In this document: positions 1 to 64,000 of the stretch, piece by piece
Position numbering within the stretch: the stretch's first letter is position 1
Layout: each line of letters opens with the position of its first letter
Assembly: GCF_008271655.1 (NCBI RefSeq)
Contig: NZ_VKKX01000054.1
Location: forward strand, 1-64,000
DNA from: Gemmobacter caeruleus
GTDB taxonomy: Bacteria > Pseudomonadota > Alphaproteobacteria > Rhodobacterales > Rhodobacteraceae
Direction of reading: 5' to 3'
DNA length: 64,000 nucleotides
Position numbers and translations under genes: made by a program
The notes under the pieces: generated by a model
Database searches by the model: none
Seen by the model: the letters and a program-made list of their open reading frames with translations, nothing else
What the model was told of the DNA's origin: nothing

Positions 1-160
1 TCTTCACCCACTCGTTCAGCGTATGGGCCGAACAACCGATCTTCGCCGAAATCGACACGATCGCCTGCCAGCGCGACCCATGCTGACCTTCGTTGTCGAA
101 GACCAGCCGCACCGCCCGCTCGCGCACCTCAGGGGAAAACTTGTTCGTGGTCTTGCTCAT
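1..160 (-). CDS. IS3-family transposase OrfA, N-terminal part (runs off window)
   Basis: The reverse strand from the ATG at 160 reads [20 protein letters not shown] and continues into a helix-turn-helix ending ...[11 protein letters not shown]. This is the start of IS3-family OrfA proteins, which bind the element ends and are made as an OrfAB fusion by programmed frameshifting. Only 53 residues are inside the window. A typical IS3 terminal repeat lies just upstream (about 180-213), so this is the left end of an apparently intact element. Whether OrfB is intact cannot be seen. Confidence 0.88.
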
Positions 161-213
161 GATGCTCCATCCTACTCAGGAGTTGGAGCCTCCGGCAAAC
201 CCGGCGCGGTTCA
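1..213 (-). mobile_element. Left end of an IS3-family insertion sequence
   Basis: Read on the minus strand, the element begins at about 213 with TGAACCGCGCCGGGTTTGCC and continues into GGAGGCTCCAACTCC before the OrfA start. TGAACC(G/C)..CGGGTTT ends followed by a GGAGNCT block are typical of the IS3 family. The other end and the target duplication are outside the window. The element sits about 290 bp beyond the terminator of nrdJ, so no recognised gene on this side is interrupted. Confidence 0.75.
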
Positions 214-501
214 GAATCACGCCGCCAGCAGATGATCAATGGGTCCTGAGTCTAGTGATCCACGTCGGTACTTCAGTCTTGCATCTGCGCCAATCCTGTT
301 CAAGCGCATCCCGAGATCCTCTGCCCAACGCATCCGTAACGTCGGGATCATTGAGATGTTCTGTCGTCCTACTCGTTGTATAGCGCCACGTTGTGCGGAG
401 AGAGTAACCTTTCTATTCGGTTGAGCTACAAGTCGAAACGAAGCCCTTGGTTTGGAGGTTCCGAGGGCCAGAGAAATCAGGAAGCAACTTTCACGGTACG
501 G
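214..501. other. Non-coding gap between IS end and nrdJ terminator
   Basis: This stretch has visibly lower GC than its surroundings and no convincing gene. A minus-strand frame of roughly 80 codons is open up to a stop at about 222 beside the IS end, but it has no recognisable family, start or ribosome site. A partial palindrome (GGGTCCTGAGTCTAG, near 241) could be a relic of another mobile element; this is not established. Confidence 0.4.
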
Positions 502-524
502 AAAAAGGCCCTCCGAAGAGGGCC
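502..524 (-). terminator. Rho-independent terminator of nrdJ
   Basis: On the minus strand GGCCCTC-TTCG-GAGGGCC is followed directly by TTTTT. This is a perfect 7-bp stem with a stable UUCG tetraloop and a U-run, about 85 bp past the nrdJ stop. Confidence 0.9.
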
Positions 525-610
525 GTTCGGTCGCTTTCAGATCATTTCATGCCGTTTTCCGGCAAAGTGGACAATTTATCTGCACTTCCAGATCGGGCGC
601 TGCGTGGGGG

Positions 611-2884
611 TCAGCCGCATTTGCTCTGGCCGCAGCTGCCGCAGGTCATGCAGCCTTCCACCATGCGCAGGTCATAGCTGCCGCAGCTTTCGCAGGCCTT
701 GCCGGGGCGGGCGCCGATGGCGACGACCTCGGCCTTGGGATCGGATTTCAGGCCCATCCCCTCGCCCTCGATGAAGCCGATGGAGATCAGGTGCCGTTCG
801 ATCACGCCGCCGATCGCCGCCAGGATCGAGGGGATGTAGCGCCCTTCCATCCAGGCGCCGCCGCGCGGGTCGAAGACCGCCTTCAGCTCCTCCACCACGA
901 AGGACACATCGCCGCCGCGCCGGAACACGGCCGAGATCATCCGGGTCAGCGCCACGGTCCAGGCGAAATGCTCCATGTTCTTCGAATTGATGAAGACCTC
1001 GAAGGGGCGGCGGTGGTTCGCGATGATGATGTCGTTGATGGTGATATAGAGCGCGTGTTCGCTGCCCGGCCATTTCACCTTGTAGGTCTGGCCCTCCAGC
1101 GCGGCGGGGCGATCCAGCGGTTCGGACAGATAGACCACCTCGCCGGCCTGCACCGGGGCATGCGCCTCGGCCGGGGTCTTTTCGCTGCTTTCCGAAACCG
1201 TCAGCACCGAGCCGGTGACGGCATTGGGGCGATAGGTGGTGCAGCCCTTGCAGCCCTGATCCCAGGCGGCCATGTAGACCTCCTTGAAATCGTCAAAGCT
1301 GATATCCTCGGGGCAGTTGATGGTCTTGGAGATGGAACTGTCGATCCATTTCTGCGCGGCGGCCTGCATGCGGACGTGATCGAGCGGCGGCAGGGTCTGG
1401 GCGTTCACGAAATAATCGGGCAGGGGCGCGTCGCCCTTGAGGTCGCGCCACAGCTTCACGGCGTAATCCACCACCTCTTCCTCGGTGCGCGAGCCGTCCT
1501 TTTGCAGCACTTTGCGGGTATAGGCATAGGCGAAGACCGGCTCGATGCCGGAAGACACATTGCCCGCGTAAAGCGAGATGGTGCCGGTCGGCGCGATGGA
1601 GGTCAGAAGCGCGTTGCGGATGCCATGGGTGCGGATGGCCGCGCGCACGTCCTCATCCATCTGCATCATGTTGCCGCTGGCCAGATAGGCCTCGGCATCG
1701 AACAGCGGGAACGGCCCCTTCTCTTTCGCCAGATCGACCGAGGCCAGATAGGCGGCGCGGGCGATGGCCTTCATCCAGGCCTCGGTCTGCGCGGCGGCCT
1801 CGGGCGCGCCATAGCGCAGGCCCAGCATCAGCAGGGCATCGGCAAGGCCCGTGACGCCCAGCCCGATGCGGCGCTTGTTCTGCGCCTCGGCCTCTTGCTG
1901 CGGCAGGGGAAAGCGGCTGGCATCCACCACATTGTCCATCATGCGCACCGACAGCCGCACGAGATTGTCCAGCGCGGCGGGGTCCAGCCTGGCCTTGGGC
2001 GTGAACGGATCGGTCACCAGCGTCGCCAGGTTCACCGAGCCCAGCAGGCAGGCGCCATAGGGCGGCAGGGGTTGTTCTCCGCAGGGGTTGGTGGCGGCGA
2101 TCGTCTCCACATAGCCCAGGTTGTTCATCTTGTTGATGCGGTCGATGAAGATCACGCCGGGTTCGGCGAAATCATAGGTATTGCGCATGATCTTGTTCCA
2201 CAGATCACGCGCCTGCACCGTGCGATAGACCTTGCCGGCAAAGACCAGCTCCCACGGGCCGTCGGCCTTGACCGCCGCCATGAAGGCATCGGTCACCAGC
2301 ACCGACAGGTTGAACATGCGCAGGCGGGCGGGGTCTTTCTTGGCCTCGATGAAGGCCTCCACATCGGGGTGGTCGCAGCGCATCGTGGCCATCATCGCGC
2401 CGCGGCGCGAGCCGGCCGACATGATGGTGCGGCACATCGCATCCCAGACATCCATGAAGCTGAGCGGGCCCGAGGCATCGGCGGCCACGCCCTTTACCTC
2501 GGCCCCGCGCGGCCGAATGGTGGAGAAGTCATAGCCGATGCCGCCGCCCTGCTGCATGGTCAGCGCGGCCTCTTTCAGCGCGTCAAAGATGCCGGCCATG
2601 CTGTCGGGCACGGTGCCCATGACAAAGCAGTTGAACAGCGTGACGGTGCGCCCGGTGCCGGCGCCGGCGGTGATGCGCCCGGCGGGCAGATACTTGAACC
2701 CCTCCAGCGCAGTGTAGAACTGCGCCTCCCAATGGGCAGGGTCTTTCTCCACCTCGGCCAGCGACCGGGCGATCCGGCGCCAGGTATCCTCGACCGAACC
2801 ATCGACCGGCGTGCCGTCGGCCTCTTTCAGGCGATACTTCATGTCCCAGATTTGCTCGGCAATCGGGGCGACGAATCGGGACAT
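611..2884 (-). CDS. nrdJ: Adenosylcobalamin-dependent (class II) ribonucleotide reductase
   Basis: Reduces ribonucleotides to deoxyribonucleotides for DNA synthesis, using a radical generated from vitamin B12 rather than oxygen or a glycyl radical. The 757-residue protein shows the family core: Cys86 in LFNCFVMG, the NPCGEQPL motif at 266-273 with the radical Cys268, the partner Cys279, and an APTGTIS phosphate-binding motif further on. The C-terminus ends in a cysteine-rich tail (CESCGSYD...CMTCGSCGQSKCG) of the kind that passes electrons from thioredoxin. The ATG at 2884 is preceded by a purine-rich stretch. It is transcribed divergently from the DUF1489 gene and ends at a strong terminator. 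No cobalamin riboswitch is apparent in the short leader. Confidence 0.95.
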   Translation of the reverse strand: MSRFVAPIAEQIWDMKYRLKEADGTPVDGSVEDTWRRIARSLAEVEKDPAHWEAQFYTALEGFKYLPAGRITAGAGTGRTVTLFNCFVMGTVPDSMAGIFDALKEAALTMQQGGGIGYDFSTIRPRGAEVKGVAADASGPLSFMDVWDAMCRTIMSAGSRRGAMMATMRCDHPDVEAFIEAKKDPARLRMFNLSVLVTDAFMAAVKADGPWELVFAGKVYRTVQARDLWNKIMRNTYDFAEPGVIFIDRINKMNNLGYVETIAATNPCGEQPLPPYGACLLGSVNLATLVTDPFTPKARLDPAALDNLVRLSVRMMDNVVDASRFPLPQQEAEAQNKRRIGLGVTGLADALLMLGLRYGAPEAAAQTEAWMKAIARAAYLASVDLAKEKGPFPLFDAEAYLASGNMMQMDEDVRAAIRTHGIRNALLTSIAPTGTISLYAGNVSSGIEPVFAYAYTRKVLQKDGSRTEEEVVDYAVKLWRDLKGDAPLPDYFVNAQTLPPLDHVRMQAAAQKWIDSSISKTINCPEDISFDDFKEVYMAAWDQGCKGCTTYRPNAVTGSVLTVSESSEKTPAEAHAPVQAGEVVYLSEPLDRPAALEGQTYKVKWPGSEHALYITINDIIIANHRRPFEVFINSKNMEHFAWTVALTRMISAVFRRGGDVSFVVEELKAVFDPRGGAWMEGRYIPSILAAIGGVIERHLISIGFIEGEGMGLKSDPKAEVVAIGARPGKACESCGSYDLRMVEGCMTCGSCGQSKCG

Positions 2885-2927
2885 GGGGGGATTCCTTCAT
2901 ATGGTGGTCTGCGAGGGGAGGCCCTAC

Positions 2928-2955
2928 AGGATACGCTTATCTGCGACAATTGCAA
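2928..2955 (-). promoter_or_regulatory. Possible sigma70-type promoter of nrdJ
   Basis: On the minus strand TTGCAA (2955-2950) and TATCCT (2933-2928) are separated by 16 bp, about 45 bp upstream of the nrdJ start. The match is fair; it is a prediction only. Confidence 0.3.
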
Positions 2956-3011
2956 AAGCTTGTCCTGCCCGGTCTGCCGCTCTATTTCCAAGGAGGAAAA
3001 CGGGGGGCGGC

Positions 3012-3443
3012 ATGGCCGATTTCGTCAATCTTCTGAAGCTTTGCGTCGGCGCGGATTCGGTCGAGGATCTGGAGGACTGGCAGCAGTCGCAGGCGCATCG
3101 CTGGCCCGAGGGGCGGGCGGTGCATGTCACCCGCATGTGGCCCAAACGCGAATCCGAGGTGCTGGCGGGCGGGTCGCTTTACTGGGTGATCAAGGGGCAG
3201 GTGCTGGCCCGGCAGCGCATTCTGGGGCTGGAACGGGTGTCGGGGGGCGACGGGGTCGAACGCTGCGCGCTGCTGCTCGATCCGCAGGTGATCCGCACCC
3301 AGGCGGCGCCGCGCCGGCCGTTTCAGGGCTGGCGTTATCTGGCACCCGATGACAGCCCGCGCGACCTGCCGCCAGGGCGCGCCCAGGACGATGCCCTGCC
3401 CGAGGATCTGGCCCGCGCCCTGGCCGAGATCGGGTTGCGCTGA
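3012..3443 (+). CDS. DUF1489 family protein
   Basis: A 143-residue soluble protein of the alphaproteobacterial DUF1489 family, recognised from its overall sequence (MADFVNLLKLCVGADSVEDL at the start, then SLYWVIKGQVLARQRI and the AAPRRPFQGWRYL block). The family has no established function. The ATG at 3012 follows an AAGGAGG ribosome site by about 17 bases, slightly longer than ideal, but the N-terminus matches the family. It has no signal peptide or membrane segment. It is divergent from nrdJ and is followed 65 bp later by the CorA-type gene in the same direction. Confidence 0.85.
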   Translation: MADFVNLLKLCVGADSVEDLEDWQQSQAHRWPEGRAVHVTRMWPKRESEVLAGGSLYWVIKGQVLARQRILGLERVSGGDGVERCALLLDPQVIRTQAAPRRPFQGWRYLAPDDSPRDLPPGRAQDDALPEDLARALAEIGLR

Positions 3444-3508
3444 CGCCTGTCGCATTCCCGTTACGCAGCTGTCGTAACACCGGGGCGACCCGGCAGCGCA
3501 GGCCCCCG

Positions 3509-4471
3509 ATGCTTTACGCCTACCGGCCCCGCGCGGGCCGCCTCTTTCCGCTCGATCCCGATCAGCCGCTGGCGGCGGCGCTGTGGATCGACCTCTATCG
3601 CCCCATGCCCGCGCAGGTCGCGGCGGTCGCGGCACTGGGCGTCACGGTGCCCACCCTGGACGAGATGGAGGAGATCGAGATCTCCAGCCGTCTCTATCGC
3701 GAGAACGGGTTGGATTATCTGACGGTCGTGCTGCCCGGCCTGTCGGAAAGCCGCAGCCCGACATCCGGGCCGGTAACCTTTATCCTTGGCCCCGACCGGC
3801 TGGTGACGCTGCGCCATTTCGCGCCCCGCCCGTTCGAGACCTATCCTGACCGTGCCGACCGTGCCGGCCCCGGCTGCGCCCGGCCCGACCGGATCCTGCT
3901 GGGCCTGCTGGAGGAAATCATCGGTCGGCAGGCTGACTTGCTGGAGGGGATCGGCCGGTCGCTGGATGCGGTGGCGGCCTCGGTCTATCGGCCGGCCGAT
4001 ACGCGCGCCCGGGCCGAGGCGCTGCAACAGGCGCTGGAACGCGCCGGGCAAGAGGGCGAATTGCTCAGCCGGGTGCGGCTGGCGCTGCTGACGCTGGAAC
4101 GCGCGCTGGGCTATTTCGGGCAGGGCTTGGCAGAACGTGAGGGCGGCCCCGCGCTGCGCCCGCTGGTCAAGGGTCTGATCCGCGATGTGCAGGCGCTGGA
4201 GGTGCATGCAGATTTCCTGGGGCAGCGCGTCGCGCTGGCTTCGGATGCGACGCTGGGTATGATCAACCTTGCCCAAAACGTGACGGTGCGCATCGTGTCG
4301 GTCGTGGCTGCGCTGTTCCTGCCGCCGACGCTGATCGCGTCGATCTACGGCATGAACTTTGCCCATATGCCGGAGCTGGCGCAGCCCTGGGGCTATCCGG
4401 CGGCGTTGGTGCTGATGCTGGCCAGCGCGGTGGGCACCTGGCTGTTCTTCAGGTGGAAGCGCTGGCTCTAA
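3509..4471 (+). CDS. CorA-type magnesium/divalent metal transporter
   Basis: A 320-residue member of the CorA/ZntB family of pentameric metal channels of the inner membrane. A large acidic N-terminal cytoplasmic domain and long helices are followed by two C-terminal membrane segments (about 265-285 and 297-315). The signature YGMNF of CorA pores lies at the end of the first membrane helix. The loop after it carries no classical MPEL but an AHMPELAQPWGY variant that resembles it. Substrate (Mg2+, Co2+ or Zn2+ efflux) cannot be fixed from sequence. Its last 23 bases overlap the convergent DUF1045 gene. Confidence 0.9.
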   Translation: MLYAYRPRAGRLFPLDPDQPLAAALWIDLYRPMPAQVAAVAALGVTVPTLDEMEEIEISSRLYRENGLDYLTVVLPGLSESRSPTSGPVTFILGPDRLVTLRHFAPRPFETYPDRADRAGPGCARPDRILLGLLEEIIGRQADLLEGIGRSLDAVAASVYRPADTRARAEALQQALERAGQEGELLSRVRLALLTLERALGYFGQGLAEREGGPALRPLVKGLIRDVQALEVHADFLGQRVALASDATLGMINLAQNVTVRIVSVVAALFLPPTLIASIYGMNFAHMPELAQPWGYPAALVLMLASAVGTWLFFRWKRWL

Positions 4472-5132
4472 GCGCAAAGCGTTCCAGCAGCCGGAACGGC
4501 CCCTCAGGCGGTTCGCCAAACAGGCACAGCGCGTCGAACAGAAAGGGGCGCGGCAGCACCGGCGCGAAATGGGCGCGCAGCCGGGCCTCGGCGCGGTCGG
4601 CCAGATCGGGGTCAAGCCGGTTGGTCAGCGTCAGGTGAAAGCGGAACTCCTCCAGCACAAAGGGATAGCCATAAAGATCGAGCAACGCCCGCTGGCGCGG
4701 GGTCAGCCGTTCAGGGCGGCGGCGCGCGATTTCGGCATCTGAAAGCGGGGCGCGAAACGCATCAAGCCCGGTCACCACCCGCGCCGCCAGATCGCGCAGC
4801 GCCGTTGCATCGCCCTCGGGCGTCAGCGCCAGAAACCCGTCATGCCGGCTGAGCTGCAAACCCGGCAGGCTGACCGGCGCCAGTTCCGCGGCCAGCCGCG
4901 CCAGGGCGGTCCGCAGTCCGGCGACGTCTTGTCCGGGCGCCAGGCGGAACGGCGCCTTGATGGTGCCGTGAAAGCCATAGCGCCGCGGGTCGGTCGTCAT
5001 GTCGGCGGCGGGCAGGCCCAGATCGGGCTGCGCCACCGCCTGCCCGCGCGCCGCATCCCAGCCCAGCCAGCCGGCGGCCCTTGTGGCAAAGGCACCCTCG
5101 GGCGGGGCGTAATAGATGGCGTAGCGTTTCAT
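4449..5132 (-). CDS. DUF1045 protein, 2H-phosphoesterase-like
   Basis: A 227-residue protein of the DUF1045 family. It contains two HxT motifs (FHGTIKAPF and FHLTLTNRL), the catalytic pairs of 2H phosphoesterases, and opens with MKRYAIYYAPPEGAF, typical of the family. Members usually sit in phosphonate (phn) operons and probably handle a phosphonate or cyclic phosphate intermediate. Here no phn gene is near; the gene follows, with a 4-bp ATGA overlap, a LysR regulator of the GbpR type. The frame is open further upstream, but the ATG at 5132 is chosen because of that overlap and the family N-terminus. Confidence 0.85.
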   Translation of the reverse strand: MKRYAIYYAPPEGAFATRAAGWLGWDAARGQAVAQPDLGLPAADMTTDPRRYGFHGTIKAPFRLAPGQDVAGLRTALARLAAELAPVSLPGLQLSRHDGFLALTPEGDATALRDLAARVVTGLDAFRAPLSDAEIARRRPERLTPRQRALLDLYGYPFVLEEFRFHLTLTNRLDPDLADRAEARLRAHFAPVLPRPFLFDALCLFGEPPEGPFRLLERFALRASAST

Positions 5133-6070
5133 GCAAAGCCCTCCGCAAACTCGAAACCCGGCCGGTCGGCCAGCGCCATCACCAGATCCCGCAGCCGCAC
5201 CGCGATCGGCGACAGCGGCCGCCGCCGCAGGCTGAGCAGATAGTAAGGCGAAACCCGCACCTCGCGCGGCAGGTTCAGCGCGGCGAAACCGGCCGCGACC
5301 GGCGGGCGGGTCAGCAGCAGCGCCACCTCCTCCGACATGGCGGCGACCGCGTCGGATTGCGACAGATAGGCGATCATGAACAGGAGCGACGGGCTGTTCA
5401 CCACATTGGCAGGCTCGGCCAGGCCGACAGCGGCGCAGGCCTCGAGCGTGGCCTCGCGGATCGGCGCGCCGCGTTCCTGCATGATCCATTCATAGGATTG
5501 CAATTCGGTCAGCGTGACCGTCGCCGCCCGCGCCAGCGGATGCCCGGCCCGCACCAGCAGCGCCAGCTTTTCGTCGCGCATGGCGCGCACGTCGAACAGG
5601 CGGCTGTCGAATTCCGGCAGCACCCTGCCCAGGGCAAAGTCGATCTCGCCCGCCGCCAGTTGCCGCAGCAATTCGCGCGAGGGCGCCACGTCCAGCGTGA
5701 CCTCCGCCTCGGGCGCGATCTGCTTGAGCTTGCGGATCGCGGGCACCATCAGCCCGACCGCCGGCCCGGTCACCGCGCCCACGCGCACGCTGCCACCCAG
5801 CCCGGCCTCAAGCGCGCGGATCTCGGCCTCCATGCTGCGCATTTCGCGCAGGATGGCGCGGGCGCGGCGGATCATCACCAGCCCGGCTTCGGTCGGCTCC
5901 ATCCCCTTGGGCTGACGCAGGAACAGCGCCGCCCCCGCCTGCCGCTCGATCTCGGCCAGCATGCGCGAGGCGGCGGGCTGGGTCATCGCCACCGCATCGG
6001 CCGCCAGTTGCAACTGCCGCTGTTCGGCGATCTCGGTGATCAGGCGCAGCTGCGCGGGTTTCAGGGTCAT
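5129..6070 (-). CDS. gbpR: LysR-family regulator, GbpR-like
   Basis: A 313-residue LysR-type regulator: N-terminal winged helix-turn-helix (MTQPAASRMLAEIERQ at about 29-44), then a periplasmic-binding-protein-like effector domain. It is divergent from chvE, exactly as gbpR is in Agrobacterium and Azospirillum, where GbpR controls the ChvE sugar-binding protein in response to galactose, arabinose and fucose. The intergenic region carries nested inverted repeats including a T-N11-A element. The name rests on context and family; it is likely the local activator of the sugar operon. DUF1045 is translationally coupled downstream. Confidence 0.8.
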   Translation of the reverse strand: MTLKPAQLRLITEIAEQRQLQLAADAVAMTQPAASRMLAEIERQAGAALFLRQPKGMEPTEAGLVMIRRARAILREMRSMEAEIRALEAGLGGSVRVGAVTGPAVGLMVPAIRKLKQIAPEAEVTLDVAPSRELLRQLAAGEIDFALGRVLPEFDSRLFDVRAMRDEKLALLVRAGHPLARAATVTLTELQSYEWIMQERGAPIREATLEACAAVGLAEPANVVNSPSLLFMIAYLSQSDAVAAMSEEVALLLTRPPVAAGFAALNLPREVRVSPYYLLSLRRRPLSPIAVRLRDLVMALADRPGFEFAEGFA

Positions 6071-6074
6071 TGAG

Positions 6075-6122
6075 ATACCATTTGAGACATGCAGAATGTG
6101 CGTAATGTAATTTTACTGGTAT
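6075..6122. promoter_or_regulatory. Candidate GbpR operator region
   Basis: Between the divergent gbpR and chvE genes are nested inverted repeats: ATACCA (6075-6080) with TGGTAT (6117-6122), ACAT-N5-ATGT (6087-6099), and GTAA-N7-TTAC (6102-6116). The last contains the T-N11-A form common to LysR sites. The region is AT-rich relative to its surroundings. Confidence 0.5.
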
Positions 6123-6222
6123 GGCAAGGCGCGGTAAAACCTGCCGCAGGTCCGCCAGCGAGGCAGGCCGCAGGAGGACGGGGCCCCCGGGAGAGGTCAG
6201 CCCCATGTCAGGGAGAGACAAG

Positions 6223-7278
6223 ATGAAACTGAAAACCGTCGCCGCGGCGCTGGCGATGTGCGCCTCTTTCGTGGCCTATGGCGCTGCCGCCGAAACCGTC
6301 GGCATCTCGATGCCCACCAAATCCTCGGCCCGCTGGATCTCGGACGGGGATTCGATGGTGAAGGAGTTTCAGGCCGCCGGCTATGAAACCGACCTGCAAT
6401 ATGCCGAGGACGATATCCCCAACCAACTGGCCCAGATCGAGAACATGATCACCAAGGGCGTGAATGTGCTGGTGATCGCGGCGATTGACGGCACCACCCT
6501 GTCCAACGCGCTGGAAAACGCCGCCGCGGCCGATATCAAGGTCATCGCCTATGACCGGCTGATCCGCGACAGCGGCAATGTGGACTATTACGCCACCTTC
6601 GACAATTTCAAGGTCGGCGTGCAGCAGGCCACCAGCCTGGTGAACGGGCTGAAGGAACGCTTCCCCGATGTGAAGCCGTGGAACGTGGAACTGTTCGGCG
6701 GCAGCCCCGACGACAACAACGCCTTCTTCTTCTACGACGGCGCAATGTCGGTGCTGCAACCGATGATCGACTCGGGCGAGATCGTGATCGGGTCGGGCCA
6801 GACCGGCATGGACAAGGTGGGCACCCTGCGTTGGGACGGCGCGGTGGCGCAGGCCCGGATGGATAACCTTCTGTCGGCCAATTACACCGACAAGCAGGTT
6901 CAGGGCGTGCTGTCACCCTATGACGGGCTGTCGATCGGCATCCTGTCCTCGCTCAAGGGCGTGGGCTATGGTTCGGGCGATCTGAAGATGCCGATCGTGT
7001 CCGGTCAGGATGCCGAGGTGCAGTCGGTCAAGTCGATCCTGGCGGGCGAACAGTATTCGACCATCTTCAAGGATACCCGCGAACTGGCCAAGGTCACCGT
7101 GGGCATGGTCGATGCGATGCTCAAGGGCGGCGAGCCGCAGATCAACGACACGACCACCTACAATAACGGCGTGAAGGTCGTGCCGGCCTATCTGCTGGAG
7201 CCGGTGGGCGTGGACGCGACCAACTGGGAACAGATCCTGATCGGGTCGGGCTACTATACTATGGACCAGATCAAGTAA
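6223..7278 (+). CDS. chvE: ChvE-type periplasmic aldose-binding protein
   Basis: A 351-residue periplasmic binding protein for monosaccharides, feeding the GguA/GguB importer. It has a signal peptide with cleavage near AYGAAAET (about residue 23), then [17 protein letters not shown], the ChvE/multiple-monosaccharide-binding signature. Agrobacterium ChvE binds D-galactose, L-arabinose, D-glucose and sugar acids. The ATG at 6223 is preceded by GGGAGAGACAAG; an in-frame upstream extension would precede the signal peptide and is rejected. It is the first gene of the operon and is followed by a hairpin that may set its higher expression. Confidence 0.93.
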
Positions 7279-7297
7279 CGCATCCGTAGCGATGCCC

Positions 7298-7331
7298 GGG
7301 GCCGCCTTCGCCGCGAGGGCGGCCCCGTTTT
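7298..7331 (+). terminator. Hairpin between chvE and gguA (attenuator/partial terminator)
   Basis: A perfect 9-bp stem, GGGGCCGCC (7298-7306) with GGCGGCCCC (7318-7326), is followed by GTTTTCCC. It lies between the binding-protein gene and the ATPase gene, where such hairpins commonly give excess binding protein over transporter. Confidence 0.75.
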
Positions 7332-7352
7332 CCCAGACCGCCGAGGCCCGCC

Positions 7353-8873
<1,521 letters not shown>

Positions 8874-8884
8874 GGGGGGCAGGG

Positions 8885-10063
8885 ATGAACCAGACCGGCA
8901 AGGGCGGCGTCAGCGCCTATCTGATGAAACACATGCGCGATTACGGGCTGCTGTTCGCGCTGATCGCGATCATGGTCTTTTTCGAGATCGTGACCGACGG
9001 CACGCTGCTCAAGCCCGTGAACATCACCAACCTGTTCCTGCAAAACAGCTATATCATCATCATGGCGCTTGGCATGCTGATGGTGATCGTGTCGGGCCAT
9101 ATCGACCTGTCGGTCGGTTCGGTCATGGGCTTTGTCGGCGCGCTGGCGGCGGTGATGCTGGTCACCTGGGACCTGCCGGTCTGGGTGGTGATCCCGATCA
9201 GCCTGGTGGTGGGCGCGGCCATCGGCGCGGCGCAGGGGTATTTCGTGGCCTTCTGGCGCATCCCGTCCTTTATCGTCACGCTGGCGGGGATGCTGGTCTT
9301 TCGCGGCCTGTCGCTCTGGCTGCTGGCGGGACAGTCGATCGGGCCGTTCCCCAAATCGTTCCAGGCACTGTCCAACGGCTTCATCCCCGACCTGTTCGGG
9401 GTGGGAAAGCCCAATGTGACCGCCCTTCTGGCGGGCGTCGTCGCGGTGGCCGTGCTGCTGTGGATGGGCCTGAAGACCCGCGCCCGCAATGCCCGCTACG
9501 GGATCGAGGATGAACCGATGGGCTTCTTTGTCGCCCGCAATGCCATCGTCTCGGCCGGGCTGATGTTCGTGATCTGGAAACTGGCGGGCTTTCGCGGGCT
9601 GCCGAATGTGCTGATTTCCATGGTGGTGCTGACGGTGGTCTATGCCTTTGTCACCGAACGCACCACGCTGGGCCGCCGGGTCTATGCCATCGGCGGAAAC
9701 GAAAAGGCGGCAAAGCTGTCGGGTATCCGCACCGAAAGGCTGACCTTCTACACCTTCATGAACATGGGGGTTCTGGCGGCCCTGGGCGGGCTGGTCTTTG
9801 CCGCGCGGCTGAACACCGCCACGCCCAAGGCGGGTTTCGGGGTGGAACTGGACGTGATCGCCGCGGTCTTCATCGGCGGGGCCTCGATGTCGGGCGGGTC
9901 GGGCAAGATCGTGGGCGCGGTCGTCGGCGCCTTCATCATGGGCGTGATGAACAACGGCATGTCGATCATGGGCATCGGCATCGACTATCAACAGGTCATC
10001 AAGGGGCTGGTGCTGCTCGCCGCCGTGTTCTTCGATGTCTACAACAAGCAAAAGCAGGGCTGA
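8885..10063 (+). CDS. gguB: Multiple-sugar ABC importer, permease
   Basis: A 392-residue inner-membrane permease of the RbsC/XylH/GguB class with about ten hydrophobic segments. It carries the EAA-like loop and typical SVGSVMGFVGALAAVML and GGNEKAAKLSGI blocks. It forms the channel of the ChvE-GguAB sugar importer. The ATG at 8885 follows AAGGGGGGCAGGG, 11 bp after gguA. Confidence 0.93.
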   Translation: MNQTGKGGVSAYLMKHMRDYGLLFALIAIMVFFEIVTDGTLLKPVNITNLFLQNSYIIIMALGMLMVIVSGHIDLSVGSVMGFVGALAAVMLVTWDLPVWVVIPISLVVGAAIGAAQGYFVAFWRIPSFIVTLAGMLVFRGLSLWLLAGQSIGPFPKSFQALSNGFIPDLFGVGKPNVTALLAGVVAVAVLLWMGLKTRARNARYGIEDEPMGFFVARNAIVSAGLMFVIWKLAGFRGLPNVLISMVVLTVVYAFVTERTTLGRRVYAIGGNEKAAKLSGIRTERLTFYTFMNMGVLAALGGLVFAARLNTATPKAGFGVELDVIAAVFIGGASMSGGSGKIVGAVVGAFIMGVMNNGMSIMGIGIDYQQVIKGLVLLAAVFFDVYNKQKQG

Positions 10064-10066
10064 TCC

Positions 10067-11053
10067 ATGTTCCTTTCGCAAATCCGTCTGGCGGACAGGC
10101 GCGCCGTGGTGGCGCGCAACGGGGCGGGGGCGCATGTCGTGCCCGGCGCGGCCAGCGTGATCGACCTGGCGCAGGCCGCCATCGCCGCCGGGCGCGGTCT
10201 GGCCGCCGAAGTGGCGGCGCGCGGGCAGGGCGAAGCGGTCGATCTGGCCGCCGCACTGGCCGAGGGGCGCGTGCTGTTGCCGGTCGATCACCCCGATCCC
10301 TGCCACATGCACCTGACGGGCACCGGCCTTACCCATCTGGGCAGCGCCGCGACGCGCAACGCCATGCATGCCAAGGCCGACCCGGAGACACTGACCGACA
10401 GCATGAAGATGTTCCGCATGGGGCTGGAGGGTGGCAAGCCCCGCCCCGGTGCCATCGGGGCGCAACCCGAATGGTTCTACAAGGGCAATGGCCATGCCGC
10501 CGCCGCGCCCGGCGCGCCGCTGGTCTCGCCCGGTTGCGCCCTGGACGCGGGCGAGGAGCCGGAGGTCGCGGGCATCTACCTGATCGGCCCCTATGGCACG
10601 CCCTTCCGGCTGGGCTTTACCCTGGGCAACGAATTTTCCGATCACGTCACCGAACGCGGCAACTACCTGTGGCTTGCGCATTCCAAGCTGCGCCCGGCGG
10701 CCTTTGGCCCTGAATTGCTGTTGGGCGACCTGCCGCAGCATGTGGAGGGCGCCAGCCGTATCCGCCGCGACGGCGCGGTGATCTGGGAAAAGCCCTTCCT
10801 GTCGGGCGAGGGCAACATGAGCCACACCCTTGCCAATCTGGAACACCACCATTTCAAATACCCGATCTTCCGCCAGCCCGGCGATCTGCATGTGCATTTC
10901 TTTGGCACCGCCACGCTGAGCTTTGCCGATGGCATCGCCTGCCACCCCGGCGACGAATTCGAGATCGAGGTGCCGGCCTTTGGCCTGCCGCTGCGCAACC
11001 CGCTGGTGCAGGAACCGCCGCAAACCGCCCCCGTCACCGTTCAACCGCTCTGA
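10067..11053 (+). CDS. gguC: GguC/AraD1 family protein (FAH-like fold)
   Basis: A 328-residue protein of the fumarylacetoacetate-hydrolase superfamily that accompanies chvE-gguAB in many alphaproteobacteria. Databases call the family AraD1. Visible features are a GPYGTPFRLGFTLGNEFSDH block and acidic and histidine residues in the C-terminal half that would bind a divalent metal. Its gene starts 3 bp after gguB and precedes a sugar-acid dehydratase. No conventional 2-keto-3-deoxy-L-arabonate dehydratase is present in the operon although the next enzyme of that route is, so GguC may perform this dehydration. That is inference. Confidence 0.88.
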   Translation: MFLSQIRLADRRAVVARNGAGAHVVPGAASVIDLAQAAIAAGRGLAAEVAARGQGEAVDLAAALAEGRVLLPVDHPDPCHMHLTGTGLTHLGSAATRNAMHAKADPETLTDSMKMFRMGLEGGKPRPGAIGAQPEWFYKGNGHAAAAPGAPLVSPGCALDAGEEPEVAGIYLIGPYGTPFRLGFTLGNEFSDHVTERGNYLWLAHSKLRPAAFGPELLLGDLPQHVEGASRIRRDGAVIWEKPFLSGEGNMSHTLANLEHHHFKYPIFRQPGDLHVHFFGTATLSFADGIACHPGDEFEIEVPAFGLPLRNPLVQEPPQTAPVTVQPL

Positions 11054-11060
11054 GGCGAAG

Positions 11061-12803
11061 ATGACCTTCAAACCCGCCCCCTGGCCCCGCAAGCTGCGTT
11101 CGCAACACTGGTTCGGCGGCACCTCGCGCGATACGATCTATCATCGGGGCTGGCTGAAAAATCAGGGCCATCCGCATGATCTGTTCGACGGGCGCCCGGT
11201 GATCGGCATCCTGAATACCTGGTCGGATCTGACACCCTGCAACGGGCATCTGCGCGAACTGGCCGAAAAGGTGAAGGCCGGCGTGTGGGAGGCCGGCGGC
11301 TTTCCGGTGGAGGTGCCGGTGTTTTCCGCCAGCGAAAACACCTTTCGCCCGACCGCGATGATGTATCGCAACCTTGCCGCCCTGGCGGTGGAGGAGGCGA
11401 TGCGCGCCCAGCCCATTGACGGCGCGGTGCTGATGGTGGGCTGCGACAAGACCACACCCAGCCTGATCATGGCCGCGGCCTCGACCGACATCCCGTCGAT
11501 CGTGGTGACCGGTGGGCCGATGCTGAACGGCTATTTCCGTGGCGAAAGGGTGGGGTCGGGCACCCATCTTTGGAAATTCTCCGAGGCTGTGAAGGCCGGC
11601 GAGATGACGCAAGAGGAATTTCTGGAGGCCGAGGCCTCCATGAGCCGCTCCACCGGGTCGTGCAATACGATGGGGACCGCCTCGACCATGGCGTCGATGG
11701 CCGAGGCGCTAGGCATGGCGCTGTCGGGCAATGCCGCAATCCCGGCGGTGGACAGCCGCCGCCGTGTCATGGCCCAGATGACCGGGCGCCGCATCGTGCA
11801 GATGGTGAAGGACGATCTGAAACCTTCGGACGTGATGACGAAACCGGCCTTTGAAAATGCGATCCGCACCAATGCTGCCATTGGCGGATCGACCAATGCG
11901 GTGATTCACCTTCTGGCCATGGCGGGCCGGGTCGGCGTGGACCTGACGCTGGATGACTGGGACCGCTGCGGTCGCGACGTGCCGACCATCGTGAACCTGA
12001 TGCCCTCGGGCAAGTATCTGATGGAAGAATTCTTTTATGCCGGCGGCCTGCCTGTCGTCATCAAGCGGCTGGGCGAGGCGGGGCTTTTGCACAAGGACGC
12101 GCTCACCGTCTCGGGCGAGACGATGTGGGATCAGGTCAAGGATGTGGTGAACTGGAACGAGGACGTGATCCTGCCCGCCGAAAAGGCGCTGACCCAATCG
12201 GGCGGCATCGTGGTGCTGAAGGGCAATCTGGCGCCCAAGGGGGCGGTGCTGAAACCGTCGGCCGCGACACCCGCGCTGATGGTGCATCGTGGCCGCGCCG
12301 TGGTGTTCGAGGATATCGACGACTACAAGGCCCGCATCAACGACGAGGCCCTGGATATCGACGAAACCTGCGTGATGGTGCTGAAGAATTGCGGCCCCAA
12401 GGGCTATCCCGGCATGGCCGAGGTCGGCAATATGGGCCTGCCGCCCAAGGTCTTGCGCAAGGGCATCACCGATATGGTGCGGATTTCCGATGCCCGCATG
12501 TCGGGCACCGCCTATGGCACGGTGGTTCTGCATACCTCGCCCGAGGCGGCGGCGGGCGGCCCGCTGGCAGTGGTGCAAAGCGGCGATTTCATCACGCTCG
12601 ATGTGCCCAACCGCACCCTGCGGCTGGAGATTTCGGACGATGAACTGGCCGCGCGGCTGGCAGCCTGGCAGCCCCGGCATGAACAGGCGGCTTCGGGCTA
12701 TGCCTGGCTGCACCAGCAGCATGTCGAGGGGGCCGATACCGGCGCCGATCTCGATTTCCTCAAGGGCTGCCGCGGGCGCGAAGTCGGCAAGGATTCGCAT
12801 TGA
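11061..12803 (+). CDS. Sugar-acid dehydratase (L-arabonate/galactonate type, IlvD/EDD family)
   Basis: A 580-residue iron-sulfur dehydratase that removes water from an aldonic acid to give a 2-keto-3-deoxy acid. Cys60, Cys128 and Cys201 match the three [2Fe-2S] ligands of the L-arabinonate dehydratase subgroup, with the GCDKTTPS and RSTGSCNTMGTAST motifs around them. In this operon it can supply 2-keto-3-deoxy-L-arabonate and/or 2-keto-3-deoxy-galactonate. The ATG at 11061 is 7 bp after gguC; the downstream sugar dehydrogenase overlaps its stop. Confidence 0.9.
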   Translation: MTFKPAPWPRKLRSQHWFGGTSRDTIYHRGWLKNQGHPHDLFDGRPVIGILNTWSDLTPCNGHLRELAEKVKAGVWEAGGFPVEVPVFSASENTFRPTAMMYRNLAALAVEEAMRAQPIDGAVLMVGCDKTTPSLIMAAASTDIPSIVVTGGPMLNGYFRGERVGSGTHLWKFSEAVKAGEMTQEEFLEAEASMSRSTGSCNTMGTASTMASMAEALGMALSGNAAIPAVDSRRRVMAQMTGRRIVQMVKDDLKPSDVMTKPAFENAIRTNAAIGGSTNAVIHLLAMAGRVGVDLTLDDWDRCGRDVPTIVNLMPSGKYLMEEFFYAGGLPVVIKRLGEAGLLHKDALTVSGETMWDQVKDVVNWNEDVILPAEKALTQSGGIVVLKGNLAPKGAVLKPSAATPALMVHRGRAVVFEDIDDYKARINDEALDIDETCVMVLKNCGPKGYPGMAEVGNMGLPPKVLRKGITDMVRISDARMSGTAYGTVVLHTSPEAAAGGPLAVVQSGDFITLDVPNRTLRLEISDDELAARLAAWQPRHEQAASGYAWLHQQHVEGADTGADLDFLKGCRGREVGKDSH

Positions 12804-13723
12804 TGGCACGGGAAAAGATCGCGCTGGTCGGCATCGGCAAGATCGCCATGGATCAGCATGTGCCCGCCCTTGCGGCCTCGGCTGACTGGGAACTGGCGGC
12901 GACCTGTTCGCGCCATGGCTCCGTGCAGGGGGTGCCCGGCTTTACCGATTTTGCCGACCTGCTGGCGGAACGGCCCGATATCGGCACGGTCTCGCTCTGC
13001 CTGCCGCCGGTGCCGCGCTTTGACTATGCGGCGGCGGCCTTGCGGGCGGGGCGGCATGTGATGCTGGAAAAGCCGCCCGGCGCGACGCTGGCCGAGGTGC
13101 ATGAATTGCAGGCCATGGCCACTGAGCGCGGGCTTACGCTGTTTGCCACCTGGCACAGCCGCATGGCGCAGGCGGTGGAACCCGCCCGCGCCTGGTTGGC
13201 CGGCAAGACCGTGAACCGCGCCCATATCACCTGGCGCGAGGATGTGCGCAAATGGCATCCCGGCCAGGATTGGGTCTTTGAGCCCGGCGGAATGGGCGTC
13301 TTTGATCCCGGCATCAACGCGCTGTCGATCCTGACCCATATCCTGCCCGCGCCGGTGCATCTGATCGCGGCGGATCTGGATTTCCCCGCCAATCGCCAGA
13401 CGCCGATCGCGGCGCGGCTGCGGTTCAACGGCGGGGTCACCGCCGATTTCGACTGGCGGCAAGAGGGGCCGCAGACCTGGGATATCGAGGTGGCGACCGA
13501 TGCCGGCCCGCTGGCGCTGCGCATGGGCGGCAATGTGCTGGAAATCGCCGGGAAGACCGTGGCGGGCGAAAGCTCGATCATGGGGGAATATCCCGCGCTC
13601 TATGCCCGCATGGCCGATCTGCGGCGGCGCGGTCAGTCGGATGTCGATCTGGCGCCCATGGTTCATGTGGCCGATGCGTTGACGCTGGGCCGGCGCGAAC
13701 AGGTCGCGGCCTTTGATTTCTGA
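12803..13723 (+). CDS. D-galactose/L-arabinose 1-dehydrogenase (Gfo/Idh/MocA)
   Basis: A 306-residue cytoplasmic NAD(P)-dependent dehydrogenase that oxidises an aldose at C1 to its lactone. It has an N-terminal Rossmann motif (VGIGKIAMDQH) and the EKPPGATLAE motif with the catalytic lysine at the end of the nucleotide domain. It resembles Pseudomonas Gal and Azospirillum L-arabinose 1-dehydrogenase, which accept both D-galactose and L-arabinose because the two share configuration at C2-C4. Its ATG overlaps the stop codon of the dehydratase (TGATG), so the two are translationally coupled. Confidence 0.9.
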   Translation: MAREKIALVGIGKIAMDQHVPALAASADWELAATCSRHGSVQGVPGFTDFADLLAERPDIGTVSLCLPPVPRFDYAAAALRAGRHVMLEKPPGATLAEVHELQAMATERGLTLFATWHSRMAQAVEPARAWLAGKTVNRAHITWREDVRKWHPGQDWVFEPGGMGVFDPGINALSILTHILPAPVHLIAADLDFPANRQTPIAARLRFNGGVTADFDWRQEGPQTWDIEVATDAGPLALRMGGNVLEIAGKTVAGESSIMGEYPALYARMADLRRRGQSDVDLAPMVHVADALTLGRREQVAAFDF

Positions 13724-13744
13724 GCCGCGCGAAAGGACGAAGAA

Positions 13745-15256
13745 ATGAGCTTTACCCCCCATGGCCGGCATCTGATCGCCGGCGACTGGATCGCCACCGA
13801 CACGCAGTTCACCAGCGAACCCGCGCATGGCCCGGCACATCGCTTTTCGGTCGGCACGCCCGATCTGGTGGCGCGGGCCTGTGACGCGGCCGAGGCGGCC
13901 TTTGCCGATTACGCGGCCACCCCGCGCGAGGCGCGCGCGCGGTTTCTGGAAACCATCGCTGATCAGATCGAGGCCCGGGCCGAGGCGATCACCGAAATCG
14001 GCAGTCAGGAAACCGGCCTGCCCGCCGCGCGGCTGCAAGGCGAACGCGGGCGCACCACCGGGCAGTTGCGGCTGTTTGCGGCCCATATCCGGGCGGGCGA
14101 TTACCTCGACCGCCGCACCGATGCCGCCCTGCCCGACCGTCAGCCCTTGCCGCGCCCGGAAATCCGCATGATGCAGCGCCCGGTCGGCCCGGTGGCGGTG
14201 TTCGGCGCGTCGAACTTTCCGCTCGCCTTTTCCACCGCCGGGGGGGATACGGCGGCGGCGCTGGCGGCCGGATGCCCCGTGGTGGTCAAGGGCCATTCCG
14301 CCCATCCCGGCACGGGCGAGATCATCGCCGAGGCCATCGCCGCCGCCATTGCGGCCTGCGATCTGCCCCAGGGCGTGTTCAGCCTGATCCAGGGCGGCAA
14401 TCGCGAGGTCGGCGCCGCGCTGGTGAGCCAACCGCGGATCAAGGCCGTGGGCTTTACCGGCAGCCTTGCCGGCGGGCGGGCGCTGTTCGATCTGTGCGCC
14501 GCACGGCCCGAACCCATCCCGTTCTTTGGCGAATTGGGCAGCGTGAACCCGATGTTCATCCTGCCCGAGGCTCTGGCCGCACGGGGTGCGGCCATCGCAA
14601 CCGGCTGGGCCGCCAGTTTGACCATGGGCGCGGGGCAGTTCTGCACCAATCCCGGCATTGCCATCCTGCCTCAGGGGGCGGCGGGCGATGCCTTTGTCGC
14701 CACCATGGCCGAGGCGCTGCGCGCCGTGCCGCCGCAAACCATGCTGACCCCCGGCATCGCCCGTGCCTATCACGAGGGCAAGGCCCGCTTCGACAGCCGC
14801 AATTCGGTGCGCCCGATCCTGTCCACGCAAAGCGAGGGGCGCATGGCCAGCCCGAACCTTTATGAGGTCGCGGCCGAGGCGTTTCTGGCCGATCACAGCC
14901 TGCGCGAAGAGGTATTCGGCCCGCTGGGCCTTGTGGTCCGGGTGACCGATGCCGACGCGATGCCCGACCTTGCCGCCGCTTTCGAGGGGCAGTTGACCGC
15001 GACCCTGCATATGGATGACGGCGATCTAGCGCTGGCCCGCCGTCTGCTGCCGCATCTGGAGCGCATGGCGGGCCGGGTGCTGGCCAATGGCTATCCCACC
15101 GGGGTCGAGGTTTGCGACGCGATGGTGCATGGCGGCCCTTATCCCGCCAGCACCAATTTCGGCGCGACCTCGGTCGGCACCCTGTCGATCCGCCGCTTTC
15201 TGCGGCCGGTTGCCTATCAGAACCTGCCCGCCGCACTCTGGCCCGGCGCGGCATGA
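13745..15256 (+). CDS. Aldehyde dehydrogenase, 2,5-dioxovalerate type
   Basis: A 503-residue aldehyde dehydrogenase. Catalytic Cys300 lies in TMGAGQFCTNPG, the general base Glu263 in FFGELGSVNP, and Asn157 in GASNFPLAF. The GQFCTNPG active-site loop is that of 2,5-dioxovalerate (alpha-ketoglutaric semialdehyde) dehydrogenases, which finish the non-phosphorylative L-arabinose route by making 2-oxoglutarate. It follows the sugar dehydrogenase by 21 bp and ends in an ATGA overlap with dgoK. Confidence 0.9.
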   Translation: MSFTPHGRHLIAGDWIATDTQFTSEPAHGPAHRFSVGTPDLVARACDAAEAAFADYAATPREARARFLETIADQIEARAEAITEIGSQETGLPAARLQGERGRTTGQLRLFAAHIRAGDYLDRRTDAALPDRQPLPRPEIRMMQRPVGPVAVFGASNFPLAFSTAGGDTAAALAAGCPVVVKGHSAHPGTGEIIAEAIAAAIAACDLPQGVFSLIQGGNREVGAALVSQPRIKAVGFTGSLAGGRALFDLCAARPEPIPFFGELGSVNPMFILPEALAARGAAIATGWAASLTMGAGQFCTNPGIAILPQGAAGDAFVATMAEALRAVPPQTMLTPGIARAYHEGKARFDSRNSVRPILSTQSEGRMASPNLYEVAAEAFLADHSLREEVFGPLGLVVRVTDADAMPDLAAAFEGQLTATLHMDDGDLALARRLLPHLERMAGRVLANGYPTGVEVCDAMVHGGPYPASTNFGATSVGTLSIRRFLRPVAYQNLPAALWPGAA

Positions 15257-16152
15257 TGACGGATCGCTGGATCGCCATCGATTGGGGCACCTCGGCGCTG
15301 CGGGTCTGGCGCATGGCCGGCACGCGACTAGAGGCGCACCGCCATTCGGATGCCGGGATGGGGCGGTTGCACCCCGGTCAGTTCGAAGGCGCCTTGCTTG
15401 ATCTGGTGGCCGACTGGGTGACCGAGGGGCCGTTGCGGGCCGTGGCCTGCGGCATGGTCGGGGCGCGGCAGGGCTGGCAAGAGGCCACCTATCGTGCGCT
15501 GCCCTGCGCGCCGATCGGTGCGCCGCTGCTGACCCTGCACCCCGCCGACCGCCGCCTGACGGTGCATGTGGTGCCGGGCCTGTGCCAGCCCGCCCCCGCC
15601 GATGTAATGCGCGGCGAGGAAACCCAGATCGCCGGCCTGCTGGTGCAGGAGCCGGGCTTTGACGGCATTGTCGGCCTGCCCGGCACCCATATGAAATGGG
15701 CGCGGGTCGCGGCCGGGGTGGTGCGGCAGTTCCAGACCTGCATGACGGGCGAACTGTTCGATCTGCTGGCCGGCCAATCGGTGCTGCGCCATTCGGTCGG
15801 CCCGGGCTGGGACGAGACCGCCTTTGCCGCCGCGCTGGCCGAGATGCGCGCGGCACCCGAACGACTGATCCCCGCGCTGTTCGGCCTGCGGGCCGAGGGG
15901 CTGCTGCATGCGCAATCGCCCGATGCCGCCCGCGCGCGCCTCTCTGGCCTGTTGATCGGCGCCGAGCTTGCGGCGACCCGCGCGCTGTGGGAGGGACAGG
16001 ATATCGTGCTGATCGGCAGCACCGGCCTGGCCGCGCGCTATCAGACCGCGCTGGCGGCCTTTGGCCAGACCGCGCGCCTGCTGGAGGCCGAAACCGCAAC
16101 CCTGGCGGGCCTTGCCGAGGCGCGCCGCCTGATCGGGGGAGAGAACGCCTGA
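15253..16152 (+). CDS. dgoK: 2-Dehydro-3-deoxygalactonokinase
   Basis: A 299-residue sugar-acid kinase that phosphorylates 2-keto-3-deoxy-galactonate in the De Ley-Doudoroff route. The ASKHA-fold phosphate loop [15 protein letters not shown] is at the N-terminus, followed by [12 protein letters not shown] and [13 protein letters not shown], all characteristic of DgoK. Two adjacent ATGs (15253 and 15256) are possible; 15253 gives the ATGA overlap with the preceding stop. Its own stop overlaps the ATG of dgoA. Confidence 0.92.
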
Positions 16153-16760
16153 TGTCGCGTCCCGTCATCGCCATTCTGCGCGGGATCACCCCGCCCGAGG
16201 CCGAACCCGTCGCCGCCGCCTTGATCGCGGCGGGGATCGACCGGATCGAGGTGCCGCTGAATTCGCCCGATGCCTTTGACAGCATCGCGCAGTTGCTCCG
16301 CGCCTTTGGCGCGCGGGCACTGATCGGCGCGGGCACGGTGCTGAGCGTGGCCGAGGTCGAACGCCTGCACGCGCTTGGCGCCGGGCTGGTCGTGTCGCCC
16401 GATTGCAACCCGGAGGTCATCCGCGCCACCAAGGCCGCCGGCATGCAAAGCTTTCCGGGCGTGTTCACCGCCACCGAATGCTTTGCTGCGCTGCGGGCGG
16501 GGGCGGACGGGCTCAAGGTATTCCCCGCCTCGATCATGGGGCCGTCGGGCATTGCCGCGCTGCGGGCCGTGCTGCCGCGCCAGGTGCCGGTGCTGGCCGT
16601 GGGCGGGGCGGATGCGGGCAATCTGGGCGATTGGCTGCGCGCGGGTGCCGACGGGTTCGGCATCGGCACGGCGCTCTATCGTCCCGGCGACAGCGCCGAA
16701 CAGGTGGCGGCCAAGGCCCGCGCGCTGGTCGCCGCCTATGATGAGGCCGCGCATGGCTGA
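16152..16760 (+). CDS. dgoA: 2-Dehydro-3-deoxy-6-phosphogalactonate aldolase
   Basis: A 202-residue class I aldolase that cleaves 2-keto-3-deoxy-6-phosphogalactonate into pyruvate and glyceraldehyde 3-phosphate. It has the KDPG/KDPGal aldolase barrel with [10 protein letters not shown] at the start, the catalytic Glu in [11 protein letters not shown], and the Schiff-base Lys in DGLKVFPAS. The LNSP motif and partnership with dgoK favour the galactonate over the gluconate enzyme. ATG overlaps the dgoK stop (TGATG). Confidence 0.92.
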
Positions 16761-17601
16761 GGTCTTTGACAATCGCCCGTGTTTTCTGGGCGAAGGGCCG
16801 CTTTGGCACCCCGACCGGCGCATGCTGTTCTGGTTCGACATCATCGGCAAGCGCCTGCTGGCGCGGGGCCAGGACGGCACGCGGGACTGGCAGTTTGACG
16901 AACATGTCTCGGCCGCGGGTCTGGTCGATGCGGCGACGCTGCTGATCGCCTCGGAAACCGGGCTGTGGCGGTTTGACATCGACAGCGGCACCCGCAGCCT
17001 GCTGGCACCGCTGGAGGCCGACCGCCCTGAAACGCGCTCAAACGACGGGCGGGCCGATCCCTGGGGCGGGTTCTGGATCGGCACCATGGGCAAGCAGGCC
17101 GAGCCGGGGGCGGGCGCGATCTATCGCTGGTATCGCGGCGCATTGCGGGTGATCGCGCCGGGCATCAGCATTTCCAACGCGATCTGTTTCGCGCCGGACC
17201 GGAGCTGCGCCTATTACGCCGATACCGCGCGGCAGATCATGTGGCGACAGCCGCTGGATGCCGAGGGCTGGCCCGAGGGCGACCGGGCGATCTGGCGCGA
17301 CTTCACCGCCGAAGGCCTGTGGCCCGATGGGGCGGTGACCGATGCGGCGGGCGGTATCTGGCTGGCTCAATGGGGGGCGGGCCGTGTGGCGCGCCATCAC
17401 GCCGACGGGGCCTTTGACCGCGCGCTGACACTGCCCGCGCCGCATGCCTCTTGCCCCGCCTTTGCGTCCGGGCGGCTGGTGGTGACCACCGCGCAAGAGG
17501 GGCTGGACCCCGATGCCCTGCGCGCCGCCCCGCTATCGGGTCAGGTCTTTGATCTGGGGCCGGTGGCGGGCGCGCGGGATGAACCGCGCGTCATGCTTTA
17601 G
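16753..17601 (+). CDS. SMP-30/gluconolactonase family sugar lactonase
   Basis: A 282-residue six-bladed beta-propeller lactonase. [11 protein letters not shown] near the start supplies the metal-binding glutamate; [11 protein letters not shown]-like ([20 protein letters not shown]) and [11 protein letters not shown] supply the Asn and Asp ligands. In this operon it would hydrolyse the galactono- or arabino-lactone made by the 1-dehydrogenase. It overlaps the end of dgoA by 8 bp and is the last gene of the operon; it meets the luciferase-like gene head-on with a 4-bp overlap. Confidence 0.9.
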
Positions 17602-18617
17602 CCCAGCATCTCGCGCACCAGCGGGATGACGCGGGTGCCATACAGCTCGACCGAGCGCATCAGCGTTTCATGTGCCGTGGTGCCGGCGGAATATTTCAGG
17701 CTGAACCTTTGCAGGCCCAGATCGCGGATGGTGTCCGCGATCTTGCGCGCCACGGTTTCAGGGCTGCCGACATATTGGCTGCCGCCCTCGACCTCGGCCA
17801 GAAAGGCGTCGCGGGTGATCGGCGGCCAGCCGCGTTCGCGCCCGATCCGGTCATGCAGCGCCTTGTAGCCGGTGAACGCGGCCTCGCGCGCCTCGGCATC
17901 GGTGGCGGCGATCAGGCCGGGGGAATGCACGCCCAGCGGCTGCACCGCCTTGCCCATCTTCGCCGCCGCATCGTGATACAGCCGCACGAAGGGCAGAAAG
18001 CGGCGCGGATCGCCGCCGATGATGGCCAGCATCATCGGCAGGTCATGGCGCACCGCCCGCACCACCGATTCCGGGCTGCCCCCCACGCCGACCCAGGTGT
18101 GAATACCCCCCGGCCCGGCGGGCGGATAGACCGCCGGCACCGCGACCGGCGCGCGGTGCCGGCCCTGCCAGGATACCGCGCCGCCCTTGTTCACCGCCAC
18201 GAACAGCGCGAGCTTTTCCTCGAACAGCATTTCGTATTCGGACAGGTCGTGTCCGAACAGCGGATAGCTTTCGACAAAAGACCCCCGGCCTAGAATGATC
18301 TCGCCCCGCCCGCCGGAAATGGCGTTCAGCGTGGAAAACCGCTGATAGAGCCGGATCGGATCATCGGTCGAAAGCACCGTAACCGCGGTGCCCAGCCGAA
18401 TGCGCGAGGTGCGCGCCGCGATATTGGCCAGCAGGATCTCGGGCGCCGAAATCGCGAAATCGTCGCGGTGATGTTCGCCCAGATTGATCGCATCGACCCC
18501 GACCTGATCGGCCAGAACCGCCTCGTCGATCACATGGCGCAGCACCTGATCCTGCGGCAGCAGGGTGCCTTGCGCATCGCGCGTCACATCGCCAAAGGTA
18601 TCGAGGCCGAATTCCAT
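17598..18617 (-). CDS. LLM class flavin-dependent oxidoreductase
   Basis: A 339-residue bacterial-luciferase-like oxidoreductase with a TIM-barrel fold, expected to use reduced flavin. Family features are MEFGLDTFGDVTRD at the N-terminus, INLGEHHRDDFAIS (the EHH flavin/substrate motif), IRLGTAVTVLSTDDPIRLYQ and GRGEIILGRGSFVESYPLFG. The substrate is unknown. The ATG at 18617 is preceded by GGAGACAGAG; an upstream in-frame start would read through a pyrimidine-rich region and is not favoured. A hairpin separates it from the DMT transporter gene upstream. Confidence 0.88.
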   Translation of the reverse strand: MEFGLDTFGDVTRDAQGTLLPQDQVLRHVIDEAVLADQVGVDAINLGEHHRDDFAISAPEILLANIAARTSRIRLGTAVTVLSTDDPIRLYQRFSTLNAISGGRGEIILGRGSFVESYPLFGHDLSEYEMLFEEKLALFVAVNKGGAVSWQGRHRAPVAVPAVYPPAGPGGIHTWVGVGGSPESVVRAVRHDLPMMLAIIGGDPRRFLPFVRLYHDAAAKMGKAVQPLGVHSPGLIAATDAEAREAAFTGYKALHDRIGRERGWPPITRDAFLAEVEGGSQYVGSPETVARKIADTIRDLGLQRFSLKYSAGTTAHETLMRSVELYGTRVIPLVREMLG

Positions 18618-18654
18618 GCTCTGTCTCCTGTCCGTTGCGGGCAAGATAGGCAGG

Positions 18655-18676
18655 GCAGGGCGACTTGTCGCCCTGC
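18655..18676 (-). terminator. Hairpin after the DMT transporter gene
   Basis: A perfect 9-bp stem GCAGGGCGA/TCGCCCTGC with a 4-base loop lies 14 bp past the DMT gene stop on the minus strand. There is no strong U-run, so termination may be partial. Confidence 0.5.
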
Positions 18677-18689
18677 GTGAATGCACAGG

Positions 18690-19595
18690 TCAGTTGCGCA
18701 TCGCCGCAGGGTGTTCATCCTTCAACAGCAAGAGCAGCGCAGCGATGGTCAGCCCGACGCCCGTCAGCACGGTCAGCGGCGGCAGCGGGCGGCCAAGCAC
18801 GATTTCCCACAGCAAGACCCAGGAGGGCACCAGATAGGTATAGGCCATGACCTTGGCCGCCGGCAGGCGCAGGGTGGCGAATTGCAGCGCGACAAAGGTC
18901 AGCGCGGTCGCCGCGACCGAGACATAGATCAGGCAGATCCAGACAATCGGCGGCAATTGCGCCCAGTCTGTTTCCAGCATCGCCCGGGCGCCATAGATCG
19001 CCAGCAGCAGGAACCCGGCGACCATGACACCAAAGCTGAAGGTCACCGCCGGTTCGCCCCGGTTCAGGCGCCGCACCAGCGGCGTATACAGCGCATGTGC
19101 TGCGCAGCCCCAGAAATACAGCCATTCGCCATGGCCGATCTCCAGCCGCAGCGCCGCCGACAGGTCGCCGCGAAAGATCACCCAGCCCGCCCCGACGGCT
19201 CCGACCGCCAGCGCCAGCGCCATCCGCCCGGTCGTGTGCTGGCGCAGGGTCAGCCAGCCGAACCCCGCCGCCATGACCGGCGTCAGGGTGAATACCGCCG
19301 CCGTCGGCACCGCCGCCGCGGTTTTCAACCCCTCGAACATCAGGACGAAATAGATGGCCAGCAGCCCGCCCAGCACCAGATAGCGCCATGGTGCCACCAG
19401 CGACTCGCGCCGCAGCTTGCCCTGCGCCACGGCGGCCGCCCCGACCAGCGCGCCCGCCAGGGCAAAGCGCGGCACGGTCAGCGCCGCCGGGTCGATCAGC
19501 GGCGCGGCCAGCGCCCCCAGCGAGAACGACCCCGCGACCAGCGCGGAAAAGGCCAGCATCGCCAGATGACCGGCCTGGGCAGGCGAAAGGTTCAT
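18690..19595 (-). CDS. DMT family (EamA) membrane transporter
   Basis: A 301-residue inner-membrane protein with about ten hydrophobic helices arranged as two EamA repeats, the drug/metabolite transporter pattern. The substrate cannot be read from sequence; relatives export amino acids, metabolites or drugs. Its ATG at 19595 overlaps the stop of the upstream LysR gene by 4 bp (ATGA), so the regulator and transporter are co-transcribed and the regulator probably controls this exporter. Confidence 0.88.
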   Translation of the reverse strand: MNLSPAQAGHLAMLAFSALVAGSFSLGALAAPLIDPAALTVPRFALAGALVGAAAVAQGKLRRESLVAPWRYLVLGGLLAIYFVLMFEGLKTAAAVPTAAVFTLTPVMAAGFGWLTLRQHTTGRMALALAVGAVGAGWVIFRGDLSAALRLEIGHGEWLYFWGCAAHALYTPLVRRLNRGEPAVTFSFGVMVAGFLLLAIYGARAMLETDWAQLPPIVWICLIYVSVAATALTFVALQFATLRLPAAKVMAYTYLVPSWVLLWEIVLGRPLPPLTVLTGVGLTIAALLLLLKDEHPAAMRN

Positions 19596-20473
19596 GCCGC
19601 GCCCCAGCCCGCCGCCGCGCGGCGCAGTTCGGTCAGAAAGCTCTGGACCTTGAGCGTGCGGTGCAAATCGACATGGGTCACGAGCCACAAGGGCGCCTCC
19701 CAGTCGCTTTGCGGCGGCATCACCTCGATCAGGTCGGGCTGGCTGGCGGCATGGCGCACCGGCAGAAAGCCGAGGCCAAGCCCCGCATGCACCGCCCGCG
19801 CGGTCGAATCCGGTTCGGTCGCGCGAAAGGAAATCGCGCTTTCCGGCACATGGGCGCGCAGCCAGCGGTAAAAAGGCGCCCGGCTTTCCAGATTGTCATT
19901 GCCGATGAAGCGGTGGCGCGCGAAATCGTCGGCGCTTTCGGGCAGGCCATGCGCCTCGGCGTAGCTGCGCGCGGCGTAAAGCGCCGAGCGCATGCGGATC
20001 AGCGGCTGCACCACATAATCCGGCTCTTGCGGCTGGCTGCCGGCGCGGATCGCCACATGTGCCTCGCCATAATCCAGCCGGAAGACGCGCATGTCGGTCA
20101 GGAAACGGATGATGACCTGCGGATGGGCGCGCTGGAAATCGGCAAAGACCGGCGCCAGCAGATCGGCGATGCCGGTGATCGCCGTCACCAGCAATTCGCC
20201 CGAGACCACCTCGCCCTGGCCCTTGATGCGGCTGGCCAGCTGCGCGAACTGATCCTCGGTTGACTGGGCCACCGTCAGAAGGTCGCGCCCGGCCTCGGTG
20301 GGGGTATAGCCCCGCGCATGACGCTGGAACAGCTTGGCGCCCAGCCGTTTTTCCAGCGCGTCGATATGGCGGATCACCGTCGCATGATGCACGCCAAGCG
20401 CATCTGCCGCCCCCGATACGGTGCCCAGCCGGGCCACCTGAAAGGCGGTGCGGATCTCGTCCCAATTGTCCAT
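19592..20473 (-). CDS. LysR-family transcriptional regulator
   Basis: A 293-residue LysR-type regulator. Its helix-turn-helix is unusual in sequence (GTVSGAADALGVHHATVIRHIDALEKRLGAKLF region, about 17-49), reading HHATVIRH where many members have QPAVSRQ, as in the subgroup that regulates adjacent transporters. An effector-binding domain follows. The start at 20473 (MDNWDEIRTAFQVA) is favoured over an upstream in-frame ATG because it matches the family N-terminus. It forms an operon with the DMT transporter. Confidence 0.87.
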   Translation of the reverse strand: MDNWDEIRTAFQVARLGTVSGAADALGVHHATVIRHIDALEKRLGAKLFQRHARGYTPTEAGRDLLTVAQSTEDQFAQLASRIKGQGEVVSGELLVTAITGIADLLAPVFADFQRAHPQVIIRFLTDMRVFRLDYGEAHVAIRAGSQPQEPDYVVQPLIRMRSALYAARSYAEAHGLPESADDFARHRFIGNDNLESRAPFYRWLRAHVPESAISFRATEPDSTARAVHAGLGLGFLPVRHAASQPDLIEVMPPQSDWEAPLWLVTHVDLHRTLKVQSFLTELRRAAAGWGAA

Positions 20474-20536
20474 CGCGGCCCCCGTTCTGCCGCGCCAGAT
20501 TATCCGCGCCACCTGCGGCGTCCAGCACAAACGCGA

Positions 20537-20564
20537 AGGGCCGGGGAATGTCTCCCCCGGCCCT
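20537..20564 (-). terminator. Terminator after serA
   Basis: A 10-bp perfect stem AGGGCCGGGG/CCCCGGCCCT lies 23 bp beyond the serA stop on the minus strand. The U-run is weak. Being symmetric, it may also insulate the divergent side. Confidence 0.7.
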
Positions 20565-20586
20565 CTGACGTCTCTGTGCGGCGGGT

Positions 20587-22182
20587 TCAGGCCACTTCGA
20601 ATTGCAGCGGCTTGACCTGCTGGAACATGCCGGTCGCCTCCAGCGTGTCCACCACTTTCGGGTCGATCGCCTGATCCAGATACAGCAGCGCGATCGCATC
20701 CTGCCCCACGCCCGACCGGCCAAGGGTGAAGTTGGCGATGTTCACGCCGTTCTTGCCCATGGTCATGCCCAGAAGGCCGATGATGCCCGGCACGTCCTCG
20801 TTGGTGGTATAGAGCATATGGGCGCCGACCTCGGCGTCGATATTGATGCCCTTGATCTGGATGAAGCGCGGCTTGCCATCGGCAAAGCAGGTGCCCGCGA
20901 CCGAGCGTTCGCGCTTGTCGGTGACCATGGTCACCTTGACATAGGCGTCGAACACCCCGGTCTTGTCCTGCCGCGTGGTGGAGATCTGGATGCCCTTGTC
21001 CTTGGCCACGATCGGGGCCGACACCAGGTTCACATCCGGGTTCTGCGCCTTCAGCACGCCCGCGATGACCGCCTGGTTGAGCGCGGCGGTATTCATCTCG
21101 GCCACGCGACCGTCATACAGGATGTTGATCGCACGGATCGGCTCGTCGGTCATCTGGCCGATGAAGGCGCCCAGATGCGAGGCAAGCTTGATCCACGGCC
21201 CCATGATCGCGGCCTGTTCGGCGGTGACATTGGGCATGTTCAGCGCGTTCTGCACCGCGCCGGTCAGCAGGTAATCCGACATCTGTTCGGCCACTTGCAG
21301 CGCCACGTTTTCCTGCGCCTCGGTGGTGGAGGCGCCCAGATGCGGCGTCACCACGACATTGGGGTGGTTGAACAGCACGTTCTCGGTCGCCGGCTCCACC
21401 TCGAACACGTCAAGCGCCGCGCCCGCGACATGGCCGCTGTCCAGCGCATCCTTCAGCGCCGCCTCATCGACCAGACCGCCCCGGGCGCAGTTGATGATGC
21501 GCACGCCCTTTTTCGTCTTGGCGAGGTTCTCGCGCGACAGGATGTTGCGGGTCTTGTCGGTCAGCGGCACATGCAGGGTGATGAAATCGGCCTTGGCCAG
21601 CAGCTCGTCCAGCTCCACCTTGTGCACGCCCAGCGTTTTCGCGCGTTCTTCCGACAGGAAGGGGTCATAGGCGATGACCTTCATCTTGAGACCGACGGCG
21701 CGGTCGCAGACGATGCCGCCGATATTGCCGGCCCCGATCACGCCGAGCGTCTTGTTGAACAGCTCGACCCCCATGAATTTCGACTTTTCCCATTTGCCGG
21801 CATGGGTGGAGGCCGATGCCTCGGGCAGTTGCCGGGCCACGGCGAACATCATGGCGATGGCATGTTCGGCCGTGGTGATCGAGTTGCCGAAGGGCGTGTT
21901 CATCACGATCACGCCTTTCTTGGACGCGGCCGGGATATCGACGTTATCGACACCGATACCGGCGCGGCCCACGACCTTGAGATTCGTGGCGCTTTCCAGC
22001 AGTTTTTCGGTGACCTTGGTGGCCGAACGGATGGCAAGGCCGTCATACTGCCCGATGATTTCGGCCAGCTTTTCCTTGTCCTTGCCGAGCTTCGGCATGT
22101 AATCGACCTCGACGCCGCGATCGCGGAAGATCTGGACGGCGGTTTCGGAAAGTTCGTCGGAAACGAGAACGCGGGGAGCCAT
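20587..22182 (-). CDS. serA: D-3-phosphoglycerate dehydrogenase
   Basis: A 531-residue enzyme that oxidises 3-phosphoglycerate to 3-phosphohydroxypyruvate, the first step of serine synthesis. It has the NAD-binding domain with VIGAGNIGGIVCDRA, the catalytic ARGGLVDEAAL and HLGASTTEAQENVA motifs (His-Glu-Arg set), an intervening domain, and a C-terminal ACT domain (MLYTTNEDVPGIIGLLGMTM) for feedback by serine. The length fits the long-form bacterial SerA. It lies downstream of serC, with a hairpin between them. Confidence 0.96.
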   Translation of the reverse strand: MAPRVLVSDELSETAVQIFRDRGVEVDYMPKLGKDKEKLAEIIGQYDGLAIRSATKVTEKLLESATNLKVVGRAGIGVDNVDIPAASKKGVIVMNTPFGNSITTAEHAIAMMFAVARQLPEASASTHAGKWEKSKFMGVELFNKTLGVIGAGNIGGIVCDRAVGLKMKVIAYDPFLSEERAKTLGVHKVELDELLAKADFITLHVPLTDKTRNILSRENLAKTKKGVRIINCARGGLVDEAALKDALDSGHVAGAALDVFEVEPATENVLFNHPNVVVTPHLGASTTEAQENVALQVAEQMSDYLLTGAVQNALNMPNVTAEQAAIMGPWIKLASHLGAFIGQMTDEPIRAINILYDGRVAEMNTAALNQAVIAGVLKAQNPDVNLVSAPIVAKDKGIQISTTRQDKTGVFDAYVKVTMVTDKRERSVAGTCFADGKPRFIQIKGINIDAEVGAHMLYTTNEDVPGIIGLLGMTMGKNGVNIANFTLGRSGVGQDAIALLYLDQAIDPKVVDTLEATGMFQQVKPLQFEVA

Positions 22183-22249
22183 ATCGCTATCCTTTGCGAA
22201 TATCTGTTCACATTGATGCGCGGGGCGCATCCGGGGGATGGGGAAAGGG

Positions 22250-22269
22250 GGGGGCGCATCCGCGCCCCC
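22250..22269 (-). terminator. Intercistronic hairpin between serC and serA
   Basis: An 8-bp perfect stem GGGGGCGC/GCGCCCCC with loop ATCC lies a few bases past the serC stop. No U-run follows on the minus strand, so it may act as an RNA-stability or attenuation element rather than a full terminator. Confidence 0.5.
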
Positions 22270-22276
22270 GAAAGGA

Positions 22277-23434
22277 TCAGGCCGCTTCGGTCAGCGCCGC
22301 GATCTCGGCCGCGAAGGCGTATTCGATCCAGGGCATCAGCGCGGTCACATCGGCGGTTTCCACCGTGGCGCCACACCAGATGCGCAGGCCGGGGGGCGCG
22401 TCGCGATAGGCGCCGGCATCCAGCGCCACGCCGGCCTTTTCCAGCCGTTTCGCCACATTCTTGGCAAAGGTCGCGCCGTCCGCGATGCGCGGATCGGTGA
22501 ACTTCAGGCAGACCGAAGTGCAGGAGGCCGTGGCCGGATCGACCGCCAGATTGGCGATCCAGTCCTTGCCGGCGATGAAATCGGCAATCGCCTTGGCATT
22601 GCCTTCGCTGCGCGCGATCAGCCCTTTCAGCCCGCCCAGGGATTTCGCCCATTTCAGCGCGACCAGATAATCCTCGACGCAAAGCATCGACGGGGTGTTG
22701 ATCGTTTCGCCGACGAAGATGCCCTCGATCAGCTTGCCCTTGGAGGTCAGGCGGAAAATCTTGGGCAGCGGCCAGGCCGGGGTATAGCTTTCCAGCCGTT
22801 CCACCGCGCGCGGCGACAGGATCAGCACGCCATGGCCGCCCTCGCCGCCCAGCACCTTCTGCCAGGAGAAGGTGGTAACATCGAGCTTGTCCCAGGGCAG
22901 GTCCATCGCGAAGGCGGCGCTGGTGGCGTCGCAGATGGTCAGGCCGGCGCGGTTCGCCGGGATCGCGTCGCCATTCGGCACGCGCACGCCCGAGGTGGTG
23001 CCGTTCCAGGTGAACACCACGTCGCGGTCAAAATCGACGGTGGCGAAATCGACGATCTCGCCATAGCCGGCCTTCTGCACCTTGGCATCCAGCTTGAGCT
23101 GTTTCACGACATCGGTGACCCAGCCTTCACCGAAGGATTCCCAGGCCAGCATTTCGACCGGGCGCGCGCCCAGCAGGCTCCACAGCGCCATTTCCACGGC
23201 GCCGGTGTCAGAGGCGGGCACGATGCCGATGCGGTAATCGGCGGGCACGCCCAGAATGTCACGGGTGAGGTCGATGGCCTCTTTCAGCTTCGCCTTGCCA
23301 ACGGCGGCACGGTGCGAGCGGCCCAGCGGCGCGTCAGCAAGCATGTCGAGGGTGAAGCCGGGAAGTTTGGCGCAGGGGCCAGACGAAAAACGCGGATTTG
23401 CCGGGCGCGCAGCCGGGGCGATCAGATCAGCCAT
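22277..23434 (-). CDS. serC: Phosphoserine aminotransferase
   Basis: A 385-residue PLP enzyme converting 3-phosphohydroxypyruvate to phosphoserine. It opens with [14 protein letters not shown] and shows [20 protein letters not shown]. The PLP lysine lies in [17 protein letters not shown] after the [14 protein letters not shown] aspartate motif. This is the alphaproteobacterial form of SerC. It is immediately upstream of serA in the same direction. Its short leader contains two hairpins resembling the alphaproteobacterial serC leader RNA. Confidence 0.95.
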
Positions 23435-23454
23435 GGTATCCTTCCAGATATAAG

Positions 23455-23488
23455 CCTCTCGTTGGGGAGAGGTGTCCCGCTGCCGGGA
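23455..23488 (-). promoter_or_regulatory. Paired hairpins in serC leader (serC-motif-like RNA)
   Basis: On the minus strand a first hairpin (TCCCG-GCAG-CGGGA, 23488-23475) is followed by a second (CCTCTC...GAGAGG, 23472-23455), then the GGAAGGA ribosome site and ATG of serC. A conserved RNA motif of this general form precedes serC in Alphaproteobacteria; its ligand, if any, is unknown. The match is by arrangement, not by covariance model. Confidence 0.5.
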
Positions 23489-23557
23489 TTACGCGAAGGA
23501 AATCGGCTTGGCAAGCGGATTTATGTCGCTTGCGAAATATGACGTGCCGCTTTTGAA

Positions 23558-23848
23558 TTACGGTTTGCGATCCGGCCCCCCGGGGCCGGCGCGCCAGCGG
23601 GTGACCAGTTCAACCTCCAGCAGCTTGAAGGCCAGATAGAGCGCAAGGATCAACAGCCCGCGCAGCCCCAGCATCAGCGCCTGAATCAGCCCGCCATCCA
23701 GCAGCGCCATGCCGCCATGGCGCTGCACCAGATCGACATTCGCCATGGTCAGCCGGATCACGTCAAAGGACAGCCAGGCCCCGGCCCCGCCGACCAGCCC
23801 CATCACCAGAAAAAGCACCCAGGCGGGGTAACGCGCCAGCCCGCGCAT
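23558..23848 (-). CDS. Small inner-membrane protein
   Basis: A 96-residue protein with two strongly hydrophobic segments (about 8-28 and 55-75) joined by a polar stretch (RLTMANVDLVQRHGG). It was not recognised as a named family. It starts 4 bp after dgkA and is the third gene of the eptA-dgkA operon, so it may have a role in lipid A modification or membrane lipid turnover. That is inference from position only. Confidence 0.75.
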   Translation of the reverse strand: MRGLARYPAWVLFLVMGLVGGAGAWLSFDVIRLTMANVDLVQRHGGMALLDGGLIQALMLGLRGLLILALYLAFKLLEVELVTRWRAGPGGPDRKP

Positions 23849-23852
23849 CTGC

Positions 23853-24233
23853 TCAGCCCGGCCAGATCATCGCGGTGGCGAATTGCACCCCCGCGATGAG
23901 GGCAGTCAGCCCGACGGCGAGCGAGCCCAGATCCTTGGCGTTTTTCGCCATTTCCGACCAGCCCGGGGAAAGGTGATCGACGATCTCCTCCAGCGCGGTG
24001 TTCAGCGCCTCTACCGCCAGCAGGGCCAGCACCAGCATGGCAAAACCCGCGACCTGCCCGGCCGAGGCGCCGCGCAGCAGCAGCGCGGCCAGCCCCAGCC
24101 CGCCCCACAGGCATTCATGCCGCGCGGCGGATTCGCGCAAAAGCCGCCGCAGCCCCTGCAAGGAATAGCCGGTCGCATCGACCAGATGCAGCAAACCGCT
24201 GCGCGGCGGCACCACCTTGGGCGGTTCGGACAT
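23853..24233 (-). CDS. dgkA: Diacylglycerol kinase
   Basis: A 126-residue integral membrane kinase that phosphorylates diacylglycerol to phosphatidic acid. The DgkA signature is present: ALLAVEALNTALEEIVDHLS followed by KNAKDLGSLAVGLTALIAG, with three predicted helices. The start at 24233 abuts the eptA stop; an in-frame upstream extension would overlap eptA and lacks family similarity. Pairing with eptA makes sense because phosphoethanolamine transfer from phosphatidylethanolamine leaves diacylglycerol that must be recycled. Confidence 0.93.
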   Translation of the reverse strand: MSEPPKVVPPRSGLLHLVDATGYSLQGLRRLLRESAARHECLWGGLGLAALLLRGASAGQVAGFAMLVLALLAVEALNTALEEIVDHLSPGWSEMAKNAKDLGSLAVGLTALIAGVQFATAMIWPG

Positions 24234-24234
24234 G

Positions 24235-25881
24235 TTACATCGCCTCTGTCTTGCGGCAGGACGCGACGAGATCGAGGTCATCGCTGCGCACGCCGGTCTG
24301 GATATCCATCAGACCTAGCACGCTGTGGAACAGGTTGTCATGGCTGACGGCATCCGCACCCTTGGCGGCAAGACAGGCCTTGTCGATGCCCATGGCGCCG
24401 GCAAAACGTTCCGACAGCCACAGCACGAAGGGCACACGGGTCTGCACCTCGGGCGCCATGAAGGCGGGCGCGGCATGCAGATAGAGACCACCCTCGCCCA
24501 GCGATTCGCCGTGATCCGACATGAACAGCACCGCCGGCAGAACATTGGGCGCGGCCTCGGCCATGTCGATCGCATGGGCGACCACGCGGTCGGTTTGCAG
24601 GATCGAATTGTCATAGGCGTTCACGATTTCCTCGGGCGTGCAGTCCGAGAATTGCGCGGTCCGGCAATCGGGGGTGAATACGGCCGCGGCCTTGGGATAG
24701 CGCAGGTAATAGGCCGGGCCATGGCTGCCGATCATGTGCAGGACCAGAACGGTGTCTTCGGTCATGCCCTTGATGGTGGTGTCGATCACCTTGAAAAAGG
24801 CATCATCGGTGCATTCGCCCTCGGCGCAGGAGGCGGGGTCGAATTTCGCATCCACCCGCTGCCATCCGGTGCGCGCGGCAACTTGCTGATCGCCGGTATT
24901 GTTGTCCCACCAATCGGCCTTGACGCCGGCATGGGCCAGCACATCCAGCAGGTTTTCCGACCCCAGATATTTCGGGCGCGAATAGTCGTCGCGCGCGAAG
25001 GGCGAGAACATGCAGGGCACCGAGACGGCAGTCGAGGTGCCGCAGGAACTGGCCTGGGAAAAGTTGATGACATCGCGCTTGCGCAATTCCGGCGTGGTAT
25101 CGCGGGCATAGTCGTTCAGGCCGAAATTCTGCGCCCGCGCGGTTTCGCCCACGAACAGGATCAGCAGGGCGGGCTTGTCGGCGGCAGACAGATGCGGGCC
25201 CTTTTTCGCATCGGTGCCCAGCGGTTTCGCGGCAACCTGTGCGCCGCGCATCTGATCCTTGCCGTATTTGAACAGTGCCGCGATGGTCGCACCGGGTTGA
25301 TAGGCGCCCATCATCTCCTTGTGTTCGCGGATCACGGCAGAGTAGGCCTTGAAATCGGTCATCAGGAAGGCGACGGTCAGCGCGAACCCTGCGACGATAG
25401 AGGTCGGCCAGCGCCAGACAAGATGCCGCAGCGGCGGCCATTTCACACGCGGCCAGAACAGCAGCACCGCTGGCAGCACCCCGGTCAGCGCCATGTGGCG
25501 CAGGTAATCGGCGGTGATCAGGTGCTTTGATTCCGTGACCGTGGTTTCCATGATGTTGCGGATCATGTCGCGGTCGATCAGCACGCCCAGCGTTTTCTGG
25601 TAATAGGCCGCCCCGGCGGCGACCAGGATCAGCACGGCCAGAAACGGCCGGTGCAGCCAGGGCAGCGACACCAGACTGAGCGTGAAGAACGTCACGCTCC
25701 AGACCGCGAGGCCGATGCCGATGACATCCAGCGGCGCACCTTTGAACAGGGTGCTGGCGGCGGCCCAGAAACCGCCATTGCTCACGACCATCAGATAGGT
25801 CGCGACCACGAGATTGAGCGCGAGCGGGGTGGTTTGCGGCCGGCGCCACAGCGCACTGTCCCGCGAAAGGATCGTAGTCAT
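24235..25881 (-). CDS. eptA: Phosphoethanolamine-lipid A transferase
   Basis: A 548-residue inner-membrane enzyme that transfers phosphoethanolamine to lipid A, lowering surface charge and cationic peptide binding. Five N-terminal helices precede a periplasmic sulfatase-fold domain. Glu246 (ILFVGETARAQNFGLNDY) and the nucleophile Thr282 (SCGTSTAVSVPCMFSPF) match the EptA zinc site, and MSDHGESLGEGGLYLHA supplies the Asp-His ligands. Cysteines expected to form the stabilising disulfides are present. First gene of an operon with dgkA; the two-component system nearby is a candidate regulator. Confidence 0.94.
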   Translation of the reverse strand: MTTILSRDSALWRRPQTTPLALNLVVATYLMVVSNGGFWAAASTLFKGAPLDVIGIGLAVWSVTFFTLSLVSLPWLHRPFLAVLILVAAGAAYYQKTLGVLIDRDMIRNIMETTVTESKHLITADYLRHMALTGVLPAVLLFWPRVKWPPLRHLVWRWPTSIVAGFALTVAFLMTDFKAYSAVIREHKEMMGAYQPGATIAALFKYGKDQMRGAQVAAKPLGTDAKKGPHLSAADKPALLILFVGETARAQNFGLNDYARDTTPELRKRDVINFSQASSCGTSTAVSVPCMFSPFARDDYSRPKYLGSENLLDVLAHAGVKADWWDNNTGDQQVAARTGWQRVDAKFDPASCAEGECTDDAFFKVIDTTIKGMTEDTVLVLHMIGSHGPAYYLRYPKAAAVFTPDCRTAQFSDCTPEEIVNAYDNSILQTDRVVAHAIDMAEAAPNVLPAVLFMSDHGESLGEGGLYLHAAPAFMAPEVQTRVPFVLWLSERFAGAMGIDKACLAAKGADAVSHDNLFHSVLGLMDIQTGVRSDDLDLVASCRKTEAM

Positions 25882-25950
25882 TCCATAGCCTGCAAGAGTG
25901 AGGAACGGGGCCGGCAGTTCCCTGCCAACCCCAGGCCCGCAAGGGGCGCT

Positions 25951-26490
25951 TCAATGGCCGCGCTTGTGGCCGTCAATCATCGCCGTCACGAGGTTCTCGC
26001 GGTGGCGCCAGCTTTCCACGATCACGCCCGCGACATGCACCGCCGCCAGCACAAGGATCATCGTCGCCGCCATCTCATGCACCTCCTCCAGCCATTCCGC
26101 GCCCCAGAAGGCATCGGTGGTCTGAAGCCAGCCGGTCAGCGCGGTGGCGCCCACCGCCAGGATCAGCGCGACGATCATCGCCCCGCCCGCCGGGTTGTGG
26201 CCCAGAAAGCGCGGCTCGCGTCCGGCAAGCAGCGCGGCCAGATAGGCCAGCACCTTGCGCGGGCCCCTGACAAAGTCGCTGAACCGCGCGTGGCGCGGGC
26301 CGACAAAGCCCCACAGGATGCGCATCACGATCAGCGCCGCCACGCCATAGCCCGAGGCCTGATGCAGCGTCTTGGGGCCGTCTTCGGTCAGCCAGCACAC
26401 CGCGATCAGCGTCAGCAACAGCCAGTGGAACCCGCGCACGAACGGATCCCAGACCTTGACCATGCCGGGGGCCGTGGCGCGATCACTCAT
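25951..26490 (-). CDS. Cytochrome b561-type membrane protein
   Basis: A 179-residue di-haem b-type cytochrome of the inner membrane. It has four predicted helices and paired histidines (VRGFHWLLLTLIAV, KTLHQASGYGV, LEEVHEMAATM, AAVHVAGVIVE) placed to bind two haems. VWDPFVRGFHW is typical of this family, which moves electrons between quinol and periplasmic partners. Its start at 26490 overlaps the end of the upstream PepSY gene by 8 bp. The pair is divergent from the response regulator gene, so it is likely the target of that system. Confidence 0.9.
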   Translation of the reverse strand: MSDRATAPGMVKVWDPFVRGFHWLLLTLIAVCWLTEDGPKTLHQASGYGVAALIVMRILWGFVGPRHARFSDFVRGPRKVLAYLAALLAGREPRFLGHNPAGGAMIVALILAVGATALTGWLQTTDAFWGAEWLEEVHEMAATMILVLAAVHVAGVIVESWRHRENLVTAMIDGHKRGH

Positions 26491-26743
26491 CGCTGCCGAC
26501 GATTTCAAAGCTGGCCGGGTCGATGAAGACCTCGACCTTCTTGCCGTCCTGATCCTTGCCATAGACCTCAAAGCAGCCATCCTCGGTCTTGATGTTGCTG
26601 ATGGTCCAGCCCTTGCCTTCCAGATCGGCGCGCAGGTCGGCTTCGGGGCGCCACTGGTCTTGCGGCACGTTGCAGCGCTCTTCCGCCAGGGCGGGCACGG
26701 CGGCGGCCAGGGTGACGAGGCCGGCGATCAGGAACTTGCGCAT
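26483..26743 (-). CDS. Periplasmic PepSY-domain protein
   Basis: An 86-residue exported protein with a signal peptide cleaved near AVPALAEE (residue 20), followed by a single PepSY-like domain (LRADLEGKGWTISNIKTEDGCFEVYGKDQDGKKVEVFIDPASFEIV). Two cysteines (CNVPQDQW and GCFEVY) could form a disulfide. PepSY domains are found as inhibitors or sensors in the envelope. It is coupled to cytochrome b561 downstream and is divergent from a two-component system. Confidence 0.87.
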   Translation of the reverse strand: MRKFLIAGLVTLAAAVPALAEERCNVPQDQWRPEADLRADLEGKGWTISNIKTEDGCFEVYGKDQDGKKVEVFIDPASFEIVGSDE

Positions 26744-26890
26744 CAGTTTCTCCTATATGCTCGATGCTTGATGGCGACCTGATCGCAGCCCAACCTTGCG
26801 GCCGGCTTACGGTTTTGGAGGGGCACAAGTTTTTTCCAGCCGCGGGGAAACGGCTCGCCTTGGCGCGGCGGCGGCGCTATCTCTGGGGGC

Positions 26891-27544
26891 ATGAGATTGC
26901 TGCTTGTCGAAGATACGCTTGATCTGGCCGAGGCCGTCGCGGGGTTCCTGCGCGGCGAGGGGCATGCGGTGGATCACGCGCCCGACCTTGCCACCGCCGA
27001 TGCGGCCTGGGCCGTGGCAGATTACGCCTGTGTCATTCTGGATCTTGGCCTGCCGGGCGGGTCGGGGCTGGAACTGCTGCGCGCCCGTCGCGCGGCGGGG
27101 GACAGGACGCCGGTCCTGATCGCGACCGCGCGCGACCAGATCAGCGACCGCATCGCCGGGCTGGATGCCGGGGCGGATGACTATGTGGTCAAGCCCTTCG
27201 ATCTTCAGGAACTGGCCGCGCGCATCCGCGCCCATGCCCGGCGCGGGCAGGGCCAGCCGGCAAACCGTATTGCGCTGGCCGGGCTGGAGATCGACCGCGC
27301 TGCCGCGAAGGTCTGGCGCGACGGGGCCGAGCTGCGCCTGACCTCGCGCGAATGGTCGGTGCTGGATGCCTTGCTGGGCCAGCGCGGCCGCATCATGTCG
27401 CGCCCCGCGCTGGAGGAAACACTTTATGCCTTTGACGACACGATCGAAGGCAACGCGGTGGAGGTCTATATCTCGCGCCTGCGGCAAAAGCTGGGGCCGG
27501 GGGTGATCGAGACGCGGCGCGGTCTGGGATATCTGGTGCCATGA
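26891..27544 (+). CDS. OmpR-family response regulator
   Basis: A 217-residue regulator of the QseB/PmrA type. Receiver domain has Asp51 as phospho-acceptor (CVILDLGLPG) and the conserved lysine in DDYVVKPFD. The C-terminal winged helix contains the EWSVLDALLGQRGRIMSR and NAVEVYISRLRQKLG recognition region. Its ATG is 147 bp from the divergent PepSY gene. The histidine kinase follows with a 4-bp ATGA overlap. PmrA/QseB relatives control lipid A modification and envelope genes, in line with eptA nearby; this link is inference. Confidence 0.92.
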   Translation: MRLLLVEDTLDLAEAVAGFLRGEGHAVDHAPDLATADAAWAVADYACVILDLGLPGGSGLELLRARRAAGDRTPVLIATARDQISDRIAGLDAGADDYVVKPFDLQELAARIRAHARRGQGQPANRIALAGLEIDRAAAKVWRDGAELRLTSREWSVLDALLGQRGRIMSRPALEETLYAFDDTIEGNAVEVYISRLRQKLGPGVIETRRGLGYLVP

Positions 27545-28791
27545 GCCGGGGCTGGTCTCTGGCCGGGCGGCTGTCGCGCCACATCCTGCCGCTGGTGGCG
27601 CTGGGCTGGGTTGCGACCATCGGGCTGGTGGTCTGGGCGCTGGACCATGAAATCGGCGAGCTGATGGACGAAGAGATGGAGACGGTGGTGCAGACCACCA
27701 TCCTGCTGCTCGATTCCGCCGAACATGGCCACGGGCGCGACCCGATCCCGCGCGAGCTGGGTCTGACGCCCGACAGCGACGAACAGGTGCTGCGCGTCAC
27801 CGCCGCCGATCTGCCGGTCTCTCCGGCGCCCTGGGGCGTGCTGAAGCGCGATGGTTTCAGCAATGCGCAGGGTTGGCGCGTGCTGCGCCGGCAGGCCGAT
27901 GGCGCGACGATCGAGATGGGGCATTCCCTGGCCTGGCGGCGCGAGGAGGTGCTAGAAAGCACCAATGTCCTCGTGGTGCCCATGCTGCCGCTGCTGGCGC
28001 TGGTATTATGGGCCACGCGGCGCACCATGCGGCGGTCGATGTCGCCGGTCGGGCGCTTTGCCTCCGAGGTGACAGGGCGGCGGCCCGACGACCTGTCGCC
28101 GCTGGAAACCGGCGGCCTGCCCGATGAGCTGCGCCCGCTGGCGCTGTCATTCAACGATTTCCTGCACCGGATCGACGCGCTGCGGCAGGCCGAGCGGCAC
28201 TTTGTCGCCAATGCCGCGCATGAATTGCGCACGCCGCTGGCCACGCTGCGCGCCCGGCTGGAAACCGGCGGGCCGGATGTGGCGGCGCAGGACATCGCCA
28301 CGCTGGATGCGCTGACCCGCCGGGTGGAGCGCCTGCTGCAACTGTCGCGCGCCGAGGCCGGGCTGGGGCGCGAGGCCGGCGAGGCCGATCTGGTCCGCAT
28401 CCTGCGGCTGGTGCTGGAGGAGGAGGCCCGCCACAGCCCCGGGCCGATCCGGCTGGATGACGGCGATGTGGAACGTCTGCCGCTGCGGGTCGATCCCGAT
28501 GCGCTGGCGATCCTTTTGCGCAACCTGATCGAGAATGCGGTGCAGCATGGCATCGGCGATGTGCGGCTGCGGCTTTACCCCGAGGGGCGGCTGACCCTGT
28601 CGAACGCCGCCGCCCCCGCCGCGGCCTTTCGCATGGCCCCCTTTGACAAGCGCGACGGCTCGCCCGGCACCGGGTTGGGTCTGGCCATCGTGCAGGCCCT
28701 GGCCGAGGATCTGGGTCTGACGCCGGAATGGCGCATCGCCGAGGGCCGCGCCAGCGTCACGCTGGATTTCGCGCCGCTGCGTCAGGGCTAG
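27541..28791 (+). CDS. Two-component sensor histidine kinase
   Basis: A 416-residue membrane kinase of the QseC/PmrB class. Two membrane helices (about 14-34 and 142-160) flank a periplasmic sensor region. His227 in AAHELRTPLATL is the phosphorylation site, and an ATPase domain follows with NLIENAVQHG, and GTGLGLAIVQALA. It overlaps the response regulator by 4 bp and meets the hybrid kinase gene head-on with 4 bp of overlap. Confidence 0.91.
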   Translation: MSRGWSLAGRLSRHILPLVALGWVATIGLVVWALDHEIGELMDEEMETVVQTTILLLDSAEHGHGRDPIPRELGLTPDSDEQVLRVTAADLPVSPAPWGVLKRDGFSNAQGWRVLRRQADGATIEMGHSLAWRREEVLESTNVLVVPMLPLLALVLWATRRTMRRSMSPVGRFASEVTGRRPDDLSPLETGGLPDELRPLALSFNDFLHRIDALRQAERHFVANAAHELRTPLATLRARLETGGPDVAAQDIATLDALTRRVERLLQLSRAEAGLGREAGEADLVRILRLVLEEEARHSPGPIRLDDGDVERLPLRVDPDALAILLRNLIENAVQHGIGDVRLRLYPEGRLTLSNAAAPAAAFRMAPFDKRDGSPGTGLGLAIVQALAEDLGLTPEWRIAEGRASVTLDFAPLRQG

Positions 28792-31025
28792 GGCCGGGCG
28801 AACAGCACATCCGACAGGGCGTCGGGCAGGATGGGCTTGGGCAGGATCGGCACCCCCATCCGGGCCGCGCGCTGGCGCATTTCCTCGCTGCGATTGGCGG
28901 TGACCAGCCGCGCGGGCACCGCATCGCCCAGCCGGTCGCGCAGCGCCGCCAGACAATCCAGCCCGTCCATCCCGTCGCCCAGCTGATAGTCGATCAGGCA
29001 GATGTCGGGTTCGACCCCGGTCGCGTCGATCAGCTCCAGCGCCTCTTCGCCCGAGGCGACATCCAGCACCGTGACACCCCATTGTTCCAGCAGTTGCACC
29101 ATGGCGCCCGACAGTTCCGCGTCGTTCTCCACCAGCAGCACCAGCCGGTCCGAGGCCTCGGGGTCGCGTTCGGCGCCGGGGCGGGCGGGGCTTTCGGGCA
29201 GGGGCTGCGCCGGCCCGGTCGCCGGCGGCAGATCGACGGCAAAGCATGACCCCCGCCCCGGCGCCGAGCGCAGGTCCAGCGGGTGCTGCAACAGCGCCGC
29301 CGCACGTTCCACGATGGCAAGGCCCAGCCCCATCCCTTCGGCGGCCGAGGCATGGGCATTCACCCGATGAAATTCGCGAAAGATCAGCGCCTGATCGTCG
29401 GGCGCGATGCCGGGGCCGGAATCGCGCACCTCAAGCCGCCACAGCCCGCCGCGCCGCCGCGCCGCCACCAGCACCGTGCCGCGCGCGGTATAGCGCAGGG
29501 CGTTGGAGATCAGGTTTTGCAGGATACGCCGCAGATAGCTGCGATCCGAGACCACCACCGCCTCGGTCGGGCGGATCACCAGCCGCAGCCCCTTCTTCGC
29601 GGCCATCGGGGTAAATTCGTCGGCCAGTTGCCGAAACAACGGGCCAAGCGCCACGCTGCCCGGCTCCACCGCCGCGCGGCCCGATTCCAGCCGCGAGATA
29701 TCCAGCAGCGCGCCCAGAATTCCCTCGACCGACCCAAGCGCGTTCTGCGCCTTTTCCAGCGTCTTGCGGGCCGGCGCCGACAGCGCGTCATCGCTGAGCG
29801 AGGCCAGAAACAGCTTGGCCGCCGACAGGGGTTGCAAGAGGTCGTGACTGGCCGCCGCCACGAACCGCGCACGCGAGGCATTGGCGCGTTCGGCCAGCGC
29901 CAGCGCATCCTCCAGCTCCAGCGTGCGTTCGGCCACGCGGGCCTCCAGCGTTTCGTTGGTCTTGCTCAGTGCGGCCAGCGCGCTGCGTTCCGAGGTGACA
30001 TCCGACAGCGACATGACAAAGCCGCCATCGGGCAGGCTTTGCGCGAAGATCTCGTAGATCTGCCCGCCCTCGCGCGTGACCTCCATCTGGAACGGATGCC
30101 GCCTGCGGTGGCGCTGCACCCAGTCGGCCAGCCGATAGGGGCCAAGGCCGGAGGGAAAGATGAACTGCCCGCGCACCTGTTCGAACAGGCTGTCGAACTG
30201 CATGCCCTGCCGCAGCCGGGTGCGCGGCAGGGTCAGGAATTCGGCCAGCCTTTCATTCCATCCGAGCAGTTGCAGCCGCGCGTCAAAGATGCAGACCCCC
30301 AGTTGCAGATGTTCAAGCGTGGCGCGCAGCACCGCCGCCTGATCGTCCAGCATGCGGCCCCGCGCCTCGCGTTCGGCGCGGATCAGGTCGGTCACCTCGG
30401 TTTGCAGGATGACGGTGCCGCCATCGCGGGTGCGATGTTCCGAGACCTGCATCCAGCGATCCGGCCCCATGCGCTGCGTCAGGATGAAATGGTGCTGCTC
30501 GTGCCGTTGCAGCCGCATCTCGATCCAGTCTTGCGGGGTCATCCCTTCGGGCAGGCCCAGAAAGGCCGAACCGGCGGCGATGCGCAGGTAATCGGTGAAA
30601 TGCAGGCCCGGCACCAGCCGGTCGCGGATATCTGGCAACAGCGCGTTGAAGCGCGAATTGCACATGACCAGCACATCCTGCGGGTCGAACAGGGCAAAGC
30701 CCTCTTGCACCGTCTCGATCGCGGTGGCGAGGTTTTGCCGCGCCGCCTCGGTCTCGCGGCTGGCTTCGGCCAGACGGGCATTCGTGGCGTTCAGCAGATC
30801 GAGCGTGCGTTCCAGATCGCGGGTGCGTTCGCGGACCTGATCCTCCAGCATGGCGGCGCGCTGGAATTGCGCATAGGCGGCGCCGCGATCCTCGGTCATC
30901 TCCTCGGCATGGCGGATCAGCGCGGCGGCGATGGTCAGCAGTTTCTGGTTTTGCCGCTCGGGCGTGTCCTGCGGATTGATGAGCGACAGCGCGCTGTCGA
31001 GGTCGCGTTCGGCCAGCCCGTTCAT
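28788..31025 (-). CDS. Soluble PAS hybrid histidine kinase
   Basis: A 745-residue hybrid kinase with no membrane helix, so it senses a cytoplasmic signal. A coiled-coil N-terminus (50-105) leads to two PAS-like domains (about 105-215 and 235-345), a second coiled coil, the phospho-acceptor His394 (ASHDLLQPLSAAK), Asn508 in the ATPase N-box, DSGPGIA at 535-541, and a C-terminal receiver domain with Asp679 and Lys730. The HDLLQPL H-box places it with FlhS/ErcS'-like kinases, which act with LuxR regulators on methanol and ethanol oxidation. It is the third gene of an operon after the LuxR regulator and FIST genes. Confidence 0.9.
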   Translation of the reverse strand: MNGLAERDLDSALSLINPQDTPERQNQKLLTIAAALIRHAEEMTEDRGAAYAQFQRAAMLEDQVRERTRDLERTLDLLNATNARLAEASRETEAARQNLATAIETVQEGFALFDPQDVLVMCNSRFNALLPDIRDRLVPGLHFTDYLRIAAGSAFLGLPEGMTPQDWIEMRLQRHEQHHFILTQRMGPDRWMQVSEHRTRDGGTVILQTEVTDLIRAEREARGRMLDDQAAVLRATLEHLQLGVCIFDARLQLLGWNERLAEFLTLPRTRLRQGMQFDSLFEQVRGQFIFPSGLGPYRLADWVQRHRRRHPFQMEVTREGGQIYEIFAQSLPDGGFVMSLSDVTSERSALAALSKTNETLEARVAERTLELEDALALAERANASRARFVAAASHDLLQPLSAAKLFLASLSDDALSAPARKTLEKAQNALGSVEGILGALLDISRLESGRAAVEPGSVALGPLFRQLADEFTPMAAKKGLRLVIRPTEAVVVSDRSYLRRILQNLISNALRYTARGTVLVAARRRGGLWRLEVRDSGPGIAPDDQALIFREFHRVNAHASAAEGMGLGLAIVERAAALLQHPLDLRSAPGRGSCFAVDLPPATGPAQPLPESPARPGAERDPEASDRLVLLVENDAELSGAMVQLLEQWGVTVLDVASGEEALELIDATGVEPDICLIDYQLGDGMDGLDCLAALRDRLGDAVPARLVTANRSEEMRQRAARMGVPILPKPILPDALSDVLFARP

Positions 31026-32191
31026 GCCGCCGCCCCGGGCGGATAGAAGGCAAGGCCGGTCATGGTCTGGTTCACATGCATCGCCCCCACCTGTTCGCCA
31101 TAGGTGGAAAAGCCGGTCACCCCGTGGCGCGCGAGGATGTCGGAGATCTCGCGTCCGCATTGGCGGCCCTCGGCCTCCAGCCGGCGAAAAAAGCAGTCAA
31201 AGCCCAGAATGGCCGCCGGCGCCCCGTCGCGCGACAGGCGGGCCAGTTCCTCGGACAGGTGCCCGGCCATGTCGCGCGATTCCGCCAGCGTCAGGATCAG
31301 CCCCTCGGCAATGGCGGAAAAGAAGATCAGCGATCCGTCCGGTTCGGCGCTCTGAATGGCGCGGGCATGGTGACGGCCGCCCACCCGCACCAGCACCGGA
31401 TGGGTGGCAAAGACAAAGGGTGACAGCAGCTCGGGGCGCAGGCCCAGCAGGCGGGCATATTCCTCGGCGGCGGGTTCGTCATTGATGCGCGCCACAATGC
31501 GATGCGCGGGGTCGGCATGGGTCACCACCATGCGCGCCCGCGTCGGTCGCAGATGATCGAGCGAGAAGGGCCGCACCCGCCCCTGCGACCGCAGCAGCGT
31601 CAGCACCGCCGCATTGCGCAGCACCTTGCCCTGCGCATGGACCAGCGTCTGCCGGAAGGCGCCGCCATCGCCCGCCGATCCGCCGATCACCGGCACGGGG
31701 CCAAGACCGCCCGACAGCGCGGCCATCAGCGCATCTTCCTGCCCCGACAGCCCATCGACCAGCAACACCGCGCATTCATTCGGTTTCTGCGCGGCGCGGT
31801 TGCCCAGATTTTGCCGCGTGCGCAGCAGATCGGCGATCACCTGACGCGGATCCAGCTGATCGAGATCCTCGATCACCAGCTGCGCCACTTCGAACCCGGC
31901 GGCGGGCAGGGCAAAGGCCACGATCTGCCCGTCATCATAACCCCGCCCCGTCAACTCGCCCGAGGTGGTGCAGCCGCTGACCCGGGCGGGGGCAAAGGCA
32001 TGCGCCGCGCGGCGGCACAAGGCGGCGCAATCGGCGGCGGGGCTGACGAACAGAAACACCTGCGCAAAGGGGCCGGGGCCAAGCGCGCGCTGCAACTGGG
32101 CCAAAGCGTCCGGGGCATCGGCTGGGGCGGTGGCGGTCAGCGGCTGACCGGGGCGCGCCGGACGGGCATCGGGGGGGGCGGCGGCATCCAT
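31022..32191 (-). CDS. FIST-domain signal-sensing protein
   Basis: A 389-residue soluble protein with FIST_N and FIST_C domains. Seen are FLFVSPAADCAALCRRAAHAF, VSGCTTSGELTGRGYDDG, GGSAGDGGAF and the C-terminal LGFDCFFRRLEAEG and YGEQVGAMHVNQTMTGLAF blocks. FIST proteins are thought to bind small ligands such as amino acids and to pass the signal to partner kinases. The stop overlaps the hybrid kinase ATG (ATGA), supporting a joint sensory unit. The start at 32191 lies 13 bp from the end of the regulator gene. Confidence 0.9.
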   Translation of the reverse strand: MDAAAPPDARPARPGQPLTATAPADAPDALAQLQRALGPGPFAQVFLFVSPAADCAALCRRAAHAFAPARVSGCTTSGELTGRGYDDGQIVAFALPAAGFEVAQLVIEDLDQLDPRQVIADLLRTRQNLGNRAAQKPNECAVLLVDGLSGQEDALMAALSGGLGPVPVIGGSAGDGGAFRQTLVHAQGKVLRNAAVLTLLRSQGRVRPFSLDHLRPTRARMVVTHADPAHRIVARINDEPAAEEYARLLGLRPELLSPFVFATHPVLVRVGGRHHARAIQSAEPDGSLIFFSAIAEGLILTLAESRDMAGHLSEELARLSRDGAPAAILGFDCFFRRLEAEGRQCGREISDILARHGVTGFSTYGEQVGAMHVNQTMTGLAFYPPGAAA

Positions 32192-32204
32192 CCTGCGGCC
32201 GGGC

Positions 32205-32921
32205 CTATCGCCAGCGCCAGGGTTCGGCGACGGCGCCGGTCGAATGCGCCTCGCGCGCCAGCAGCACCGCCTGGGTGCGGCTATAGACCTCCAGCTTGCG
32301 CATGATCGCGGTGACATGCGCCTTGACCGTGGTTTCGGCGATCGACAGGTCATAGGCGATCTGCTTGTTCATCTTGCCCGCGCAGATCTGTTCCAGGATG
32401 TTGGCCTGCTGGCGCGTCAGCTGGCTCAGCCGGCGGATCGCCTCGTCCTGGGGGGTCATGCCATTGCCCTCGGCCAGGGCGTCACCGCTGCTTTCGGGCA
32501 GGAACACCTCGCCCCGGGCGATGGTGGCAAAGGCCGCGCGGAACATCTCGCGCCGCGAATGCTTGGGCACGAACCCCGCCGCGCCGGCCAGGATGGCAGA
32601 GCGGATGACCCGCGGTTCGTCATTCGACGACACCACCACCACCGGCAGATCGGGCGCGGTCTGGCGCAGGCGCATCAGCCCTTCTAGCCCGTTCACATCG
32701 GGCAGATTGAGATCCAGCACCACCACATCGGGCATCGGGCGGCGCGCCTCGATCCGGGCCAGCGCGGTGGTCAGGCATTCGGCGGTTTCCACCGTCTCGA
32801 TCCCGGCCACGGCCTGCAAGGTCATGGTCAGCGCGTCGCAGAACAGCGGATGGTCATCGACGATCAGCGCCGTATGAAAGGCTTGGGCAGCAGCGGGGCT
32901 GGGGCGTTGCTCGGCGGTCAT
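32205..32921 (-). CDS. LuxR/NarL-family response regulator of alcohol oxidation
   Basis: A 238-residue response regulator. The receiver domain has acidic residues in LIVDDHPLF and the phospho-acceptor Asp70 (VVVLDLNLPDVNG). The C-terminal NarL-type helix-turn-helix reads TRQQANILEQICAGKMNKQIA then AETTVKAHVTAIMRKL. It resembles FlhR of Paracoccus and AgmR/PedR1 of Pseudomonas, regulators of PQQ-dependent alcohol dehydrogenases. The start at 32921 is preferred to 32993, which would read through an operator-like dyad. Such regulators often bind 7-2-7 dyads of 16 bp, the size of the repeated element in this island. Confidence 0.9.
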   Translation of the reverse strand: MTAEQRPSPAAAQAFHTALIVDDHPLFCDALTMTLQAVAGIETVETAECLTTALARIEARRPMPDVVVLDLNLPDVNGLEGLMRLRQTAPDLPVVVVSSNDEPRVIRSAILAGAAGFVPKHSRREMFRAAFATIARGEVFLPESSGDALAEGNGMTPQDEAIRRLSQLTRQQANILEQICAGKMNKQIAYDLSIAETTVKAHVTAIMRKLEVYSRTQAVLLAREAHSTGAVAEPWRWR

Positions 32922-32985
32922 GCGACAGGCTCCGGGTCGGGCAGGCGGTTTCCGCAAGCCTAACAAGCCGGGCAGCAGCACCATA

Positions 32986-33001
32986 TGCTCCATAAGTCGA
33001 A
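32986..33001. promoter_or_regulatory. 16-bp dyad site a (upstream of LuxR-regulator operon)
   Basis: TGCTCCATAAGTCGAA; in the other orientation TTCGACTTATGGAGCA. It lies 65 bp upstream of the regulator start. It is the weakest of the eight copies, keeping GAC and GG but little else, and would suggest autoregulation. Confidence 0.45.
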
Positions 33002-33043
33002 GCCGCAGCGCAGCGAAACCCGCGTACCGATGCCGCGCAGCGA

Positions 33044-33073
33044 AACGGGCGCCCGGTTTCCCGCGCGCCCGTT
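33044..33073 (-). terminator. Terminator after the PQQ alcohol dehydrogenase gene
   Basis: On the minus strand AACGGGCGC (33073-33065) pairs with GCGCCCGTT (33052-33044), 22 bp past the gene stop. The following bases are only TTTCG-like, so the U-run is short. Confidence 0.6.
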
Positions 33074-33094
33074 CCCCGTGTCAGATCATGCCGG

Positions 33095-34861
33095 TCAGTT
33101 GGCGGCGGCCAGCTGCTTGGGCAGGCGGAAGGTCCAGACCGTCGCGCCCTGGTTCAGGTAGTTGACCTTCTTGGCCACCTCGCCCCCCCAGAGCGGCACC
33201 GCCCCGCCCCAGCCCGAGATGACCGAGACATATTGCTCGCCATCCTGTTCCCAGGTGACCGGCTGGCCGACGATGCCCGAGCCGGTCTGGAACGACCACA
33301 GCTTTTCGCCCGTCTCGGCGTCGAAGGCCATGAAATCGCCCTCGGGGTTGCCGGTGAAGACCAGCCCGCCGGCGGTGGACATCACGCCACCCCAAAGCGG
33401 GGCGTCATTCTTGTATTCCCACTTCACTTCGCCGGTATTGGGGTCGATCGCCTTCAGGCTGCCGATGTAATCCTCGAACAGCGGCTTGATGGTGAAGCCG
33501 GCGCCCAGATAGGCCGCGCCCTTCTTGTAGCTGATCGGTTCGTTCCAGATATCCATGCCCCATTCGTTCGAGGGCACATAGAACAGGCCGGTCTTCTGGC
33601 TATAGGCCATCGGCATCCAGTTCTTGCCACCCAGGAAGGACGGCACCGCAAAGACCTGCTGGCCCTTGCCGCCTTCGGCCGCCGCATCCGGCGCGCCGGG
33701 GCGGTTGTCCTCGTTGTAGATCGGGCGGCCGGTCTCGTCGATGCCGCTGGCCCAGGTGATGTTCTTCACAAAGGGATAGGCGGCGACGAACTTGCCGTCT
33801 TCGCGGTTCAGCACATAGAAGAACCCGTTGCGGTCGGCGGTGGCATAGCGCTTGTTGCCGTCCTTGTCGACAAAGCCCACCACCTCGTTCACGCCGTCGA
33901 AATCCCAGCCTTCACGCGGGGTGGTCTGGAAATGCCACTTGATCTCGCCGTTTTCCGGGTCGATGCCCACGCGGCTGGCGGCATAGAGGTTGTCGCCGGT
34001 ATTGCCCTCGACCGGGGTGCCGGCATTGCGCAGATGGCTGTTCCAGGGCGCCGGGTTGCCCGCGCCAAAGACCAGCGTGTTGGTATCGGCGTCGTAAGAC
34101 CCGCCCAGCCAGGTCGCCCCGCCGCCGGTCTTCCACAGATCGCCCGGCCAGGTCGCGTTCAGCGTCCCGGTCATCGTGCTTTCCTTGCCCATATAGGTGC
34201 CCATATGGCCTTCGATCATCGGCCGGGTCCAGACCAGTTCGCCGGTTTCGGCGTTGCGGGCCTGCACTTCGCCGACGATGCCGAATTCACCGCCGGAATT
34301 GCCGGTCACCACCAGCCCGTTCACGATCAGCGGCGCGGCGGTATAGCTGTAGCCTTCCTTGTAATCGGCGATCTTCTTGTTCCATTTCACATCGCCGGTC
34401 TTGAGGTCGAGCGCGACGATCCGCGCGTCCAGCGTGCCGAAATAGATGTTGTTGCCATAGATGGCGCCACCCCGGTTGATCACGTCGCAGCAGGGCAGGA
34501 TGCCTTCGGGCAGGCGGGCATCGTATTGCCACAGTTCCTTGCCGGTCTTCAGGTCGATCGCATACATCCGCGAATAGGATCCGGTGATATACATCACCCC
34601 GTCATGGATCAGCGGCTGGCTTTCCTGCCCGCGCTGCTTTTCCCCGCCCAGCGAAAAGGCCCAGGCCGGGACCAGGTTCTTGACGTTGTCGCGGTTCAGC
34701 GTTTCCAGCGGGCTGAAGCGTTGCAGGCTGCGGCCCATGCCATTGGTCAGCACGTCGCCGGGCGTATCCTGATCGGCCAGCAGATCGGCCTCGGTCACTT
34801 CGGCATGGGCGGCACCCATGCATGCAAAGGCCAACACAGTGGCCAGAACGAAACGGTTCAT
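33095..34861 (-). CDS. exaA: PQQ-dependent alcohol dehydrogenase, ExaA/PedH type, predicted lanthanide enzyme
   Basis: A 588-residue periplasmic quinoprotein that oxidises primary alcohols and passes electrons to a c-type cytochrome. Signal peptide cleaves after AAHA (20). Vicinal Cys124-Cys125 ([10 protein letters not shown]), Glu192, Asn269 (GAGNPAPWN) and catalytic Asp320 are visible. [23 protein letters not shown] and VPLWGG are typical of ethanol-type ExaA/PedE/PedH rather than MxaF/XoxF. Asp322, two residues after the catalytic Asp (WDFDGVNE), is the extra acidic ligand of lanthanide-dependent members; calcium enzymes have Ser or Ala there. A dyad site lies 113 bp upstream. Confidence 0.92.
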
Positions 34862-34973
34862 CTTGTTCCTCCTCCCCTTCGGTCCGCGCCCGCCAGGCGA
34901 CCGGGCTGTCAGGCCGGGCGGTCAGGGTGGTGGGCATGGGCCAAGTATCGGCGGGGCACGCGCGGAACGTATA

Positions 34974-34989
34974 TTGTCCATTGGTCTTA
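34974..34989. promoter_or_regulatory. 16-bp dyad site b (upstream of exaA)
   Basis: TTGTCCATTGGTCTTA; in gene orientation TAAGACCAATGGACAA. It lies 113 bp upstream of the alcohol dehydrogenase start. One of eight related sites in the island. Confidence 0.65.
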
Positions 34990-35018
34990 CGACCCGCGCG
35001 CATGGGCGTTCAGCCGGG

Positions 35019-35546
35019 TCAGGACAGTGTCAGATTGGCCAGAAGCCGCGCCGCATCGCGGTCACCGCCCTGGGCCGCGCGGTCCAGCCAGAACCGGGCC
35101 TGCCCGGCATCGCGGGGCACCCCATGTCCTTGCAGCAGGGCAAGGCCATAGTGATAGGCGCCGGTTGCATAGCCCTGCGCGGCGGCCTGCTTGACCCAAT
35201 AGGTTGACCAGGCCGCATCGGGTGCGGTGCCAAGCCCCTGATCATAGGCCTGTGCCAGCAGGATCATCGAGGGCGCGTTGCCCGCCTGGGCGCAAAGCTG
35301 CAAGCCCTTGAATGACGTGGCACTTTCTGCCGCGCCGCCCTTCTGGGTTTCATAGACGACCCAGCACAGGAACCCCGCGCGATCGGGGCGCGCGGCCAGT
35401 TCGGCGGCCAGATGGGCGATGCCGCCCTCCTCGGGGTTCAGGTTCCCCCAACTGTCCGCGCGGGCTTCGCCGCCCGGCATCAGCGCGATGATCGCGGCGG
35501 CCAGCCCCAGACAGGCCGCGCGCGACAGGATCGAAAATCGGGACAT
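35019..35546 (-). CDS. Periplasmic Sel1-repeat protein A
   Basis: A 175-residue exported protein with a signal peptide (cleavage near GEARADSW, about 30) and at least two Sel1/TPR-like repeats (PSMILLAQAYDQGLGTAPDAAWSTYWVKQAAAQGY and ATGAYHYGLALLQGHGVPRDAGQARFWLDRAAQGGD). Sel1 repeats mediate protein-protein contacts. Just after the signal it carries NLNPEEGG, a motif shared with a second Sel1 protein at 36128-36673. Its own dyad site is 59 bp upstream. It may help mature or anchor the dehydrogenase complex; function unknown. Confidence 0.85.
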   Translation of the reverse strand: MSRFSILSRAACLGLAAAIIALMPGGEARADSWGNLNPEEGGIAHLAAELAARPDRAGFLCWVVYETQKGGAAESATSFKGLQLCAQAGNAPSMILLAQAYDQGLGTAPDAAWSTYWVKQAAAQGYATGAYHYGLALLQGHGVPRDAGQARFWLDRAAQGGDRDAARLLANLTLS

Positions 35547-35604
35547 GCTGCTTTCCTCCTCTGCGATGAGGAACAGCCTGACACAACCCGGCAGGGCGCG
35601 GCTC

Positions 35605-35620
35605 TGCGACCTTGGTCGCA
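35605..35620. promoter_or_regulatory. 16-bp dyad site c (upstream of Sel1 protein A)
   Basis: TGCGACCTTGGTCGCA is a perfect 7-2-7 palindrome, the best copy in the island, 59 bp upstream of the gene start. Confidence 0.75.
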
Positions 35621-35641
35621 ATTCCGGCCCGCCGCGCCGCC

Positions 35642-36028
35642 CTATTTCGACACCGAGACAAGATAGCTGACGATGAAATCCTGCACCGTCGGGTCGGTGA
35701 TGCCGACATGGCGCATCTTGGTGCCGGGCACCAGCTCGTCATTGGCCTCCATCCAGGCCTTGAGCGCCCCGGGCGTCCAGACGAATCCCGCACCGGCCAA
35801 CGCCTCGGAATAGGGGTAGCCCTCGAAACTGCCGGCGCGCCGGCCGACCACGCCTTCCAGCAGCGGGCCATAGCTGGCCTTGTCGGCATCGACGGCATGG
35901 CAGCGGTGGCATTCCGCGTCGAACAACTGCCGCCCCGCCGCCACCTTCACGGTCTCGAACGTGTCGGCCAGCGCGGGCGCGGCAAGGGGAGCCGCCACAA
36001 GGGCGGCGGCGATCCAGATGGCTTTCAT
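35642..36028 (-). CDS. Small periplasmic cytochrome c
   Basis: A 128-residue class I cytochrome c. It has a signal peptide (cleavage near PALADTF, residue 21-22), haem attachment motif C40-H-R-C43-H44 and the probable axial Met105 (PGTKMRHVG). It resembles cytochrome c-550 type electron carriers and is a plausible electron acceptor for the quinoprotein dehydrogenase next to it. The start at 36028 gives a proper signal peptide; an upstream in-frame ATG does not. It has its own dyad site 78 bp upstream. Confidence 0.92.
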   Translation of the reverse strand: MKAIWIAAALVAAPLAAPALADTFETVKVAAGRQLFDAECHRCHAVDADKASYGPLLEGVVGRRAGSFEGYPYSEALAGAGFVWTPGALKAWMEANDELVPGTKMRHVGITDPTVQDFIVSYLVSVSK

Positions 36029-36105
36029 GATGCTCTCCGTTCTGACTGTGCCGCGACTGTCGCGCGGCGGGCCGGAAAGCGGGTTGATCGAGGTCAAGCG
36101 CGGTC

Positions 36106-36121
36106 TAGCACTTTGGTCGTA
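36106..36121. promoter_or_regulatory. 16-bp dyad site d (upstream of cytochrome c gene)
   Basis: TAGCACTTTGGTCGTA. The right half GGTCGTA is good; the left half has CAC for GAC. It lies 78 bp upstream of the cytochrome start and just before the stop of Sel1 protein B. Confidence 0.55.
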
Positions 36122-36127
36122 AACGGG

Positions 36128-36673
36128 TCAGGAAACCGGCGCATATTTCCAGTTGTCGGCGTCGGGCGTCACCTCGTCCAGATCGTAATCCGCCGCCTGC
36201 AACCGCCGCGCCACCGGCAGCCCGGCCCGGGCGGCCTCATCCACCAGTGCCCGCCCGCGCGCCTCGTCCTGCGCGACGCCGCGCCCGCGCATCAGATCCA
36301 GCCCATAATTGAACTGCCCGACCGGGTCGCCCGCCTCGGCCGCCTGCCGGTCCCATTCCGCCGCGCCGTCGGAGTCCAGCGGGCCACCCAGCCCGTTATC
36401 CTCCAGCTGGCTCATCCAGGTCATCGCGCCGGTCCAGCCATCATTGGCGCAGGCCTCGAACAGCTCGCGCGCCTCGACATGCCGGCCGGATTTGGTGATG
36501 AAATATCCGCTGGCGCAGGTCGTCATCGAGGTTTCGCCGCGCTCGATGTTGCGCATCATGCGTTCCAGCGTCATTTCCTCGGGGTTCAGATCGCCGCCGC
36601 CTTCGACAGGGTCGGCGGCGGCGGGCAGGGCGGTCACGCCCAACAGCAGCGCCAGTTGCAGCATCTTGCGCAT
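36128..36673 (-). CDS. Periplasmic Sel1-repeat protein B
   Basis: A 181-residue exported protein with a signal peptide (cleavage near LPAAADPV, about 20), then DLNPEEMTLERMM, which echoes the NLNPEE motif of Sel1 protein A, and Sel1-like repeats (GDPVGQFNYGLDLMRGRGVAQDEARGRALVDEAARAGL). A Cys pair (TTCASGYF, EACANDGW) may form a disulfide. It ends KYAPVS. It shares a divergent control region and one dyad site with the binding-protein operon at 36803. Confidence 0.85.
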   Translation of the reverse strand: MRKMLQLALLLGVTALPAAADPVEGGGDLNPEEMTLERMMRNIERGETSMTTCASGYFITKSGRHVEARELFEACANDGWTGAMTWMSQLEDNGLGGPLDSDGAAEWDRQAAEAGDPVGQFNYGLDLMRGRGVAQDEARGRALVDEAARAGLPVARRLQAADYDLDEVTPDADNWKYAPVS

Positions 36674-36740
36674 CTCGATCCTCCTCGATCCGGGTGGCCC
36701 ATCGTAGCACGGCATGGCGTGCCCGTGGCGGGGCAGCGTC

Positions 36741-36756
36741 TAAGACATTGGTCTTA
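36741..36756. promoter_or_regulatory. 16-bp dyad site e (divergent Sel1-B / PQQ-ABC operon)
   Basis: TAAGACATTGGTCTTA, with perfect outer TAAGAC/GTCTTA arms. It lies 68 bp upstream of Sel1 protein B and 47 bp upstream of the PQQ-associated binding-protein gene, so one site could serve both directions. Confidence 0.75.
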
Positions 36757-36802
36757 TTGCTGCGCTATCCCCCCTCTCGCAGTCTGGGGGCGGGAGGACG
36801 AC

Positions 36803-37972
36803 ATGGCACGCATATCGGTCTGTCTGGCCTTGTCGCTGATCGCGGCACCGGCGGCGGCGGAAACCATTCGAATCGACTGGCTGGAACGGCAGGTAACGCC
36901 GCCGCCGGTGCAGTCGAACATGCAGGCCCGGCCCGAGCGGCTGGGGCTTGACGGCGCAAGGCTGAGCGTGGCGGATATCGCGACGACCGGGCGCTTTACC
37001 GGCATGGATTATCAACTGGTCGAAACCGTGATCCCGCCCGAGGCGCCCTTTCTGCCCGCGGCCGAGGCGGCGCTGGCCCAGGGCGCGCGGCTGCTGGTGG
37101 TCAGCGCGCCGGCGGCGGATCTGCTGGCCCTGGCCGACCTGCCCGCCGCGCGCGACGCGCTGATCCTGAATACCGCCGCCCCGGAAACCAGCCTGCGCGG
37201 CGCCGATTGCCGCGCCAACCTGCTGCATACCCTGCCCTCGGTGGCCATGCGCACCGATGCGCTGGCGCAGTTCATCGTGACGAAACGCTGGACGAACCTT
37301 GCCATGATCGCCGGCACCCTGCCCGAGGATCTGGCCTATGCCGAGGCGATGCGGTCCAGCCTGACCAAGTTCGGCCTTTCGCTGGCAGGCGAAAAGACCT
37401 GGCCCTTCCAGTCGGATCTGCGCCGCGCCGCCACGACCGAGGTGCCGCTGTTCACACAAGACCTGCCTGACCATGACCTGTTGCTGATCGCCGATGAGCG
37501 GGGCGATTTCGGGCGCTATGTCGCCTATAACACCTGGCTGCCGCGCCCCCTTGCCGGGTCGGAGGGGGCGCAGCCGCTGGGCTGGTCGGGGGTGGTGGAA
37601 CAGAACGGCGCGGCGCAGTTGCAGAACCGCTTTCGCGATACGGCGGGGCGCGAGATGGCGCCCGCGGATTTCGCCGCCTGGGCCGCCATCGCCGCTCTGG
37701 GTGACGCCACCACCCGCACCGCGACCGCCGATCCTGCGGCGCTGCGAAGCTATCTGCTGTCTGATCGCGCGCGCATCGCGGGCTTTCTGGGCCGCCCGCT
37801 CAGCTTTCGGGCCTGGGATGGGCAGATGCGCCAGCCCATCCCCATCGTGACCGAACGCGCGGTGGTTGGCCTCGCCCCGTTCGAGGGGTTCCTGCATGCG
37901 GTCAACGAGCTTGATACGCTGGGCCCCGACCAGCCCGAAACCCTTTGCACCGCCTTTCAGGAGGGACCATGA
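36803..37972 (+). CDS. PQQ-dehydrogenase-associated ABC substrate-binding protein
   Basis: A 389-residue periplasmic protein related to branched-chain amino acid type binding proteins and belonging to the family found beside PQQ alcohol dehydrogenases. Signal peptide (MARISVCLALSLIAAPAAAET), then IRIDWLERQVTPPPVQSNMQ and a GADCRANLLHTLPSVAMRTDALAQFIV block. The ligand is unknown. It starts the five-gene operon 36803-40895, whose transporter genes encode an ABC-2 permease rather than an importer, which makes its role unclear. Confidence 0.88.
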   Translation: MARISVCLALSLIAAPAAAETIRIDWLERQVTPPPVQSNMQARPERLGLDGARLSVADIATTGRFTGMDYQLVETVIPPEAPFLPAAEAALAQGARLLVVSAPAADLLALADLPAARDALILNTAAPETSLRGADCRANLLHTLPSVAMRTDALAQFIVTKRWTNLAMIAGTLPEDLAYAEAMRSSLTKFGLSLAGEKTWPFQSDLRRAATTEVPLFTQDLPDHDLLLIADERGDFGRYVAYNTWLPRPLAGSEGAQPLGWSGVVEQNGAAQLQNRFRDTAGREMAPADFAAWAAIAALGDATTRTATADPAALRSYLLSDRARIAGFLGRPLSFRAWDGQMRQPIPIVTERAVVGLAPFEGFLHAVNELDTLGPDQPETLCTAFQEGP

Positions 37973-38940
37973 TCCGCAGCATTCTGATGGGCACCGCGCT
38001 GTCGCTCAGCCTTGCGCCAGCACTGGCAGACGAGATCTGGGTCACGAACGAGATCGACGATACGGTCAGCGTGATTGACGCGCGCACCCTGGAAGTGAAG
38101 GCCACCTATCCCACCGGCGAACGCCCGCGCGGCATCACCTTTTCCAAGGATTTCAAGCGGCTTTACATCTGTGCCTCGGATAGTGACGCGGTGCAGGTGA
38201 TGGATCCCGATACCGGGCAGATCCTGCATGACCTGCCCTCGGGCGAAGACCCGGAGCAATTCGTCCTCGCCCCCGATGACCGGCTGCTTTACATCGCCAA
38301 CGAGGATGACGCGATCACCACCGTGGTCGATACCGAAAGCCGCACGGTGGTGACGCAGATCGACGTGGGCGTGGAACCCGAAGGGATGGGCATCTCGCCC
38401 GACGGGCGCATTCAGGTCACCACCTCTGAAACCACCAACATGGCGCATTGGATCGACACCGAAACCCACAAGATCATCGCCAATACGCTGGTGGACAGCC
38501 GCCCCCGCCACGCCGAATTCCGCCCCGACGGGACCGAGCTTTGGGTCAGTTCCGAAATCGGCGGCACGGTGACGGTGTTCGACACCGCTACCCAGGCCGA
38601 AAAGGGCAGGATCGGCTTTGCCATCACCGGCATCCAGCCCGAAAAGCTGCAACCCGTGGGCATGCGCTTTTCGCCTGACGGGCAGCGCGTCTTTGTGGCG
38701 CTTGGGCCGGCGAACCATGTCGCTGTGGTGAATGCCGCCACGCTGGAGGTGGAGCGCTATATCCTGGTCGGCCGCCGCGTCTGGCATATGGAACTCTCGC
38801 CCGATCAGACACGGCTTTTCACCACCAATGGCGTCTCGGGCGATGTGACGGTGATCGACCTCGCCTCGCTGGAGCCGATTGCGACGGTCAAGGTCGGCCG
38901 CTTTCCCTGGGGCGCCGCCGCGCGCCCGACCCCCAACTGA
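37969..38940 (+). CDS. YVTN-type beta-propeller protein of the PQQ-alcohol system
   Basis: A 323-residue exported seven-bladed propeller. The signal peptide ends near SLAPALADE (about 20); repeats such as IWVTNEIDDTVSVIDARTLEV, LYIANEDDAITTVVDTESRTV and LFTTNGVSGDVTVIDLASLEP are YVTN-like. Members of this family accompany quinoprotein dehydrogenases. A structural or electron-transfer-partner role in the periplasm is likely; no catalytic site is visible. ATG overlaps the previous stop (ATGA). Confidence 0.9.
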   Translation: MIRSILMGTALSLSLAPALADEIWVTNEIDDTVSVIDARTLEVKATYPTGERPRGITFSKDFKRLYICASDSDAVQVMDPDTGQILHDLPSGEDPEQFVLAPDDRLLYIANEDDAITTVVDTESRTVVTQIDVGVEPEGMGISPDGRIQVTTSETTNMAHWIDTETHKIIANTLVDSRPRHAEFRPDGTELWVSSEIGGTVTVFDTATQAEKGRIGFAITGIQPEKLQPVGMRFSPDGQRVFVALGPANHVAVVNAATLEVERYILVGRRVWHMELSPDQTRLFTTNGVSGDVTVIDLASLEPIATVKVGRFPWGAAARPTPN

Positions 38941-38951
38941 CGGAGCCTGCC

Positions 38952-39392
38952 ATGCGTCTTGCGCTGATCCTTGCCCTTGCCCTGACTGCCGCCTTTCCCG
39001 CCCTGGCGGAGAGCGAGGACGACGACGCGGCACCGCCGGCGGGCCTGCTGGCGGGCGGCAACAAGGAAGACCTGCCCGAGGTGATCCTGTCGGTGGGCGA
39101 GCCGCTGGGCGGCCCCTGGGCGCTGAAATCCGGCCGTTATTACGAGGTGGAGATCACCGCCGACGGATCGGGCGAGATCGGCCTTCAGGGCAGCGATTTC
39201 TTTCGCGCGATCTGGGTGGACGAGGTGGTCATCAAGGGGCTGGAGATCCGCCCGATGGGCCTGCATTCGATCGAATTCGACCGCGCCGGCACGATGGAGA
39301 TCGGCTTTGTCGCGGTCAAACCCGGGCGCTATGCTCTGGAAATTCCCGGAGCGAGCAGCGATGCGCAGCGGATCGAGATCACCATTGAATGA
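38952..39392 (+). CDS. Small exported protein of PQQ-alcohol operon, unknown function
   Basis: A 146-residue exported protein (signal peptide to LAESED, about 19), followed by an acidic linker (EDDDAAPP) and a beta-rich domain (YYEVEITADGSGEIGL, LEIRPMGLHSIEFDRAGTMEIGFVAVKPGRYALEIPG). This C-terminal pattern recalls cupredoxin-like sandwich domains but no copper ligand set (His-Cys-His-Met) is present. It sits between the propeller and ABC ATPase genes. Confidence 0.8.
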   Translation: MRLALILALALTAAFPALAESEDDDAAPPAGLLAGGNKEDLPEVILSVGEPLGGPWALKSGRYYEVEITADGSGEIGLQGSDFFRAIWVDEVVIKGLEIRPMGLHSIEFDRAGTMEIGFVAVKPGRYALEIPGASSDAQRIEITIE

Positions 39393-40107
39393 CGCCGCGC
39401 TTGCCGTTTCGGGGCTGAACCACGCCTGGGGCGGCAAACCCGCGCTGCGCGATGTGTCCTTCAGCCTGGCGCCGGGGAGGTTCTGCGCGCTGCTGGGGCC
39501 GAACGGCGCCGGCAAATCGACGCTGATGGCGGTCTTGACCGGGCTGATCCGGCCCGCGCCGGCTGTGGTGCTGGTGGCGGGGCAGGATATGGGCCGCGCG
39601 CCGCGCCGGGCATTGGCCGGCATGGGGGTGGTGTTCCAGCAGCCGACCTATGATCTGGATCGCAGCGTGGTCGCCAACCTGCATTATTTTGCGGCGCTTC
39701 AGGGCCTGACCCGCGCCGAGGCCGATCGCCGCATCGCCGGGGCGCTGGCCCGGCTGGGCATGGCCGAACGGGCGGGTGAAAAGGTGGGCGCGCTGAATGG
39801 CGGGCATCGCCGGCGGATGGAGATCGCCCGCGCCCTTTTGCACCGCCCGCGGCTTCTCTTGCTGGACGAACCGACCGTGGGTCTGGATGCCCCCGCCCGC
39901 GCGGCGATCACCGCCCATGTCCATGACCTGACCGCCGAGGGGATCGCCGTTCTCTGGGCCACGCATCTGGTGGATGAACTGCGCGACAGCGACGATCTGG
40001 TGCTGCTGCATCGCGGGAAGGTCGCGGCGGCGGGGCAGGTGGGGGCGGTGCGCGGGGCGCAGCCCTTGCAGGACTGGTTTCTGGCACAGACGGGGGCTGC
40101 CGCATGA
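39361..40107 (+). CDS. ABC transporter ATPase of the PQQ-alcohol system
   Basis: A 248-residue ATPase with Walker A GPNGAGKS, a Q-loop (VVFQQPTYDLD), signature-like LNGGHRRRMEIARALL in place of LSGGQ, and Walker B LLLLDEPTVGLD, then an ATHLVDE switch. It belongs to the ABC-2 exporter class and to the subfamily seen with PQQ alcohol dehydrogenases. The first ATG (39361) overlaps the previous gene by 32 bp; a TTG at 39385 (MNDAALAVSGLNHAW) is an equally plausible start. Overlaps the permease by 4 bp. Confidence 0.88.
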   Translation: MRSGSRSPLNDAALAVSGLNHAWGGKPALRDVSFSLAPGRFCALLGPNGAGKSTLMAVLTGLIRPAPAVVLVAGQDMGRAPRRALAGMGVVFQQPTYDLDRSVVANLHYFAALQGLTRAEADRRIAGALARLGMAERAGEKVGALNGGHRRRMEIARALLHRPRLLLLDEPTVGLDAPARAAITAHVHDLTAEGIAVLWATHLVDELRDSDDLVLLHRGKVAAAGQVGAVRGAQPLQDWFLAQTGAAA

Positions 40108-40895
40108 CCGCCCTGCGCGCCGCCACCGCCATCCTGACCCGCGAGGTCGCGCGGTTCCTGACACAGCGCGAACGCTTCTTCGCCGCGCTGGTGCGGCCGC
40201 TGGTCTGGCTTTTCGTCTTTGCGGCGGGGTTCCGGGCGGCGCTTGGCCTGTCGATCATCCCGCCCTACAAGACCTATATCACCTACGAGACCTATATCGC
40301 CCCCGGCCTGTGCGGCATGATCCTGCTGTTTGCCGGGATGCAAAGCTCGCTCAGCCTGGTGAATGACCGCGAAAGCGGCACGATGCGGCTGATGCTGACC
40401 GCGCCCTGGCCGCGCTGGTTCCTGCTGGGGGCCAAGCTGGTGGCGGGGGCGGCGGTGGCGCTGTTGCAGGTGGCGGCCTTTCTGGCCATCGCCGCCGCCT
40501 ATGGCATCCGCTTCAGCCCGGCGGGCTATCTGGCGGCGATTCCCGCGCTGGTGCTGGCGGGGCTGATGCTGGGGGCGCTTGGTCTGTTCCTGTCGTCGCG
40601 CGTGCGGCAGCTGGAGAATTTCGCGGGGGTGATGAATTTCGTGATCTTCCCGATGTTCTTCCTGTCTTCGGCGCTTTATCCGCTGTGGAAGATGCAGGAA
40701 AGCTCGCCCCTGCTGGCCATGATCTGCCGCGCGAATCCGTTTACCCATGCGGTCGAACTGGTGCGTTTCGCGCTTTATGGCCAGGTCAACCTGCCTGCCT
40801 TGGGCTGGACGGTGCTGGCGGGCGGGCTGTTCTTTGCGCTGGCGGTCTGGGGCTATGAACCCGCGCGCACCCGCCCCGCCCGCGGGGAAGGCTAG
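40104..40895 (+). CDS. ABC-2 type membrane permease of the PQQ-alcohol system
   Basis: A 263-residue inner-membrane protein with six predicted helices. It has the ABC-2 features VNDRESGTMRLMLTAPWPRWFLLGAKL and FFLSSALYPLWKMQ before NPFTHAVELVRFALYG. Such permeases move drugs, lipids, polysaccharides or haem-related compounds outward, or act in maturation of periplasmic enzymes. Overlaps the ATPase gene by 4 bp and meets the NitT/TauT-type ATPase gene head-on. Confidence 0.9.
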   Translation: MTALRAATAILTREVARFLTQRERFFAALVRPLVWLFVFAAGFRAALGLSIIPPYKTYITYETYIAPGLCGMILLFAGMQSSLSLVNDRESGTMRLMLTAPWPRWFLLGAKLVAGAAVALLQVAAFLAIAAAYGIRFSPAGYLAAIPALVLAGLMLGALGLFLSSRVRQLENFAGVMNFVIFPMFFLSSALYPLWKMQESSPLLAMICRANPFTHAVELVRFALYGQVNLPALGWTVLAGGLFFALAVWGYEPARTRPARGEG

Positions 40896-41485
40896 CGCGA
40901 AAGCAGCCGCGCCGGGCGCCCTTCCAACCGCGCCCGCCTTGTGGTCAGCCGCGCCAGCTCGGCCTCGGAATGCGAGGCGAGGATGACGGCGGGTCGCGTC
41001 TCCGCGATCAGCGCGGCGGTCAGATCCAGCAAATCCTCCACCCGTTCCTGATCGAGCGAGACAAAGGGTTCGTCCAGGATCAGCACCTCGGGGCGGGCGG
41101 CAAAGGCGCGGGCCAGCCCGACGCGCCGCGCCTGACCCAGGGACAATTGCCCCGGCCAGTGCTGTTCCATCCCCGCCAGCCCGACCCGCGCCAGCCAGCC
41201 CCGCGCCTCGGCCCCGGTCGCGCCCGTGGGCAGGGTGACATTGTCGATCACCCGCCGCCAGGGCATCAGCGTGGGCGACTGAAAGACCATCGCGCTGCGT
41301 CCGGCGGGATGCAGATCGCCATCGAAGCGCGTATCCACCCCGGCGAGGATGCGCAAAAGCGTGCTTTTGCCCGCGCCCGACGACCCCTCGATCCCCAGCA
41401 CCTCGCCCGGTGCGACGGCAAGCGACAAGGGCCCCAGGATCGCGGTTGCGCCAAAGGATTTGCCCCGCAGGTCCAGCCGGATCAT
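40892..41485 (-). CDS. NitT/TauT-type ABC importer, ATPase
   Basis: A short 197-residue ATPase of the SsuB/TauB class: Walker A GSSGAGKST, Q-loop MVFQSPTLMPWRRVIDNV, signature LSLGQARRVGLARAF, Walker B VLILDEPFVSLD and HSEAEL switch. The usual C-terminal extension is missing, so it is shorter than the 230-260 residues common in the class. Third gene of the binding-protein/permease/ATPase operon, coupled by ATGA overlap to the permease. Confidence 0.9.
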   Translation of the reverse strand: MIRLDLRGKSFGATAILGPLSLAVAPGEVLGIEGSSGAGKSTLLRILAGVDTRFDGDLHPAGRSAMVFQSPTLMPWRRVIDNVTLPTGATGAEARGWLARVGLAGMEQHWPGQLSLGQARRVGLARAFAARPEVLILDEPFVSLDQERVEDLLDLTAALIAETRPAVILASHSEAELARLTTRRARLEGRPARLLSR

Positions 41486-42297
41486 GCCGCCGCCCTCCAG
41501 CCCGTTGCGCGGCGCGCCAGCGGCGCCAGCACCAGCCATTCCACCGCCAGCATGACCGCCACGAAGGCCAGCGCATTGGCCAGAACGCCGGTAATGTCGA
41601 ACATCTGGAAATTCAGATGGATGCGAAAGCCGATGCCGTTGGAGCGGCCCAGAAATTCGACCACCAGCACGATCTTCCAGATCAGCGAAACCCCCGCCCG
41701 CGCGGCGGCAAGCAGATGCGGCACCAGTTGCGGCAGCAGGATATGGCGCAGCCGTGCCAGCGGCGCCATGCGAAAGGCGCGGGCCATCTCGGCCAGGGCC
41801 GGGTCGCGGGCCTGCACGCCCTCGCGCAGGATCACGGCGACCAGCGGCACCTTGTTCAGCGCCACGGCGGCGATTGCCGCCGTCTCGTTCAGCCCGATCC
41901 AGAGGTAACACAGCACGATCAGCACCAGCGCCGGGATGTTGTTCCAGACCGTGAGCCAGGGGTCGAGCCAGTCATTCGCGCGGCGCGACAGGCCAAGGCC
42001 GATGCCAAGCGCCGTGCCCAGCCCCATGGCCAGCACGAAGGCCGCCGCCACCCGGCCCAGTGTCGCGCCCAGATCGGCCCACATCCGCCCTGAGGCCAGC
42101 CCCTCCCACAGGGCGGGCAGCACCTGCGCCGGGCCGGGCGCGCGCAGGGGGTCGTCCAGCAGCGCCGCCCCGGCCGCCCAGACCCCGATCAGCGCCAGCA
42201 CCGACAGCATCGGGCGCAGCGGCCCCGCCCCCGGCGCGGGGGGCGGGGCCGTCAGGGCCGGAGCCGGGGGGGCGGCGGGGCGCGCCAAGCCCAGCAT
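41482..42297 (-). CDS. NitT/TauT-type ABC importer, permease
   Basis: A 271-residue permease with six predicted helices, preceded by a proline/alanine-rich cytoplasmic stretch. The EAA loop (EMARAFRMAPLARLRHILLPQLVPHL) and VWNNIPALVLIVLCYLWIG are SsuC/TauC-like. It pairs with the binding protein 3 bp upstream. Confidence 0.9.
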   Translation of the reverse strand: MLGLARPAAPPAPALTAPPPAPGAGPLRPMLSVLALIGVWAAGAALLDDPLRAPGPAQVLPALWEGLASGRMWADLGATLGRVAAAFVLAMGLGTALGIGLGLSRRANDWLDPWLTVWNNIPALVLIVLCYLWIGLNETAAIAAVALNKVPLVAVILREGVQARDPALAEMARAFRMAPLARLRHILLPQLVPHLLAAARAGVSLIWKIVLVVEFLGRSNGIGFRIHLNFQMFDITGVLANALAFVAVMLAVEWLVLAPLARRATGWRAAA

Positions 42298-42300
42298 GCC

Positions 42301-43269
42301 CTATTGCGACAGGAAGGTGCCGGGCGGCAGGTCATGCACCTTGCCCACCAGCTCTTCTCCGCCCAGATCGGCCATCAGGGCCAGCATCCGCCCCGCCGCA
42401 GCCTGATCGACCGGCGCATCCGCGGGGATGCCGGCGCGATAGCCCGCCACCAGCGCCGCATATTGCGCGTCATTCTTGGCGTTCATCTGGTCGCGCAGCC
42501 GGGCAAAGGCCGCTTCGTCACGCGCCAGCAGTTCCTTGGCGGCGCGCGAGGCACGTTTCAGCCCGGCCACCATCGCGGGGCGTTCCGCGACCAGACGGTC
42601 TGACACCACATAGCCCAGAAGCGGGGTTTCGGGGTCAAGGCCAAGCGCCTGTGCCGCGTCCGACACGCTGACCAGCGTGGTCATGCCGCGCGTCTCCATC
42701 TTGGCCATGAAATGCCAGAAGTTGATGGCGGCATCCACCTCGCCCGACAGGGCCGATTCCATGATCAGGGGCGGCGCGCCGAACACCTGTTCGGTCTCGG
42801 TCGCCAGGTCCAGCCCCAGTTCCTTTTGCGCATAGGCGCGCAGGATCAGCCAGCTTTTGTCCAGCGGGCCACCGGCGATGCCGATCTTCTTGCCCTTCAG
42901 ATCGCCCAGCGAGGCGATGCCGCCCTCGGGGCGCACCATCAGCCCGCCCACGGCGCGCGAATAGGGGATGAAGGTGAAATCCTGCCCCTCGGCCCGCATC
43001 CGCGCGACCCAGAACCAGTCGGTCACGATGGCATCGGCCTCGCCGCCTTGCAGGGCCACTTGCGCCGCCGGATTGCCCGCCACCGGCATCACCTCCAGCT
43101 CAAAGCCCTCGGCCTTGTCCAGCCCGTAATGGCGGATCGTATCGAGTTCCCAGTTGACCGTGCCGCCCTCAAGCGCGGCGACCTTCAGCACCGGCAGGTC
43201 TTCGGCCCGGGCACCGACGGCGCCCATTGCCATACATGCCGCCAGCAGGCAGCCCCAGAGTCGTTTCAT
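42301..43269 (-). CDS. NitT/TauT-type ABC importer, substrate-binding protein
   Basis: A 322-residue periplasmic binding protein (signal peptide to VGARAED, about 22). It shows VLKVAALEGGTVNWELDTI, GNPAAQVALQGGEADAIVTDWFWVA and GKKIGIAGGPLDKSWLILRAYA, typical of the SsuA/TauA/ThiY group. The ligand is not deducible: sulfonate, thiamine-precursor and nitrate binders share the fold. It lies inside the alcohol-oxidation island and is preceded by a dyad site, so its ligand is probably connected with that metabolism. Confidence 0.88.
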   Translation of the reverse strand: MKRLWGCLLAACMAMGAVGARAEDLPVLKVAALEGGTVNWELDTIRHYGLDKAEGFELEVMPVAGNPAAQVALQGGEADAIVTDWFWVARMRAEGQDFTFIPYSRAVGGLMVRPEGGIASLGDLKGKKIGIAGGPLDKSWLILRAYAQKELGLDLATETEQVFGAPPLIMESALSGEVDAAINFWHFMAKMETRGMTTLVSVSDAAQALGLDPETPLLGYVVSDRLVAERPAMVAGLKRASRAAKELLARDEAAFARLRDQMNAKNDAQYAALVAGYRAGIPADAPVDQAAAGRMLALMADLGGEELVGKVHDLPPGTFLSQ

Positions 43270-43338
43270 CGCATCCTCCCTTGCCCCGGCATCGGGCCCT
43301 CGGGAAAAAGCCTAAACCCGGGTGGCGGCGGCGCTCTA

Positions 43339-43354
43339 TTAGACCATTGGCCAA
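43339..43354. promoter_or_regulatory. 16-bp dyad site f (upstream of NitT/TauT ABC operon)
   Basis: TTAGACCATTGGCCAA. It lies 70 bp upstream of the minus-strand binding-protein gene, in the same divergent region as site g. Confidence 0.6.
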
Positions 43355-43392
43355 TACGGTTTGCGCCCGGTTTGCCGCCAGTTTGCTCTGGT

Positions 43393-43408
43393 CGCGACCA
43401 AGGTCGAA
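43393..43408. promoter_or_regulatory. 16-bp dyad site g (upstream of pedF)
   Basis: CGCGACCAAGGTCGAA, with a perfect CGACC-AA-GGTCG core. It lies 62 bp upstream of pedF on the plus strand. Sites f and g give each arm of the divergent region its own copy. Confidence 0.72.
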
Positions 43409-43469
43409 TGGCGCCGGGGCGGGCAGGCCGGTTAATCCCAAGGAACAGTGGATCGAGAGGGAGAGAGAG

Positions 43470-44171
43470 ATGCTCGACACCCGCAGCCGCCGCGTTGTCG
43501 CGGCCCTGACGCTTGCCGGCCTCATGGCCCCCGCGCTGGCGCCTGTCGCCGTTCTGGCGCATGGCGATGTGGCGCCCCAGCCCGTGAACACCGATGCCCT
43601 GCCCGATGTGGGCGAGGAATGGCTGACCGAAAACCCCTACCGCGCCGAGAAGGCCGGCGAGGAAACCTGGCGCGCCGCCCTGCATATCGGCGATTCCGGC
43701 TATAACCAGAACTGCGCCCGCTGCCATGGGCTTGGCGCGGTGTCGGGCGGCCTGGCCCCCGACCTGCGTTTCCTTGAGGCGGCGGAATATGGCGATGAAT
43801 GGTTCGCCGAACGGTTCCAGCATGGCTACACCCAGGACGGCACCACCAAGATGCCCGCCTTTGGCGAGGTTCTGGGCCAGAAGGCCGGCTGGGCGATCCG
43901 CACCTATATCGAGACGCGCCCCGAGGATGGCGCGCTGGATGGCCATTCCGACCGGTTGCACAAGCTGCGTGATGAACTGGCCGCCGGACAGGGCGATGGC
44001 GCCGCGATCAAGGCCGAGCTCATGCAGATCGCCGCCGAGGTCAAGACCGCCTCGGGCGCCCCCGTGGCCGACAGCGTGGTCAGCCGCGCCGCCGAGACGC
44101 TGACCGACGATCCTGCCAGCTTCAAGCACGCGGCCGAGGTGCTGACCATCGGCCTGTCCGCGGCGCAGTGA
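43470..44171 (+). CDS. pedF: Cytochrome c-550 PedF
   Basis: A 233-residue periplasmic monohaem cytochrome of the PedF family, the specific electron carrier found with ethanol-type PQQ dehydrogenases. Signal peptide spans about residues 1-30 (ALAPVAVLAHGD). Haem motif is C82-A-R-C85-H86, with a methionine in TKMPAFGEV as likely sixth ligand. The C-terminal helical region (KLRDELAAGQGDGAAIKAEL) extends beyond the haem fold. A GAGAGAGAG ribosome site precedes the ATG at 43470. Next gene overlaps its stop. Confidence 0.92.
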   Translation: MLDTRSRRVVAALTLAGLMAPALAPVAVLAHGDVAPQPVNTDALPDVGEEWLTENPYRAEKAGEETWRAALHIGDSGYNQNCARCHGLGAVSGGLAPDLRFLEAAEYGDEWFAERFQHGYTQDGTTKMPAFGEVLGQKAGWAIRTYIETRPEDGALDGHSDRLHKLRDELAAGQGDGAAIKAELMQIAAEVKTASGAPVADSVVSRAAETLTDDPASFKHAAEVLTIGLSAAQ

Positions 44172-45094
44172 TGCGCGCGCGCGGCAGGCCCGGGCGCCGC
44201 GGGGTTCTGGCGGCGATGGTGCTGGCGCTGGCCGGGCTGGGGTTTACCCCCCGCCCGGCCCTTGCCGCTTGCGAGGGGGTGGCGCCGGAACAGCGCCTGC
44301 AAAACACCGCGCCGCAGGATATCGGCCGGTCGCTGGATCGTATCCGCGAGGATGGGTGGATCGAATTCGCGCTTTATGAGGATTACCGCCCCTGGTCCTG
44401 GCAAGAGGCCGGTCAGCCGCGCGGCATCGACGTGGATATCGCCCGCCTGATCGCCGCCGATCTGGGGGTGGAGGCACGCATCCGTCTGGTCACGGCGGGC
44501 GAGACGCTGGATGCCGATCTGCTGAATTACGTCTACAAGGGCGCGGCGGTCGGCGGGCATGTTTCCAATGTCATGCTGCATGTGCCCTATGACGTGGATT
44601 ATGCCTGCCGTTTCGATCAGGTGGTGTTTACCGGGCAATATGCCTCGGAACGGCTGGCGATTGCCTATGATCTGGCATCCTACCCCGAAAAGGGCCCGAC
44701 CCCGGCGGTGTTCCGCTATGATCCGGTGGGGGTGGAGAATGACTCGATCTCCGATTTCTTCCTGACGTCGGTGGCGCATGGGGCGACGGCCGACAAGGTG
44801 CATCGCTTCAAATCCACCGGCGCGGCCATGGAGGGCCTGGCCCGGCATGAGGTCATGGCGGTGATGGGGCCGCGCGCGGAAATCGACGCTGCGATGACCG
44901 AGGGGCTGGCGGTGCATGAGCCGGGCCTACTGGGGCTGGCGCGGTCGAAATGGACGCTGGGGGTGGCGGTGTCGTTCCAGCACCGGCCGCTGGCCTATGC
45001 GGTGGACGATGCCATCGCCGCCGCGCTGGCAGATGGGCGCATCGCGGCGATTTTCGCGGGCTATGGCGTCGATTACATGGCGCCGGTCAGGTAA
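44171..45094 (+). CDS. Quinoprotein-dehydrogenase-associated binding protein (MoxJ-like)
   Basis: A 307-residue exported protein of the solute-binding family 3 fold, in the group that includes MoxJ/XoxJ and sits beside PQQ alcohol dehydrogenases. After an arginine-rich signal peptide (cleavage near RPALAACE, about 34) it reads WIEFALYEDYRPWSWQEAGQPRGIDVDIARLIAADLGVEARIRLV. MoxJ-type proteins are thought to act in maturation or activation of the dehydrogenase rather than transport. ATG overlaps the pedF stop (TGATG); a GTG one codon earlier is also possible. Confidence 0.88.
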   Translation: MRARGRPGRRGVLAAMVLALAGLGFTPRPALAACEGVAPEQRLQNTAPQDIGRSLDRIREDGWIEFALYEDYRPWSWQEAGQPRGIDVDIARLIAADLGVEARIRLVTAGETLDADLLNYVYKGAAVGGHVSNVMLHVPYDVDYACRFDQVVFTGQYASERLAIAYDLASYPEKGPTPAVFRYDPVGVENDSISDFFLTSVAHGATADKVHRFKSTGAAMEGLARHEVMAVMGPRAEIDAAMTEGLAVHEPGLLGLARSKWTLGVAVSFQHRPLAYAVDDAIAAALADGRIAAIFAGYGVDYMAPVR

Positions 45095-45941
45095 GGGCGA
45101 TTTCGCGCAGATCGCCGGCCGCATCGACCAGCAGCACCGACCACAGCCCGAGCGCGGCCGCCGCCTTGCGGATGGCCGGCTCGGGCATCAGCACGAAGGC
45201 GGTGGAGGCCGCGTCGCAGATCGCCGCCTCTGGCCCCTGCACCGTGACGGTGGACCAGAGCGGCACCTCGCCCCGCGGGCCAAGGATATGGCTGCCGCCG
45301 GGCAGCGACAGCGCGGCGGGGGAGCTGGTGGCCATGGCGCCGCCGGTCAGGCTGCGCCAGCCCAGCAGGCCGGTCTGCGGATCCTCGATCCCCAGCCGGA
45401 ACGCGCCGCCGATGGCCGCGAATTCGCCCATGTCGATCAGCGCATGGCGCAGCCCCTGCGCGGCACAGATCGCGCGGATGCGGTCGGCGGCATGGCCCTG
45501 CGCGATGCCGTTCAGCGTCAGGGCCTGACCCGGGGCCAGCCGGATGTCGCGCCCGATGCGCAGCCGGTCAAACCCGATCCGCCCGCGCGCCACCCGCCCG
45601 TCGCCCCCCTGTGCCAGCGCCTGCCAGAGCGGCTGCACCGTCGGGTCAAAGGCGGCGCCCGTTGCCGCATGAACCTGTGCCGCCTGTGCCAGAACGGCGC
45701 GCATCCGGGCAGAGCCGGGTGCCTGGCCCCGGGCGTTCAGCCGGGTCAGCTCGCTGTCGGCCATCAGCGAAAACGCGGCCTCGATCGCTGCGATCTCCGA
45801 CAGGATCGCGCGCATCGGCGCGGGGCCGTCGGTCTGGATCACCAGATCCGCGCCGAAGGCCCGCCCGCGCCAAAGCGTGTCGGCCCGGGCCGGAAAGGCC
45901 ATTGCCGCCGCCAGAACATGCAGGAACCGCCGCCGCTTCAT
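45087..45941 (-). CDS. apbE: FAD:protein FMN transferase
   Basis: A 284-residue exported ApbE-family flavin transferase, which attaches FMN covalently to a Thr in periplasmic acceptor proteins. It has a short signal peptide (MKRRRFLHVLAAAMAFPARAD), FSLMADSELTRLNARG, and the metal/FAD site TLNGIAQGHAADRI with LIDMGEFAAIGG. The last domain has STAFVLMPEPA. It overlaps by 4 bp the end of a NosR-like gene with an FMN-binding domain, its obvious target. The start at 45941 gives the signal peptide. Confidence 0.92.
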   Translation of the reverse strand: MKRRRFLHVLAAAMAFPARADTLWRGRAFGADLVIQTDGPAPMRAILSEIAAIEAAFSLMADSELTRLNARGQAPGSARMRAVLAQAAQVHAATGAAFDPTVQPLWQALAQGGDGRVARGRIGFDRLRIGRDIRLAPGQALTLNGIAQGHAADRIRAICAAQGLRHALIDMGEFAAIGGAFRLGIEDPQTGLLGWRSLTGGAMATSSPAALSLPGGSHILGPRGEVPLWSTVTVQGPEAAICDAASTAFVLMPEPAIRKAAAALGLWSVLLVDAAGDLREIALT

Positions 45942-47986
45942 GCCGCCCTCCGCGCCCGTTTCGCCGCCAGAACCAGCGGCACGCACTGGCCCGGGTCGTC
46001 ATGGATTTTTACACAGTCAAGGCATTGGAAACATTCTGAATACCGGATCTCGCCCTTAGGGGCGATGGCCTGATAGCGGCATTTCACCCGGCAAAGCTGG
46101 CAGGGCGTGCCGCAGGCGTCGCGGCGCGGAATCCAGCGGCGCAGGCGCAGCATCCCGCCCAGCCGCATCGCCGCGCCCAGGGGGCAGAGCGACCGGCAAA
46201 AGCCCTTGAACCACACCGCCGAGACCGCGATCCATCCCGCCGCCCACAGCACATAGGGCAGGGGGCGGGCAAAATGCACGGTGATCGCGGTCTTGAACGG
46301 TTCGATCTCGGCCACCGCCTCGGCCCGGTCGGGGGAAAGAAAGGCGATGGCGATCAGCGCCACAAGGGCCACCGGCCCCGTCCAGAGCAGCGCGCGGCCA
46401 AGGGTCGGCGGCGGCTCCCATTGCGGCAGGCGCAACAGGCGGCCAAGGTGATGGGCGAATTCCTGCAAGGCACCGAACGGGCAGAGCCAGCCACAGAAAA
46501 AACCGCGCCCCCAAAGCAGAAAGCCGAGCCCCGCCGCCGCCCAGACCATCAGCCCGAACGGGTCATAAAGCAGCACCTCCAACCCGCCGCCGACCAGCCC
46601 GCGCAGAAAGGCCAGGATGGTGACGACCGACAATTGCCCCTGCCCCCAAAAGCCGACAAAGCCGGTCATCACCGCCAGCAGGCCCAACCGGATCGCGGTG
46701 AAATGGCGCTGCGCCGCCAGCCGCGACTGCATCGACAGCAGCCCGAACAGCAGGGCGAGAAACAGGCCCAGCCAGACCAGATCGCCCGCGCGATTGCGCA
46801 GCGCCTCGGCAAAGGGCGACAGCGGCGCCGGCGCCTCGGGGCGCAGGAAGAACCGCTCCGGCGTGGCCAGCGTCACACTGAAATACGCCGATCCCGGTTC
46901 GGGCTGAAACTGGCCATGCAGGCGGATGGCCTGAAGGCTCAGATCCCAGGGCCGGGTCGGATCGAAACCCAGCCGGCGATCCAGCCGCAGCACCATCTGG
47001 GTGGCGTCATGCAGGTCGCCGGGCAGATCGGAGGCCAGCGAGGGCAGGATATCGGCATCGCGCAGCGCCAGCGGCAACCCGTCTTGCTGGGCCGACAGCC
47101 GGTCGGGCGCGGTGTTGCGCACGAAATCCTCCGATACCAGGCCATGCCGCCCGGCCTCGATCAGCAGGAACAGTTCGTCATCCGGCGCGCGGCTGGAAAA
47201 ACGTGCAATCTCGGCCAGCGTATCGGGCGCCAGCACGGCACGCGCCAGAGCCGGCGGGCCGAGGTCGATGACGTAAAGGTCGATATAGGGCGTGTCGCCC
47301 GGTGCCGCATCGCCGTCGGCGGCCCATTTCGTGCCGGCAAAGGCCGCGTCCAGATCGGTTTCCGACACGGTCAGCCGCCCGACCAGCCCCTGTTCCAGCA
47401 GATCGGCCCAACCCAGCCGTTCATCATGGGCGGGGTCGGGGCGGGGGGGCGGGCCGGCACTGACCCCTTGCATCTTTTCCCGCGCCACGGCCAGCGTGGC
47501 GGCGAGAATGGATTCATGCGCGATGCGCACGCTGGCCGTGGCCTTGGTCACCCCGTCGAGATAGACATTGTCCGAGGCCGCGCCGCCCTCGCCATAGGGG
47601 GTGCCGACGACCAGCGGTTCGTTGATCGCATGACCCCGATACTGGTCCAGAAAGGCGCGGAACGGTGCCTCGCCCAGGCCCGAGACGAAGATCGGCTCGT
47701 TCTGCGCCAACAGCCGCACGTCGATGAACCGCCCCTCAAGATCGAGCAGCACCAGCATGTTGATCGGCTGGCCGGAAAAGCCGGGCAGCGGCGCCAGTTC
47801 GCCGGTTTCAAAGACATAACCCGCCTCGCCCCCGCCGGAATTGCGCAGGCTCCAGACGCCCTTGTCATTCACCGGATCGCCAAGCGCATAGGGCGCAAGG
47901 ATCAGCGGCTCCAGCCCCTCGCGCGACAGGGGGGCCGCGGCAAGGGGCGTTGCAAGCAGGAACAGAAGGACAAGCATGCGCCACAT
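45938..47986 (-). CDS. NosR-like membrane flavo-iron-sulfur protein
   Basis: A 682-residue protein with the NosR/NirI plan: signal peptide, periplasmic FMN-binding domain (about 20-170) with the flavinylation motif DGVTKATAS and acceptor Thr150, a second periplasmic region to about 400, four to six membrane helices (402-418, 431-447, 470-493, 533-550, 577-594), two CxxxCP motifs (Cys498/502 and Cys597/601) and a C-terminal cytoplasmic ferredoxin-like region with cysteines 625, 629, 632, 636, 652, 655, 658 and 668. NosR supplies electrons to nitrous oxide reductase, but no nos gene is near. Dyad site h in front of it links it to alcohol oxidation. Confidence 0.9.
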   Translation of the reverse strand: MWRMLVLLFLLATPLAAAPLSREGLEPLILAPYALGDPVNDKGVWSLRNSGGGEAGYVFETGELAPLPGFSGQPINMLVLLDLEGRFIDVRLLAQNEPIFVSGLGEAPFRAFLDQYRGHAINEPLVVGTPYGEGGAASDNVYLDGVTKATASVRIAHESILAATLAVAREKMQGVSAGPPPRPDPAHDERLGWADLLEQGLVGRLTVSETDLDAAFAGTKWAADGDAAPGDTPYIDLYVIDLGPPALARAVLAPDTLAEIARFSSRAPDDELFLLIEAGRHGLVSEDFVRNTAPDRLSAQQDGLPLALRDADILPSLASDLPGDLHDATQMVLRLDRRLGFDPTRPWDLSLQAIRLHGQFQPEPGSAYFSVTLATPERFFLRPEAPAPLSPFAEALRNRAGDLVWLGLFLALLFGLLSMQSRLAAQRHFTAIRLGLLAVMTGFVGFWGQGQLSVVTILAFLRGLVGGGLEVLLYDPFGLMVWAAAGLGFLLWGRGFFCGWLCPFGALQEFAHHLGRLLRLPQWEPPPTLGRALLWTGPVALVALIAIAFLSPDRAEAVAEIEPFKTAITVHFARPLPYVLWAAGWIAVSAVWFKGFCRSLCPLGAAMRLGGMLRLRRWIPRRDACGTPCQLCRVKCRYQAIAPKGEIRYSECFQCLDCVKIHDDPGQCVPLVLAAKRARRAA

Positions 47987-48020
47987 GCGCCCAGCCTAGA
48001 GCGCGCGGGGAAATTGCCTA

Positions 48021-48036
48021 TTCGACCTAAGTCGCG
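48021..48036. promoter_or_regulatory. 16-bp dyad site h (upstream of NosR-like/apbE operon)
   Basis: TTCGACCTAAGTCGCG, with CGAC/GTCG arms. It lies 35 bp upstream of the NosR-like gene and is the last of the eight copies. Confidence 0.62.
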
Positions 48037-48041
48037 CCCGG

Positions 48042-48860
48042 TCAGTCGCCCAGCTTGGCGTGGACCTCCTCAAGGTCGATCTCGCCGATCGGCATCTTGT
48101 TGTTCGGGTCGTCGAAATCGTATTTGAACAACTGGAAGTCGCGCTTGTAGATCTCCCACACCAGATGGCGCGACAGGTCGTCGAAATAATCGGCCACCGG
48201 ATGCGCGCGCTTGGGGCCGTGGCCCTCGCTCTCGTTGAACTTGGGGATCTTCTTGAGGTTCACCTTCTTCTTCACCTTGATGTTGTCGAGGACGTGCTGC
48301 ATGCCCTCGTCGAACTTTTCGGTAAAGAATATGTGGTCGTATTGCCCGCCATTCACGATGAAGGTGGAGATATGGCCCGACATGGCCGACCAGTGGATGT
48401 CCGGCTCCATCGGCTTGCGAAAGCGGATGGTGTCGCGCGCGAACAGCAGAAACCGGCGGAAGCTGCGGATCTGATCGAATTCGAACCCGTTTTCCGGGTC
48501 GCCCACCTCGATCCCGTATTTCTGGATCAGCAGCGGCACCAGATTGCCGCGATAGCGCTTGCCGTTGCGCTGGATGCCGCAGATCTTGTCAAAGAACGAT
48601 GACAGGATCCGCGCATAGGGGTTGCGCACGCAGGTAAAGGCGTAGGACTTGTGCCCCTTCACATTCGCCTCGATCAGCGGCTGGCTGATCTCCTGGCTCC
48701 ACTTGTGCAGGCCCGCGGTCGAATCGTGGATATCGCCATCAAAGAACTTGCCATGGTCGGAATAGAACATGATCTGCCCGATGGACGAGCAGGCACATTT
48801 CGGCACCACACGGTACACAACACTTTCACTCTCGGTCATCCAGGTGCCGGGAAAACCCAT
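48042..48860 (-). CDS. Sulfotransferase family protein
   Basis: A 272-residue protein of the sulfotransferase family 2 type. The 5'-phosphosulfate loop is VVPKCACSSIGQIM (about 18-31) and the 3'-phosphate site is CVRNPYARILSSFFDKI (about 80). These enzymes transfer sulfate from PAPS to carbohydrate. No membrane segment is visible. The start at 48860 (MGFPGTWMTESESVV) matches the family, and is favoured over upstream in-frame ATGs. It is divergent from a glycosyltransferase gene, which suggests sulfated or branched surface glycan work. Confidence 0.86.
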   Translation of the reverse strand: MGFPGTWMTESESVVYRVVPKCACSSIGQIMFYSDHGKFFDGDIHDSTAGLHKWSQEISQPLIEANVKGHKSYAFTCVRNPYARILSSFFDKICGIQRNGKRYRGNLVPLLIQKYGIEVGDPENGFEFDQIRSFRRFLLFARDTIRFRKPMEPDIHWSAMSGHISTFIVNGGQYDHIFFTEKFDEGMQHVLDNIKVKKKVNLKKIPKFNESEGHGPKRAHPVADYFDDLSRHLVWEIYKRDFQLFKYDFDDPNNKMPIGEIDLEEVHAKLGD

Positions 48861-49007
48861 CTCTCTCGCCTCCAATCCGCAATCTCCGCGCGGCCGCACG
48901 GGTTGCATTGTCATGGTCGGAAAAAAGCAAACAAACTCTGTCTTTTCAATGACCCGTAAAGCACTTTATGGAGACAATACTCGCAAAGTGTGGTTCGAGT
49001 TTCCTGA

Positions 49008-50585
49008 ATGGCAAAAATCGCCTACATTCTTTTGTGTCACAAAGACCCGGACGGGATCATCGCGCAGGCCGAACGCCTGACCGCGGCGGGTGACTATGTC
49101 GCCATCCATTTCGACGCCCGCGCCCGCAAGGCCGATTATGACCGGATCCGCAGCGCGCTGGCGCCGAACCGTTCCGTCGCCTTCGCGCGGCGCCGGCGGA
49201 AATGCGGATGGGGGGAATGGAGCCTGGTCGATGCCACGCTTCTGGCGGTGCAGGCGGCGGTGGAGGCCTTTCCGCGCGCGACGCATTTCTACATGCTGTC
49301 GGGCGACTGCATGCCGATCAAATCGGCCGAATATGCCCATGCCTTCCTCGACCGCGACGAGGTGGATTACATCGAAAGCTTCGATTTCTTCACCTCGGAC
49401 TGGATCAAGACCGGGATCAAGGGCGAAAGGCTGATCTATCGGCACTGGTTCAACGAACGCACCCAGAAATGGCTGTTCTACGCCTCGATGGGGATGCAGC
49501 AACGATTCGGGCTGGAGCGGCAGATCCCCGAGGATCTGGCGATCCAGATCGGCAGCCAGTGGTGGTGCCTGCGGCGGCGCACGGTGGAATGGATCCTGGA
49601 TTTCTGCCGCAAGCGCAGCGACGTCATGGCGTTCTTCCGCACCACCTGGATCCCGGATGAGACCTTCTTTCAGACGCTGGTCCGCCATCTTGTGCCGCAG
49701 GACGAGATCCGCACCCGGACCCTGACCTTCCTGATGTTCACCGATTACGGGATGCCGGTGACCTTTTACAACGATCACTACAACCTGCTCGTGTCACAGG
49801 ACTATCTGTTTGCGCGCAAGATCTCGCCCGATGCGCGGCAGCTCAAGCAGCGGCTGGGCGATCTTTACAATTCCGAGGGCGAGGTGTTTCCCATCTCGAA
49901 CGAGGGGCGCAGCCTGTTCAAGTTCCTCACCGGCCGGGGCCGCATCGGCCGCCGTTTCGCGCCGCGCTTCTGGGAAACCGAGGCAAGCCTGGGGCGCGAA
50001 CGCACGTTGCTGATCGTGACCTGCAAGAAATGGCACGTCGCCAAGCGTCTGGTGGACAAGGCCCGGCAGGTGTCCGGTGTCGCGGCGGTGGATTACCTGT
50101 TCGATGAGGCCGCGACGGCGGTGCCCGATCTGGGCGGCATCCAGACCACGCTGGAAAAGCGCACCCGCCACCGCCGCGCGCTGGTGCGGATGCTGTTCGA
50201 CTACTGGAATACCGACAAGCTGATCCTGTGCATCGACCCCGCCAATATCGAGCTGATCCAGGATTTCTATCACGACAAATCGACCGTCCGCCTGCTGGAG
50301 ATCGAATGCGACTTCAGCGACGACTACCTGCTGGGTCATGCCCGGCGCGTCGGTCTGGCCGGCGACAGCACCCCGGTCGAGACGCTGGAGCGGCTGTTGC
50401 CGACCATCCGCTATGACGTGAAGTTTGAAAGCGACCGCCTGCGCGATGCCGATTTCGAGAACTTCCATCGTCTGCGCCAATCTGCCACTGTGGAGGAGAA
50501 TACCGGCCCGCTGGCCGCCTTTCTGGGTGTGCCGCGCGACGAGGCGAAGCGGATCGCCGAAACCCATTATCTGTTCGTGGACTGA
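49008..50585 (+). CDS. GT14-type glycosyltransferase with extra C-terminal domain
   Basis: A 525-residue protein. The N-terminal about 270 residues resemble core-2/I-branching beta-1,6-N-acetylglucosaminyltransferases and peptide xylosyltransferases (IAYILLCHKDPDGI, THFYMLSGDCMPIKS, GSQWWCLRRRTVEWIL, TTWIPDETFFQTL). The remaining about 250 residues form a separate domain (RTLLIVTCKKWHVAKRLVDKA, DKLILCIDPANIEL) of unknown role, found in related alphaproteobacterial proteins. There is no clear ribosome site. It probably acts in capsule or surface polysaccharide synthesis together with the divergent sulfotransferase. Confidence 0.86.
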   Translation: MAKIAYILLCHKDPDGIIAQAERLTAAGDYVAIHFDARARKADYDRIRSALAPNRSVAFARRRRKCGWGEWSLVDATLLAVQAAVEAFPRATHFYMLSGDCMPIKSAEYAHAFLDRDEVDYIESFDFFTSDWIKTGIKGERLIYRHWFNERTQKWLFYASMGMQQRFGLERQIPEDLAIQIGSQWWCLRRRTVEWILDFCRKRSDVMAFFRTTWIPDETFFQTLVRHLVPQDEIRTRTLTFLMFTDYGMPVTFYNDHYNLLVSQDYLFARKISPDARQLKQRLGDLYNSEGEVFPISNEGRSLFKFLTGRGRIGRRFAPRFWETEASLGRERTLLIVTCKKWHVAKRLVDKARQVSGVAAVDYLFDEAATAVPDLGGIQTTLEKRTRHRRALVRMLFDYWNTDKLILCIDPANIELIQDFYHDKSTVRLLEIECDFSDDYLLGHARRVGLAGDSTPVETLERLLPTIRYDVKFESDRLRDADFENFHRLRQSATVEENTGPLAAFLGVPRDEAKRIAETHYLFVD

Positions 50586-50587
50586 CC

Positions 50588-50971
50588 ATGCCCTATGACT
50601 ACGACCCCCAGAACATCTTTGCCCGTATCCTGCGCGGCGAAATCCCCAACAAGACTGTGCTGGAAACCGAACATACGCTGGCTTTCCACGATATCGGGCC
50701 GCAGGCGCCGGTGCATGTGCTGGTGATCCCCAAGGGGCCTTATGTCACCTATGACCATTTCTGCCGCGATGCCTCGGATGCCGAGATCGTCGATTTCCAC
50801 CGCGCCGTCGCGCAGGTCTGTGCGATGACCGGCGTGCAGCCGGGCGAGGGGGGGCAGGGCTTCCGCGCCATCACCAATGCCGGCGCCCATGGCGTGCAGG
50901 AAGTGCCGCATTTCCACCTGCATGTGCTGGGCGGGCGGGTGCTGGGGCGCATGTTGGCCCGCGCCGAATAA
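50588..50971 (+). CDS. HIT family nucleotide-binding protein
   Basis: A 127-residue HINT-type purine nucleoside phosphoramidate hydrolase. The histidine triad is His108-Phe-His110-Leu-His112 (VPHFHLHVLGG) and the N-terminus IFARILRGEIPNKTVLE is typical. It starts 2 bp after the glycosyltransferase stop and may be co-transcribed. Physiological substrate not known. Confidence 0.93.
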   Translation: MPYDYDPQNIFARILRGEIPNKTVLETEHTLAFHDIGPQAPVHVLVIPKGPYVTYDHFCRDASDAEIVDFHRAVAQVCAMTGVQPGEGGQGFRAITNAGAHGVQEVPHFHLHVLGGRVLGRMLARAE

Positions 50972-51081
50972 ACCTGCATTCTGCCCGATCCGGCGGCTTT
51001 TCTGTCACATCCCTTGCGCATCGGGGGGTTAGGCCCTATTTGGGCCGCTCTTGTCCCTTTTGGCCCCGGGGGGGATTCTTT

Positions 51082-52176
51082 ATGATCCAGACGCCTTACT
51101 ACCTGATCGACCGGGCGAAGCTTTCGCGCAACATGGAGATCATCGACCGGCTGCGCGCGCAGTCGGGCGCCAAGGCCCTGCTTGCCCTGAAATGTTTCGC
51201 CACCTGGCCGGTCTTTGACCAGATGCGCGAACATATGGACGGCACGACCTCCAGCAGCCTGTACGAGCTGCGGCTGGGGCGCGAGAAGTTCGGCAAGGAA
51301 ACCCATGCCTATTCGGTGGGCTGGTCCGATCACGAGATCGCCGAGGCCGTGGGCTATGCCGACAAGATCATCTTCAATTCCATCGGCCAGCTTGAACGCT
51401 TCGACAATCAGTCGGCGCAGATCGAACGCGGGCTGCGGCTGAACCCGCGCTTCAGCACCTCGGGCTTTGATCTGGCCGATCCGGCGCGCCCGTTCAGCCG
51501 TCTGGGCGAATGGGATGCGCGCAAGATCGAAACCGTGATGGACCGCATCTCGGGCTTCATGATTCATTACAATTGCGAGAATGCGGACTTCGACCTGTTC
51601 GACACCCAGCTTTCGCGGATCGAGGCCGAGTTCGGCGACCTGCTGAAACGCCTGAAATGGGTCAGCCTCGGCGGCGGCATCCATTTCACCGGCGAAGGCT
51701 ATCCGGTGGACAAGCTGGCGGCGCGGCTGCGCGCCTTTCAGGATCGTTTTGGCGTGCAGGTCTACCTGGAACCCGGCGAGGCCGCGATCACCAATTCCGC
51801 CAGCCTTGAGGTGACGGTGATCGACACGCTGAACAACGGCAAGGATCTGGCCATCGTGGATGCCTCGGTCGAGGCGCATATGCTGGACCTGCTGATCTAT
51901 CGGCAGGCCGCGAAGATGGAGGTCGCGGGCGATCACCCCTGGATGATCTGCGGCAAATCCTGTCTGGCCGGCGATATCTTTGGCGAATTCAGCTTTCCCA
52001 CGCCGCTGTCGGTGGGCGACCGGCTGTCGATCGCCGATGCGGCCGGCTATACGATGGTCAAGAAAAACTGGTTCAACGGCGTGAAGATGCCCAGCATCGT
52101 CGTGCGGGAACTGGACGGCTCGCTGAGCCTGAAACGCGAATTCGGCTATGCCGATTACGAGAGCAGCCTTGGCTGA
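51082..52176 (+). CDS. nspC: Carboxynorspermidine/carboxyspermidine decarboxylase
   Basis: A 364-residue PLP decarboxylase of the alanine-racemase fold. Lys37 in ALLALKCFATWPVF binds PLP; WVSLGGGIHFTGEGYP is the glycine-rich phosphate loop and LEPGEAAI the substrate site. It removes the carboxyl group of carboxy(nor)spermidine, completing (nor)spermidine synthesis. The start at 51082 (MIQTPYYLIDRAKLSRN) matches the family. It precedes its partner dehydrogenase by 54 bp. Confidence 0.92.
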   Translation: MIQTPYYLIDRAKLSRNMEIIDRLRAQSGAKALLALKCFATWPVFDQMREHMDGTTSSSLYELRLGREKFGKETHAYSVGWSDHEIAEAVGYADKIIFNSIGQLERFDNQSAQIERGLRLNPRFSTSGFDLADPARPFSRLGEWDARKIETVMDRISGFMIHYNCENADFDLFDTQLSRIEAEFGDLLKRLKWVSLGGGIHFTGEGYPVDKLAARLRAFQDRFGVQVYLEPGEAAITNSASLEVTVIDTLNNGKDLAIVDASVEAHMLDLLIYRQAAKMEVAGDHPWMICGKSCLAGDIFGEFSFPTPLSVGDRLSIADAAGYTMVKKNWFNGVKMPSIVVRELDGSLSLKREFGYADYESSLG

Positions 52177-52230
52177 GGCTCTCCCTTCCCCCCAGTTACT
52201 TCCCACAGTCCTTAAAGGAGACGGTTCGAA

Positions 52231-53466
52231 GTGAAACGGAACGTGTTGATCATCGGCGCCGGTGGCGTGGCTCAGGTCGTGGCGCATAAATGCGCGCAGC
52301 ATAATGACCGGCTGGGCGATCTGCATATCGCCAGCCGCACGCGGGCGAAATGCGAGGCGATCATTGCCAGCGTCCATGAAAAGGGCGCGATGAAGCAGCC
52401 CGGCATTTTCGAGGCCCATGCGGTGAACGCGATGGACAGTGCCGAAGTGGCCGCGCTGATCCGCAAGACCGGCTGCCAGATCGTGATCAATGTGGGCTCG
52501 TCCTTCGTCAACATGACGGTGCTGGAGGCCTGTATCGAAACCGGCGCCGCCTATATGGACACGGCGATTCACGAAGACCCCCAGAAGATCTGCGAAACGC
52601 CGCCGTGGTATGGCAATTACGAATGGCAACGCCGTGACCGCTGCAAGGCGGCGGGCGTCACGGCGATCCTGGGTATCGGCTTTGACCCCGGCGTGGTGAA
52701 CGCCTGGGCGCGGGTCGCCGAAGGGATGCTCGACACCATCACCTCGATCGACATCGTGGATATCAACGCCGGGTCGCACGGCAAATGGTTCGCCACCAAT
52801 TTCGACCCCGAGATCAATTTCCGCGAATTCACCGGCACGGCTTATAGCTGGCAGAATGGCGGCTGGCAGTCGAACAGCATGTTCGAGGTCGGCAAGACCT
52901 GGACCCTGCCGGTGGTGGGCGACCAGAAGGCCTATCTGACCGGCCATGACGAGGTGCATTCGCTGTCGGCCCGCTACAAGGACGCCGATGTGCGGTTCTG
53001 GATGGGCTTTGGCGATCACTATATCAATGTCTTCACTGTGCTGAAGAACCTGGGCCTGCTGTCGGAACAGCCGGTGAAAACCGCCGAGGGGCAAGAGGTG
53101 ATCCCGCTCAAGGTCGTCAAGGCCGTGCTGCCCGATCCGGCCAGCCTTGCGCCCCACTATACCGGCAAGACCTGCATCGGCGATGTGGTGAAGGGCGTGA
53201 AAGACGGGGTGGAGAAGGAAATCCTGCTCTATAACGTCGCCGACCACAAGGAAGCCTATGAGGAGGTCGGCAGCCAGGGCATCAGCTATACCGCCGGTGT
53301 GCCGCCCGTGACCGCCGCGATCCTGATTGCCGACGGCATCTGGGATGTCGGCCATATGGCGAATGTGGAGGATCTGGATCCTCGGCCCTTCATCAACCTG
53401 CTGAACAAGATGGGCCTGCCCAGCCGGATCCGCGATGAAAACGGCGACCGGCCGCTGGAATTCTGA
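52231..53466 (+). CDS. Carboxynorspermidine/carboxyspermidine dehydrogenase (saccharopine dehydrogenase family)
   Basis: A 411-residue NAD(P)H-dependent enzyme that joins aspartate semialdehyde to putrescine or diaminopropane. The Rossmann motif is VLIIGAGGVAQVVAHKC; further features are GIGFDPGVVNAWARVAEG and INAGSHGKWFATNFDPEINFREF. It was commonly labelled LYS1 or saccharopine dehydrogenase; the nspC neighbour fixes the polyamine role. It starts with GTG at 52231, chosen because AAAGGAG lies nine bases upstream and the codon precedes the family N-terminus. Confidence 0.92.
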   Translation: MKRNVLIIGAGGVAQVVAHKCAQHNDRLGDLHIASRTRAKCEAIIASVHEKGAMKQPGIFEAHAVNAMDSAEVAALIRKTGCQIVINVGSSFVNMTVLEACIETGAAYMDTAIHEDPQKICETPPWYGNYEWQRRDRCKAAGVTAILGIGFDPGVVNAWARVAEGMLDTITSIDIVDINAGSHGKWFATNFDPEINFREFTGTAYSWQNGGWQSNSMFEVGKTWTLPVVGDQKAYLTGHDEVHSLSARYKDADVRFWMGFGDHYINVFTVLKNLGLLSEQPVKTAEGQEVIPLKVVKAVLPDPASLAPHYTGKTCIGDVVKGVKDGVEKEILLYNVADHKEAYEEVGSQGISYTAGVPPVTAAILIADGIWDVGHMANVEDLDPRPFINLLNKMGLPSRIRDENGDRPLEF

Positions 53467-53489
53467 ACCGGAACGGGGTGCTGTGTAAG

Positions 53490-53512
53490 CGGGGGCTGCG
53501 GCCCCCGTTTTT
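53490..53512 (+). terminator. Terminator after polyamine operon
   Basis: CGGGGGC-TGCG-GCCCCCG (53490-53507) with a perfect 7-bp stem is followed by TTTTT, 24 bp after the dehydrogenase stop. Confidence 0.92.
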
Positions 53513-53516
53513 GTCT

Positions 53517-54518
53517 TTAGCGTTTCATCATCGCCAGACGGATCAGCGCGCGTTCCATCACCGCCATGGCCGGCGCGCGCGAGGCCGAGCGCAGCGTGAG
53601 GTCGGTTTCCACGATCAGCGCCAGCGCCTCTTCCAGCCGCCGCACGCCCCAATCCTGCGCCTGCCGCAGGATGCGGTCCCTGCGCGGGCCACGCACCCGG
53701 AACGAGGCCGGGCCGCGCGGATCGACGGCAATCGCATGCAGCAGCCGGAAATGCCGCATCGCAAAGATGCACAGCGTGACCGGCAGAACGCCTTGCCCCT
53801 CCAGCCGCCGCATCAATTGGCCGACCGCCGCGCCGCGCCCCTCCGACACCGCCTCCAGCACCTCATCCACCTCGGTATCCACCGTGGCCGGGGCCATGGC
53901 GGCGACCTCGGCCGGGGCCAGTGGCGTGGCATCGCCCCATTTATAGAGCGCGATCTTTTCGACCGTCTGGCGGAAATCGCCGGGATCGAGTTCCCGCGCC
54001 AGCGACTGAAGATCGGTCATCGCCTCGCGGCTGATCTCGGTCAGGCCGCTTTTGCGCAAGGTGGTCTCGATCTCCTCGCGCGAGGGCGGATCGTCATAGA
54101 TGCCGACCGACCGCGCCGTCGGATGGGCGTCGAACAGTTTGACCAGCGCCGATTTGGTGGTGAGGCTGGATGAGGTCACGACGATCTGCGCATCGCCGGG
54201 CCGCCAATCCTTCAGCGCCTCGGTGATGGCGGCGGCGGCGCTGTCGGGGGTGTCCTCGACAAAGGCCACGCGCGGGCCGGGAAAGAACCCCTGCGCCTTC
54301 ATCGCATCCATGATCAGCGCCGGATCCTTGCGCAGATCGCCGCCCTGAAGCCGGGTAAGCCGCATCTCGCCTTCGCCCTCGGGGCCGATCAGCGCCAGGA
54401 TCACCTCTTGTCGGCGCAGCGCCACGCGCATGGCATCCTGTCCATAGATCAGGATCCCCGCCGCATCGGGGTCAGGTTTGGCGAAATAGCCGACCGCCGC
54501 CGCCCCGGACAGTTTCAT
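53517..54518 (-). CDS. holA: DNA polymerase III delta subunit
   Basis: A 333-residue clamp-loader subunit. It opens with [36 protein letters not shown] and continues through the FVEDTPDSAAAAI, REAMTDLQSLARELDPGDFRQTVEKIALY and FRLLHAIAV blocks of alphaproteobacterial HolA. It opens the sliding clamp with the other loader subunits during replication. ATG overlaps the lptE stop by 4 bp; lptE-holA order downstream of leuS is the standard one in this group. Confidence 0.93.
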   Translation of the reverse strand: MKLSGAAAVGYFAKPDPDAAGILIYGQDAMRVALRRQEVILALIGPEGEGEMRLTRLQGGDLRKDPALIMDAMKAQGFFPGPRVAFVEDTPDSAAAAITEALKDWRPGDAQIVVTSSSLTTKSALVKLFDAHPTARSVGIYDDPPSREEIETTLRKSGLTEISREAMTDLQSLARELDPGDFRQTVEKIALYKWGDATPLAPAEVAAMAPATVDTEVDEVLEAVSEGRGAAVGQLMRRLEGQGVLPVTLCIFAMRHFRLLHAIAVDPRGPASFRVRGPRRDRILRQAQDWGVRRLEEALALIVETDLTLRSASRAPAMAVMERALIRLAMMKR

Positions 54519-55000
54519 GGGGTGTGGCCGACGCTGGCCAGCAGGCGCGTCACGATCTGGTCGGCCAGAATCCGCATCAGCCGATAGCCCGCATCCTCCT
54601 CGGCCGCGAGGCCCGACACGGTGGAGCCGGTGGCCGACCAGGCGGTAAAGCCCTCGGCCACACCCTCGGTCACGCTGCCGCCGGCCATGTCGGTCAGCCG
54701 CCAATCGACGCGGCCGCGCAGGTGATAGCGGGTGATCGCATTGCCGGTGGTGACGCCCACGCCGATACGGTCGGTCTTGATCTGATAGGCCAGCTTGAAG
54801 CGCGGATCGGTGGGGCGACCCAGCCGTTCCTCCAGCCGTTCGACCAGATCGAAACCGTTCTTGGTATCGGGGCTGTCCACCCGCACCGCGCCTTGCAGCG
54901 CCTCGGCGGGGCCGCCGGGCGCATAGGCGGGGGTAAAGGTGCAGCCCGCAAGGGCCGCACCCGCAAGGGCCATGAACTGACGGCGTTTATGCCACGACAT
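54515..55000 (-). CDS. lptE: LPS-assembly lipoprotein LptE
   Basis: A 161-residue outer-membrane lipoprotein with a lipobox LAGAALAGC (lipidated Cys at about 20) after a short signal sequence. The mature domain has [26 protein letters not shown] and [13 protein letters not shown], matching LptE, the plug of the LptD lipopolysaccharide translocon. The start at 55000 overlaps the end of leuS by 14 bp; upstream in-frame starts would lie inside leuS. Confidence 0.9.
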
Positions 55001-57545
55001 TGATGATGCGCCCCGGAACGACGATGATCTTCTTGACCGGCTGCCCGGCCAGGAACTTGACCACATCCTCGTTCGCCAGCGCGATCTTTTCAACCTCTGC
55101 TGCCGCCATATCCTTCGGCACGCTGATTTCCGCCCGCCGCTTGCCGTTGATCTGGATCGGCAGGGTCACGGTATCATCGACCAGCAGCGCGGGGTCGGCC
55201 TTGGGCCAGGGCGCCTGCGCGCAAAGCCCCGCGCCGCCCTGATAGGACCAGATGGATTCCGCGATATGCGGCACCATGGGCGACATCAGTTGCGCCAGCG
55301 TGCGGATCGCCTGTTTCATCACCGGCGTCGCCGCATCGGCCTTGGCCAGCGTGTTGGTAAAGGCGTAAAGCGTCGCGATGGCCTTGTTGAAGGCAAAGCC
55401 CTCAATGCCGCGGGTCACCTCGTCGATGGCCTTGGCGGTGGCTTTCAGCAGCGCCGCATCATCGGGGCCGGTGTGGTCCGCCGGCATTTCGCCGATGCGC
55501 GAACACAGGTTCCAGACGCGGGAAAGATGCTTGTAAGCCGCCTCGGCCCCCGCCGCCGTCCATTCCACGTCGCGTTCCGGCGGGCTGTCCGACATCACGA
55601 ACCACCGCGCGGTATCGGCGCCGAAAGAGGCGATGATGTTCATCGGATCGACGACATTCTTCTTGGATTTCGACATCTTGGCCGAGGGGATGACCTCGAC
55701 CGCGGTGCCGTCCTTCAGCGTGGCGCCGGCCTCGCTGCGGATGATGTCTTCGGGCAGGTGATAGACCGGGCGGCCCTTGTCATCGGTGGTCTTGTAGATC
55801 TCGTGCGTGACCATGCCCTGCGTGAACAGCGCGTTGAACGGCTCGCGCGCCTTGGCGGGCAGGTGGCCGGTCTCGTTCATCGCGCGGGCGAAGAAGCGGC
55901 TATACAGCAGGTGTAGGATCGCATGTTCGATGCCGCCGATATACTGGTCCACATTCATCCAGTAATCGGCATCTTCGGCCACGGTCGGGGTGGTGGCGCG
56001 GGGTGCGGTGAAGCGGGCGTAATACCAGGACGAATCGACGAAAGTATCCATCGTATCCGTCTCGCGCTGCGCCGGGGCGCCGCATTTCGGGCAGGTGCAG
56101 TCGCGCCAGGTGGCGTGCCGGTCCAGCGGGTTGCCGGGCTTGTCAAAGCTCACGTCATAGGGCAGCTCGACCGGCAGGTTTTCCTTCCGCTCGGCCACCA
56201 CGCCGCAGGTCGGGCAATGCACGACCGGAATCGGGCAGCCCCAGTAACGCTGACGCGAAATGCCCCAGTCGCGCAGACGGAATTTGGTGACACCCTGGCC
56301 AAAGCCCTTGGCCTCGGCCAGCGCAATCGCCTCGGCCACGCCCTCGTCGCCGGTCATCGGCTTGTTGTCGGCGATGCCGCGAACATATTGAACCCGCTCG
56401 GATTTCATCGGCACATAGGCATCAGTCAGCGGCGCATCCTCCGCGCCTTCGGCCACATAGACCGCCTTGATCGGCAGGCCGTATTTGGTCGCGAATTCGA
56501 AATCGCGCTGGTCATGCGCCGGGCAGCCGAAAATCGCGCCGGTGCCGTAATCCATCAGGATGAAATTCGCGATCCAGACCGGCAGCTCCCAGTTCGGGTC
56601 CAACGGGTGCTTCACCCGGATGCCGGTATCCATGCCCAGCTTCTCGGCGGTTTGCAGGGCCTCCTCGCTGGTGCCGATGCGGCGGCATTCCGCGACAAAG
56701 GCGGCGATCTGCGGGTTGGTCTTTTCCAGTTCCTTCGCCAGCGGGTGATCCGGGCTGATCCCGGCGAAAGAGGCGCCCATCAGCGTGTCGGGGCGGGTGG
56801 TATAGACCTCCAGCCGGTCAAAGCCTGCCGGCGCCGCCACGGTTTCAAAGCCGAATTGCAGCCCGCGCGACTTGCCGATCCAGTTGGCCTGCATCAGGCG
56901 CACCTTCTCGGGCCAGTCCTTCAGGCCATCCAGCGAATCCAGCAGATCACCCGCCATGTGGGAGATCTTGAAGAACCACTGGGTCAGCTCGCGCCGCTCC
57001 ACCACGGCGCCCGAGCGCCAGCCCTTGCCGTCGATCACCTGTTCATTGGCCAGAACGGTCATATCGACCGGATCCCAGTTCACCACCGCCGCCTTGCGAT
57101 AGACCAGCCCCTTTTCCATCATGTCGATGAACATGGCCTGCTGCTGGCCGTAATATTCCGGGTCGCAGGTGGCGAATTCGCGGCTCCAGTCGATCGACAG
57201 GCCCAGTGGCTTCATCTGCCCGCGCATGTCGGCGATATTGCCATAGGTCCAGTCCTTCGGATGGCCGCCACGCTCCATCGCGGCATTTTCGGCCGGCATC
57301 CCGAAGGCGTCCCAGCCCATCGGATGCAGCACGGAATAGCCGCAGGAGGATTTGAACCGCGCCACCACATCGCCCATCGTGTAGTTGCGCACATGGCCCA
57401 TATGGATGCGGCCCGACGGGTAGGGGAACATCTCCAGCACATAGTATTTCGGCTTGGCCGCGTCGCGCCGGGCGGTAAACACCCCGGCCTCATCCCAGGT
57501 CTGCTGCCATTTCGGCTCGATCTGGCTCGGTTCGTAACGCGACAT
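54987..57545 (-). CDS. leuS: Leucyl-tRNA synthetase
   Basis: An 852-residue class I synthetase that charges tRNA-Leu. HIGH motif is [11 protein letters not shown] (about 42-52), KMSKS motif is AKMSKSKKN near residue 620, and the editing domain lies between them with [13 protein letters not shown]. Zinc-type cysteines are present in CPTCGVV and CPKCGAP. The start at 57545 ([15 protein letters not shown]) fits the family; an earlier in-frame ATG does not. Confidence 0.97.
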
Positions 57546-57617
57546 GCTCGCCTCATTCCGCTGGATTATCCGCGCGGAATTACACCGGACGGGCGGCGAA
57601 GGTCCAGCCCAAGCAAG

Positions 57618-57643
57618 AAGGCCGCGTGAAATCACGCGGCCTT
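57618..57643 (-). terminator. Terminator after DUF3576 gene
   Basis: Between the DUF3576 stop and leuS, the minus strand forms an inverted repeat AAGGCCGCGTGA/TCACGCGGCCTT with a near-zero loop, followed by CTTCTTGCTT. It separates the DUF3576 transcript from leuS. Confidence 0.8.
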
Positions 57644-57666
57644 CCGGTGAAAAGCGGGGGCTGTTC

Positions 57667-58221
57667 TTACAGCTTGCTGTCGCGCACGCGCAATTCGCGG
57701 GCCCGGGTCAGGATCGCATCCTCGACCGCGCGCTGCGTCTCGGGCGAAACAGAGCCGCCGCGCCCCTGAAGCGAGATCTTGAGCGACCGCGCGTCCAGCG
57801 CCGGATCGCTGACATAGATCGTAGCGCGATAGGCGCGGCCGCCGCCGGGCGGGGTGCCATAGCCGGTCACGATGACGCCGGTGAACGGATCGACCGATTC
57901 GATCGGCAGGAAATTCAGCACCTCAAGCGAGGATTGCCACAGATAGCGGTTCACCTGCACCGTGGTATTGGGGTCGCGCGAGTTGGTGAACAGATCCCAG
58001 ATCGTGCCCTTGTCTTCCTGCTTGCGCGCCTCTTCGATCTTTTCGATGGCGTTGCGCTGTGCGCGGGCGGTCTGGCGCTGGTCGAATTGCTCGGCGCTCG
58101 GCACGCTGTCGCGGCGGCCAAAGGGGTTGGACCCGAAGCCCGACCCGCCACCCCCGCAGGCGGCAAGCGCCAGAACAAGGCTTCCGGCAAGGGTAGGTGC
58201 GGCGAGGCTCTTGAGGTTCAT
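57667..58221 (-). CDS. DUF3576 lipoprotein
   Basis: A 184-residue predicted lipoprotein with lipobox LVLALAAC (Cys near 22) followed by a glycine-rich linker. The core reads [52 protein letters not shown], which is the DUF3576 signature of Alphaproteobacteria. Its function is unknown; an outer-membrane location is likely. It lies upstream of leuS in the same direction but ends at a terminator. Confidence 0.9.
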
Positions 58222-58554
58222 TCCCGGTTCCTTCGACGTGCTTCCTTGCTGTCTATACCGAGGGGGGCAAGGCAAACAAGGGCTTTTGCCCCGCCCGCCT
58301 CGCGTGCGAGTCATGCAGGATTCGCGCGCGAGCGGGCGGACGGGTGCCACTTTGCCGGGATGGACAGGCGGGATGAATGCCGTGTTTTTCGGCCCCGCGC
58401 CGGGGCACTGTGGCAAGCCTGCACCACCCTGCCCGCGTTTCGCCCGGGCCGCGCCGCGGCGATTGCAATCCGGGGCGGTTGGGCTGAAAAGGATGCCATA
58501 CCCAACTCGGATTCCCCTGAGTTGGGCCGCACCTTGAGACAACGAGGGAAAACG
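58222..58554. other. Divergent control region between DUF3576 gene and porin gene
   Basis: This 333-bp gap holds no gene. It contains two inverted repeats, GGGGCAA (58264-58270) with TTGCCCC (58286-58292), and CCCAACTC/GAGTTGGG nearer the porin (listed separately). Promoters for both directions must lie here; no clear -35/-10 pair could be assigned. Confidence 0.5.
58501..58526. promoter_or_regulatory. 8-bp inverted repeat upstream of porin
   Basis: CCCAACTC (58501-58508) and GAGTTGGG (58519-58526) are perfect complements with a 10-base spacer, 28 bp before the porin ATG. It could be an operator or a stem in the porin mRNA leader that affects stability or small-RNA control. Confidence 0.5.
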
Positions 58555-59451
58555 ATGAAAAAGATTCTTCTGGCGACCAGCATCCTGGCTGCTACCACCG
58601 GCTTCGCTGCTGCTGAAGTCGCCGTTTCGGGCAATGGCCGCATGGGTGTCGTGTATGACGGCAACGACGTGCAGTTCAGCGCTCGCGCTCGCGTTCAGTT
58701 CGATCTGTCGGCCGAGTCGGACAGCGGCCTGTCGTTCGGCGCTTCGTTCCGCGCCGACAACGCTGCTGGCGCTGCTGGCAACACCAACATGGGCGCTGGC
58801 ACCATCTGGGTTTCGGGCGCTTTCGGCAAGCTCGCGATGGGCGACGTCGTTTCCGCTGGTGAAGCCGCTCTGGGCGACCTGTCGGGCGTTGGCTACACCG
58901 GCCTCGGCGACTACTCGGACATCCCCTACATCAACGGCGATGACGGCAACGACTTCGACGGCACCGGCGCTCTGTACTCGTACTCGGCTGGCGCTATCGG
59001 CTTCCACGTTGGCCTGACCGACGGTTCGGATGACAATCCGGCCACCGTTGACGCCGACGCTTCGTACTCGATCGGCGTCGCCTACGACACCGACGCCTAC
59101 TCGGTCGCTCTGGCCTACCTGTCGGGCACCCCGGGCAACGACACTGCCGAAGAAATCATTCTCGGCGGTTCGGGCTCGTTCGGCGCTGCCAAAGTCAAAG
59201 CCTACTACGCTGACTTCAGCAACATGGCGATCGAAAAGTCGTTCGGCCTGTCGGTTGACTACGGCATGGACGCGACCACCCTCACCGCCTTCGCCCGTCG
59301 CGACGACTTCGGCGCCGCTGGCGACATGGACACCTTCGGTCTGGGCGTTGCCTACGACCTGGGCGGTGGCGCGAAAGTCAAAGCCGGTGTGGTCGACTCC
59401 GACTACAACGCCGACACCGTTGCCGACCTCGGCATCACCATGTCGTTCTGA
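58555..59451 (+). CDS. Rhodobacter-type outer-membrane porin
   Basis: A 298-residue outer-membrane beta-barrel protein. Signal peptide MKKILLATSILAATTGFAAAE precedes VAVSGNGRMGVVYDGNDVQFSARARVQFDLSAESDSGLSFG, and strands alternate through the chain to a C-terminal LGITMSF, the aromatic end needed for assembly. It belongs to the Rhodobacter capsulatus porin family. Codon use differs from all neighbours: alanine is very often GCT and valine GTT, as expected of a very highly expressed gene. A strong ribosome site (CGAGGG) and terminator flank it. Confidence 0.93.
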   Translation: MKKILLATSILAATTGFAAAEVAVSGNGRMGVVYDGNDVQFSARARVQFDLSAESDSGLSFGASFRADNAAGAAGNTNMGAGTIWVSGAFGKLAMGDVVSAGEAALGDLSGVGYTGLGDYSDIPYINGDDGNDFDGTGALYSYSAGAIGFHVGLTDGSDDNPATVDADASYSIGVAYDTDAYSVALAYLSGTPGNDTAEEIILGGSGSFGAAKVKAYYADFSNMAIEKSFGLSVDYGMDATTLTAFARRDDFGAAGDMDTFGLGVAYDLGGGAKVKAGVVDSDYNADTVADLGITMSF

Positions 59452-59473
59452 TCCAACCGGATCAGTTCGAGGG

Positions 59474-59504
59474 AAAGAGCGGGCATTGCCGCTCTTTTCT
59501 TTTT
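59474..59504 (+). terminator. Terminator after porin
   Basis: AAAGAGCGG (59474-59482) pairs perfectly with CCGCTCTTT (59489-59497) and continues into a U-rich TTTCTTTTT run, 23 bp after the porin stop. Confidence 0.93.
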
Positions 59505-59544
59505 GGGTCCGGGCCATTATCCCGTCTGAAACAGGAGGGACCGC

Positions 59545-60198
59545 ATGGCACTGGCAGAGATTTCCGCACGCATCGCCGCAGCCGAACGCGCCGCCGGGCG
59601 GCCCGAAGGCGCCGTGACGCTGATCGCCGTGTCCAAGGTGCAGCCGCTTGACCGTGTGGTCGCGGTGCTGGAGGCCGGGCATCGCATCTTTGGCGAGAAT
59701 TATGTGCAGGAGGCCGCAGGAAAATGGCCCTCTCTGCGCGAACGCTTTGCCGGCACCTCGGTCCATATGATCGGGCCGCTGCAAACCAACAAGGCTAAGA
59801 CCGCGCTGGAACTGTTTGACGCGCTACACACGCTCGACCGTCCGTCGCTGGCGGAAAAGCTGGCGCGCCTGGTGCAGATCCGCGGCACCTGCCCGGAACT
59901 GTTCGTTCAGGTCAATACCGGGGCCGAGCCGCAAAAGGCAGGCATATTGCCCGATCAGGCCGATGATTTCATCCGGGCCTGCGCGCTGATGGATCTGCCG
60001 GTGGCCGGGCTGATGTGTATCCCGCCCGAGGGCGAGGACAGCGCGCCGCATTTCCGCATGCTGGCCGCGATTGCGGCGCGCAACGGGGTTGCCGGCCTGT
60101 CGATGGGGATGAGCGGCGATTTTGAAAGCGCGATCGCCCATGGCGCGACCCATGTGCGCGTGGGCAGCGCGATCTTTGGCGCGCGCAGCTACGCCTGA
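59545..60198 (+). CDS. YggS/PLPBP family pyridoxal phosphate homeostasis protein
   Basis: A 217-residue single-domain PLP-binding protein. Lys31 in LIAVSKVQPLDRV binds PLP; IFGENYVQEAAGKW, MIGPLQTNKAK, FVQVNTGAEPQKAG and GLSMGMSGDFESAIAHGATHVRVGSAIFG are the family blocks. It controls intracellular PLP levels and amino acid balance without known catalytic activity. A CAGGAGGGAC ribosome site precedes the ATG. It ends 3 bp from the convergent amylosucrase-like gene. Confidence 0.94.
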   Translation: MALAEISARIAAAERAAGRPEGAVTLIAVSKVQPLDRVVAVLEAGHRIFGENYVQEAAGKWPSLRERFAGTSVHMIGPLQTNKAKTALELFDALHTLDRPSLAEKLARLVQIRGTCPELFVQVNTGAEPQKAGILPDQADDFIRACALMDLPVAGLMCIPPEGEDSAPHFRMLAAIAARNGVAGLSMGMSGDFESAIAHGATHVRVGSAIFGARSYA

Positions 60199-60201
60199 CG
60201 C

Positions 60202-62088
60202 TCAGACCAGCCAGAGCCGGGCCTGAGGCGGCAGCGCGATATGCCCGTCATGCAGCGCGACCGCGGCCTCTGACAGCTCGTCGTGAAAGCGGGTGATCCC
60301 CTGCGCGCGCAGCCAGTCGGCGGGCAGGTGGCTCCAGCCCTCGGAAAAGTTGTAGATACCCAGCAGGTTGTGGGTCGGCGCATGGCGGGCCGCGATGAAC
60401 AGGCCCGGGATCGGCGCCGAGAGAATCTCGGTTGGCACGCCGCCATGCAGTTCCGCCACCGCCTTGCGCCGCGCCAGGATATGCCGCACGCCGCGGAAAC
60501 AGCGCGCGGCAGGTGTGTCGGCGCTGTGCCGCGTGGCGGCAAGGGCCCAATCCATCATCGGACGATGCAGCCAGCGGCTGTCATGGGCATGGTCGGGCCG
60601 ATCACGATAGCTGTAATCGTTCAGCGTCGCCAGTTCATCGCCCATATAGATCAGGGGGATACCGCCAAACCCCGCGATCAGCGCATGGCCCAGAAGCACC
60701 CGCTGCACCGCTTGTTCGGCGGCGCCCGCATCGCCCTCGCTCAGGGCCTTTTCCAGCCCGGCGAGCGAGGCAAAGCTGCCCGAAATCCGCTTGTCGCCGG
60801 TCGCCGGGTTTTCCTGAAACAGCGCGCCGCGCGCGAAACTGCCGGGAAAGCGCCCCTCGTAGAAATCCGCGAGATAGGCGCGATGTCCGGGCCCCGAGAT
60901 GCCGAACACCGCCGCATCCTCATCGGTCACTGCCCAGCCGATATCGTCATGGCAGCGGATATAGGTCGCATAGGTCGCGTTGGTCAGCACCGGCGGGAAA
61001 TGCGTCTGCATCACATGGGTCATCATCCGGGTGTCGCGCGTGGCCAGCGCGTTCCAGAACTGCACCATCAGGCTGTTGTGATAGGCCAGATTGCCCTCTT
61101 TGCCATCATGCGCACCGCGTCCGAAATAGGGCAGCATCTCGGCCGGGGCGACGATCGCTTCTTCCAGATGCAGCACGGCTGGGCAGGCAATACGGCAACA
61201 GGCGCGCAGCGCTTGCAGCAGCATATGCACCTCGGGCTCCGACTGGCAGCGCGTGCCGAGCCGTTTCCACATGAAGGCCACCGCGTCCAGCCGCAGCACA
61301 TCCACCCCGCGATTGGCGAGGAACAGCATGATCTCGGTGATTTCCAGAAAGACCTGCGGATTGGCCCAGTTCAGATCCCACTGATGTTCGTTGAAGGTGG
61401 TCCAGACCCATTTCCCGAAATCGGGATAATAGGTGAAATTGCCCGGTGCATTGTCGGGAAATACCTCGACCAGGGTTTCCTCAAATCGCTTTGGTTCGGT
61501 ATCGGAGTCGAACATCAGGTAATAGTCCTGATAGGTCGGGTCGCCCGCGCGGGCGCGTTCGGCCCAGTCATGTTCCTTGGCGGTGTGGTTCAGCACCAGA
61601 TCGACACAGAGATTCATGCCACGCGCGCGCAGGGCGGTGGCGACGCTCTCCAGATCCTCCATCGTGCCATAGGCCGGGTTCACCGCGCGGTAATCCATCA
61701 CGGAATAGCCGCCGTCGCTATCGCCTGGCCGGGGCTTGAGGCAGGGCATCAGATGCACATAGCTGACACCCAGATCCTCAAGATAATCCAGCTTGTCCAG
61801 CACTTTGCGCAGATCGCCGGCAAAGCGGTCGATGTAGAAGACATAGCCCACGCGATCAGGCCGCTGGAACCAGTCGGGTTCGAGGTCGCGTTGCAGGTCC
61901 AGCCGCCGCAGGTCTTTCGGTCGGTCAGCCCAGGCTGTGCGCAGCGCCGTCAGCAGGCGGTCGCGAAAGGCGGGATACTCCGCGCGATGGCCATAAAGCC
62001 GCTCCAGCATGGGCCAGAGATCGGGCGCGCTCCGCGCCAGACGCAGCGCAAAAATCTCGTCATCCTTCGCCACTGCCTTGCGCGCCAT
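60202..62088 (-). CDS. Amylosucrase-like GH13 alpha-glucan enzyme
   Basis: A 628-residue protein of glycoside hydrolase family 13, amylosucrase subfamily. Conserved regions are DLVLNHTAKEHDWA, DVLRLDAVAFMWKRLGT with the nucleophile Asp, HLEEAIVAP with the acid/base Glu, and IRCHDDIGWA with the third acid. Amylosucrases use sucrose to build alpha-1,4-glucan and release fructose; related enzymes hydrolyse sucrose. No signal peptide, so it acts in the cytoplasm. The upstream region has two LacI-type operators. Confidence 0.88.
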   Translation of the reverse strand: MARKAVAKDDEIFALRLARSAPDLWPMLERLYGHRAEYPAFRDRLLTALRTAWADRPKDLRRLDLQRDLEPDWFQRPDRVGYVFYIDRFAGDLRKVLDKLDYLEDLGVSYVHLMPCLKPRPGDSDGGYSVMDYRAVNPAYGTMEDLESVATALRARGMNLCVDLVLNHTAKEHDWAERARAGDPTYQDYYLMFDSDTEPKRFEETLVEVFPDNAPGNFTYYPDFGKWVWTTFNEHQWDLNWANPQVFLEITEIMLFLANRGVDVLRLDAVAFMWKRLGTRCQSEPEVHMLLQALRACCRIACPAVLHLEEAIVAPAEMLPYFGRGAHDGKEGNLAYHNSLMVQFWNALATRDTRMMTHVMQTHFPPVLTNATYATYIRCHDDIGWAVTDEDAAVFGISGPGHRAYLADFYEGRFPGSFARGALFQENPATGDKRISGSFASLAGLEKALSEGDAGAAEQAVQRVLLGHALIAGFGGIPLIYMGDELATLNDYSYRDRPDHAHDSRWLHRPMMDWALAATRHSADTPAARCFRGVRHILARRKAVAELHGGVPTEILSAPIPGLFIAARHAPTHNLLGIYNFSEGWSHLPADWLRAQGITRFHDELSEAAVALHDGHIALPPQARLWLV

Positions 62089-62123
62089 GCCATCCTCCGC
62101 CCTTGTGGGGGCAGAATAGCGAT

Positions 62124-62149
62124 TTGAAAGCGTTTTGAGAAGCGCTTGC
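62124..62149. promoter_or_regulatory. Tandem LacI/GalR-type operators upstream of amylosucrase-like gene
   Basis: Two adjacent half-turn-spaced palindromes lie 39-60 bp upstream of the start: TGAAAGCGTTTTG (core AAAGCGTTT, 62127-62135) and GAAGCGCTTGC (core AAGCGCTT, 62140-62147). The central CG and AAGCG arms are the LacI-family operator pattern. The regulator gene is not in the window. The end of ribA lies at the edge of this region. Confidence 0.6.
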
Positions 62150-63237
62150 TACAGAAGATGCCCCGACTTGGTCGCCTTGGTCGCCAGATAGGCGCGGTTC
62201 TGCGCCGTCTCACCGACCTTGAGCGCGACACGCTCGGTCACGGTGATACCCTGGCCCTCCATCATGGCGATCTTGCGGGGGTTGTTGGTCAGCAGCCGCA
62301 CCGCACCAAAGCCCAGCTGGCGCAGGATCGCGGCACCGATGCGGAAATCGCGCTCGTCATCCTCGAATCCCAGTCGATGATTGGCCTCGACCGTGTCAAA
62401 GCCCTGATCCTGCAAGGAATAGGCGCGCATCTTGTTGGCCAGCCCGATGCCGCGCCCCTCCTGGTTGAGATAGAGCAGCACACCCGCCCCCTCGGCTCCC
62501 ATCTGGGCCAGCGCGGCGCGCAGTTGCGGTCCGCAATCGCATTTCAGACTGCCCAGCACATCGCCGGTGAAACAGGCCGAATGCAGACGCGCCAGCACGG
62601 GCTGATCGCGCGGGGGCTGGCCGATCTCGATTGCGTAATGTTCCTCGCCGCCATCCTCGGGGCGGAAGATATGCACCCGGCCCGCCTCGGAGGCCAGCAT
62701 CGGCAGGCGCGCGGCGACGATCTCGTTCATCACCGCGGCGCGGTCCAACTCCGGCGCGGCCTCGGCCAGGTCGATCAGCGTCAGGTTCAGCCGCGCCGCC
62801 GCCGCGGCACCGTCGGTAACCGGCACCAGAAGCGCGGCCGGCAACAGATGCGCCGATTTCACCAGCCGCAGCGCCGCCCGGGCCAGCGCCGGATCGCCGT
62901 CGCGCAGGCAGAGGAACGGCCCCTTCATGGGCATGCGCAGATCATCGGCCGGGTCGGCCATGGCGCGCAGCCAGTCCACCCCCAGATCGGCGGGCACCGC
63001 GAGGCGGGCGCTGTCACCGTCATAGACCTGCGCGCGCAGCGTCTGCGCGCGCCGTGCGGTCAGCGCCAGTTCCGGCCTGCCGATCAGGCGCAGATCGGCG
63101 AGGCGCGGCTCGGTCAGCACCTCGACCGCGACGGCCAGCGCGGCGCGGCCCTGGCTGACCAGCACCACCGGCACGCCCATGCGCAGATCGCCCCGCGCGC
63201 GGGTCAGGCGTTCGACGATGCTCGGGCTCAGCGGCAT
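62149..63237 (-). CDS. ribA: GTP cyclohydrolase II with N-terminal domain
   Basis: A 362-residue enzyme that opens GTP for riboflavin synthesis. The zinc site is Cys222, Cys233 and Cys235 ([16 protein letters not shown]); the catalytic loop [16 protein letters not shown] and TNNPRKI follow. About 190 N-terminal residues precede it and resemble a diverged RibB-like domain ([28 protein letters not shown]) without an obvious DHBP synthase active site. The start at 63237 matches family members. It is divergent from the response regulator at 63389. Confidence 0.92.
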
Positions 63238-63388
63238 GGCGGCTTCCTTTTTCCTTTCATGTAACGGTCGCGGCGCGGAATTGAAACATATCCCGGTCAT
63301 GCGACACGTCCGCGTGAGGGTTCTGTCGCAAATCTTGTCGTGACGCCGGGCCTCGCGCATCTGTGAGGGGCAAACAAGGAGAGGTGCC

Positions 63389-64000
63389 ATGGCCCAGCTT
63401 CGGAAGATCCTGCTCGTCGATGATGATGACGACCTGCGCGAGGCGCTGAGCGAACAGCTTGTGATGACCGAGGATTTCGACGTGTTCGAGGCCTCGACCG
63501 GGCTGGAGGGTATGGAAAAGGCCAAGGCCGACAATTACGACATCGTCATTCTGGATGTGGGCCTGCCCGATACCGACGGGCGTGAATTGTGCCGGCGGCT
63601 GCGCAAGGCCGGGGTGAAATGCCCGGTGCTGATGCTGACCGGGCATGATTCGGATGCGGATACGATTCTGGGTCTGGATGCCGGGGCGAATGACTATGTG
63701 ACCAAACCCTTCAAGTTTCCGGTGCTGCTGGCGCGTATCCGCGCGCAACTGCGCCAGCATGAACAATCCGAGGATGCGATCTTTCAGCTTGGCCCCTACA
63801 CGTTCAAGCCGGCGCAGAAGCTGCTGGTGGACGAGAAAGAACGCAAGGTTCGTCTGACCGAGAAAGAGACGAATATCTTGAAGTTCCTCTATCGCGCTCA
63901 ACAAGGGGTTGTGGCGCGGGATGTGCTGCTGCATGAGGTCTGGGGCTATAATGCCGGGGTCACGACCCATACGCTCGAGACCCATATCTACCGTCTGCGG
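63389..64000 (+). CDS. OmpR-family response regulator (partial, runs off window)
   Basis: 204 codons of a response regulator are present with no stop before the window end. It begins [20 protein letters not shown]; the phospho-acceptor is Asp56 ([11 protein letters not shown]), with the TGHD and [10 protein letters not shown] motifs, and a winged-helix domain ([18 protein letters not shown]) ends at [12 protein letters not shown]. It should need only about 20-25 more residues. An AAGGAGAGG ribosome site precedes the ATG. No partner kinase gene is visible in the window. Confidence 0.92.

Follow-up and report, generated by a model that had tools for sequence, protein, structure and literature searches.

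A predicted NosR-like flavoprotein and its ApbE partner in a PedH-type alcohol-oxidation gene set of Gemmobacter caeruleus

In nitrous-oxide respiration, NosR has been proposed to supply NosZ with electrons (PMC7660919; PMC12052999). A NosR-like protein is encoded among alcohol-oxidation genes in the Gemmobacter caeruleus window (the whole stretch of 64,000 nucleotides analysed here). A first-pass annotation had placed this gene near pedF and a MoxJ-like gene, and this arrangement was found in the window as follows, where NosRL is the name that we gave to the protein:

45938..47986, minus strand: NosRL, NosR-like protein of 682 aa (sequence, profile and structure-model evidence)
45087..45941, minus strand: flavinyltransferase ApbE, N-terminus of twin-Arg type (MKRRRF; PF02424, 8e-35)
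43470..44171, plus strand: PedF cytochrome c550 (TIGR04494, 189 bits, cut-off 122; ATG at 43470, scanned from 43488)
44168..45094, plus strand: MoxJ/PedG-like periplasmic binding protein (SBP_bac_3 passed over 47 residues only)

The PedG naming follows an analogy with the ped cluster described in PMC12997753; no close solved relative of the MoxJ-like protein was found (best E 1e-4). The apbE ATG at 45941 overlaps the nosRL stop as ATGA. In 78 of 80 loci, apbE lay downstream of nosRL and was read in the same direction.

NosRL begins with a signal peptide, followed by a periplasmic FMN-type domain, a second periplasmic beta domain and membrane helices that carry two CxxxCP motifs (C498/C502 and C597/C601), and it ends in an 8-Cys ferredoxin-like region; in this layout it resembles NosR, which likewise combines an FMN-type domain, a pair of CxxxCP motifs and eight C-terminal Cys. 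The motif DGVTKATAS with Thr150 was read in the 682-aa translation as the first-pass annotation had it, and its two CxxxCP motifs and ferredoxin-like Cys set were borne out as well; these twelve motif Cys (eight of them C-terminal) and Thr150 were invariant in 81 out of 81 aligned NosRL rows. Regarding profiles, PF12801 (Fer4_5) passed with 49.6 bits (cut-off 22), FMN_bind (Pfam) reached 13.7 bits, below its 22-bit cut-off, and NCBIfam NF046105 (NosR) gave 412.5 bits, short of the curated cut-off of 1000. The AlphaFold2 model of residues 1-174 resembled Rnf-complex chain G and NqrC (Z 9.6-12.6), which made up the top six structure rows, the next row having Z 4.8; the best Foldseek E for this model was 1.9e-3. 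No solved-structure relative was retrieved by sequence at E 0.01, and the structure matches of the second periplasmic domain (about residues 190-385) were low and tied, with Z under 5. The nosRL gene was also found in two Rhodobacter capsulatus strains.

The absence of nos genes reported earlier holds for nosZ in the window (annotated over 24000-57600), but not for the genome: nosZ is located at C1:7701-9611, outside the window, beside its own nosR, and NosRL is therefore not the NosR of this genome (31-34% identity between the two). The same genome has a NirI-like paralogue on C23, a label of ours that rests on its sequence and on the neighbouring apbE, the scan having given no name to the ORF upstream of it. 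Architecture, Cys motifs, a cognate ApbE and about 31-35% identity are common to NosRL and the NosR/NosX and NirI/NirX systems. NosRL differs from them in its separate clade, its flavinylation motif and the lack of a statistical link to nosZ. In the phylogeny against true NosR, NosR and NirI clustered together and split from NosRL and its relatives with 100/100 support; thus, although a nosZ exists elsewhere in the genome, NosRL does not group within the NosR that would serve it.

We examined co-occurrence in 149 genomes of the family, one genome per genus, 31 with NosRL and 118 without; the searches scored some of the candidates per genome (up to 7, 3 or 2 by search), so copies may be missed. 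NosZ exceeded its cut-off in 11 of the 31 genomes with NosRL and in 32 of the 118 without, and was not enriched (p = 0.38). That NosRL is a spare NosR or NirI for denitrification agrees with the presence of nosZ, nosR and a NirI-like gene in this genome, yet 20 of the 31 NosRL genomes had no NosZ over the cut-off, and we rejected this highly improbable reading on the tree and the NosZ statistics.

The window contains further components of alcohol oxidation beside and beyond the pedF region:

33095..34861, minus strand: PedH-type PQQ alcohol dehydrogenase with WDFDGVN at residues 319-325 (Asp320, Asp322; best matches 6zcv and 6zcw)
35642..36025, minus strand: second c-type cytochrome, beside the dehydrogenase (PF00034)
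32205..32993, minus strand: NarL-type response regulator that may control the module (closest models ErdR and NarL, neither reaching its cut-off)
36803..37972, plus strand: PedA1-like ABC binding protein (TIGR03863 over cut-off)
37945..38940, plus strand: PedA2-like beta-propeller protein (TIGR03866 over cut-off)
39394..40107, plus strand: PedB-like ATPase (TIGR03864 over cut-off)
40104..40895, plus strand: PedC-like permease (TIGR03861 over cut-off)

All four subunits of the PedA1A2BC-type transporter were above curated cut-offs. The first-pass annotation had missed this transporter, the PedH-type dehydrogenase and a Lys-for-Gly flavinylation site described below. The structure 6zcw is PedH with Pr3+. 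At a position occupied by Ser or Thr in PedE/ExaA, the lanthanide enzymes PedH/ExaF have an additional Asp as metal ligand (PMC11845868). This Asp was present in the window dehydrogenase and in 18 out of 18 readable loci (9 out of 27 were partial, without the site), and by these residues the enzyme is of PedH type and is predicted to be lanthanide-dependent. NosRL and ApbE belong to an alcohol-oxidising gene set that probably uses rare-earth metals. The Pseudomonas putida ped cluster (PMC12997753) also combines a PedH-type enzyme, PedF, a PedG-like protein and a PedA1A2BC-type transporter; unlike in the window, no NosR-like or ApbE gene was found in the parts of that source considered here.

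The alcohol dehydrogenase was detected in 29 of the 31 NosRL genomes and in one of the 118 others (Fisher 2e-27, uncorrected for phylogeny beyond the one-per-genus sampling), and PedF and a PedG-like protein were each present in 29 of the 31. Synteny gave a similar picture, as 65 of the 80 nosRL loci had both pedF and the PedG-like gene in their flanks. A compact plasmid copy bears the alcohol set, and on a Paracoccus aestuarii plasmid the dehydrogenase is followed by the response regulator, FIST and PAS-protein in the same order as in the window. The distance between dehydrogenase and nosRL is about 11 kb in the window and shorter in other loci (e.g. L148). The alcohol-linked genes of the two classes may or may not share one origin: the tree has two changes, a single change being also compatible, and L118, a relative of NosRL from another class, sits on a long branch. 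L118 is adjacent to pqqB, as is nosRL in four loci (L033, L044, L075 and L082), and we counted this adjacency in favour of a role in PQQ alcohol oxidation. A PedH-type enzyme without the NosRL clade was found in one genome (G654).

Some loci point to neighbouring steps, where NosRL would serve the provision of PQQ, or else a molybdenum aldehyde oxidoreductase of the CoxMLS type, and not the dehydrogenase itself: coxL-like genes occurred in 22 of the 80 nosRL loci, mostly directly after apbE, and pqqB is the divergent neighbour of nosRL in the four loci named above, out of the 80. We consider this improbable, because the other 58 loci and the window had no such coxL in the covered sequence, save one 29% match and a coxM/coxS pair where one contig stops, and because the dehydrogenase accompanies NosRL in 29 of the 31 genomes with NosRL.

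The same dyad had been claimed upstream of nosRL and exaA, and we compared the following sites:

48010..48033, minus strand: upstream dyad GACTTAGGTC plus GAATAGGCAATTT, candidate nosRL operator on comparative support (GACTTAGGTC at 48033-48024)
34970..34989, minus strand: motif site upstream of the dehydrogenase (score 27.6; the motif was trained on upstreams of this gene)
43339..43358, plus strand: motif site between pedF and the ssuA-like gene (score 22.8)

Of 81 nosRL upstreams, 55 scored above the 99% level of shuffled sequence, compared with 1 of 78 for apbE, 2 of 65 for moxJ and none of 63 for the beta-propeller gene; pedF and the gene for the ABC binding protein share the motif with nosRL. 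The claim is supported across relatives, but in the window alone the nosRL site is weak, with a score of 9.2 in a shifted register (48029), and is outscored by sites at 13573 (11.8) and 37024 (9.8). A role of NosRL in redox sensing or expression, by which it would report on the quinone pool or the dehydrogenase and be required for expression of the alcohol module, has precedents in the loss of nir transcription without NirI (PMC3541799) and of Cu-responsive nosZ transcription without NosR (PMC7660919). It seems unlikely here, since nosRL itself bears the motif of the module, as one of its targets would, and a separate response regulator/FIST/kinase set stands beside the dehydrogenase.

Co-occurrence, synteny, the separate tree position (100/100) and the shared upstream motif together support the proposal of the first-pass annotation that a flavin/Fe-S protein related to NosR was recruited to alcohol oxidation by quinoproteins, and the membership of NosRL in the alcohol module is well supported. 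The combination had also been called undescribed, which was incorrect: flavinylated NapH-like clusters with ExaA were reported from gene clusters in 172 genomes, with the flavoprotein proposed to stand in for a cytochrome c (Méheust et al. 2021, PMC8238504). Those clusters likewise comprise a PF12801 membrane Fe-S protein with a periplasmic FMN domain (a predicted one in NosRL), an ApbE gene and an ExaA-type dehydrogenase, as far as described in that source, whereas in the NosRL system the PedF cytochrome is kept and the dehydrogenase is of PedH type; in the window this enzyme also lies outside the five genes on either side that PMC8238504 annotated. Our results narrow the 2021 link between flavinylated NapH-like proteins and alcohol oxidases to one enzyme type, PedH-like and predicted to be lanthanide-dependent. 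Our literature search found no paper having both PedF and NosR, and the words FMN, 4Fe-4S, NosR and ferredoxin are absent from the main text of the ped-cluster review (PMC12997753). The latter and G654 indicate that NosRL is not needed everywhere.

We favour, at about an even chance, that NosRL and ApbE are dedicated to PedH-type (predicted lanthanide-dependent) PQQ alcohol oxidation in Alphaproteobacteria, as an accessory electron wire across the membrane with outward flow. The twin-Arg ApbE would attach FMN to Thr150, and the conserved residues suggest an electron path that links the periplasmic FMN, the CxxxCP sites in the membrane and either the quinone pool or [4Fe-4S] clusters on the cytoplasmic side. 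PedF, whose co-presence is observed, would remain the oxidant of reduced PQQ. By homology with NosR and its NosZ, the flow may run from quinol or cytosol to the periplasm, and could keep some component of the dehydrogenase, PedF or PedG reduced or active. Covalent FMN and cytoplasmic [4Fe-4S] clusters usually have lower potentials than PQQ, which speaks against inward flow. Such inward flow, in which the flavoprotein, replacing a cytochrome or forming a second branch beside PedF, passes electrons of the dehydrogenase or PedF to the quinone pool, is possible but less probable: it was published for the NapH-like/ExaA clusters (PMC8238504), suits a pathway of oxidation and would probably be the more energy-conserving route, while the relatives named as characterised, NosR and PceC, serve reductases (PMC8238504; PMC12052999). 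Because PedF occurs in 29 of 31 NosRL genomes, replacement of PedF does not fit the NosRL clade, and only a second branch is left. There is no obvious substrate for outward flow in the oxidative pathway. Counted against the electron wire were the Lys-for-Gly site, G654 and 13 of the 80 nosRL loci, in whose covered flanks all five alcohol genes considered were missing.

The flavinylation site of NosRL, D-G-V-T-K-A-T, does not match the published ApbE target motif D-x-x-[S/T]-G-A-[S/T] (PMC12052999), having Lys at the Gly position in 82 out of 82 sequences; in the same source, Gly to Ala alone cuts flavinylation to about half. The corresponding motifs are DxxSGAT in NosR (G in 21 of 21) and DxISRAT in NirI (R in 9 of 10), and the site in NosRL departs from the published motif in a way that is easy to test. 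In a quick ApbE tree, which includes three NirX rows (L160, L168, L169) from over-long frames, the 25 sampled NosRL-linked ApbEs fell on one side of a branch (SH-aLRT 97) and NosX needed 2 changes; our reading of this tree is confined to the NosRL-linked ApbEs and leaves NirX aside. No usable acidic ApbE residue pairing with the target Lys or Arg was found, three of the four NirX rows being over-long and L165 too short. More speculatively, and with rather low confidence, NosRL may be a quinol- or cytosol-driven flavin reductase that maintains the lanthanide-PQQ module and is flavinylated at a Lys-type site recognised by an ApbE lineage of its own, and the residue two positions ahead of the modified Thr (Gly, Arg or Lys) may help NosX, NirX and this ApbE to keep to their own partners. 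To our knowledge, a reductive upkeep step is known for no quinoprotein. Finally, some members of the clade related to NosRL (L108-L112 and L114) are not adjacent to the dehydrogenase; a scan of the neighbours of L109 gave the thiolase gene bktB among others.

NosRL, the NosR-like flavin/Fe-S membrane protein of the window, is encoded in the following gene set:

45938-47986, minus strand: nosRL, NosR-like protein of 682 residues
45941 (ATG): apbE, overlapping nosRL through ATGA
44168-45094: MoxJ/PedG-like gene (periplasmic binding protein), convergent with the nosRL-apbE pair
43470-44171: pedF, convergent with the nosRL-apbE pair

The coupling to apbE and the border with pedF and the MoxJ-like gene, both described in the first-pass annotation, were confirmed. 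Of 569 relatives in named genomes, the 80 best were compared (57-79% identity to window NosRL); apbE followed nosRL in 78 of them and was not found there in two loci (L032 and L069). NosRL has a signal peptide, and the DGVTKATAS motif (Thr150) and both CxxxCP motifs named earlier were recovered, along with eight cysteines in the C-terminal region; Thr150 and the twelve motif cysteines were invariant in 81 out of 81 rows (window and 80 relatives). The FMN_bind Pfam domain scored 13.7 bits on NosRL, below the cut-off of 22. A Foldseek search with the AlphaFold2 model (mean pLDDT 79.8, 36 sequences) gave no match at E 0.001, the best being chain G of an Rnf complex (1.9e-3), while a second structure comparison placed, over residues 1-176, Rnf chain G and NqrC in the top six rows (Z 9.6-12.6), before a drop to Z 4.8 in the seventh. 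Rnf chain G and NqrC bear covalent FMN.

We identified one NosZ in the genome (contig C1:7701-9611; 1112 bits, cut-off 625), the adjoining NosR of the genome itself (C1:9735-11660; 31-34% identity to NosRL) and a NirI-like paralogue of NosRL on contig C23, so that the earlier statement that no nos or nir gene is present holds at most within the window, annotated over about 24000-57600. In a 55-row tree, NosR and NirI (26 rows) were split from the window clade and its relatives (29 rows) at 100/100, and the 20 window-clade rows formed one side of a branch, also at 100/100. A nosZ elsewhere in the genome does exist, and NosRL groups apart from its NosR; NosRL is not the NosR of this genome.

For the family survey one genome was taken from each genus, 149 in all. 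Identity to the window protein fell in two classes, of at least 52% (31 genomes, including one with the gene split over two contigs) and of at most 41%, and the border between the classes was placed after this gap was seen. The PQQ alcohol dehydrogenase (exaA; at least 76%) was present in 29 of the 31 NosRL genomes versus 1 of the 118 others (Fisher 2e-27), PedF in 29/31 versus 2/118 and the PedG-like gene in 29/31 versus 1/118, which bears out the proposed co-occurrence with exaA and pedF. NosZ was over the cut-off in 11/31 NosRL genomes versus 32/118 others, with no association (p = 0.38). Among the NosRL genomes, the dehydrogenase was not found in G020 and G122 (76% complete), nor PedF and the PedG-like gene in G020 and G098 (84% complete); nosRL of G020 lies at a contig end. 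Genome G147 (73% complete) had the dehydrogenase, PedF and the PedG-like gene, and G002 had PedF together with a Ser-type dehydrogenase and a 38% paralogue; NosRL was not found in either, nor the PedG-like gene in G002.

The best solved relatives of the window dehydrogenase were 6zcv (868.6 bits) and 6zcw (860.1), followed by 1flg (694.1); of these, 6zcw represents PedH, and 1flg belongs to the PedE type (PMC11845868). Its WDFDGVN motif (Asp320, Asp322) carries the extra Asp described for ExaF/PedH enzymes, where ExaA/PedE usually have Ser or Thr (PMC11845868). This Asp was found in 18/18 readable dehydrogenases of NosRL loci, another 9 of the 27 being partial with the site missing, and in 18 further dehydrogenases from fetched regions. 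Six paralogues (51-54% identity) had WDFSGNN and one at 36% had neither motif. On sequence grounds the dehydrogenase is PedH-type, and lanthanide dependence is a prediction. Between dehydrogenase and pedF lie transporter genes that exceeded the cut-offs of TIGR03863, TIGR03864, TIGR03861 and TIGR03866; their counterpart in Pseudomonas putida is the lanthanide transporter PedA1A2BC (PMC12997753). Beside the dehydrogenase (28788-32993) lie a response regulator, a NosP-like FIST protein that scores 342.5 bits on NF041558 (cut-off 450) and a NahK/ErcS'-like kinase (407 bits, cut-off 1500), a nitric-oxide-sensing family adjoining the alcohol module with scores under the curated cut-offs.

Genomes across the phylum were chosen, not sampled, with at most two candidates scored per genome in one search. 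Eight genomes outside the class (loci L108-L112, L114, L117 and L118) held a relative on the NosRL side of the tree, as did G322 of the same class (44-46% identity), and all nine had a dehydrogenase with the extra Asp. The dehydrogenase and the NosRL relative were close together in just three of them: they adjoin in L117, are separated by one ORF in L118 and lie about 13 kb apart in G322. No dehydrogenase was found at 1e-60 in G602, G852, G541, G816 and G613, where only nosZ-linked NosR was found, or in G814, whose single homologue is outside the 55-row tree. Two of the 18 Asp-type dehydrogenases from fetched regions came from genomes with no NosRL or clade relative found: G147 (L144) and G654 (L133), the latter with only nosZ-linked NosR. 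In L109 (7120-10603), from another class, the NosRL relative adjoins a bktB-type thiolase gene, not a dehydrogenase.

Both pedF and the PedG-like gene were in the flanks of 65/80 loci, and the dehydrogenase in 27/80. Thirteen loci had none of the five tested alcohol genes in the flank, five of them with an apbE-side flank under 2.5 kb. Some loci separate from pedF also point to the alcohol module: in L044, L075 and L082, pqqB is divergent from nosRL and followed by pqqC and pqqE. The divergent neighbour is pqqB in L033 as well, which has pedF. The order in L118 is dehydrogenase, one ORF, NosR-like gene, pqqB, pqqC and pqqE, with the pqq genes of this locus (10680-13718) directly beside the NosRL relative. 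A Paracoccus aestuarii plasmid carries a compact set of NosRL, ApbE, PedG-like protein, PedF, beta-propeller, binding protein and dehydrogenase, then a response regulator, a FIST protein and a PAS-domain protein. CoxMLS-type molybdenum hydroxylase genes were present in 22/80 loci, mostly immediately 3' of apbE (coxL counted at 67% identity or more to that of L044, excluding one 29% match; L050 shows coxM and coxS, then the contig end). The hydroxylase of these loci, at 13007-16817 in L044, is of the CoxMLS/glyceraldehyde-dehydrogenase type and could oxidize the aldehyde product. SsuABC/NMT1-like transporter genes lie at 40892-43269 of the window, an ssuC-like gene occurring in 43/80 loci; the upstream sulfotransferase gene was unmatched in all 80.

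A 20-base motif trained on 27 dehydrogenase upstreams (hence 27/27 there by construction) exceeded the 99% level of mononucleotide shuffles upstream of pedF (65/65), the ssuA-like gene (21/21), the binding protein (59/63) and nosRL (55/81), at intermediate rates for ssuC (17/43) and sel1b (17/42), and rarely in operon-internal controls (apbE 1/78, moxJ 2/65, beta-propeller 0/63, small gene 0/40, permease 1/29). These sets are not fully independent, because divergent genes share some upstreams (pedF/ssuA, nosRL/ssuC). The upstream dyad said to be common to nosRL and exaA is supported across relatives, while the window nosRL site alone scores weakly (9.2); an earlier fixed 18-base consensus gave little at nosRL, its best matches mostly having 7-8 mismatches, near shuffles. 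Further window sites are 36121(-) (18.3; within 36102-36121) and an overlapping pair just 5' of the PedA1-like gene, 36756(-) (15.6) and 36741(+) (10.8), within 36737-36760.

Co-occurrence, synteny and the shared motif support the recruitment to alcohol oxidation proposed in the first-pass annotation and, with gene coupling and the conserved carrier residues, are the observed basis of our best reading, in which NosRL with ApbE would serve PedH-type alcohol oxidation as an accessory flavin/Fe-S wire; NosRL flavinylation, the electron path and its direction we infer. The combination is not undescribed: Méheust et al. 2021 found an ethanol oxidase associated with flavinylation clusters of the NapH-like kind in 172 genomes, stated that such associations probably arose several times, and proposed that the flavoprotein relays oxidase electrons to the chain where others use cytochrome c (PMC8238504). 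The NosRL clade keeps its cytochrome, PedF, and therefore cytochrome substitution does not fit. The main rival is inward flow through NosRL as a second branch beside PedF; we lean towards outward flow because characterised relatives serve reductases, the paralogue NosR being a proposed electron donor to NosZ. A transcriptional role, documented for NirI (PMC3541799), comes third.

As for the flavinylation site of this putative wire, the published ApbE-target motif is D-x-x-[S/T]-G-A-[S/T] (PMC12052999), and NosRL has Lys in place of Gly in 82/82 rows (complete DGVTKAT in 78). The same position is Gly in NosR (21/21), Arg (9/10) or His (1/10) in NirI, and Lys (8) or Ser (1) in nine NosRL relatives. 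Either the NosRL site is without flavinylation, or its own ApbE tolerates Lys. Partner-specific ApbEs would fit the reported specificity of NosX, for which NirX is no substitute (PMC7660919), though an older study cited there found NosX and NirX interchangeable. The residue concerned, 148, lies two before Thr150, and the differences at this position between NosRL, NosR and NirI may serve as a partner code for ApbE paralogues.
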